A stretch of DNA of 31,380 nucleotides from a virus. The position numbers were made by a program, and so were the translations under genes. This document shows positions 1 to 31,380 of the stretch, one piece after another. The notes beneath the pieces are model-generated. The model saw only the letters and a program-made list of their open reading frames with translations, was not told where the DNA came from and did no database searches. The stretch covers positions 1-31,380 of IMG/VR virus record IMGVR_UViG_3300035201_000142, one strand, 5' to 3'. Numbering within the stretch: the first letter of the stretch is position 1; each line of letters starts with the position of its first letter.

Positions 1-181
1 CTGTTTCCCAACCACATGATGAAAGTTTGATGTCACCGAAGTTTGAAATTGATGCAATTAAGTTACCATGTAGAGTAACAAATTGGTTGCCTTCGTTATC
101 ATTGAAAACGGTTGTATTTCCACTACTCCAGTTAACACGATTACGAAGTGCATTTTGCATTTGAGTTTCAATTTTTCGCAT
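1..181 (-). CDS. Small conserved phage protein, partial (3' end outside window)
   Basis: The reading frame starts with MRKIETQMQNALRNR and stays open to the left edge (about 60 residues visible). It includes NEGNQFVTLHGNLIAS, a short beta-rich segment resembling small proteins I have seen in marine T4-like phages. No function is known to me. It is the first gene after box promoter 1 and the structured leader RNA at 207-341, and its ATG lies about 25 nt past the leader's closing stem. No good Shine-Dalgarno is visible. Confidence 0.7.
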   Translation of the reverse strand, partial: MRKIETQMQNALRNRVNWSSGNTTVFNDNEGNQFVTLHGNLIASISNFGDIKLSSCGWET

Positions 182-206
182 TAATTCAGAAATAAAATGT
201 TTAGTT

Positions 207-341
207 GAGAGGAGAAATGTCAGTGACTATTTCAACTGAACTCCCGTCTACACTTACATCTCATCTATCCTACATTTCTTCAGATAGTGATAGAGAACGG
301 TTTAGGATTATAACGGGTTTTAGGAACCCGTCTCCCCTCAC
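207..341 (-). ncRNA. Structured leader RNA, copy 1 (riboswitch-like)
   Basis: This lies directly downstream of box promoter 1 and upstream of the gene at 1-181. It shares 47 consecutive identical bases (214-260) with the copy at 4541-4587. Read on the minus strand, the fold is: a closing stem (GAGGGGAGA with TCTCCTCTC), a hairpin ACGGGTT/AACCCGT, an arm with outer pairing CCGTT/GACGG and an inner variable stem (CTC/GAG), and a small hairpin TCAGT/ACTGA. The closing stem and inner arm differ from copy 2 by compensatory changes, which supports a conserved RNA structure. No known riboswitch class was recognised. Confidence 0.7.
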
Positions 342-368
342 TATAAGTACAGTTTAGACGAGACAGTT
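340..368 (-). promoter_or_regulatory. Box promoter 1 (20-bp box + -10)
   Basis: The 20-bp box occupies 349-368, with TATAGT on the minus strand at 340-345, 3 nt away. The box overlaps the end of the gene at 354-563: its last codons and TAA stop (..CLV*) are inside the box. It drives leader RNA copy 1. Confidence 0.75.
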
Positions 369-563
369 ACTATTATTAACTGTATTCCATACAATAATAT
401 AACAACTCAACCATTCTTCTTGTTCTGATGTTAATTGAGTAAAACAATCTGCCTCACCATGATTAATACTTTCATAGAGTAAATCATCTGCTGACATATA
501 CTCTAGATTGTGTAATGTGCAATAATCTCTTAACACATTAGATAGAAAATCAAGGTTGTTCAT
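354..563 (-). CDS. Hypothetical protein, 69 aa
   Basis: The protein is acidic and Leu/Tyr-rich (MNNLDFLSNVLRDYC...). Its ATG is preceded by a strong AGGAGG about 8 nt upstream, which fixes the start. It is the last gene of the unit that begins at box promoter 2. Its C-terminal residues CLV and stop codon are written inside box promoter 1, so the 3' end of this gene and the promoter have to evolve together. I do not recognise the function. Confidence 0.75.
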   Translation of the reverse strand: MNNLDFLSNVLRDYCTLHNLEYMSADDLLYESINHGEADCFTQLTSEQEEWLSCYIIVWNTVNNSNCLV

Positions 564-590
564 TGTTAGTTTCCTCCTGGGAATAATTCA

Positions 591-833
591 TCATAATTGT
601 ACATTAGTTAACCTATCATCACTACAAACATTATCAATTAACTCCTCATATAATCCATCATCATTATAACAATCAATTCTCTCTTTTAACTCCTCTGGTG
701 TTAACTTTCCATACTGATATATGAGTTCATCTGTAACCCATTCTACTAAAGTTTTGGTGTCCATGTTATCAACTTGTAACTCAACAAATTGTTCTACAAG
801 TTCACCAAATTGGTCATTAGTTAGATTGTTCAT
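591..833 (-). CDS. Small acidic hypothetical protein, 80 aa
   Basis: I chose the start MNNLTNDQF because its ATG overlaps the TGA of the gene at 830-1114 (ATGA) and GGTGG lies at a suitable distance upstream; an ATG four codons earlier is possible. The sequence is helical and acidic, with LTPEELKERI and GLYEELIDN segments. It resembles small proteins of marine T4-like phages that carry 'TLV..' and 'EEL' helices. Function unknown. Confidence 0.75.
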   Translation of the reverse strand: MNNLTNDQFGELVEQFVELQVDNMDTKTLVEWVTDELIYQYGKLTPEELKERIDCYNDDGLYEELIDNVCSDDRLTNVQL

Positions 834-1114
834 TTTGTCCACCATAAAGATTTAGAAATATCAGTATCACAATGTGTGCAGTTAAGTGATAACCAACCAA
901 AGTGATATACTGTTGTAACATTATCACACATAGGGCAAATAATCTCTCTTCCTTTATACCCTGATCTGGTAAATCTATCTACATGTTTATAACCAGAATA
1001 ATAGAATTTACCCTCACTATCTTTTTGTGCAGGTACTTTTTTATTAGTTAACTCTGGATATTTTATAGGAGTCTTCCTAAGTTGTAGTTTACTATTATAA
1101 CAAATCATATCCAT
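830..1114 (-). CDS. Small zinc-ribbon protein, 94 aa
   Basis: The C-terminal half has two CxxC knuckles, CPMC and CTHC (about residues 60-82), around the segment VTTVYHFGWLSLN. This is the typical spacing of a single zinc ribbon. A GGAGGT sequence 5 nt before the ATG sets the start. The gene at 2383-2574 is a paralogue with the same CPxC...VYHFxWxxLxCxxC core. Nucleic-acid or protein binding is plausible for such a ribbon, but no specific role can be assigned. Confidence 0.8.
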   Translation of the reverse strand: MDMICYNSKLQLRKTPIKYPELTNKKVPAQKDSEGKFYYSGYKHVDRFTRSGYKGREIICPMCDNVTTVYHFGWLSLNCTHCDTDISKSLWWTK

Positions 1115-1116
1115 AA

Positions 1117-1353
1117 TTAACCTCCAAAGGTGAATTGTGGACTTTGTAATAATATATCTCTTACATGTTCACGATCTAAAGTATCACCATCACCCCATGA
1201 ATATTCGGGCATAGATGGATAACAACACATCTGTAAATATAACCAACTTGCTTCTAATATGTCTTTCTTTGTTAAACCTTTAATTGGATAAAGTTCAGAT
1301 TGTGGGTTATAAAATGCCCACACATAATCAATGAATTCTTGTAAATTAGACAT
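1117..1353 (-). CDS. Conserved hypothetical protein, 78 aa
   Basis: This is an aromatic-rich protein (WAFYNPQSELYPIKGLTKKD, then YSWGDGDTLDREHVRDILL). The ATG overlaps the TAA of the membrane-protein gene upstream (TAATG), and AGGAGG lies inside that gene's end. It is similar in style to small conserved proteins of marine T4-like phages. Function not recognised. Confidence 0.75.
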   Translation of the reverse strand: MSNLQEFIDYVWAFYNPQSELYPIKGLTKKDILEASWLYLQMCCYPSMPEYSWGDGDTLDREHVRDILLQSPQFTFGG

Positions 1354-1574
1354 TAGATTAGTCCTCCTGATAGTTTAGTAAGTGAAATAATGATTAAGAA
1401 AGATAACATTATCACTACATCATGTGCCTTAGTTCTTATAAAGAATGGTATACTAATTACGTTAGCAATTAAGTGCATTAGTGCTCCAACTGTTGCTGAT
1501 ACATGTAACACAATAAAGTAAGCAGTTACTATCAAGAATGACCCGATAATTCTGCCTGTTGTTAATAACTTCAT
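1353..1574 (-). CDS. Small integral membrane protein, 73 aa
   Basis: Two to three hydrophobic segments are visible (IIGSFLIVTAYFIVLHV, VGALMHLIANVISIPFF and VVIMLSFLIIISL), so this is a polytopic inner-membrane protein. I take the ATG at 1572-1574 (MKLLTTGR), which overlaps the TGA of the upstream gene; a GTG two codons earlier is the alternative. The role is unknown. Confidence 0.75.
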   Translation of the reverse strand: MKLLTTGRIIGSFLIVTAYFIVLHVSATVGALMHLIANVISIPFFIRTKAHDVVIMLSFLIIISLTKLSGGLI

Positions 1575-1717
1575 TGGCACATATCCTCGAATAGTTTCAT
1601 TACCAAATTCTCAATTTCCCACTCTGCATATAAAGCAAAAGTATCATTATCTTTTAATTCGGTAACAACTTCCTCGTAAAGATTCTCAAGGATGATTTCA
1701 TTTTGTAGACAAGACAT
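1571..1717 (-). CDS. Small acidic protein, 48 aa
   Basis: The sequence MSCLQNEIILENLYEEVVTELKD... forms one or two amphipathic acidic helices and ends in DMCQ. The frame is complete and is ATGA-coupled to the membrane-protein gene. It is the first gene after the terminator at 1745-1771, so it depends on read-through or on a promoter I could not identify. Resembles small proteins of marine T4-like phages; function unknown. Confidence 0.7.
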   Translation of the reverse strand: MSCLQNEIILENLYEEVVTELKDNDTFALYAEWEIENLVMKLFEDMCQ

Positions 1718-1744
1718 TTAATCAAACTCCATAACGTAAATAAT

Positions 1745-1771
1745 AAAAAAGAAGGGTGATTATCCCTTCTT
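1745..1771 (-). terminator. Rho-independent terminator
   Basis: On the minus strand the stem AAGAAGGG/CCCTTCTT with a 7-nt loop is followed by a T run. The TAA stop codon of the gene at 1760-1948 lies in the loop, so the last lysine codons form the stem. Confidence 0.8.
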
Positions 1772-1948
1772 TGGATTAAAGAGATTATACATTTTATCAC
1801 CGATTGAACTCATTAATTCTGCCTCTTTGTCACCATAATCTTGATAATCAGCAAGGGCAGAATCAATTGCATTCCATTCATCTTCGGTGAAAAATCCCTT
1901 GATAGTTTGTAACTGATCGTAGGAATAATCTCTGACCGAGGTTTGCAT
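1760..1948 (-). CDS. Hypothetical protein, 62 aa
   Basis: An acidic helical protein (MQTSVRDYSYDQLQTIKGFF, then WNAIDSALADYQDYGDKEAEL). It is the first gene after box promoter 2, with a short leader of about 25 nt, and ends inside the terminator at 1745-1771. Most transcripts from this promoter may therefore carry only this gene. Function unknown. Confidence 0.75.
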   Translation of the reverse strand: MQTSVRDYSYDQLQTIKGFFTEDEWNAIDSALADYQDYGDKEAELMSSIGDKMYNLFNPKKG

Positions 1949-1970
1949 TGTTTCTAAAATTCGTGATTAC

Positions 1971-1999
1971 ACTATAAGGACAGTTTAGACGAGACAGTT
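1971..1999 (-). promoter_or_regulatory. Box promoter 2 (20-bp box + -10)
   Basis: The box is at 1980-1999, with TATAGT (minus strand) at 1971-1976, 3 nt away. It follows the stop of the gene at 2004-2153 by 4 nt and drives the 62-aa gene at 1760-1948. Confidence 0.75.
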
Positions 2000-2003
2000 T
2001 GTG

Positions 2004-2153
2004 TTAGTCATCCTTTAAATTAGGATTAACACCAATAACTCTTGCATGTGGATTTCTATTTTTTGCAGTATCTATGGCATGTTGTCTATTAACTGCCTGT
2101 ACTTGTTCGATGAAAGTTTTACCTCCAACGTACAAATTAACATCCCATTTCAT
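2004..2153 (-). CDS. Small conserved phage protein, 49 aa
   Basis: The frame begins MKWDVNLYVGGKTFIEQVQA and ends ARVIGVNPNLKDD. The pattern of a beta hairpin, then an AIDTAKNRNP helix and a VIGVNP tail, resembles a small protein family common in marine T4-like phages. The ATG overlaps the previous stop (TAATG). Function unknown. Confidence 0.8.
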   Translation of the reverse strand: MKWDVNLYVGGKTFIEQVQAVNRQHAIDTAKNRNPHARVIGVNPNLKDD

Positions 2154-2386
2154 TAGTTTTCCTCCTCGAATTGTGCAAAGTAGTTATCAGTAACAGATTG
2201 TAATTCTGCAAATACTCTATCAACATCTCTCTTGAAACTATCATCATTATTATAATCATCACTACCCTCAATATATCCTTCTAAACAGTAAAGAATTGTA
2301 CTTAATTCACTTCCAATTAAGTTTACTTTATGGGTAGTATTTAAATACCGTTGATAACTCTGATCGTGGGTTGATTGAATAGTCAT
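2153..2386 (-). CDS. Hypothetical protein, 77 aa
   Basis: I start at MTIQSTHDQSYQRY because its ATG overlaps the TGA of the zinc-ribbon gene and GGGAG precedes it; the five upstream codons begin with TTG and are less likely. The body is helical and acidic (GSELSTILYCLEGYIEG, DVDRVFAELQSVTDNYF). It may be structural or a small regulator; nothing diagnostic is seen. Confidence 0.75.
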   Translation of the reverse strand: MTIQSTHDQSYQRYLNTTHKVNLIGSELSTILYCLEGYIEGSDDYNNDDSFKRDVDRVFAELQSVTDNYFAQFEEEN

Positions 2387-2574
2387 TGTTGTAACTCCCA
2401 AGAGTATTTGTCTATCATTTGGTTACAATTAGTGCAACCTAATCCTGACCAACTAAAATGATAAACAGTAACAGAATGTTTGCAGGATGGGCAAACAATT
2501 TGCTTGCCCAATTTACCTGCTCTTGTGTACTTATTTACCCTAACAATGTCAGGAATAAATAGAGTCTTACTCAC
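2383..2574 (-). CDS. Small zinc-ribbon protein, GTG start, 63 aa
   Basis: The core CPSCKHSVTVYHFSWSGLGC..C carries two CxxC pairs and matches the protein at 830-1114. I choose a GTG start (MSKTLFIPDIVRVNKYTRAG) because GGAGG lies 6 nt upstream and because the longer frame upstream only shadows the gene at 2567-2674. It is shorter than its paralogue at the N-terminus. Confidence 0.8.
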   Translation of the reverse strand: MSKTLFIPDIVRVNKYTRAGKLGKQIVCPSCKHSVTVYHFSWSGLGCTNCNQMIDKYSWELQQ

Positions 2575-2674
2575 TATCTTCCTCCAGGAAACTATCAATA
2601 ACTGCAAGCAAATCATTGCCTGTTTCTGCATCTTCAAGTTGTGCAACTAGAAAACCGTAAGGATTGAATGCCAT
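2567..2674 (-). CDS. Very small protein, 35 aa
   Basis: A complete frame, MAFNPYGFLVAQLEDAETGN... ending SFLEEDSE. It is predicted to be mainly one acidic amphipathic helix. Its 3' end contains the Shine-Dalgarno of the following zinc-ribbon gene and overlaps its GTG start, which supports translational coupling. Function unknown. Confidence 0.65.
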   Translation of the reverse strand: MAFNPYGFLVAQLEDAETGNDLLAVIDSFLEEDSE

Positions 2675-2736
2675 TGGAAATAATAAAGAATAGGTTTACA
2701 ATTAAGCAGTTTAAAGTCATACTTAAGGACTGAAGA

Positions 2737-3138
2737 TTATCTTAGATAGAGATAACCACCTGCCCAATCTGTAAAGTTTGGGTTATGAAGTTTTGCTCTA
2801 TCTGATATTAACCGTAGGTCATATCTAACAATTTTTGCTGGTGATTTCCAAGATGCAGGTTTATAAACTTCACCTGTATTTCTATCAATGAAGGCATGAA
2901 CTCCACCATCACGATATTCATTTCTATCCTGGAAAGTATCATAATCTTGTTGAATAACTTTAATATATTTGCGACCAAATTCCATTCTAAATTTAAGTGG
3001 ATGATCGGTATTTGGGTATCTTAACTTATAGTTTTCCTCAAGACTTCTGCATAATTGCCACACCCACTTTTCAATCTTTTGATCTAAAGTGAGTTGTTCT
3101 TCTGGAAATACTGCGATTGTTGGAATACTTGCAACCAT
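2737..3138 (-). CDS. Conserved phage protein of unknown function, 133 aa
   Basis: The central and C-terminal part (GGVHAFIDRNTGEVYKPASW, then KSPAKIVRYDLRL) is a pattern I recognise from small uncharacterised proteins in many phages; the biochemical role is not known to me. AGGAG lies 7 nt before the ATG. It is the first gene after box promoter 3 and the hairpin leader at 3168-3228. Complete, with no sign of damage. Confidence 0.8.
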   Translation of the reverse strand: MVASIPTIAVFPEEQLTLDQKIEKWVWQLCRSLEENYKLRYPNTDHPLKFRMEFGRKYIKVIQQDYDTFQDRNEYRDGGVHAFIDRNTGEVYKPASWKSPAKIVRYDLRLISDRAKLHNPNFTDWAGGYLYLR

Positions 3139-3167
3139 AAATTCTCCTGATAAATGTGAATTAGTGG

Positions 3168-3228
3168 GAGAGAAATCAACACCTGCTAGACTTAGTTTTC
3201 TGCTAGACTTAATGTGTTGGTTTCTCTC
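3168..3228 (-). promoter_or_regulatory. Long hairpin in the leader of the gene at 2737-3138
   Basis: Arms GAGAGAAA (3168-3175)/TTTCTCTC (3221-3228) and CAACAC (3177-3182)/GTGTTG (3214-3219) form a 14-bp stem with one mismatch. The enclosed loop holds two copies of CTGCTAGACTTA (3183-3194 and 3200-3211) as a direct repeat. It sits right after the -10 of box promoter 3, so it would fold at the 5' end of the mRNA. Confidence 0.65.
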
Positions 3229-3257
3229 ATTGTAAGGACAGTTTAGACGAGACAGTT
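3229..3257 (-). promoter_or_regulatory. Box promoter 3 (20-bp box + -10)
   Basis: The box is at 3238-3257, with TACAAT (minus strand) at 3229-3234, 3 nt away. It begins 1 nt after the stop of the gene at 3259-4161. Confidence 0.75.
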
Positions 3258-3258
3258 A

Positions 3259-4161
3259 CTAACTCCTAACACGGTTAAAATTAGCAGCACTAAAATAATT
3301 ACGATCAATTATCTTATAGACACCAAATTCATTAGTCAAAACATAACCTTCATGGTCACATTCTTCATCATCAATATAACATTCAATGTCATCTTGTCTC
3401 TCGATATAATCAAACATATCCAGTTTAATTGTATAGACTAACTTCCACAAACGTAAGACATTTACATCTACATTATTATCACTTGCAATTGCCTCTTGTG
3501 TGATATCATCTATCTCTAATCCTTGCTTAAAACATGTATTTAATTGCTTCTTAATCCTTGTAACTTGTTTACTACTAGGGAAATCACATAAAGTTGCAAT
3601 TTGTCTAGCAAATTTGCATCTCTCAGGTATATCCCCAAGATTATTATCAATTGTTACAGATGGTTGAACATACAATACATTATCATCACTTTTTAACTTA
3701 TATTGTAATGGGTAAGGTACTGCATCTCTTAAATCTCCATCACATTCATAATAAGTATGAGGTGCAATTATGATTTCTTGGTTGTTGATTTCTTCGGGGA
3801 AATCGTAGGTGATTGTATTAGGGCAGAAAGTAAAATTGCCACCAAAACCGATAAAATCACCTTGGTAGATACCAGTTGTAGGATGAATACAATCAAGGCA
3901 CTTATGGAGAATATCTGCCACTTCTCCTTGATGATTTTCGTCAATTTGTCTATGGTCATGATTAATCTTAATTAACTTTTTGTTGAAGACACTTTTAGTG
4001 CCTACAAAGAATTTATTGTTTGAAGGATTTGTACCCCAAACTATTGCTGGAGATCCATCAATCTTGGTTGAAATATGTGAATCAGCAGTGAACCAATTTA
4101 ATACACTAAGTTCACCACTTAAAACCATATCTTCTGGGTGTTCAATGTGTAATAGTGGCAT
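3259..4161 (-). CDS. KxDG nucleotidyltransferase/ligase-like protein, 300 aa
   Basis: The protein has motifs in the order of the ATP-grasp-unrelated polynucleotide ligase/nucleotidyltransferase superfamily: TKIDGS (K33, D35, G36; motif I), YQGDFIGF (around residue 100; motif III-like), HEGYVL (E271; motif IV) and VYKIIDR (K283; motif V). In that family the motif I lysine is adenylated. I start at MPLLHIEHPE because the longer frame reads through the terminator stem at 4181-4204. Proteins with the STKIDGSPAIVWG core occur in T4-like cyanophages, to my knowledge without an assigned function. RNA or DNA ligase activity is an inference; a degenerate, non-catalytic relative is the main alternative. 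Confidence 0.6.
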   Translation of the reverse strand: MPLLHIEHPEDMVLSGELSVLNWFTADSHISTKIDGSPAIVWGTNPSNNKFFVGTKSVFNKKLIKINHDHRQIDENHQGEVADILHKCLDCIHPTTGIYQGDFIGFGGNFTFCPNTITYDFPEEINNQEIIIAPHTYYECDGDLRDAVPYPLQYKLKSDDNVLYVQPSVTIDNNLGDIPERCKFARQIATLCDFPSSKQVTRIKKQLNTCFKQGLEIDDITQEAIASDNNVDVNVLRLWKLVYTIKLDMFDYIERQDDIECYIDDEECDHEGYVLTNEFGVYKIIDRNYFSAANFNRVRS

Positions 4162-4180
4162 AATAATAATACAATAGTAT

Positions 4181-4204
4181 AAAAAAGGGAGCATAATTGC
4201 TCCC
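4181..4204 (-). terminator. Rho-independent terminator
   Basis: On the minus strand GGGAGCA-atta-TGCTCCC forms a 7-bp stem with a 4-nt loop, followed by six T. It lies just past the stop of the gene at 4216-4509 and separates that gene from the ligase-like gene. Confidence 0.9.
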
Positions 4205-4215
4205 TGTAACAAAAG

Positions 4216-4509
4216 TTATTCAGCAATCAATTCAGACACATAGTTGTATGCTTTCTTGCCAAATGGAAGGAGATAATCATAACCTTTTTGCACATCTTTC
4301 ACAAGCATGTTAACTTCATAGTTGTGAATTCTAACTCTTGCAAGTACATCTTCACGATAATCTGCAAGGGTTAGTTTAGGTGCTGGAGGTGCAATCTCTT
4401 GAACTTCCTTAACAACAACTGTTTTGGGAGTTGGTGTTACTTTGGCAGCAGACTTACGACTTCTACGTGTTCTTGAACTGGTTGAAGTGACTGAAGTCTT
4501 TGCTGGCAT
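4216..4509 (-). CDS. Basic-tailed hypothetical protein, 97 aa
   Basis: The N-terminal ~30 residues are rich in Ser, Thr, Arg and Lys (SSRTRRSRKSAAK), followed by a Pro/Val linker and a helical C-terminus (LTLADYREDVLARVRIHNYE). The basic tail could bind nucleic acid. It is transcribed from box promoter 4 through leader RNA copy 2 and closed by a strong terminator, so it is effectively monocistronic. Function unknown. Confidence 0.75.
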   Translation of the reverse strand: MPAKTSVTSTSSRTRRSRKSAAKVTPTPKTVVVKEVQEIAPPAPKLTLADYREDVLARVRIHNYEVNMLVKDVQKGYDYLLPFGKKAYNYVSELIAE

Positions 4510-4532
4510 AGTTTGACCTATAAAGTGAAAAT

Positions 4533-4670
4533 GTAAGGGTGAAATGTCAGTGACTATTTCAACTGAACTCCCGTCTACACTTACATCCCATCCTCCTTAC
4601 TATTATTCGGGTGGTCTTGTAGGGAACGGTTTAGGATCATAACGGGTCGTGAAACCCGTCACCCTTACAC
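4533..4670 (-). ncRNA. Structured leader RNA, copy 2 (riboswitch-like)
   Basis: Same architecture as the copy at 207-341. Closing stem GTAAGGGTGA/TCACCCTTAC, hairpin ACGGGT-ttcacg-ACCCGT, arm CCGTT/GACGG with inner CCC/GGG, hairpin TCAGT/ACTGA. The 47-nt core at 4541-4587 is identical to copy 1, while the stems differ by paired changes. Part of the 5' closing strand lies at or before the predicted transcription start, so the real closing stem may be shorter. Confidence 0.7.
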
Positions 4671-4697
4671 TATAAGTACAGTTTAGACGAGACAGTT
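4669..4697 (-). promoter_or_regulatory. Box promoter 4 (20-bp box + -10)
   Basis: The box is at 4678-4697, with TATAGT (minus strand) at 4669-4674, 3 nt away. It lies 4 nt after the stop of the gene at 4702-4911 and drives leader RNA copy 2. Confidence 0.75.
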
Positions 4698-4701
4698 AGC
4701 A

Positions 4702-4911
4702 TCACTTAGACTGTTTTTTATGTTTTGTGATATAATTACGTGCGGATAATTCATTCCTACATTCTTTTAACAATTCACCATCATGTATGACCATTAGTTT
4801 AGTCTTACTGCCCATAATTGGAACTGCATAGTATCCATCATTAGTAGCAAATCCTTGCTCACAATCTTTATAGAAACGTGCAATAGATTTGAGTTCTTTC
4901 TTATCAGTCAT
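4702..4911 (-). CDS. Hypothetical protein, 69 aa
   Basis: A Lys-rich protein (MTDKKELKSIARFYKDCEQG..., tail KHKKQSK) with a central beta segment, YYAVPIMGSKTKLMVIHDGE. It is ATGA-coupled to the methyltransferase gene and is the last gene of the helicase-methyltransferase unit. It might be an accessory factor of that pair, but there is no motif to support a role. Confidence 0.7.
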   Translation of the reverse strand: MTDKKELKSIARFYKDCEQGFATNDGYYAVPIMGSKTKLMVIHDGELLKECRNELSARNYITKHKKQSK

Positions 4912-5834
4912 TGGACAATCTTCACTGTTCTTTCATTTAATCTCTTCTGTATTAGTTTACCATAATCCTCGTGCAATTCGCAACCTATGTAATATCTTCC
5001 CAACTCTTTTGCTACCATTGCAGTTGTACCTGATCCCATAAAAGGATCAAGAATTATATCATTTTCTTGTGAACCTGCTAATATACATGGTTTAATTAAA
5101 TCAGGTGGAAATACAGCAAAATGACTGCCTTTATATGGTTTATTTGTTATACTCCAAACTGATCTTTTATTCTTTGTTGGATATGATTTAGTGAGACCAG
5201 AATGAGGTTGTAATCCTGTACCTTTATTATGATATTTGCCTTTTGATCTATCTCTTGTACCCCAATCTTTTGCTGGTTCTTTAATAGCATTGTTATCATA
5301 ATAATATCGTTTGTTCTTACTTAAGAGGAACAAATACTCGTGAGATTTAGTACATCTATCTCTTACACTTTCTGGCATTGGATTAGGTTTATGCCATATA
5401 ATATCCTGCCTTAAATACCATCCATCTGCTCTTAATGCAAATGCTAACATCCAAGGAATACCAATTAAATCTTTTTCTTTTAGTCCCTCTAATTTATTAC
5501 CTCGTCTCGCACATTTGTCTGGTAAATCTTGCTTACTGTTACTCACAGTTTGTTTAACTAATGCCTGACCTTTTCCAGGTCTATAGTTATAATAACTATC
5601 ACCAATATTCAACCATAATGTACCATCATCAGTCAAACAGTTTCTAACTTCTCTGAATACTTTTACTAAATTTTGAATATACTCTTCTGGTGTATTCTCC
5701 TGACCTATTTGATTACTTTCACCACCATAATCTCTCAATCCATAATAAGGTGGAGATGTAACACATACTCTAGGTTTTTCATCAAATTGTTTAAGTGTTT
5801 CTAAACAATCTCCAAATAAAATAATATCTCTCAT
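4908..5834 (-). CDS. DNA methyltransferase, N4-cytosine/N6-adenine beta class, 308 aa
   Basis: Catalytic motif IV is SPPY (residues 27-30, TSPPYYGLRDY), and the SAM-binding motif I is DPFMGSGTT (263-271). The order, catalytic motif first and SAM motif last, defines the beta class. SPPY is most typical of N4-cytosine methyltransferases. It would modify phage DNA using S-adenosylmethionine. The length is normal and all key residues are present. It is ATGA-coupled to the helicase upstream and to a 69-aa gene downstream. No dedicated nuclease is adjacent, so protection from host restriction is the simplest role. Confidence 0.85.
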   Translation of the reverse strand: MRDIILFGDCLETLKQFDEKPRVCVTSPPYYGLRDYGGESNQIGQENTPEEYIQNLVKVFREVRNCLTDDGTLWLNIGDSYYNYRPGKGQALVKQTVSNSKQDLPDKCARRGNKLEGLKEKDLIGIPWMLAFALRADGWYLRQDIIWHKPNPMPESVRDRCTKSHEYLFLLSKNKRYYYDNNAIKEPAKDWGTRDRSKGKYHNKGTGLQPHSGLTKSYPTKNKRSVWSITNKPYKGSHFAVFPPDLIKPCILAGSQENDIILDPFMGSGTTAMVAKELGRYYIGCELHEDYGKLIQKRLNERTVKIVQ

Positions 5835-7036
5835 CGTTTTACTGTAGAAATTGCTGGTAAACCTTTATTGAAGATAGTATCAACAACTGCCTCAACTTTT
5901 CTTGATGTACTGATACCAACTCTATCATAACAAGGTACAACAACTAGACCATATGTTTTAGATACATCACCAGTCCTAATTACCCTACCTATTGTTTGAC
6001 TTATACCAATATAATCCATATTCCTTAAGAATAATGCTGCCTCTAATCCTTTCACGTTAATACCTTCAGAAAGAATACTGTGGTGCATAACTATAAATCT
6101 TTTATCCTTATCTCTTCCCCATTCATTTAATGTATCAAAAAACTTTTCACGGTTAACTTTCTTTCCATCTATAAATGCTCCTTGTTTTGATGTTATGTAC
6201 ATCAAAGAATATCCACGCAAAACTAACTCATTAACATAATCAGTTTGTGATACTAAATCTACAATCTGTTTGGTCTTTCTAACACAAATTAAAATCTTAT
6301 CAACATTTGTTTCATCTATTGTAGATATTAAATGGTCACAGTCTCTTTCCCAGGTAAATCTGCTATCATCAGGAACATCTATCTCCTTTATTATTACTTT
6401 AGGTGGTAGAATATACCCTTGTTGTACTAACTTAGGTGCTGGTACATTTATCAATACTTTACCATAAATGTCCTCATCATTCATCCCTACTTTCATAGGA
6501 GTTGCAGAATGTTTGGGAGTTGCTGTAAAGAAATAGCACCTTTTTGCATACATTGAATAATACTCTGTTGCACCAATAAAATGTTTCTGAACACTATTAT
6601 GTGCCTCATCAAAATATATTGTATCAACCTCAACTTCTGCTTCTTGTACACGGTGTAATGAATGATAAGTTGTAAATATTATTCTATGTTCCTTCCAGTG
6701 AGAAGTAATCCATTCACGAATTACATCACTATTTGTTGTTGAATTATGATGAGTTTCACCACTATGTACATGCAACACAGCAGCATTTGTAATGAATTCT
6801 AAGAACTCAGATGATAATTGTTGTGCTAATAATATACGTGGTGCAACAACAACTATAGTTTTTGGTTCTACAAATTGCTTCTCATTCTTATCATAATCCC
6901 ATAAATTTTGCAGTCGATACACTACATCAGTGATGGCAATCATAGTCTTACCACCACCAGTAGGGACAATAATTTGACCCTTATTGTATTCACGAAGGAC
7001 ATCAACTGCTTTTTGCTGATGTTCACGAAGTTTCAT
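5831..7036 (-). CDS. Superfamily 2 DNA/RNA helicase (UvsW/Res-like), 401 aa
   Basis: The protein starts with a Q-like LREHQQKAV and has Walker A PTGGGKT (25-31), DEAH (143-146), TATP (171-174) and motif VI QTIGRVIR (347-354), so both RecA-like lobes are complete. The type III restriction Res-subunit/UvsW group of helicases fits best. UvsW in T4 processes recombination and replication intermediates, and T4-like marine phages carry related genes. It is the first gene of box promoter 5 and is ATGA-coupled to a DNA methyltransferase, so a modification- or restriction-related role is also possible. Confidence 0.85.
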   Translation of the reverse strand: MKLREHQQKAVDVLREYNKGQIIVPTGGGKTMIAITDVVYRLQNLWDYDKNEKQFVEPKTIVVVAPRILLAQQLSSEFLEFITNAAVLHVHSGETHHNSTTNSDVIREWITSHWKEHRIIFTTYHSLHRVQEAEVEVDTIYFDEAHNSVQKHFIGATEYYSMYAKRCYFFTATPKHSATPMKVGMNDEDIYGKVLINVPAPKLVQQGYILPPKVIIKEIDVPDDSRFTWERDCDHLISTIDETNVDKILICVRKTKQIVDLVSQTDYVNELVLRGYSLMYITSKQGAFIDGKKVNREKFFDTLNEWGRDKDKRFIVMHHSILSEGINVKGLEAALFLRNMDYIGISQTIGRVIRTGDVSKTYGLVVVPCYDRVGISTSRKVEAVVDTIFNKGLPAISTVKR

Positions 7037-7105
7037 TAAATAATCACCATTAAGTAAATTATACCATAAAAGGTATTAAAGTACCATACAGAGGCATACA
7101 GGTAC
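7037..7105 (-). promoter_or_regulatory. Leader of the helicase gene with two short hairpins
   Basis: GTACC (7081-7085) can pair with GGTAC (7101-7105), and ATACC (7061-7065) with GGTAT (7072-7076). Both lie between the -10 of box promoter 5 and the helicase ATG. The stems are short, so regulatory meaning is uncertain. Confidence 0.4.
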
Positions 7106-7134
7106 GTTATAGAGACAGTTTAGACGAGACAGTT
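7106..7134 (-). promoter_or_regulatory. Box promoter 5 (20-bp box + -10)
   Basis: The box is at 7115-7134, with TATAAC (minus strand) at 7106-7111, 3 nt away. The TAA stop of the gene at 7133-7708 overlaps the box end. Confidence 0.75.
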
Positions 7135-7708
7135 ACTTACTCTTTCTAACTCCAGGATCATAATGTGATATATGTTTCTCTTTACCTTGTGCAATATCTC
7201 TAACTAATCTTCTTCCTGCTCTCATAATTTTCTTTCTTTCATGTGCAGTATATCCACTTGCTTTCTGTGGTTTGTACTTAGGATTAACTGGTTTTTTCTT
7301 CTTAGTTAACAATTTGTCTGCTTCTCTTTTTAAATCAACCTTCTTATCCTTACCAGATACTTCATCTTTAGGAGGAGATTGTCTTTTCTTTCTTTCTAAA
7401 TATGCCTTCTTTTGTGCTGCCTTTGCTGATAATGCAGCAGACCCTCTTTCTTTAGTTGGTTGTTGTTCTCTTTCAGATGATCTACCTTTAGGTCTTTGTT
7501 CACCTGCATCTTTTCTTGTTTTATAATCTTTTGCAGGTGCAGTTTTACCACCACCTATTGCTTTAACTCTTTTCTTCTCAGGTGCAGTTAATTTACGATC
7601 TGCACCTATTTTACTACCACCACGATGTGATAAACCAGTCCCAGATCCAAGACCTTCTTTGTCATGAATCTCCTTTGCTTCAGTAATAAATTGTGAGAAA
7701 GTTTTCAT
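7133..7708 (-). CDS. Probable capsid-targeted internal protein, 191 aa
   Basis: The N-terminus MKTFSQFITEA closely matches the capsid-targeting sequence of T4 internal proteins (IPI begins MKTYQEFIAEA), which the prohead protease gp21 cuts after the Glu. Here cleavage is predicted after FITE. The rest is strongly basic and low-complexity (KKAYLERKKR, LLTKKKKPVNPKYKP, RAGRRLVRD), as expected for a DNA-associated protein packed in the head and ejected into the host. An AATAAATA late-promoter-like sequence lies 23 nt before the ATG. Its target is unknown; T4 IPI blocks a modification-dependent nuclease. Confidence 0.65.
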   Translation of the reverse strand: MKTFSQFITEAKEIHDKEGLGSGTGLSHRGGSKIGADRKLTAPEKKRVKAIGGGKTAPAKDYKTRKDAGEQRPKGRSSEREQQPTKERGSAALSAKAAQKKAYLERKKRQSPPKDEVSGKDKKVDLKREADKLLTKKKKPVNPKYKPQKASGYTAHERKKIMRAGRRLVRDIAQGKEKHISHYDPGVRKSK

Positions 7709-7729
7709 TGGAAAATGTTATCGTAATAG

Positions 7730-7912
7730 TTATTTATTCGTAGTACCTCCTTTGTGTACTAAATCTCTATCATACATCTCTTTCACCCTTTCCCGTCTAA
7801 GTTTTAACAATTCGTCATACCTTTTCTGTTGTTCATTAGTGAATTTAAAAGATTGCCTTCTCCATGCCTCTTTTAATTCTCTCATTTCTTTAATGACTAA
7901 TGCAGGTTTCAT
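7730..7912 (-). CDS. Small basic helical protein, 60 aa
   Basis: MKPALVIKEMRELKEAWRRQ..., then NEQQKRYDELLKLRRERVKE: almost entirely charged helix, with possible coiled-coil character. It resembles small proteins of marine T4-like phages. It is the first gene after box promoter 6, and its last codons (AAT AAA TAA) form the late-promoter-like sequence of the next gene. Function unknown. Confidence 0.75.
   Translation of the reverse strand: MKPALVIKEMRELKEAWRRQSFKFTNEQQKRYDELLKLRRERVKEMYDRDLVHKGGTTNK
7731..7738 (-). promoter_or_regulatory. Late-promoter-like AATAAATA before the internal-protein gene
   Basis: On the minus strand AATAAATA differs in one base from the T4 late consensus TATAAATA and lies 23 nt upstream of the ATG at 7708. 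It coincides with the end of the preceding gene, so chance occurrence in AT-rich DNA cannot be excluded. Confidence 0.35.
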
Positions 7913-7930
7913 AACAAATCAAATAATTAT

Positions 7931-7959
7931 GTAATAAGTACAGTTTAGACGAGACAGTT
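7931..7959 (-). promoter_or_regulatory. Box promoter 6 (20-bp box + -10)
   Basis: The box is at 7940-7959, with TATTAC (minus strand) at 7931-7936, 3 nt away. It lies 4 nt after the stop of the methyltransferase at 7964-8920. Confidence 0.7.
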
Positions 7960-7963
7960 AGTA

Positions 7964-8920
7964 TTACATGAAATGTAATAGATTAACCTGTTTTTGTGTT
8001 GCCTCAGTTACTAACTCAATTGATTGAGGATTAATATCAGATGTTACACAATTTCTACCATGTAATTGTGATGCTATTGCAGTTGTTCCTGAACCACAAA
8101 AAGGATCGAAAACCCAACCATTAAGAGGACAAGATGATGTAATAATTCTTTCTAACAATTTCAATGGTTTTTGTGTAGGATACTTACGTTTATTCTGTTC
8201 ACTTCTGCTAATAAAATATACATCATCCCATAAGTTTTGTATTGGTACACCCTTACTCTCTTCTAAGTAAATCTTTTTATATAATGTATTCTTGCCGTAA
8301 TGTAATAAGTTAGCAGCATCCATTTCTTTAAGCATATCTTCACTTACTCTCCAACCATATTGAGGTTTATAACCCTTATACTCAAACATTCTACCAACTC
8401 TACTCTTTTCACCAGTAGTCTTTGCTAGTGCATAATATCCTTTATCATCCTTATTCTTGAAACTATTTCTCTCATACTTTGGATCAAGATCTGTATATTC
8501 AACCTTAAAATATGGATTACCCTTTCTAATAACAAGGATTGAGTCTACTATATTACCCCATCCATTCTTAATATTATTCTTTGGACCACTTCTTTTCCAT
8601 GATATATTTGTATAAAAATTATCACGAACTTCTGGTAATACCTTAGATAAAACTAAAGCATTACCAATGAAATTGTTATGCAAATACATCCAACCATCTT
8701 TGTTCAGTTTATTATATCCTTTGTTAATAATATCTGCATACCAAATGATATAATCATCAAAAGATTTCCAATGGTCAGAGAAACTTTTCTCTTTACCATC
8801 TTCCTCTAACATAGAAAAATCCCTTTGTAATCCAAAGGGAGGATCATAATAAACCAGATCAAATGTCTGGTCTATTGTATTCATTTCTTCAGCAGATTGT
8901 TGTAGAATAGTAATAGTCAT
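7964..8920 (-). CDS. DNA adenine-type methyltransferase, beta class, 318 aa
   Basis: Motif IV is DPPFG (26-30), followed late in the protein by NLWDDV (229-234), YPTQKP (247-252) and the SAM-binding motif DPFCGSGTT (272-280). This arrangement matches beta-class N6-adenine methyltransferases of type II systems and the Mod subunits of type III systems. All motifs are intact. Its ATG overlaps the TAA of the gene upstream, which looks like a nuclease, so the two probably act on the same recognition sequence. N4-cytosine specificity cannot be fully excluded. Confidence 0.85.
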   Translation of the reverse strand: MTITILQQSAEEMNTIDQTFDLVYYDPPFGLQRDFSMLEEDGKEKSFSDHWKSFDDYIIWYADIINKGYNKLNKDGWMYLHNNFIGNALVLSKVLPEVRDNFYTNISWKRSGPKNNIKNGWGNIVDSILVIRKGNPYFKVEYTDLDPKYERNSFKNKDDKGYYALAKTTGEKSRVGRMFEYKGYKPQYGWRVSEDMLKEMDAANLLHYGKNTLYKKIYLEESKGVPIQNLWDDVYFISRSEQNKRKYPTQKPLKLLERIITSSCPLNGWVFDPFCGSGTTAIASQLHGRNCVTSDINPQSIELVTEATQKQVNLLHFM

Positions 8921-9672
8921 TAATTATGATTATAGCATACTTTGTTTACTTCAGACAATACCTTCTTCACATCATCTTGTTGTAACTTAATCACTGAAAT
9001 TGTGGTCTTATTTGTTGATCCTTCCTTAGTAAATGGTTTTAATCCATTATTAGTTGTAAATCTAATTCTCAAACCAGTATCTACTCTATCACCATCTTTT
9101 ACCATAAAAATAGACCTAGAACACTTCTTTTTACCTGATTTACTAACAATAACTGGTTTATATCCTTTTTTATTATAAACTACCGCAGGATGTTCATCAA
9201 ATTTATAGATATGAACTTTTTCATTCTTTATCTCATTAACAGCAACATCCATACCCTGAGTATGAGAAATAAAGTTATTAATTATCTTATCTGCAACTTC
9301 TTGAGTACAAAATTCATCTAATGAATTAGCAATAAGTTCATTTAATTGCTGCTCTTTCTCTTTTCTATACTTATAATGTTGATTAACAGGAACTAACTCA
9401 ATATCCTTCTTAAATTGTTCAATAAAAGGTTTGATAAGTTCATATAATCCAATTTCTCTTCCTAATGGAGATGAATTATACCAGTCGTGAGTTGCACCTT
9501 TCCATCTTTTAAATGATATTTTATCACCATTTTCAGTATCAGCATCCTCTACAACTTTCGTTCCACCTTTATGATTAACTACACAACCATAATGATTAAC
9601 TCTAGTGAGAAAATCACACATCCATATTTCATTTTTGATACCCTTCTGGTGCATACCTTGTTGATATCCCAT
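8920..9672 (-). CDS. Candidate restriction endonuclease partner of the methyltransferase, 250 aa
   Basis: I do not recognise a named family. The N-terminal part has KGIKNEIWMCDF (E15), then TKVVEDADTENGDKISFKRW. That gives acidic residues at 42-45 and an SxK pair (S53, K55), the layout of a PD-(D/E)xK nuclease core with Ser in place of the second acid. The C-terminus is basic (SKSGKKKCSR). It is TAATG-coupled to an adenine methyltransferase behind box promoter 7, an arrangement typical of type II restriction-modification. I start at ATG 9672; a GTG four codons earlier is possible. The nuclease call rests on motif pattern and context only. Confidence 0.5.
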   Translation of the reverse strand: MGYQQGMHQKGIKNEIWMCDFLTRVNHYGCVVNHKGGTKVVEDADTENGDKISFKRWKGATHDWYNSSPLGREIGLYELIKPFIEQFKKDIELVPVNQHYKYRKEKEQQLNELIANSLDEFCTQEVADKIINNFISHTQGMDVAVNEIKNEKVHIYKFDEHPAVVYNKKGYKPVIVSKSGKKKCSRSIFMVKDGDRVDTGLRIRFTTNNGLKPFTKEGSTNKTTISVIKLQQDDVKKVLSEVNKVCYNHN

Positions 9673-9691
9673 GATAAAAATCACATCATAT

Positions 9692-9720
9692 AATATAGTA
9701 ACAGTTTAGACGAGACAGTT
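9692..9720 (-). promoter_or_regulatory. Box promoter 7 (20-bp box + -10)
   Basis: The box is at 9701-9720, with TATATT (minus strand) at 9692-9697, 3 nt away. It drives the candidate nuclease-methyltransferase pair with a very short leader of about 20 nt. Confidence 0.7.
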
Positions 9721-9741
9721 TCTATTCTCTAAGAAAATAGA
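9721..9741 (-). terminator. AU-rich hairpin directly before box promoter 7
   Basis: In minus-strand RNA UCUAUUUUC pairs with GAGAAUAGA (one U-G pair) around a 3-nt loop. There is no T run after it, so termination is uncertain; RNA processing or stabilisation of the 3' end of the upstream message is an alternative. Confidence 0.35.
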
Positions 9742-9785
9742 TCATCAATGACAATATAATAAACAATTCACCATAAAGATAATAG

Positions 9786-10112
9786 TTAATGTGTATCATC
9801 ATATTGTGCATAATGCTCACAATTCTTAGTCTTTCTTCTCCTTACAAACCTTAAATCTTTCCAATCCTGTTCATAACATAACAATAATGTATGAATCTTT
9901 TTATGTAATGGTGAATCTTGTAACTGTTCGGGTGGTTTATCTCTTACATCAGTCTCTATTGTAATATATCTTGGATGTGTAGGAAATCCCTTCTTTGGTT
10001 CTTCTGGATCACCCTTAAAATATACCCAACCCTCATCAATATGAATAGTTCCAAATACATCTCTTTCCCAAACTACATAATCATTTACTTCAGGTTCATA
10101 GTTGCCAGACAT
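9786..10112 (-). CDS. Conserved marine-phage protein of unknown function, 108 aa
   Basis: Contains VNDYVVWER, IDEGWVYFKGDPEEPK, RYITIETDVRDKP and LHKKIHTLLLCYEQDW, a series I associate with uncharacterised small proteins of T4-like cyanophages. It probably forms a beta-rich fold with a C-terminal helix. It stands alone between the terminator at 10191-10226 and the hairpin at 9721. No strong Shine-Dalgarno or promoter is visible. No biochemical role known. Confidence 0.75.
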   Translation of the reverse strand: MSGNYEPEVNDYVVWERDVFGTIHIDEGWVYFKGDPEEPKKGFPTHPRYITIETDVRDKPPEQLQDSPLHKKIHTLLLCYEQDWKDLRFVRRRKTKNCEHYAQYDDTH

Positions 10113-10190
10113 AAGTTATTCTTGCATAATGGTGGTGGATTAGATTTATTCAGTGATATGAATAACACCGAGAATGAAAATATTGAATAC

Positions 10191-10226
10191 AAAAAAAGAA
10201 AGACCCACTTATACATCAGGGGTCTT
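10191..10226 (-). terminator. Rho-independent terminator
   Basis: On the minus strand AAGACCC/GGGTCTT encloses a 13-nt loop and is followed by TC and seven T. It overlaps the final codons and stop of the gene at 10209-10397, as the terminator at 1745-1771 does with its gene. Confidence 0.8.
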
Positions 10227-10397
10227 ATATGGTTGACCAACATCAGGAACTGCTCTCATTCTGTTCGCAGTTACACCACCTGCTAAGAAATCATTCAACA
10301 TTGCATCACATCTTTCTCTAGTAAGTTTAGTTGCTTTGTTATCAATAAGAGTCCAACCTTCAGTTGTTAATTCTTCTATGCGGTAAAGTTTTTCCAT
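10209..10397 (-). CDS. Small conserved phage protein, 62 aa
   Basis: MEKLYRIEELTTEGWTLIDN, then TKLTRERCDAMLNDFLAGGV and NRMRAVPDV. This is a compact beta-hairpin plus helix pattern that I recognise from small uncharacterised proteins of T4-like cyanophages. It is the last gene of the box promoter 8 unit. Function unknown. Confidence 0.8.
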   Translation of the reverse strand: MEKLYRIEELTTEGWTLIDNKATKLTRERCDAMLNDFLAGGVTANRMRAVPDVGQPYKTPDV

Positions 10398-10422
10398 TAG
10401 TTTTTAAGATCTTACAGTAATT

Positions 10423-10536
10423 TTACTCTGTTCCAAATATATTGTCAAGTTTTTTCTCTGATGCTGCATAACTTGTATAAGCAACAAGTAATACAGCAGC
10501 AGCACCTAATCCTACTCCTAAAACAAAATATTTCAT
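10423..10536 (-). CDS. Single-span membrane peptide, 37 aa
   Basis: MKYFVLGVGLGAAAVLLVAY forms one N-terminal membrane segment, followed by a short charged tail (ASEKKLDNIFGTE). The ATG overlaps the TGA of the preceding gene. The cut site is unclear, so this is more likely a membrane anchor than a secreted peptide. Function unknown. Confidence 0.65.
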   Translation of the reverse strand: MKYFVLGVGLGAAAVLLVAYTSYAASEKKLDNIFGTE

Positions 10537-10658
10537 ACGAATTCTGCTAAGTAATAATCAACTGTAATCTCAAGTTTTGCTGCTTCTCTCTCACAATCTG
10601 CAATAAATTCTTCAATCAATTCATCAGTTTCATTAATTGGTTTTTCATTTTGAGACAT
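10533..10658 (-). CDS. Small acidic protein, 41 aa
   Basis: MSQNEKPINETDELIEEFIA... ending ITVDYYLAEFV, a single acidic helix with a hydrophobic tail. AGGAGG precedes the ATG. It resembles a very short protein type with a 'DYYLxEFV' end common in T4-like cyanophages. It overlaps the 3' end of the gene at 10645-10785 by 14 nt. Function unknown. Confidence 0.75.
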   Translation of the reverse strand: MSQNEKPINETDELIEEFIADCEREAAKLEITVDYYLAEFV

Positions 10659-10785
10659 TTGAATCCTCCTTGCAGGTACATTGTTTAATTAATGGTTCTA
10701 GTTTTTCACCAAGGTCTTTATCCTCGGTGAATTTTAACCAGAATACTATTTTCTCTAATTCTTTCTTTGAGAGATTAACTAGCAT
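10645..10785 (-). CDS. Small hypothetical protein, 46 aa
   Basis: MLVNLSKKELEKIVFWLKFT..., then CTCKEDSNVSK. A helical, Lys/Glu-rich peptide with a C-terminal CxC. Both ends overlap neighbours (11 nt upstream, 14 nt downstream), and the following gene's AGGAGG lies within it, which supports translation through the region. Function unknown. Confidence 0.6.
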   Translation of the reverse strand: MLVNLSKKELEKIVFWLKFTEDKDLGEKLEPLIKQCTCKEDSNVSK

Positions 10786-11173
10786 TAGCAACTTCCTTTT
10801 CTGGTATATTTACCACTTGGGGTGTGTTGCTATGTAAATCATAACATATCCACTCATTATTCTCAAATAAGTAAGCATACTCTTCACCATTATCCAGGTA
10901 ATCTTCAACAGTAATATCTAGTCTTGGTTCAGTTTTCTCTCCACGATCATTATAATATTGAACGTGAGGTTCACATTTCTCTAGACTCCAATCTGTATCA
11001 GAATCTATACACGAAACATCACCACCATCAAGTAATTCTGCTATCTTATCATAAGTGTTGAACTTTTCTCTTAAAGTAACACCTAACCACTGAGGATAAC
11101 CATCCCAGTGATGATAAACAGACAACACATAACCAGTCTCAAGTAGTAGTCCAATTCGTGATCTTGTTGCCAT
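10775..11173 (-). CDS. Conserved phage protein, 132 aa
   Basis: I start at MATRSRIGLLLETGY, because the beginning MATRSRIG followed by YVLSVYHHWDGYP.WLG is a phage protein pattern I recognise. The 15 codons upstream of it belong to the leader. It is rich in acidic and aromatic residues (VEDYLDNGEEYAYLFENNEW). It is the first gene of box promoter 8 and has a structured leader. Function unknown. Confidence 0.75.
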   Translation of the reverse strand: MATRSRIGLLLETGYVLSVYHHWDGYPQWLGVTLREKFNTYDKIAELLDGGDVSCIDSDTDWSLEKCEPHVQYYNDRGEKTEPRLDITVEDYLDNGEEYAYLFENNEWICYDLHSNTPQVVNIPEKEVANAS

Positions 11174-11195
11174 AATAAAAAGAAATAGTTTGAGT

Positions 11196-11255
11196 GAGTA
11201 AGGTCTTATCCACAACATTAAGTTTGCTACATTGCCTTACTCGGTGGTTCTCACC
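11196..11255 (-). promoter_or_regulatory. Structured leader of the gene at 10775-11173
   Basis: GAGTAAGG (11196-11203) pairs perfectly with CCTTACTC (11235-11242). A second small hairpin GGTG/CACC (11243-11246 with 11252-11255) abuts it. Both lie between box promoter 8 and the ATG. The sequence is unrelated to the leaders at 207-341 and 4533-4670. Confidence 0.5.
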
Positions 11256-11275
11256 TTCGGATTCTGTCTCCGTAC

Positions 11276-11304
11276 ATTATAAGTACAGTTTAGACGAGAC
11301 AGTT
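11276..11304 (-). promoter_or_regulatory. Box promoter 8 (20-bp box + -10)
   Basis: The box is at 11285-11304, with a perfect TATAAT (minus strand) at 11276-11281, 3 nt away. It lies 1 nt after the stop of the gene at 11306-11521. It is the most upstream copy in the window. Confidence 0.8.
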
Positions 11305-11305
11305 A

Positions 11306-11521
11306 TTATACCTTAGCAGTCTCTCTTAATGGTTCCATTCTTAAAAACAAACCATCCTTGCTGTAATGCAACTGATAATTCTCTGTTGTTACATAATATC
11401 CTATAATATCTTTCCCATCATCTTCCCAACCATAACCCCTAATCCTCTCTTCGACTCCATCTATCCTCATTTTCTTACTTCCTGATAAGTATGAGTGGTA
11501 TCTGTCGTCGAGGTTAATCAT
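11306..11521 (-). CDS. Hypothetical protein, 71 aa
   Basis: MINLDDRYHSYLSGSKKMRI..., then WEDDGKDIIGYYVTTENYQL: a short beta-rich protein. In the 95 nt upstream there is a possible extended -10 (TGTTATGAT) about 30-40 nt before the ATG but no clear -35. Function unknown. Confidence 0.7.
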   Translation of the reverse strand: MINLDDRYHSYLSGSKKMRIDGVEERIRGYGWEDDGKDIIGYYVTTENYQLHYSKDGLFLRMEPLRETAKV

Positions 11522-11616
11522 TGTTTTATAGAGAAATGTGTGTACATCATAACATAGTTATATTAAATATCTATAAATTTAATATTGTCTTTAGAGTGTA
11601 GCAATACTCCGTAATG

Positions 11617-11796
11617 TTATTCACACTGTTCCTTTAACTTTTCTTCCTCTTTAATCCTTCTTCTCACCATTTTAGCATAATATACATCTTGTTCTGTGTA
11701 CCACTCTGGATGCTTTTTTGCTCTCTTAATGATCTTCTTTGCTGCTTTCTTATCCTTCAAATTAACCTTGAAATGAACATCTGAATATGTATTTAT
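11617..11796 (-). CDS. Small basic protein with unclear start, up to 59 aa
   Basis: The frame reads TYSDVHFKVNLKDKKAAKKI..., then KKHPEWYTEQDVYYAK and ends EEKLKEQCE; the composition is clearly protein-like. There is no ATG at its beginning. The frame opens at an ATA that overlaps the preceding TAA in the manner of an ATGA junction, and a TTG at 11758-11760 with AAGG 5 nt upstream is the other candidate. The coordinates given use the ATA. Function unknown. Confidence 0.5.
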   Translation of the reverse strand: MNTYSDVHFKVNLKDKKAAKKIIKRAKKHPEWYTEQDVYYAKMVRRRIKEEEKLKEQCE

Positions 11797-11981
11797 CTTC
11801 TTTTAAATGGTGCAATATTATGAGTAGTAGTACGTAAAGTAGGAACTTTAATATTCTTCACTGCTTCGGAAGATTTATGTAATTGTTCTATTGCTGCTAA
11901 TAATTCGGGTGTTTCTTCCCAACTCCATTCCTGACTGTGCTTTGGATTCTTCTTAGTGATTGTGTGAGTTTTTGTTGTCAT
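11793..11981 (-). CDS. Small conserved protein, 62 aa
   Basis: MTTKTHTITKKNPKHSQEWS... followed by WEETPELLAAIEQLHKS and a basic tail FKRR. AGAGG lies about 10 nt before the ATG. Its start overlaps the end of the gene at 11953-12156 by 29 nt. Function unknown. Confidence 0.7.
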   Translation of the reverse strand: MTTKTHTITKKNPKHSQEWSWEETPELLAAIEQLHKSSEAVKNIKVPTLRTTTHNIAPFKRR

Positions 11982-12156
11982 TTAGAGTACCTCTTTTGTG
12001 TTGTTCGTTTCTAAGTTGGCGTTCAATTTCACATTTAAATGATGATAATGATCTATGAAGATGTTCCTCCCATTCATTACCTTCAATTAAATCTTCAAGA
12101 TGAAGTATATGCTCAATAGCAAATAAGAGTTTAGTTTCATTATTCATTCTTGGCAT
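11953..12156 (-). CDS. Hypothetical helical protein, 67 aa
   Basis: MPRMNNETKLLFAIEHILHL..., then NEWEEHLHRSLSSFKCEIER and a His/Asn-rich tail. The start overlaps the preceding stop (TAATG), which decides for MPRM over the internal MNNE. Function unknown. Confidence 0.7.
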   Translation of the reverse strand: MPRMNNETKLLFAIEHILHLEDLIEGNEWEEHLHRSLSSFKCEIERQLRNEQHKRGTLNDNKNSHNH

Positions 12157-12305
12157 TAAGCACTCTCTTTATCTTTCAATTCATGATTATATTCTATCAC
12201 AACTTTATTCCAAGTGCTATGTAAGTCTGAACATGACATATAATCAACCTTAGAACCAAGTTGTTCAGCAATCTTATCTAGTTTCTTCTTAGTAAGATCA
12301 TCCAT
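12156..12305 (-). CDS. Small hypothetical protein, 49 aa
   Basis: MDDLTKKKLDKIAEQLGSKV..., then SDLHSTWNKVVIEYNHELKD. It is helical and is coupled at both ends by overlaps (8 nt with the gene upstream, TAATG downstream). AGGAGG lies within the end of the upstream gene, 5-10 nt before the ATG. Function unknown. Confidence 0.7.
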   Translation of the reverse strand: MDDLTKKKLDKIAEQLGSKVDYMSCSDLHSTWNKVVIEYNHELKDKESA

Positions 12306-12636
12306 TAGTTTTCCTCCTTGGTACTTGGATAGTCCATGATGGTGATACTAAATCAACCATCTCAAATTGTTTCTTATTCTTTTCTATCTCAACCAACCAC
12401 GCATCATTAGCAATTTCACCATAATGATTCTCTGCTTTACCAACATATTCTAAGAGTTCATTATCAATCATATAATAGAGAGTGTCCCAGGTTAAACGAG
12501 TCCTAAGACCATTAGTAATGTTCTCTCTATCAGATTCATCTAATTCATCATCCAAATCTAAAACATTTACTCTAATGTTTACAAGATCAGTAAGATTAAT
12601 TGTTATCCTCACATCATTATCAATAGTGCTACACAT
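12298..12636 (-). CDS. Hypothetical acidic protein, 112 aa
   Basis: I start at MCSTIDNDVRITIN because GAGG lies 8 nt upstream; two codons further up, an ATG and a GTG are too close to that site. An N-terminal beta segment (VRITINLTDLVNIRVNVLDL) leads to an acidic helix and a Trp-containing C-terminus (SPSWTIQVPRRK). Function unknown. Confidence 0.7.
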   Translation of the reverse strand: MCSTIDNDVRITINLTDLVNIRVNVLDLDDELDESDRENITNGLRTRLTWDTLYYMIDNELLEYVGKAENHYGEIANDAWLVEIEKNKKQFEMVDLVSPSWTIQVPRRKTNG

Positions 12637-12742
12637 TCTCATCACCTCGTAATACTATTCCTAGAATATAGACAGGAACAAGTGCAACAAGTCCACCCAA
12701 TAAGATGAACCCAACCTCAGTAATAATGTTGTCTATCATCAT
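12629..12742 (-). CDS. Single-span membrane peptide, 37 aa
   Basis: MMIDNIITEVGFILLGGLVA... continues with LVPVYILGIVL and a charged end RGDENV, so it has one membrane span. An in-frame ATG four codons earlier (12752-12754) is the alternative start. It follows the sigma70-type promoter at 12761-12789 at once and overlaps the next gene. Function unknown. Confidence 0.6.
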   Translation of the reverse strand: MMIDNIITEVGFILLGGLVALVPVYILGIVLRGDENV

Positions 12743-12760
12743 TTTAAAATTCATATAGAC

Positions 12761-12789
12761 AGTATAATACCCACTCAACTAAAAGTCAA
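12761..12789 (-). promoter_or_regulatory. Sigma70-type promoter inside an inverted repeat
   Basis: On the minus strand TTGACT (12784-12789) and TATACT (12761-12766) are separated by exactly 17 nt. The spacer forms one arm of the hairpin at 12767-12797. It would drive the small genes from 12742 leftwards. Confidence 0.65.
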
Positions 12790-12801
12790 GTGGGTATTTT
12801 T
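12767..12801 (+). terminator. Hairpin with T run, best fit as plus-strand terminator
   Basis: ATACCCACT (12767-12775) pairs with AGTGGGTAT (12789-12797) with further inner ACT/AGT pairing. On the plus strand it is followed by five T; on the minus strand it is followed by TATACTG. It may stop antisense transcripts or end minus-strand messages from 12824 inefficiently. Confidence 0.5.
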
Positions 12802-12823
12802 GTTTGAGTTTTCTATTCAGTTT

Positions 12824-12991
12824 TTAAACTAACATCTCCTTACATATACGTTTGCAACTTGGTTGGTCATCCTCACACTCTATCAGGCAGTTAAAGTAGT
12901 CGTTGACTAACTCCGTTTGCGTTGTTGCATTATCGGACATTTCTAATTGATTCCATCCTGCTAACTGATTTCGTGAAATAAGGTTGTGCAT
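12824..12991 (-). CDS. Small conserved phage protein, 55 aa
   Basis: MHNLISRNQLAGWNQLEMSD..., then VNDYFNCLIECEDDQPSCKRICKEML, with four regularly spaced cysteines in the C-terminal helix pair. I recognise this pattern from small proteins of T4-like cyanophages. GGAG precedes the ATG by about 8 nt, and a perfect TATAAATA lies about 85 nt upstream. Function unknown. Confidence 0.8.
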   Translation of the reverse strand: MHNLISRNQLAGWNQLEMSDNATTQTELVNDYFNCLIECEDDQPSCKRICKEMLV

Positions 12992-13074
12992 TAATACTCT
13001 CCAATAAACTACAATTACAAAGGGTTTTAGAGCATCTTGTTTTCCTCAAACGTGTACCTTTCGGTGACTAATAA

Positions 13075-13082
13075 TATTTATA
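13075..13082 (-). promoter_or_regulatory. T4-type late promoter TATAAATA
   Basis: A perfect minus-strand TATAAATA in the 136-nt gene-free stretch between the genes at 12824-12991 and 13128-13487. It is the only exact match I noticed in this region. Late T4 promoters are read with the gp55 sigma factor. Confidence 0.5.
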
Positions 13083-13127
13083 CCATAAATGTTGTGATTT
13101 GCCAATATATTTTACAAAAATAAATGC

Positions 13128-13487
13128 CTACGAGTTTATACTTACATACTCTTCCCATTCTTTCTTATGTTCTTCCGACCAATCTTTCATATAACTTTTA
13201 CCTAATGCTCCACGCAATAAAACAACACTAATACCATTAATTGACTTAACAGGTGGTAAATTATTCTTATCTCCAGGTTTTAACTTTTTATGCGGATTAT
13301 CCATCTCTCTCACTAAATCAATAATTGTATCTCTAATTTCCAATAGTTCATTATAACATTTCTGATTATGAGCACAACCACGTAAAGCAGAATCAGGTTT
13401 GTATAAAGATTCAAGAAATAGTGACTTACCACGATCCCACTTTTCAGACTTAGTTTCTGCTTCGGTTACACTGTTCTGGTCTTTCAT
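13128..13487 (-). CDS. Hypothetical protein, 119 aa
   Basis: A charged, soluble protein (WDRGKSLFLESLYKPDSALR, HNQKCYNELLEIRDTIIDLV, then KDWSEEHKKEWEEYVSINS). A central LKPGDKNNLPPV turn separates two helical parts. It is not recognised. It lies between genes of the same orientation with an 18-nt spacer upstream. Confidence 0.7.
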   Translation of the reverse strand: MKDQNSVTEAETKSEKWDRGKSLFLESLYKPDSALRGCAHNQKCYNELLEIRDTIIDLVREMDNPHKKLKPGDKNNLPPVKSINGISVVLLRGALGKSYMKDWSEEHKKEWEEYVSINS

Positions 13488-13505
13488 AGGTATTAAATAA
13501 CTGTG

Positions 13506-13700
13506 CTATTTAACAACTTCCCAGTGGTCATCTCCACCTTCATACATTGAAAATAGATACTTACCAGAAATAGATGAAAGATATACCTTACCATATTCTC
13601 TCTTATCTACACGACAAGAGTGCAATCCACGCATTTGTGTATCAAATCTATCTTTTGCTGCATCAGACCTAGGTTTTACACAGATAAATTCGGATTTCAT
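13506..13700 (-). CDS. Small conserved phage protein, 64 aa
   Basis: I start at MKSEFICVKPRSDAAKDRF, because this beginning and the body (MRGLHSCRV, LSSISGKYLFSM, end DDHWEVVK) form a small-protein pattern I know from marine T4-like phages. A longer frame begins with a GTG at 13748 that overlaps the previous stop, but a perfect TATAAT lies within that extension and could be a promoter. Function unknown. Confidence 0.7.
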   Translation of the reverse strand: MKSEFICVKPRSDAAKDRFDTQMRGLHSCRVDKREYGKVYLSSISGKYLFSMYEGGDDHWEVVK

Positions 13701-13744
13701 AGGAAAAAATGAATTAAGTACATTATAGGGTAAAATGGATTCAT

Positions 13745-14098
13745 TCACGAACCATTGTTGTAATTCTTAAACAAAACCTCTTCCATCTCACTTGCTTCAT
13801 CCTCACACAATATCATTGTCTTAACATGTTGGTATACGTGCCAGAGTTCATGTAATAGTGTTTTAGTATATTCTTCTACACTCATTGAATTGTGTATCTC
13901 AATTTCAAATTCACGGGGTTTCTTCTCGCAACCTGATACCCATGCCCAACCAAATACACCATCTCTTTTTAATAATCTACGATGATGAACATTAATATCT
14001 AACGTGTACCTTGAGAGGTATTCATTCACGAACCACTCAACTATATCCACGCATCTATTATGAGAATAATTATATCCACTCGTCGATATTCTAAACAT
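13745..14098 (-). CDS. SprT-like zinc metallopeptidase, 117 aa
   Basis: The motif LLHELWHVYQ has the zinc-binding HExxH (H83, E84, H87), followed by EDEASEMEE (100-106), which can supply the third ligand, as in the short SprT-like fold. The N-terminus (MFRISTSGYNYSHNRC) precedes a beta region. This is a minimal-length member that lacks a zinc-ribbon tail. The ATG overlaps the TGA of the gene upstream. Its target in the phage cycle is unknown. Confidence 0.75.
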   Translation of the reverse strand: MFRISTSGYNYSHNRCVDIVEWFVNEYLSRYTLDINVHHRRLLKRDGVFGWAWVSGCEKKPREFEIEIHNSMSVEEYTKTLLHELWHVYQHVKTMILCEDEASEMEEVLFKNYNNGS

Positions 14099-14220
14099 CA
14101 AAAATATTTTAACTCCAATGTACTAAAGATAGAAAAGACTACACGGACACCCCAGTGCATTGCCCATATAAATGAGGCAATGAAGAGCAATTTCTCCTTG
14201 CCCGTCATATCCTTGCTCAT
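14098..14220 (-). CDS. Small membrane peptide, 40 aa
   Basis: MSKDMTGKEKLLFIASFIWA..., then MHWGVRVVFSIFSTLELKYF. It has one or two short hydrophobic segments rich in aromatic residues. It is the first gene after the sigma70-type promoter at 14242-14270 and is coupled to the SprT-like gene. Function unknown. Confidence 0.6.
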   Translation of the reverse strand: MSKDMTGKEKLLFIASFIWAMHWGVRVVFSIFSTLELKYF

Positions 14221-14241
14221 AAAATTAATACAGTTACATCT

Positions 14242-14270
14242 ATTCTACAATCTTAATTCTAATACGTCAA
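14242..14270 (-). promoter_or_regulatory. Sigma70-type promoter at the strand switch
   Basis: Minus-strand TTGACG (14265-14270), a 17-nt spacer, and TAGAAT (14242-14247). It fits a host-type early promoter for the leftward genes beginning at 14220. Confidence 0.7.
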
Positions 14271-14282
14271 CCTTGCATTATT

Positions 14283-14290
14283 TACAAATA
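14283..14290 (+). promoter_or_regulatory. Possible late promoter TACAAATA for the plus-strand operon
   Basis: One mismatch to TATAAATA, 35 nt before the ATG at 14325. A TATAAT is also present at 14296-14301 (in ATATATAATG). Either could start the operon. Confidence 0.35.
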
Positions 14291-14324
14291 GGATATATAA
14301 TGAGTTATATCATACCACAAGATA

Positions 14325-15164
14325 ATGCCACTAGATTTTAGCGACCTGACGGGTAAGGGTAAAAAGAATGTTGCACAAGATACGACAGTACCAAAACATA
14401 TACAAGAAAAAGCAAATTTAGTAAACTCAGTAAACAAACAAGGGTTTTATTCACCAAATAAAATACCAGAAGATTCTTCAAAGATACAACCTCAAGGGAT
14501 GGGTTATCCAACACAACAAACCCCATCAGGTGATGAGTTATTGCAGTTATTTCCCATCCCATTATTAATTTGTCCATACCCCGTTGATTATACTAAAGAA
14601 CTAGAATGGATTAAAAATGCAGATTGTAGAAAAGAAAATAAAGGTAATGATAATAGTCAATCAGTACATTATAATAGACAATCAGAAGATACATTTGTAC
14701 TTGATAGACCAGAATTAGCAAATATTCGTGCATTTATTGAAGCAAAGTTACATCAATACGTAACTCAAATCTATAATTCAACTGATACGTTGGTCATTAC
14801 ACAATCATGGTTGAATAAGAGTGGTAAAGGTGAATCACATCACGAACATCAACACCCTAATAGTATGATAAGTGGTGTATGGTATCCACAAATACATGAA
14901 CAATTACCACCAATTCAATTTAGAAGTAAAGGTCAAAGAGACATATCACTTCAAACACAAAAATATAATACATTTAATAGTGCAACATTTATGCTCCCAA
15001 TGAAAAAAGGAGAATTGATAATGTTCCCAAGTCACCTCACTCATAGTGTACCAGCAAATCAATCCGATGAGGAAAGGATTAGTTTATCATTTAATACTTG
15101 GGCAAAAGGTAATATGGGTGATATTGCTTCACTAACATATCTTCCGTTGGATCGCTGTGTATGA
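14325..15164 (+). CDS. 2OG-Fe(II) oxygenase, 279 aa
   Basis: The C-terminal domain has WLNKSGKGESHHEHQHPNS (His 172-177), then SGVWYP, FPSHLTHSVPAN (H240) and ERISLSFNTW (R251). This is the facial-triad and 2-oxoglutarate-binding layout of the family that T4-like cyanophages often carry. The first ~70 residues (MPLDFSDLTGKGKKN..., Gln/Pro-rich) are an additional, probably flexible part. It would hydroxylate a substrate using 2-oxoglutarate, O2 and Fe(II). It is the first gene of a three-gene operon on the opposite strand to everything around it. Confidence 0.8.
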   Translation: MPLDFSDLTGKGKKNVAQDTTVPKHIQEKANLVNSVNKQGFYSPNKIPEDSSKIQPQGMGYPTQQTPSGDELLQLFPIPLLICPYPVDYTKELEWIKNADCRKENKGNDNSQSVHYNRQSEDTFVLDRPELANIRAFIEAKLHQYVTQIYNSTDTLVITQSWLNKSGKGESHHEHQHPNSMISGVWYPQIHEQLPPIQFRSKGQRDISLQTQKYNTFNSATFMLPMKKGELIMFPSHLTHSVPANQSDEERISLSFNTWAKGNMGDIASLTYLPLDRCV

Positions 15165-16093
15165 CCTCTTCTGAATTAGCAAGACCATTACCAGAATTTA
15201 AGGGATTTGGATATAGAATTGCACAAATAGAAAACAATACCCATTGTAACTATAAATGTTGGTTCTGTCCTAATGCCTATGATACTCCTGCACCTAAAGA
15301 GTGTATGGACTTGGATTTATTTGCAAAGATATTGGGAGAAATACGCACTGTCTATACTCCTTTAGAACTTAACGACATATCTTTCGCCACGTATAATGAA
15401 CCTAACCTAGACGATACATTCACGGATAAACTACAGTTAATGACTGCAACAGGTTTTATGTACGAACATATTTCTAATGGAAGTATGATTACGACTGAAC
15501 TTACTGACTTTCTTATCAAGTATCCACAGAATATTAAACAATTTCGTTTAAATATTCCCACACTGGATGAAAAGAAATGGAAAGATATTACTGGTTCTTC
15601 TGTTGCTGTAATGTATAGGATGTTCTATCAACTCCATTACCTATTTGAGAGAGCATCACAGTTAAATTTTGGTATCTCAATCATAGTTAATGGTGATGGT
15701 AGTGACGATCATAAACAAGAATTCCAAAAGGTTTATCAAAAGTTTATGCACACTAAAAACATCAGTTTTAGTATGACTGGACTAATCGATAGAGCAGGAA
15801 CACTTGAAGGTGCAGAATGTGAGACTCAGAAGATAGACAATGGTCCAATAGATTGGGGTGACCAACCACTCAGATGTAATGCAAATTACTTTGATAACTT
15901 ATATTTTGGTGTTAAAGGAAATGTATTCTATTGCTGCCATGACTATCATCAAGATTATAGTTGTGGAAATATTAACGAAACTCCACTACTAAAACTATTA
16001 AATTCAGATAATTACTATAAACAGAAGGAGAGATTCATGCACGACTTCTGTAGAAAATGTGAACAAGCACGACCTTTGGAGAATGTAACCTAA
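15161..16093 (+). CDS. Radical SAM enzyme with SPASM-like C-terminus, 310 aa
   Basis: IENNTHCNYKCWFCP contains the CxxxCxxC iron-sulfur motif (C29, C33, C36) that reductively cleaves S-adenosylmethionine. The C-terminal part has C239, C258, C259, C268, C297 and C300 in the pattern C...GNVFYCC...CGN...C.KC, as in SPASM domains that bind auxiliary clusters and are common in peptide- and protein-modifying enzymes. The start overlaps the preceding stop (ATGA) and the end overlaps the next start (TAATG). The substrate is not visible; co-translation with two oxygenases suggests a shared pathway. Confidence 0.85.
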   Translation: MTSSELARPLPEFKGFGYRIAQIENNTHCNYKCWFCPNAYDTPAPKECMDLDLFAKILGEIRTVYTPLELNDISFATYNEPNLDDTFTDKLQLMTATGFMYEHISNGSMITTELTDFLIKYPQNIKQFRLNIPTLDEKKWKDITGSSVAVMYRMFYQLHYLFERASQLNFGISIIVNGDGSDDHKQEFQKVYQKFMHTKNISFSMTGLIDRAGTLEGAECETQKIDNGPIDWGDQPLRCNANYFDNLYFGVKGNVFYCCHDYHQDYSCGNINETPLLKLLNSDNYYKQKERFMHDFCRKCEQARPLENVT

Positions 16094-16680
16094 TGGAACT
16101 CAACAACCCCAACACAACACTTAAAGATTGTATTTACACTGCCAAGGGTATCATCCCTGCTGATCTTTGTGAGTATATTATTAAAGACACTGAAACAAGA
16201 GAATGGTCACCACATACTTGGTATAATTATGAATCTGATGCCTATGGTTCTGAACCGACACTAGAACTCGATGTTCAACCTACAACACCAGAACTACAAC
16301 AATTGTTAACTCCAATTATTATACAAGCAGGTGCAATTTATAATCAGAAATATACATATCCATCAGAAAGAACAGGACAGATAATGAATAAATTCACTAC
16401 TGTTCGTTTTAATAGATATAAACCTGGACAGATTATGAGATATCATCACGACCATATTCACTCAATCTTTGATGGAAAAGAAAAAGGAATACCAGTTCTA
16501 AGTTTTATCCTCAACTTTAACAACGACTATGAGGGTGCAAAACTATTCTTCTGGGATGATTATGCTATTGATTTCGGTGTAGGAGATATATGTATGTGGC
16601 CATCTCCATTCTTGTGGCCTCATGGAGTTACTGAAGCAATCAGCGGTACTCGCTACTCTGCTGTATGTTGGGCTTGGTAG
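16093..16680 (+). CDS. 2OG-Fe(II) oxygenase, prolyl-4-hydroxylase-like, 195 aa
   Basis: The core has MRYHHDHIHS with H118xD120, SFILNFNNDYEGAKLFFW, WPHGVT (H177) and GTRYSAVCW (R187). These are the metal triad and the 2-oxoglutarate-binding arginine of the P4H-like group. The N-terminus (IIPADLCEYIIKDTE) matches the usual helix at the start of such domains. It is complete and single-domain. The stop TAG is directly adjacent to the stop of the convergent gene at 16681, with no space for a separate terminator. Confidence 0.85.
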   Translation: MELNNPNTTLKDCIYTAKGIIPADLCEYIIKDTETREWSPHTWYNYESDAYGSEPTLELDVQPTTPELQQLLTPIIIQAGAIYNQKYTYPSERTGQIMNKFTTVRFNRYKPGQIMRYHHDHIHSIFDGKEKGIPVLSFILNFNNDYEGAKLFFWDDYAIDFGVGDICMWPSPFLWPHGVTEAISGTRYSAVCWAW

Positions 16681-17712
16681 TTAACCTAGTCCTCCATGAT
16701 CATTAGACATTCCTGCAGGTGGGTGTAAGGCAACAGTCAAATCACCCCAATCAGTTGCATTACCTGTGGCTGCAATATTTACAAATGATATCGTATTAGT
16801 TGTACTTGGTGCATTTCCTCCAGCAAATACTACTCTTGTTCTTGATGCTGTTCCTCCTCCACGATAAGTAGCAGTTTGTAGATCACCAAAATCTGTTGCA
16901 TTTCCTAATTCTGCAATAGTTATATAATCAATAGTAGCAAGTGCTGGATTATATCCACCACCCCATACTGCTCTTACAGCATTTGATCCACCAAATAATC
17001 CCATCCTTCCAGCAGTTAAATTACCAAAATCTGCAAAGTTACCCGTTGTTGCAATGGTTGTATAATCAATAGACTCTTTAACACTAGCAGGAGTACCAGA
17101 AGTACTTGGTTCTTGTGATCCACCAGCACGAATAGCACGAGTTGGTGATGCAGCACCAGCAGCATCCTGAATTAAGACAGTTAAGTCACCATAATCATTT
17201 GCATTACCTGTTGATGCGATAGTTACATAATCAACGGTATTAAGTCCAGCAGCTGGATCACTTCTTCCACCATATACAAGACCTCTTGTTTGATTTGAAG
17301 CACCACCTTGACGATTTCCATATGCTCCAGTCAAATCACCAAAATCTACTGCATTACCTAATTGTGCAATAGTTATATAATCAATTGTATTAAGAGCTGG
17401 AGAACCAGAACCTGCAATTAATCCTCTAGTTCGTGATGAAAGACCAGCAGAATAAGATCTTGCTACTGTTAAATCGCCAAAATCATATGCATATCCCGCT
17501 GTATTAATTTGTATATAATTTATAACATTCACATCTGATGCTGGACCAGGATCTCCACCAGCAAACACTCCACGAGCACCACCAGTCTCTTCACCTGCTG
17601 AAGTGCCATCTAAAACCCACCATGCCTCACCATTGTAAACCTCCATTTTAGTAGAGTCGGTGTTAAATCTTATTGAACCTGCTGTAGGTGTACTAAATGA
17701 TGAATATTCCAT
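16681..17712 (-). CDS. Six-repeat kelch-like protein, type A N-terminus, 343 aa
   Basis: The N-terminal module IRFNTDSTKMEVYNGEAWW is the short beta module found at the start of many phage tail-fibre-type proteins. It is followed by six repeats of the form TRGxxxGG...TIDYxTIxxxGNAxDFGDLT, each about 50 residues, and the closing SNDHGGLG. Six repeats predict a six-bladed propeller. There is no signal peptide, so a virion or cytoplasmic location fits better than export. It is the last gene of the leftward array. The fold is inferred; surface binding is the likely role. Confidence 0.7.
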   Translation of the reverse strand: MEYSSFSTPTAGSIRFNTDSTKMEVYNGEAWWVLDGTSAGEETGGARGVFAGGDPGPASDVNVINYIQINTAGYAYDFGDLTVARSYSAGLSSRTRGLIAGSGSPALNTIDYITIAQLGNAVDFGDLTGAYGNRQGGASNQTRGLVYGGRSDPAAGLNTVDYVTIASTGNANDYGDLTVLIQDAAGAASPTRAIRAGGSQEPSTSGTPASVKESIDYTTIATTGNFADFGNLTAGRMGLFGGSNAVRAVWGGGYNPALATIDYITIAELGNATDFGDLQTATYRGGGTASRTRVVFAGGNAPSTTNTISFVNIAATGNATDWGDLTVALHPPAGMSNDHGGLG

Positions 17713-17713
17713 A

Positions 17714-18748
17714 TTATTCTCCTATGCCTCCATGACAGTCAGATAAACCTTCATTCCATCCAGCAGCTGCAGTTGTATCACCAAAGTCTGTGGAATTTCC
17801 TGCTGATGCAATAGTTACATATTCAATTACATTATCCATAGCACCAGGAGATTGATTCCTTCCACCTGCCCATATTCCACGAACAGTAGATGACATAGCA
17901 GATAATGCCCTTGTTGCCCTCGTCATATCACCAAAGTCTGTTGCATTTCCTGTGGTTGCAATAGTTATATAATCAATAGTATTTGTATTGTTACTACCAT
18001 CATAACCACTTCCACATACTCCTCTCGTTGTACTGGACATTATTCCTGAAGGTAAATATGAATTTGCTCTCGTTAAATCACCAAAATCCTGTGCATCTCC
18101 TTTTGTTTGTATAGTTATATATTGACAAACATTAGTTTCACCAGGTGCTCTACCACCCATCATTACCCCTCTTGTTGGAGAACATGCACTTCCACCCAAC
18201 CACTGTCCTTTCTCTAAATTACCAAAATCTGAGGAATCTCCTGTTGTTGCAGTTGTAATATATTGAATAGTAGTAACAATTGCATCTGATGGTTTTGTAA
18301 GACCACCCATAAACACACTTCTCGTAGAATCAGCAGCAGTAGAAACATATCTCACATTCTCAGTCAAATCACCAAAATAATTTGCACTACCAGTTGATGA
18401 TATAGTTACGTAATCAATACCAGTTGTATTTCCTGGACTAACATCTCCACCTGCAAATACCCCTCTGGTAGAATTAGAACCAGTACCTGCTCCACCTTTA
18501 CCTAGTTCACGTAAATCACCAAAATCTGCTCCATTTCCTGTTGATGCAATAGTTATGTAATTTAATGTATTAACATATGGACTTCCTCCACCAATATTAT
18601 ATACTGCTCTTCCTCTTCCACCTCTATGTGATGTAGGTCCATTGGGAATCCTCATCGCACCAGTAGAACTAACCGTAGTAATCCCTGCCAACACAGTTCC
18701 TTGCTGACCTTGCTTACCTGTAATGTGGTTGATGTTAAAGTCTGCCAT
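17714..18748 (-). CDS. Six-repeat kelch-like protein, type B N-terminus, 344 aa
   Basis: The type B module starts MADFNINHITGKQGQQGTVL, then AGITTVSSTGAMRIPNGPT and RGGRGR, a segment that contains no 'NTD..EYY.G.W' element. Six repeats follow (headings SPY, DVSP, LTKP, RAPG, YDGS, RNQS) with the closing SDCHGGIGE. The stop lies one base before the next ATG. AATAAATA lies just 5 nt before the ATG. Same predicted propeller role as its neighbours. Confidence 0.7.
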   Translation of the reverse strand: MADFNINHITGKQGQQGTVLAGITTVSSTGAMRIPNGPTSHRGGRGRAVYNIGGGSPYVNTLNYITIASTGNGADFGDLRELGKGGAGTGSNSTRGVFAGGDVSPGNTTGIDYVTISSTGSANYFGDLTENVRYVSTAADSTRSVFMGGLTKPSDAIVTTIQYITTATTGDSSDFGNLEKGQWLGGSACSPTRGVMMGGRAPGETNVCQYITIQTKGDAQDFGDLTRANSYLPSGIMSSTTRGVCGSGYDGSNNTNTIDYITIATTGNATDFGDMTRATRALSAMSSTVRGIWAGGRNQSPGAMDNVIEYVTIASAGNSTDFGDTTAAAGWNEGLSDCHGGIGE

Positions 18749-18756
18749 ACTGGTAT

Positions 18757-19785
18757 TTATTCTAAACCTCCATGTGCATCAGAACAACCAGCACCTTGAC
18801 CAGCTTTCGTTCCAACATAATCACCCCAGTCTACTGCATCTCCTGTTGATGCAATGGTTATTTTATCAACTGAATTAACAAAACTTTGACTATCTGGAGT
18901 TGATCCACCAGCAAATATACCACGAGTACTACCACTCATAGCACCACTTCTTTGATTATCAGCAGTTAGATCACCAAAATCTGCTGCATTTCCTGTTGAT
19001 GCAATAGTTACATAATCCATCACATTTGTATTTGCAGGAGATGGAGATTTTGCTCCACCAGCTCTCACACCTCTTGTTGAATTTGAAACACCACTACACA
19101 TAAAAACATTTTGAGTAAGATCACCAAAATCATTTGCATTTCCTGTTGTTGCAGTAGTTATATAATCTATAAAATTCAAATAAGCAGTTGGTGATGGAAC
19201 ATCTTGACCACCAGCAAATATACCACGAGTTGGTGAGTTCATGGATGCTTGTTTTTTAGTTCCAACTGTAGAATCACCAAAATCTGTAGCATCTCCTGTT
19301 GTTGCAATAGTAATATATTGAATAACATTTTGAGATTGAGCTGGATTCTCACAAGGTCCAAACACACCACGAGTACCATTAGATACTCCACTAGATTCAA
19401 ATCTACCATGATCTAAATTACCAAAATCAATTGCATTTCCTTGCGTTGCAATCGTTATATAATCGATTCTATCCTGATATCCTGGTGCATATCCTCCAGC
19501 AAATACTCCTCTAGTCCAACTTGAACAAGCACCAGTTCCTCTTCTTGATAGTGATAAATCACCAAAATCACCAGAAACTCCATCTGACGCAATTTCACAA
19601 AAATACATTTGACCAATTACACTAGGTGTAAAACCACCTCCAACTACTCCACGACCTCTACCTCTCTGTCCAGTGTCTCCTACTGGTACTACAAACTGAC
19701 CAGATGATACAGTAGATACACCAGCAATCACTGGTCCAGTACCACCACTTATGTTAGTTATGTTGTTAATTTTTAGATCTGACAT
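18757..19785 (-). CDS. Six-repeat kelch-like protein, type B N-terminus, 342 aa
   Basis: Starts MSDLKINNITNISGGTGPVI, then AGVSTVSSGQFVVPVGDTG and RGRGRG. Six repeats follow; the third has the GG heading replaced by GPCEN. It ends SDAHGGLE. It is the second of two adjacent type B genes and is close to the one at 17714 in layout, consistent with a tandem duplication followed by divergence. Confidence 0.7.
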   Translation of the reverse strand: MSDLKINNITNISGGTGPVIAGVSTVSSGQFVVPVGDTGQRGRGRGVVGGGFTPSVIGQMYFCEIASDGVSGDFGDLSLSRRGTGACSSWTRGVFAGGYAPGYQDRIDYITIATQGNAIDFGNLDHGRFESSGVSNGTRGVFGPCENPAQSQNVIQYITIATTGDATDFGDSTVGTKKQASMNSPTRGIFAGGQDVPSPTAYLNFIDYITTATTGNANDFGDLTQNVFMCSGVSNSTRGVRAGGAKSPSPANTNVMDYVTIASTGNAADFGDLTADNQRSGAMSGSTRGIFAGGSTPDSQSFVNSVDKITIASTGDAVDWGDYVGTKAGQGAGCSDAHGGLE

Positions 19786-20816
19786 TATCCTAAACCTCCG
19801 TGACCATTAGATAAACCTTGACAGTTATAAACACTTTGCGTCAAATCACCAGCATCTACTGAATTTCCTTCCGACATTATTTGCACATACTCTATACCAT
19901 TTTCCATTGCATTAGGACTAGGTGTTTGTTTACCACCTGCAATAGCACAACGAGTTGAAGATGCTGCTACTGCTGGTATATATTTTTTAACAGTTGTATC
20001 ACCAAAATCAACTGCATCTCCACCAGTTGCAATGGTTGAATATTTTATATCTGTCTTACCATATGCTCCTGAATATATTACTCTAATTGCATTAGAATCA
20101 GACCCTACAGTAGCATTACCCATATTCATATCTCCCCAAGAAGTTGTATTACCTTTTGTTGCAATAGTAATTGTTGAAATGTTTGCATTGCTACTACCAC
20201 AAGCAAATACACCACGAGTAGGAGAAGCAGCACCATTACTACCAGGTTGACTGGATGCTCCTGCTGCTATATCACCAAAATCTACTGCATTTGCTGCTGA
20301 TGCAATAGTTACGTAATCAATGATATTATAATTTGTCCATCCACCACCTGGATTATTAGTACCACCAGCAAATACACCACGAGTTTGATTAGACATTCCT
20401 GAAAAATCCATTCGTGCTTGAGTCAAATCATTAAAATCTATTCCATTAGATGGTGATGCAAATTCTATACGCTCAATTTGAGTAGTAGAACCACTATGAG
20501 TTGGTGTTTTATATCCACCACCATATAATCCACGAGTTCTTGATGAAACAACACCAGCACCAAATACATTGTTAGCTAAATCACCAAAATCTGCTGCATT
20601 TCCTGTTGTTGCAAGATTCCAATAATCAATTACATTAATCCAGTTAGGTGAAACGTTACCTCCCATTCTAACTGCACGAGTTCCACCAGTATGTACATAT
20701 GGAGAATCGGAAATTACATTTACCCACCGATTACCATCATAATATTCTAACTTACTGGTATCTGTATTAAATCTAAATGCTCCTACTGGAGTTGGTTGTA
20801 GTGGTGATTGTTCCAT
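19785..20816 (-). CDS. Six-repeat kelch-like protein, type A N-terminus, 343 aa
   Basis: I start at MEQSPLQPTPVGAFRFNTD, because its ATG overlaps the upstream stop (TAATG) and because the other type A proteins begin the same way (MEYS..., MEYP...). Six repeats follow, of which the fourth and fifth are shortened (FACGSSNANISTITIATKG, IRVIYSGAYGKTDIKY). It ends SNGHGGLG. The weak blades suggest relaxed or special selection on part of the propeller. Confidence 0.7.
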   Translation of the reverse strand: MEQSPLQPTPVGAFRFNTDTSKLEYYDGNRWVNVISDSPYVHTGGTRAVRMGGNVSPNWINVIDYWNLATTGNAADFGDLANNVFGAGVVSSRTRGLYGGGYKTPTHSGSTTQIERIEFASPSNGIDFNDLTQARMDFSGMSNQTRGVFAGGTNNPGGGWTNYNIIDYVTIASAANAVDFGDIAAGASSQPGSNGAASPTRGVFACGSSNANISTITIATKGNTTSWGDMNMGNATVGSDSNAIRVIYSGAYGKTDIKYSTIATGGDAVDFGDTTVKKYIPAVAASSTRCAIAGGKQTPSPNAMENGIEYVQIMSEGNSVDAGDLTQSVYNCQGLSNGHGGLG

Positions 20817-21877
20817 TATGCTAAACCTCCGTGACAATCAGAGAATCCAGAACGATATCCTCCAGCCCAAGTTAAATCACCAAAGTCTGTTGTATTCCCT
20901 GTGGTTGCAATGGTTACATACTGTATAACATTAATTGCTGCTGGATATTGTCCACCACCAAATACACCACGGGTGTGAGATGAACATGCACCGAAATGAT
21001 TATTAGCAGCGGCCAAATTACCAAAGTCAGTTGCATTTCCTAATGTTGCAATAGTTACATATTCTATTGTATCAACATTTGTACTTGGTGCAACATTACC
21101 ACCAGCAGTTATTCCACGAGTTGGACTAGCACATCCTGCAGCCCCACGAATTCCTGCACTTAAATCACCAAAATCTTTTGAATTTCCTCTTGTCTGGATA
21201 GTTACATATTGAATAGTATTTCCTTCATGATCAGTTTTACTACCACCAGTCCATATACCACGAGTACTATTACTAAATGCAGAAGGAAGATAAGAGTCAT
21301 ATGAAGATACTGATGATGTCTGCCCATTAAGAACATTAAAATGACCAAACTCTGATGCATTTCCTGTTGATGCAATAGTTACATACTCAATGTATGCTGT
21401 TGAATCAGGATGAGTATAACCACCTCCAGATATTCCACGAGTGCTATCAGAAAAACCTGCATTTCCATATACAGCAGTTCTTAAATCACCAAAGTCAGAT
21501 ACACCACCCTGAGAAGATATCATTACATATTCTATACCAGACATTCTTGTATTACCTGGATATGAATAACCTCCTGCCCATATTCCACGAGTCTCAGATG
21601 CAAATGAAGCACAACCCCCTCCTCTATTATAGGCATCACCACCAAACTCTGTTGCATTCCCTGTCGTTGCGATAGTTATATAATTAATTGTATTGGTAGG
21701 AGTGGAAGGACTAACACCACCAGAACCAAATACTCCTCTTCCTCTTCCACCACGATAAGCTATTGGTCCACTAGGTATTACCATCCCAGATGTTCCACTA
21801 AATGTAGAGATACCAGCAATCTGAGTTCCTGCACTACTATCTCTATTGGTTATCTTATCTATTCTAAATTCTGACAT
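20816..21877 (-). CDS. Six-repeat kelch-like protein, type B N-terminus, 353 aa
   Basis: Starts MSEFRIDKITNRDSSAGTQI, then AGISTFSGTSGMVIPSGP and RGGRGRG. Six repeats; between the third and fourth there is an extra Ser/Tyr-rich loop (NGQTSSVSSYDSYLPS) that would protrude from the propeller edge. It ends SDCHGGLA. The loop makes this the longest type B member. Confidence 0.7.
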   Translation of the reverse strand: MSEFRIDKITNRDSSAGTQIAGISTFSGTSGMVIPSGPIAYRGGRGRGVFGSGGVSPSTPTNTINYITIATTGNATEFGGDAYNRGGGCASFASETRGIWAGGYSYPGNTRMSGIEYVMISSQGGVSDFGDLRTAVYGNAGFSDSTRGISGGGYTHPDSTAYIEYVTIASTGNASEFGHFNVLNGQTSSVSSYDSYLPSAFSNSTRGIWTGGSKTDHEGNTIQYVTIQTRGNSKDFGDLSAGIRGAAGCASPTRGITAGGNVAPSTNVDTIEYVTIATLGNATDFGNLAAANNHFGACSSHTRGVFGGGQYPAAINVIQYVTIATTGNTTDFGDLTWAGGYRSGFSDCHGGLA

Positions 21878-22878
21878 TATAAACCTCCATGACCATTAGA
21901 GAAACCATAAGCTTCATTACGATTACCAGTTAAATCACCAAAATCAGTAGAATTACCTGTAGTCATTATCTGTACATAGTCAAGTTGATTAAATGGAGAT
22001 GGTTGCCATCCACCACCAAATATGGCACGGGTAGAACTTGCACAAGCAGTTCCACATCCAAGAATACCTGATTGCCTGTCTCCAAAATCTGTTGAATTTC
22101 CAAGGGTTGCTATAGTTACATATGAAAGTACATTATTATATCCTCCAGGTGCATATCCCGTAGCAACAACAGCTCTAACTGCATTAGCACCACTTCTACC
22201 AGAATAACCACCAGTATACATATCACCAAAATCAGCACTATTACCTTGTGATGCAATAGTTACGTACTGTATTACATTCGTTCCAGGTTGTCCCATAAAC
22301 CACATACCACGAGTTGTATTAGAAGTTGCTTGTGCTCTTCCAACACCTGTATATAAATCCCCAAAATCTGCTGCATTTCCTGCTGATGCAATAGTTACAT
22401 AATCTATTGTATTATTAGCAGATGCACCACCACCAAATAATCCACGAGTAGGTGATGAACATCCTCCCTGACCATACCTAGTTCCACTCAAATTACCAAA
22501 ATCTGCTGCATTACCAGTAGAAGACATTGTTATGTAATTAATAGTGTCAACCGTTGGGCCCTCTCCTCCTGAAATTAATCCACGAGTTCTACTTGAACAT
22601 GCACTAGGAGCAGAATGTGCTGTTTGCATATCACCAAAATCTGCTGCATTACCTGTTGTAGATATATCAAAATAATCAATTGCTGCAGTATAAGGAGTTC
22701 CTCCAGGATGAGCAGTACTACCTCCAGCAGAAAATCCACGAGTTCCACCAGTCTGCAATTCAGGAGAAGTTGATAATACACCAGTCCACTGATTACCATC
22801 ATATATTTCCATTTGAGAACTATCCGTATTAAAACGGAAAGCACCTGCTGTTGGATTTTTTAGTGAAGGGTATTCCAT
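21877..22878 (-). CDS. Six-repeat kelch-like protein, type A N-terminus, 333 aa
   Basis: Starts MEYPSLKNPTAGAFRFNTD, then QMEIYDGNQWTGVL. Six repeats; the fourth carries WFMGQPG and the fifth VATGYAPGG instead of the common GG heading. It ends SNGHGGL. The shortest complete member. A TCTAAATA sequence (late-promoter-like) lies 4 nt before the ATG, across the previous stop. Confidence 0.7.
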   Translation of the reverse strand: MEYPSLKNPTAGAFRFNTDSSQMEIYDGNQWTGVLSTSPELQTGGTRGFSAGGSTAHPGGTPYTAAIDYFDISTTGNAADFGDMQTAHSAPSACSSRTRGLISGGEGPTVDTINYITMSSTGNAADFGNLSGTRYGQGGCSSPTRGLFGGGASANNTIDYVTIASAGNAADFGDLYTGVGRAQATSNTTRGMWFMGQPGTNVIQYVTIASQGNSADFGDMYTGGYSGRSGANAVRAVVATGYAPGGYNNVLSYVTIATLGNSTDFGDRQSGILGCGTACASSTRAIFGGGWQPSPFNQLDYVQIMTTGNSTDFGDLTGNRNEAYGFSNGHGGL

Positions 22879-22886
22879 GCTAGTAT

Positions 22887-24026
22887 TTAGAGACCCCCAT
22901 GTGCATTAGAACAAGCAGTTTTATAGGTAGCAGTTGTCGTTTGATCTCCAAAATCAACTGCATTTCCTGTCGAAAGAATATTCACATAGGAGATACTATT
23001 ACCACCACTACCTCTTACTATTATTCCACGAGTTCCACCAGCAGTAGCACAACCATAACCTCCAGTCCAAAGCATATCACCAAAATCTGTTGCATTTCCT
23101 AATGATGCAATTGTTACATACTCTATATTATTGATACCAGATGGACTTCTACTTCCACATATTAATCCACGAGTTGAATTAGAACATCCACTATCATTAG
23201 GAACACCACCAACTGCAAGTAGATCACCAAAATCTGCTGCATTTCCTAATGTTTGAGTGGTTACATAATCAATAATATTTGTACCAGCACCACCACCAGG
23301 TCCAGTATAACCACCACAAAATACTGACCTAGTACTGCTATTGAAAGAAGAAAAATCAGTTCTCGCTTCAGTTAAATCACCAAAATCAACCGAATCACCT
23401 GTTGTTGCAATAGTATTATACTGGATTCTATTAGTATCAGTATAAGGAGCAGGAAGTTTTAAACCACCAGCAACGAGGCCTCTTGTTTGATCACCAGTTC
23501 CAGTTGGAGCATATTGATGACTATCATTTAGTAAATCACCAAAATCTTGTGCATTACCTGTTGATGAAATGGTTACAAAATCTATTTCTCTTCTAACAAC
23601 AGTAGTATATCCACCAGCACATACTCCTCTTGTTCTACTTGAGAAAGATGTTACAGATGACCTTGCTAATGTTAAATCACCAAAATCTGCTGTATTTCCT
23701 AATGTTGATATAGTAAAATACTCTATTGTATTAATATTACCACCACTAGTACCACCCATATACAATCCACGAGCACCACCATCAAGATCTGGTGAAGTCA
23801 TTTCAATCTGTGTCCAAGTCCTTGTTCCATCTCCTCTATAATATTCTAAACTTGCAGTATCAGTATTAAATCTTAAATCACCAAGTTGTGGATTTTCTGG
23901 TCTTTGTGCCGTATTTCCTACTGGTGGAACAAAGTATGATGTAGCAGAGAATGTTGATACACCTACTATATCTGGTGATCTATCTTCATTCTCATTCGAT
24001 AAGTTTCTTACATTAATTTGTGACAT
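22887..24026 (-). CDS. Six-repeat kelch-like protein, combined AB N-terminus, 379 aa
   Basis: The N-terminus joins a type B start (MSQINVRNLSNENEDRSPDI, VGVSTFSATSYFVPPVG) to a type A module (RPENPQLGDLRFNTDTASLE, YYRGDGTRTW). Six repeats follow and it ends SNAHGGL. The combined arrangement may be the ancestral full-length form, with the A-only and B-only genes derived from it by loss, or a fusion of them. Confidence 0.7.
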   Translation of the reverse strand: MSQINVRNLSNENEDRSPDIVGVSTFSATSYFVPPVGNTAQRPENPQLGDLRFNTDTASLEYYRGDGTRTWTQIEMTSPDLDGGARGLYMGGTSGGNINTIEYFTISTLGNTADFGDLTLARSSVTSFSSRTRGVCAGGYTTVVRREIDFVTISSTGNAQDFGDLLNDSHQYAPTGTGDQTRGLVAGGLKLPAPYTDTNRIQYNTIATTGDSVDFGDLTEARTDFSSFNSSTRSVFCGGYTGPGGGAGTNIIDYVTTQTLGNAADFGDLLAVGGVPNDSGCSNSTRGLICGSRSPSGINNIEYVTIASLGNATDFGDMLWTGGYGCATAGGTRGIIVRGSGGNSISYVNILSTGNAVDFGDQTTTATYKTACSNAHGGL

Positions 24027-25144
24027 TACAATAATCCTCCATTCATATTAGAACATGCAGTATTATGATTAGCAGTTTGAACTAAATCACCAAAATCTAG
24101 TGCATTACCTAATGTCGCAATAGTTACATAGTCAATAGTATTTACAAAGGTGGGAGAAATATTTCCACCACCAAATACACCACGAGTTGCATTTGCACAC
24201 CCAGCTAAATCAGTTCTTGCTGAAGTTAAATCACCAAAGTCTACTGAATTGCCTAATGTCTGAATAGTTACATATTGTACTACATTCTGAGCACTTGGGC
24301 TTTCACCACCCGCAAATAATCCTCTTGTAGAACTAGAACACCTTCCTGTTCTACGAGTAGGATCTGCTAGAAGATTACCAAAATCAATACCATTACCTGT
24401 TGACATAATAGTTACATATTCTATGGTATCAGTATCAGGTGATGATCCTCCAGCAAATAATGCTCTTGTAGAGTCTCCTATACAACCCATACCATTGGTA
24501 GAATTACCTGTACTAGAATCACCAAAATCGGTTCCATTTCCTGGTGATGCAATGGTTATATACTCTATATTATTCAGAAGTGATGGAGAACCATGACCAG
24601 TAGCAAAGAGTCCCCTTACCTGATTACAGCCAGATTGTACCCAATGTCTATCATTAATTAAATCACCAAAATCTGCAAAATTTCCAAGTGTAGCAAAAGT
24701 ACCATAATCAATAACATTAGTATTAGCACTTCCCGTATAACCACCACCACGCACAGCACGAGTCGTTGATCCTAATGCTCCACCAACTGCAGAATTCACT
24801 GTGATATCACCAAAATCTTTTGCATTTCCTGTGGTTGAAATCTCTACATAATCAATATGATTAACACCAGGGTTACCACCAATAAACAATCCACGACCAC
24901 CAATAGGTGCTGATTGTACTCTATTAATAGTTTCCCAACCTAATACATTTCCTTTAAAAAGTTCTAAACTTCCAATATCTGTATTAAATCGTAATGTTCC
25001 TACTTCTGGATTCTCTGGTCTCTCTGCTGTAGTACCAGAAGGTGGAACCATAAAATATGGAGAAGTTAATTCAGTTGTACCAACTAAATCTGGACCTTCA
25101 TTCCCATGTTCTTTTCTTAAATTCGAAGCATTAAGTTCTGACAT
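24026..25144 (-). CDS. Six-repeat kelch-like protein, combined AB N-terminus, 372 aa
   Basis: Starts MSELNASNLRKEHGNEGPDL, with FMVPPSGTTAERPENPEVG and LRFNTDIGSLELFKGN as in its two AB neighbours. Six repeats follow. The closing motif is SNMNGGLL, with Asn instead of the usual His. The ATG overlaps the previous stop (1 base shared). Confidence 0.7.
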   Translation of the reverse strand: MSELNASNLRKEHGNEGPDLVGTTELTSPYFMVPPSGTTAERPENPEVGTLRFNTDIGSLELFKGNVLGWETINRVQSAPIGGRGLFIGGNPGVNHIDYVEISTTGNAKDFGDITVNSAVGGALGSTTRAVRGGGYTGSANTNVIDYGTFATLGNFADFGDLINDRHWVQSGCNQVRGLFATGHGSPSLLNNIEYITIASPGNGTDFGDSSTGNSTNGMGCIGDSTRALFAGGSSPDTDTIEYVTIMSTGNGIDFGNLLADPTRRTGRCSSSTRGLFAGGESPSAQNVVQYVTIQTLGNSVDFGDLTSARTDLAGCANATRGVFGGGNISPTFVNTIDYVTIATLGNALDFGDLVQTANHNTACSNMNGGLL

Positions 25145-26301
25145 TATCCTGATAGACCTCCATGAGAATTAGATCCTCCAGCCACTTGTTGATCAGCCCT
25201 TGTTAAATCACCAAAATCTGCTGCATTACCTAATGTTGTCATTGTTACATATTGAATAGTATTAACATCACCGACACCAGATACACCACCCATATAAAAA
25301 ATACCTCTTGTAGATGATGCAACATTTCCATTATTACCAAAAGCATTTCCTGAAGTTGCGTTAAGTAAATCTCCAAAATCAATTCCATTACCAGTTGATT
25401 TGATAGTTATATATTCAATACTATTGGTTTTTGCTGGAGAACTATAACCACCAGCAAAAAGTCCTCTTGTACTACTACTGCAACCAGATGCTGGAGCACG
25501 AACAACTGACGTATCACCAAAATCTACCGCATTTCCTAGTGTTTGAATATTAATATAATCTATTGTGTTAAGTATAGCAGGATTATCACGACCACCACCA
25601 AATATTCCACGGGTTGCATCAGAAATACCACAAGGAATATCCCTTTCTGCTGTTAAATCACCATAATCAACAGTATTTCCTAATGTTGAAATTTGGAAAT
25701 ATTGAATTACATTTAATTGTGCTAAGTAATTGGGATGATTTCCGCCACCAATAATACCACGGACTTTATCACTCAATCCAGCAGAAGAAGCAGCATTTTG
25801 AACTAAATCACCGAAATCTGTTGCATTTCCTGTTGATTTAATCTCAACATAATCCATCACATTTACTGTGGGATTATTTCCACCACCCCAAACAAATCGA
25901 GTAAAATTACAAACACCAACTTGACTATCTTGTTTTGCACCATTACAATCACCAAAATCTAATGCATTTCCTAATGTTGTTATCTCTATATAATCAATGA
26001 TGTTAACATCAGCGTTACCAGTTGCATAACCACCAGCAAATAATCCACGCGGAGCTACAGGTGATACTTCAGTTGATTCTATATCTACCCAACCTCCTAC
26101 TGAATTTCCTTTAAAATATTCTAAATGCCCACTATCTGTATTAAATCTTATTGAACCTTTCTCTGGATTTTCTGGTCTCTCTACTGTACTTCCTACTGGT
26201 GGAATAAAAAAGTAAGGACTAGAAAATGTAGTGATTCCTGAAATGGTTGGACCACCCGTATTACTTTCATTTGATAAATTGGTGATCCTTGCTTCTGACA
26301 T
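25144..26301 (-). CDS. Six-repeat kelch-like protein, combined AB N-terminus, 385 aa
   Basis: Starts MSEARITNLSNESNTGGPTI, with FFIPPVGSTVERPENPEKG and IRFNTDSGHLEYFKGN. Six repeats, the sixth headed by YMGGVSGVGD; it ends SNSHGGLSG. The longest member. It follows directly after the sulfotransferase gene with no gap. Confidence 0.7.
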   Translation of the reverse strand: MSEARITNLSNESNTGGPTISGITTFSSPYFFIPPVGSTVERPENPEKGSIRFNTDSGHLEYFKGNSVGGWVDIESTEVSPVAPRGLFAGGYATGNADVNIIDYIEITTLGNALDFGDCNGAKQDSQVGVCNFTRFVWGGGNNPTVNVMDYVEIKSTGNATDFGDLVQNAASSAGLSDKVRGIIGGGNHPNYLAQLNVIQYFQISTLGNTVDYGDLTAERDIPCGISDATRGIFGGGRDNPAILNTIDYINIQTLGNAVDFGDTSVVRAPASGCSSSTRGLFAGGYSSPAKTNSIEYITIKSTGNGIDFGDLLNATSGNAFGNNGNVASSTRGIFYMGGVSGVGDVNTIQYVTMTTLGNAADFGDLTRADQQVAGGSNSHGGLSG

Positions 26302-27096
26302 CTATTGCTGATTCCAAAAATCATATGTAATATATTTATTTATCACCTCTGTACTCAGCACTTCTGTGTAAGGTTTTGATATCTTCTTTACTTCCTTCCT
26401 TACTTCATGCATAGTTGGAAGACCATAGACCTCAGTATCCTTTTCTCTATCCTTTGCTACTATATTATTGAAATCATATTTATAGGGTTTTAATTTAAGA
26501 TACCAGTGAATACCCTGCATCACCTTCTCTGGGTCTGATACTAAATCATCATACTGTATAAAATGTATATGATGGTGTTGCTTCTGTCTAAATGCTGTTG
26601 CAAGTGCGTTCATTGATTCCCATACAATACCTTCAGGATGCATCATATAATGACATCTACTATCATCTGTAATGGTTAATCCTTTTTGACGCATTGCTTT
26701 ATCAATAAAGTTAGGTGTCCCGTCTTTATGGAACAGGGTGATAAATGATGCAAGTATATCTAATGGATGTCTAACGGTACATATAAGTTTTGGATCGTCT
26801 GTTACATATTTCTTTAGTATGTCTATATGTGCTGGCCATGCTCTACATTTATCTATCAATATTGGTTCATCTCTATCTGAATAATAATTTATAATATTAC
26901 TTCTTACTATATGACGAAAGACATCAGGTTTTGGAAATGCCTGTGCCTGTTCTTTATGAAGTATCTCATTAGTATAATACATCAATTCAAATACTGGAGA
27001 TAATGTTCCAGCATGAATATCAGGGTTCTGATTTAATAATGCAGTCAACAAAGTGGACCCCGATCTCGGAAGTCCACAATCAAAATAAAATTTCAT
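26302..27096 (-). CDS. Sulfotransferase, 264 aa
   Basis: The N-terminal GLPRSGSTLL (residues 8-17) is the 5'-phosphosulfate-binding loop, and TVRHPLDILASFI (107-119) is the 3'-phosphate-binding element, so it should use PAPS to sulfate an acceptor. The length is normal for the family, and such genes are known in T4-like cyanophages. It sits between six-repeat kelch-like genes and beside a glycosyltransferase-like gene, which suggests modification of a virion glycan or protein. The acceptor itself is not visible from sequence. Confidence 0.85.
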   Translation of the reverse strand: MKFYFDCGLPRSGSTLLTALLNQNPDIHAGTLSPVFELMYYTNEILHKEQAQAFPKPDVFRHIVRSNIINYYSDRDEPILIDKCRAWPAHIDILKKYVTDDPKLICTVRHPLDILASFITLFHKDGTPNFIDKAMRQKGLTITDDSRCHYMMHPEGIVWESMNALATAFRQKQHHHIHFIQYDDLVSDPEKVMQGIHWYLKLKPYKYDFNNIVAKDREKDTEVYGLPTMHEVRKEVKKISKPYTEVLSTEVINKYITYDFWNQQ

Positions 27097-27102
27097 GTCA
27101 TA

Positions 27103-27693
27103 TTATGAGTTAATCGCTTCGTAGATGTCCCAAAGTCTTGTTGCTTCTGCTGCATAATCATATGATGTATTATACTCTGTGGTTTCAGTTGTAGTCACCT
27201 TATCAGTTCTAGTTACAACTCCATCAGTATCTGAATTTGTTGTTGAAGTTGAAATTGCAGTAGTAACACCTACAGCAGTTCCAATACCAGATGCAGTAAA
27301 CTTCGTAGAGGTTGTTGTTGATAAACCACCCTGATAATTCAATTCATTATTCCAAACAGTTGCTAAACCTACTGTAGTTACAGTCTGAATACCAGTCACA
27401 GTATTAGTAGATGTCTTATACTGTAGTGTCGAACCTGTCTCTGTAAGATAAGTTTGAAGAGCAGCTTTATTTGCAAACGTTCCTACATAATCGTCAGGTG
27501 TTCCATCAGAATCAGGATCACCACAAGCAATTCCTAAGTAAATTTGATCTTGTGGGGCTTCATATCTCGGTATCTTTCCACTCTTATTTCCTGTTATGCT
27601 ATGCTCACCAGCAAAGGCTCTAGAATCTGTAGATAACCATTCTGGTACTCTTCCCTGCTTCGAGAGGGTATATTTAACGATTGGTTGTGCCAT
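27103..27693 (-). CDS. Putative virion protein, Thr/Ser-rich, 196 aa
   Basis: MAQPIVKYTLSKQGRVPEWL... leads to DPDSDGTPDDYVG, a calcium-loop-like acidic stretch. A long beta-prone Thr/Ser/Val region (TTVGLATVW, TSTTNSDTDGVVTRTDKV) follows, with a final helix YAAEATRLWDIYEAINS. The composition fits a small fibre, collar or decoration protein. A TAAATA late-like sequence lies 22 nt upstream. No family is recognised. Confidence 0.6.
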   Translation of the reverse strand: MAQPIVKYTLSKQGRVPEWLSTDSRAFAGEHSITGNKSGKIPRYEAPQDQIYLGIACGDPDSDGTPDDYVGTFANKAALQTYLTETGSTLQYKTSTNTVTGIQTVTTVGLATVWNNELNYQGGLSTTTSTKFTASGIGTAVGVTTAISTSTTNSDTDGVVTRTDKVTTTETTEYNTSYDYAAEATRLWDIYEAINS

Positions 27694-27698
27694 TGTTG

Positions 27699-28421
27699 TT
27701 AATTGTTCCTACTGTATTTACCATTAAAGAGATGTGAACCAAAGTGTCCAGTTTCTACCCAAGGAGCACACCAGACTTTTCCACCGAGTTGTCTATAAGA
27801 ATGACAGAGGAAATAATCCTCAGATAATAAATGGTTAGTATCTTTATTTATCTCAACTCGAAAGTAGTCATGAATTTCAACACCGTCTGGTAAAGAGCGG
27901 CCACCATTAGTATATATGGGAGTATGTGGTTTAAGAGTCTCAAATACATCCCTACGAAGCATCATAAATGCATTTCCACCATGTTCTATCTCAAATGGGG
28001 TATTCTCATCAACCATATCAATTCCAGGTAACTTATTAATATTAAATACACCACCTGTCCTATTAATCTCATCCTCACCATTTATTGCTGCCTGACGTAT
28101 TTCTTCCCAATTATATCCCTTCAGTGCTACAGGGCCTACAATAAATGACTTATCTGCTTGTATCATTCGTACAATATCCTCTGTACGGAACTTCATATCA
28201 GCATCAATGAATAACAAATGAGTTGCATCAGGTAACTCCATAAAGTGATGAGCGATAGTATTTCTACCACGCTGTATCAAACTTTCATTACCAAGAAAAA
28301 TAGTTGTCAGTTTAACATTCGACTTGTTTGCTGACTCACTTAAATTTAATAATGATTGTGTATATTCACTAGTACACATACCCCCGTACATGGGAGTACC
28401 AATAACAAGATGCAAATTCAT
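27699..28421 (-). CDS. Glycosyltransferase-like protein (GT-A fold), 240 aa
   Basis: The N-terminus LHLVIGTPMYGGMCTSEY, the segment LIQRGRNTIAHHF and FIDADMKF (D73xD75) form the nucleotide-sugar and metal site of a GT2-like GT-A domain. HGGNAFMMLRRDVF and LSEDYFLCHSYRQLGG provide the acceptor and catalytic side (E-D pair). Similar proteins occur in T4-like cyanophages. It would transfer a sugar to a virion component, the cell envelope or DNA; the sugar and target are unknown. It lies 5 nt before the putative virion protein gene. Confidence 0.75.
   Translation of the reverse strand: MNLHLVIGTPMYGGMCTSEYTQSLLNLSESANKSNVKLTTIFLGNESLIQRGRNTIAHHFMELPDATHLLFIDADMKFRTEDIVRMIQADKSFIVGPVALKGYNWEEIRQAAINGEDEINRTGGVFNINKLPGIDMVDENTPFEIEHGGNAFMMLRRDVFETLKPHTPIYTNGGRSLPDGVEIHDYFRVEINKDTNHLLSEDYFLCHSYRQLGGKVWCAPWVETGHFGSHLFNGKYSRNN
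27715..27721 (-). promoter_or_regulatory. Late-promoter-like GTAAATA
   Basis: Minus-strand GGTAAATAC, 22 nt before the ATG of the putative virion protein at 27693, inside the end of the glycosyltransferase gene. It is a partial match to the T4 late consensus. Confidence 0.3.
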
Positions 28422-28423
28422 AA

Positions 28424-29338
28424 TTATTCTTCAGTAGATGCTTTTAATTGTGCGAACTCTTTGTCTGCCTGTGATGGTAGCATAGTCACTTGCTCTGCTT
28501 GTGTCAAGGACTTCTCATCAAGTATAGTAAATCCACGACTTGCTGCAAATCTCTCTGAACAATCTTGGAACTTATCTGCACACTTCTCTAACCATTCTAC
28601 AGTCATTTCATGAGATGGTGCATTACCATTCTGAATCATCTCATTCTCTATCTTAAGATAGTTAAAGATTTCTGCCTGTGCATGTGATACATTAACACCA
28701 ATATCAAATAGGTAGATTGAGTTACCTTCATCAATCACACCACCACGAGGTCGTGCAGAGTTCAATGCTTGCTTCAGTGCAGTCATTACATGATAACGCT
28801 TCTCTTCTCTTTCGTAATCTTCTTCTGTGATATGATCCTTACCAATGTGATCAAGAACAGAACGATATTGAGTCATCAAGAAGGACATCTTACGAATCGC
28901 ACCCTTTGCAGAGTTCTCAATATTACGATTGTTATTCATCAACTCGATCATTTCTATCTCATGCTCCTGACGATCTAGATCATCAGTATCACTATCAATC
29001 TCCCTTTGTTTCTTAAGAATCTTTATCTCATTCTTCTTCATATTGATTTGTGCTTCAGCAAGAGCACTTTTCGTTCTTTCAATAGAAGCAAGAGTATGCT
29101 TAATACTTCTGATTGGTGTTAAATCAGTAATATCAAGAGTCACAGTCATCATCTGTGAGTGTGACTTATAGAAGTTATCACATGCTGCATTCGTTGCTGG
29201 CATGGTTTCTTCTATATGATTTAACATCCCCTTATATTCTGGGGTTACGTGCTTTAAATCTGATTTAAGAGTATTAACCGATATTTCCGAACCTGGTGTC
29301 AGTTCAATCTCAGTAATTGCAGATGATTTCTCAGACAT
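28424..29338 (-). CDS. Coiled-coil protein, 304 aa
   Basis: I start at MSEKSSAITEIELTPG; the three codons before it begin with TTG. Residues ~85-140 form a long charged coiled coil (RTKSALAEAQINMKKNEIK, LKKQREIDSDTDDLDRQEHE), followed by mixed helix and PRGGVIDEGNSIYLFDIGVN. A second helical part ends DKEFAQLKASTEE. It may be a structural or scaffold protein; I recall similar unassigned proteins in marine T4-like phages. ACTAAATA lies about 27 nt upstream. Confidence 0.7.
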   Translation of the reverse strand: MSEKSSAITEIELTPGSEISVNTLKSDLKHVTPEYKGMLNHIEETMPATNAACDNFYKSHSQMMTVTLDITDLTPIRSIKHTLASIERTKSALAEAQINMKKNEIKILKKQREIDSDTDDLDRQEHEIEMIELMNNNRNIENSAKGAIRKMSFLMTQYRSVLDHIGKDHITEEDYEREEKRYHVMTALKQALNSARPRGGVIDEGNSIYLFDIGVNVSHAQAEIFNYLKIENEMIQNGNAPSHEMTVEWLEKCADKFQDCSERFAASRGFTILDEKSLTQAEQVTMLPSQADKEFAQLKASTEE

Positions 29339-29364
29339 TATTATCAATGAATTATGACTGTTCT

Positions 29365-29371
29365 TATTTAG
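29365..29371 (-). promoter_or_regulatory. Late-promoter-like CTAAATA
   Basis: Minus-strand TACTAAATAAG in the 60-nt gap between the genes at 29399 and 28424-29338, 27 nt before the ATG. It is the best placed of the late-like sites in the structural region. Confidence 0.45.
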
Positions 29372-29398
29372 TATAACACAACTAATCGGTTTTTACAA

Positions 29399-30421
29399 CT
29401 ATGTTCCTCCACCAGCATTAGATAATCCTGAAGATCTTCCTCTTGCTACCGTTAAATCACCCCATTCATATGCATTTGATTTTGTAGAAATTTCTATTTT
29501 CTGTACCCAAGTCAACCAAGCAGGACCAGCAGGTCCTATCCTTGCACCTTGGAATAGTCCACGAGTTGATGATTGAGCACCAGAAGGAATGTGGAGAGTA
29601 TTCAGATCACCAAAATCTTGCGAATTTCCTGTTGTTGCAATGGTTATAAAGTCCATTACATTATCCTTCCAACCAAAAGGACTACTACCATCATTACCAT
29701 TACTAAATACTGCTCTAGTACCACTAGAAACTCCACCATCTATCATCCATTTTCCTCTAACTAAATCACCAAAATCTGTTGCATTACCTGTAGTCATAAT
29801 GGTTATATAATCAATCTGATTTTTTTGATCAACAAAACCACCAGCAAAAACACCACGAGTTTGTGAACATACACCAGTTGGATATCCCCTTCCAACAGTT
29901 AAATCACCAAAATCTGCTGCATTTCCTGTTGTTGTTGTGGTTATATATTGAATGTGATTATTCTGATAATATGTTCCACCAGCAACTGCTCTAACATTAT
30001 TTGATACCGCACCAACTCCATATTTACCAGTGAACATATCACCAAAATCTGCTGCATTTCCTGTTGTTGCAATGGTTACATAATCAATTGGAGCAGGGTC
30101 TGATAGTTGTGGACCTGCTGATATATACCCACCAAAAACAAATCCTCTAGTTCTAGTACCAGTTCCACCAGTATATCCACCCGCCCAATTCATATCACCA
30201 AAATCAGTATAGTTTCCACCCGTTGAAATCTGCACATAATCTATTGTATTAACGGTTCCAGGACTTGCATATCCACCCAAACAAAGTCCTCTAGCACCAA
30301 TAGGTACAGACTCACTAACTGCTACCTGCATCCACTGAGTACCATTAAAGCACTCCATCTTATTGGAGTCTGTATTATATCTGATTGCTCCGGTTGGAAC
30401 TTCTACTGGTATCATACTCAT
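29399..30421 (-). CDS. Six-repeat kelch-like protein, type A N-terminus, 340 aa
   Basis: Starts MSMIPVEVPTGAIRYNTD, then KMECFNGTQWMQV. Six repeats follow; the last is longer and Trp/Pro-rich (GARIGPAGPAWLTWVQKIEI). The closing motif SNAGGGT lacks the usual His. The ATG overlaps the TGA of the gene upstream (ATGA). It is separated from the nine-gene array by four other genes. Confidence 0.7.
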   Translation of the reverse strand: MSMIPVEVPTGAIRYNTDSNKMECFNGTQWMQVAVSESVPIGARGLCLGGYASPGTVNTIDYVQISTGGNYTDFGDMNWAGGYTGGTGTRTRGFVFGGYISAGPQLSDPAPIDYVTIATTGNAADFGDMFTGKYGVGAVSNNVRAVAGGTYYQNNHIQYITTTTTGNAADFGDLTVGRGYPTGVCSQTRGVFAGGFVDQKNQIDYITIMTTGNATDFGDLVRGKWMIDGGVSSGTRAVFSNGNDGSSPFGWKDNVMDFITIATTGNSQDFGDLNTLHIPSGAQSSTRGLFQGARIGPAGPAWLTWVQKIEISTKSNAYEWGDLTVARGRSSGLSNAGGGT

Positions 30422-31380
30422 TCTGAAATACCTCCGTGACTGTCAGACATACCATCATTAGTACTATTACCTTTGGTTAAATCACCAAAATCCTTTCCAT
30501 TACCTGTTGATGCAATGGTTACATATTCAATAGTGTTAATAACTGCTGATGCAGGAGCAATTTGACCTCCTGCAAATAATGCTCTTTGAGAATTGCCGCA
30601 CATCGCTCCATCATTACTCGCTGTTGCTTGATCACCAAAATCAGATGCATTTCCTGTGGTTGCAATGGTTATATAATTAATTGTATTATTCCAAGAAGGG
30701 GTAGATGATGTTCCAAACAAACCACGAGTATTACTACTAGCACCATCACCATATCTCATAGCAACTGTCAAATCACCAAAATCTGTTGCATTACCTGTCG
30801 TTGCAATGGTTATATATTCTATTGTATTAACAGCTGCTGGATCAGATTCAACACCACCAGCAATAACACCTCTTGTAGGACTTGCACATCCTAAAGGTCC
30901 TGTTCTTGCTGCTGATAAATTACCAAAATCAGTTGCATTACCTACTGATGCTATTGTTATATAATCTATTACATCAGTTTTCGCTGGTGTATGATTACCT
31001 CCAGCAAATAAACCTCTTGTATTTGACCCAAATCCTGCAATCGTTCTCCTTGGAGTAGTTAAATCACCAAAATCTGTTGCATTTCCTGTTGTTGCAATGG
31101 TTATATAATCAATAACATTATTTGATGATGGATTATTACTACCTCCACCAGAACATCCACGAGTTGATGATGCACAACAACCCATACCAGACTCACCACC
31201 AGTTAAAGTACCAAACTCAACTGCATTACCCATTGATTGAATAGTTATATAATCAATAGTTTGTACAACTCCTGGGTTTTGATTACCACCAGGAATAATT
31301 CCACGACCTCTATTACTCTGTATTGTTGTTCCCTTTGGTAGGGTCATATAATTCAGACTATCAAAAGTTATATCTCCCTC
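30418..31380 (-). CDS. Six-repeat kelch-like protein, type B, partial (5' end outside window)
   Basis: The frame is open to the right edge: before MTLPKGTTIQSNRGRG the codons read EGDITFDSLNY, so the true start lies outside. The RGRG segment and lack of an 'NTD' element mark it as type B. Six repeats are visible (headings NQNP, SNNP, NHTP, VESD, STPS, QIAP) and it ends SDSHGGISE. These repeats are among the most regular in the window. Confidence 0.7.
   Translation of the reverse strand, partial: EGDITFDSLNYMTLPKGTTIQSNRGRGIIPGGNQNPGVVQTIDYITIQSMGNAVEFGTLTGGESGMGCCASSTRGCSGGGSNNPSSNNVIDYITIATTGNATDFGDLTTPRRTIAGFGSNTRGLFAGGNHTPAKTDVIDYITIASVGNATDFGNLSAARTGPLGCASPTRGVIAGGVESDPAAVNTIEYITIATTGNATDFGDLTVAMRYGDGASSNTRGLFGTSSTPSWNNTINYITIATTGNASDFGDQATASNDGAMCGNSQRALFAGGQIAPASAVINTIEYVTIASTGNGKDFGDLTKGNSTNDGMSDSHGGISE

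Follow-up and report, generated by a model that had tools for sequence, protein, structure and literature searches.

The window, that is, the whole 31,380-base virus record analyzed here, carries on its minus strand two copies (A and B; Table 1) of an RNA that belongs to a genuine structured class, previously undescribed and absent from Rfam 15. We judge the chances to be about even that A and B are copies of one discrete, mobile non-coding RNA gene of ~135 nt from T4-like cyanophages, likely acting as a stable small RNA. Because it also occurs as a unit among the tRNA genes of related phages, it resembles a mobile, free-standing RNA more than a conventional gene switch.

Table 1. The two copies of the RNA in the window, their promoter boxes and the genes that follow them; copy coordinates are trimmed to the closing stem.
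Feature	Position	Strand	Remarks
Copy A	206..340	-, read 340->206	135 nt; P1 closing stem, P2 hairpin, P3/P3b/P3c arm, P4 hairpin
Promoter box of copy A	338..372	-	AACTGTCTCGTCTAAACTGT-ACT-TATAGT; one of eight box copies in the window (repeat D16)
Kyano_Gp96 (PF23790), gene after copy A	2..181	-	Pfam E = 2.5e-16; cut by the window edge
Copy B	4533..4668	-, read 4668->4533	136 nt
Promoter box of copy B	4667..4698	-	Sequence as in the box of copy A; repeat D16; -10 TATAGT abuts P1
97-aa ORF without family, gene after copy B	4216..4509	-	From the ORF listing

The genes of the first 14 kb of the window lie nearly all on the minus strand, and both elements are therefore best read as minus-strand RNAs. 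The original prediction had placed two structured leaders here, sharing an identical core of 47 nt, differing by paired changes in their stems and preceding unrelated genes. Indeed, the two elements were found at these places, on the strand of all nearby genes; their longest identical run is exactly 47 nt (GATGTAAGTGTAGACGGGAGTTCAGTTGAAATAGTCACTGACATTTC), and the paired changes are present both in the closing stem (GAGGGGAGA/TCTCCTCTC versus GTAAGGGTGA/TCACCCTTAC) and in the inner arm (CTC/GAG versus CCC/GGG). The copies are 82% identical in a comparison within the record (E = 4e-31), and the covariance model scored 150 bits for copy A and 165 bits for copy B, both of which were among the sequences used to build it. 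The genes that follow are unrelated to each other, and no match to the 97-aa ORF was found in PHROG or Pfam. Their start codons are located ~24 nt (Kyano_Gp96) and ~23 nt (97-aa ORF) downstream of P1, and a terminator scan placed an intrinsic terminator at 4205-4186, directly after the 97-aa ORF. No tRNAs were found near either copy in the window.

We scanned IMG/VR with several patterns taken from different conserved pieces of the RNA, and obtained six further loci representing four further distinct sequences (L005, L006, L007 and the mutually identical L008, L009 and L010); differently placed patterns returned the same six loci again. Together with A and B, six distinct copies are thus available, all from uncultured contigs, and the recovery of four more distinct copies speaks against a chance resemblance. 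A 21-nt exact pattern matched zero other viral contigs, and two pattern matches (L011 and L012) were set aside as chance since they lie inside phage coding genes and do not match the model. Full-length searches of 20 named phage records with the six-copy covariance model (R1) gave no convincing match; the records comprised 14 complete genomes of isolate cyanophages, one metagenome cyanophage genome, four single-cell viruses and T4, and the larger of these searches applied stricter filters, at the risk of missing weak matches. A single weak R1 match in P-SSM2 (E = 0.25) falls in sequence that reads as coding and was taken as chance. A blastn search of INPHARED gave no relevant match; in the GTDB species genomes, one pattern gave no matches and another gave three non-cyanobacterial matches, none of which fits the model; and the plasmids searched yielded nothing beyond short, weak partial matches to Lactococcus. 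As the RNA was not found in the named phages, INPHARED or GTDB, all copies known so far come from uncultured phages.

The original prediction could assign the elements to no known RNA class, and an Rfam 15 search of the window gave no match at E values up to 1. When L005 and L006 were searched at E values up to 5, tRNA, manA and sub-threshold matches appeared elsewhere in the loci and none on the RNA, and at E values up to 10 no riboswitch match was obtained on the RNA of L005. No such RNA was found in the parts of the literature covered, which included the list of non-coding RNAs of S-CREM1 (PMC9964418).

The structure was derived by hand from an alignment of the six distinct copies (A3). In this fold, the two ends of the RNA pair in P1, hairpins form at P2 and P4, and conserved single-stranded stretches lie within a long P3 arm. 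P1 has 10 bp (GAGAGGTGA, GTAAGGGTGA or GAGGGGAGA with their complements), P2 6 bp, P3 5 bp (CCGTT/RACGG), P3b 3 bp, P3c 5 bp (CTATC/GATAG, CTTTC/GAAAG or CCACC/GGAGG) and P4 7 bp with a bulged U, TCAGT/ACTGA changing to TTGGT/ACCAA. Across the alignment, 97.7% of the pair cells were paired, compared with 35-49% when the partner was slid by 1-3 columns, and double-sided changes were observed at 12 of the 36 pairs, compared with 0-1 in the slid controls, which bears out the prediction of a conserved core held by covarying stems. RNAalifold, supplied with no structure, arrived at essentially this set of helices, in which 11 pairs covary; the covarying pairs require 22-24 state changes on the three best parsimony trees, and each sequence showed a folding z of -2.0 to -2.8 against dinucleotide shuffles. 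Moreover, unpaired columns are conserved as much as paired ones (42/65 and 43/72 invariant, respectively), the conserved unpaired stretches being TTATRATCCTAAA between P2 and P3, YGAAKAAWWGTAR as the loop of P3c, ATGTAAGTGTA on the 3' side of P3, where L007 has T in place of the first A, and CATTT before P1. Judged from the alignment, a 6-bp pseudoknot (AAGUGU/ACAUUU), both strands of which are invariant in all copies, is possible. The minimum-energy folds of single sequences surpass the covariation-supported fold by 6.2-8.3 kcal/mol, which makes tertiary or alternative contacts in the core likely. G-U pairs occur in the proposed (minus) strand; along with the stops in each of its three frames, they agree with an RNA transcribed in the minus direction. 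A protein-coding reading was rejected, as such stops occur in all three RNA-strand frames of 6/6 copies.

At all six loci outside the window, the RNA sits in tRNA arrays of T4-like cyanophages. It lies between tRNA-Asn and tRNA-Thr, with a few nucleotides on each side, in L005 and L008-L010; the order in L005 is promoter, manA RNA, tRNA-Asn, the RNA (541-676) and tRNA-Thr, and L008-L010 have the same order plus tRNA-Tyr. In L006 and L007, the RNA heads the array, 4-8 nt ahead of the first tRNA (followed by tRNA-Thr, -Asn and -Asp in L006 and by tRNA-Gly, -Thr and -Asn in L007), and P1 starts 6-8 nt after a sigma70-type promoter (TTGACA-N18-TACAAT and TTGACA-N17-TAAAGT). Counting A and B, four of the six distinct copies are at or beside a transcription start. 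Every tRNA array that bears the RNA (L005, L006, L007 and L008-L010) also contains tRNA-Asn(GTT) and a tRNA-Thr. At L006 4412-4443, the end of a dehydratase-like ORF runs into the RNA, with its stop just past P2, as though the 3' end of the gene had been the landing site of the cassette.

A close relative of the window phage, L003, has the syntenic gene pair at site B with a variant of the promoter box, the -10 element and the start codon intact, and lacks the RNA; the box variant and -10 are followed by GTACCACGTTAGGTCATTCT-ATG. On this comparison, the RNA at site B would have been either gained in the window phage or lost in the relative. The nearest relatives of A and B are found in other phages: copy B is closest to L005, a tRNA-array copy with which it shares 97.6% identity over 126 nt, and to L008, and copy A is closest to L006 (18/134 differences). 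The description of the two elements as twins thus holds for their 82% identity and 47-nt core and fails for their descent, B differing from L005 at 11/136 positions and from A at 27/134. A simple duplication was rejected, since each copy is closer to copies in other phages, and the RNA at site A was probably acquired separately, to judge from these distances. The empty site in L003 and the nearest kin of A and B elsewhere together indicate that the RNA is a portable unit.

As shown by its placement, the RNA either heads a transcript, with a promoter of its own or one that it borrows, or forms part of a tRNA transcript. For the tRNA arrays, we infer that tRNA-processing enzymes would free the RNA, with P1 at both ends; in the window, where it would form the 5' part of two mRNAs, it may be cut free in the short A/T-rich linker. 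As a mobile RNA gene, it would move between phages as an exact cassette and would most likely work as a stable small RNA, its invariant loops targeting a protein or RNA of the phage or its host, and any mRNA joined to it would be protected by its 5' stem as well. Counting against an RNA gene are the presence of two copies in one genome, each heading an mRNA, as expected of a cis element, the small number of distinct sequences, only six, all on uncultured contigs, and the better energy of the single-sequence folds noted above. A further point against it is that P1 abuts the -10 element in A and B, where transcription from the normal spacing would begin ~6 nt into P1 and shorten the stem. Yet compensatory changes preserve the outer pairs of P1, a sign that this part of the stem is transcribed.

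A possible, though somewhat unlikely, alternative is a cis-acting 5' leader, whose 5'-terminal stem and compact fold would block 5'-end-dependent decay by RNase E or tune translation, and would do the same for a tRNA precursor. The position at or near the transcription start in 4/6 distinct copies fits such a role, as does the spacing of 23-24 nt from the end of P1 to each of the two start codons in the window, where two other promoters of the same class also have hairpins soon after the -10. In addition, PMC9692554 describes a cyanophage transcription factor that raises host RNase E in infection. However, the 42 invariant unpaired positions would be needless in a plain protective hairpin, and a location between two tRNA genes (L005 and L008) is unexpected. 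The term leader in the original prediction suits the two window copies and the two that start tRNA operons; L005 and L008-L010 are internal between tRNA genes.

We consider it improbable that the RNA is a metabolite riboswitch or a protein-controlled regulatory leader, as the original prediction had suggested, with A and B forming a two-gene regulon. Its highly conserved unpaired core with covarying stems is aptamer-like, two copies stand ahead of unrelated genes in one genome, and the manA motif occupies comparable places. However, in the stretch from P1 to the start codons or tRNAs we saw neither a terminator nor a sequestered Shine-Dalgarno sequence, the downstream genes share no metabolic theme or pathway, all other loci are tRNA arrays, and the Rfam searches described above returned no riboswitch on the RNA; the riboswitch suggestion is therefore not supported. 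RNA-based transcription antitermination elements, of which put and EAR are types, act on the polymerase that has just made them, and the position of four copies at the very start of transcripts would suit one; a role of this kind is nevertheless very improbable, since an intrinsic terminator directly follows the gene after copy B, and is found also in L003, which has no RNA there, and since in L005 and L008 a second structured RNA and a tRNA precede the RNA. A self-cleaving ribozyme (no Rfam match), a group I or II intron core (no match) and a likeness of CCGTTC...GACGGGAG to glnA/Glutamine-II (no Rfam support) were rejected.

Among known systems, the closest by setting are the manA motif and T4 RNAs C and D, neither of which is homologous by the tests run. 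The manA motif (RF01745), classed as cis-regulatory in Rfam, is a riboswitch candidate (PMC2864571). Like the new RNA, it is present in cyanophages and marine metagenomes, and here it starts right after a promoter, before tRNA genes (L005, L008) or a transaldolase-like gene (L006). However, it differs in sequence and architecture; the manA model matches L005 at 247-460 but not the RNA at 541-676, at E values up to 10, and in L005 and L008 the two co-occur as separate units in one tRNA operon. The manA RNAs were located at L005 247-460, L008 64-265 and L006 2595-2810, each right after a promoter. That manA leads tRNA operons as well as a transaldolase-like gene weakens the view of this motif as purely a metabolic mRNA leader. 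The tRNA cluster of T4 is annotated as encoding two stable RNAs, RNA C and RNA D (species 1 and 2, rnaC/rnaD), with lengths of 139 and 119 nt, respectively; this setting in a T4-like phage is shared by the six loci outside the window and not by A and B. The end of T4 RNA C forms a T arm like that of a tRNA (GGGTTCGAATCCC), which the new RNA lacks, and model R1 gave no match in T4.

The wcaG, PhotoRC-II and glnA/Glutamine-II motifs, which PMC2864571 and PMC9964418 present as structured RNA leaders of T4-like cyanophages, gave no Rfam match to the new RNA. The Glutamine-II match in L009 is ~500 nt away from it. GOLLD RNA, an ornate RNA of ~800 nt, is often encoded near tRNA genes, also in phages; it shares this setting with the new RNA but differs in length, and had no Rfam match in the window.

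The family adds a covariation-supported RNA that is not in Rfam 15 to marine T4-like cyanophages, in which one unit occurs both at mRNA starts and in tRNA arrays, with a filled and an empty site open to comparison. We also put forward, tentatively and as a proposal that may well not hold, that it represents a new class of phage small RNA, an exact RNA cassette that would insert alternately between tRNA genes and at mRNA starts and, in infected cells, would influence the RNA metabolism or translation of the host in trans. The unexplained T4 RNAs C and D and the orphan manA motif are brought into the same testable frame, namely, whether such RNAs are leaders or RNA genes that borrow promoters.

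The promoter boxes of A and B belong to a set of eight in the window, all on the minus strand, at 360, 1991, 3249, 4689, 7126, 7951, 9712 and 11296. They follow the pattern AACTGT-N7-AAACTGT-N3-TATAAT-like, of which L003 has the variant AACTGGTACGTCTAAACTGT, and the box looks like a phage-specific middle promoter. At 3240-3170 on the minus strand, a box of this class is followed at once by a hairpin leader of ~66 nt (GAGAGAAA...TTTCTCTC), with AAGTCTAGCAG occurring twice; this type of hairpin is absent at the same gene in L003. At 11275-11190, on the same strand, a box precedes a leader with three predicted hairpins that had no match in Rfam or INPHARED. Elsewhere in the window, 16681-26301 and 29399-31380 encode ten or so paralogous repeat proteins with FGDLT/GG repeats of ~48 residues, which are probably fibre or adhesin genes.
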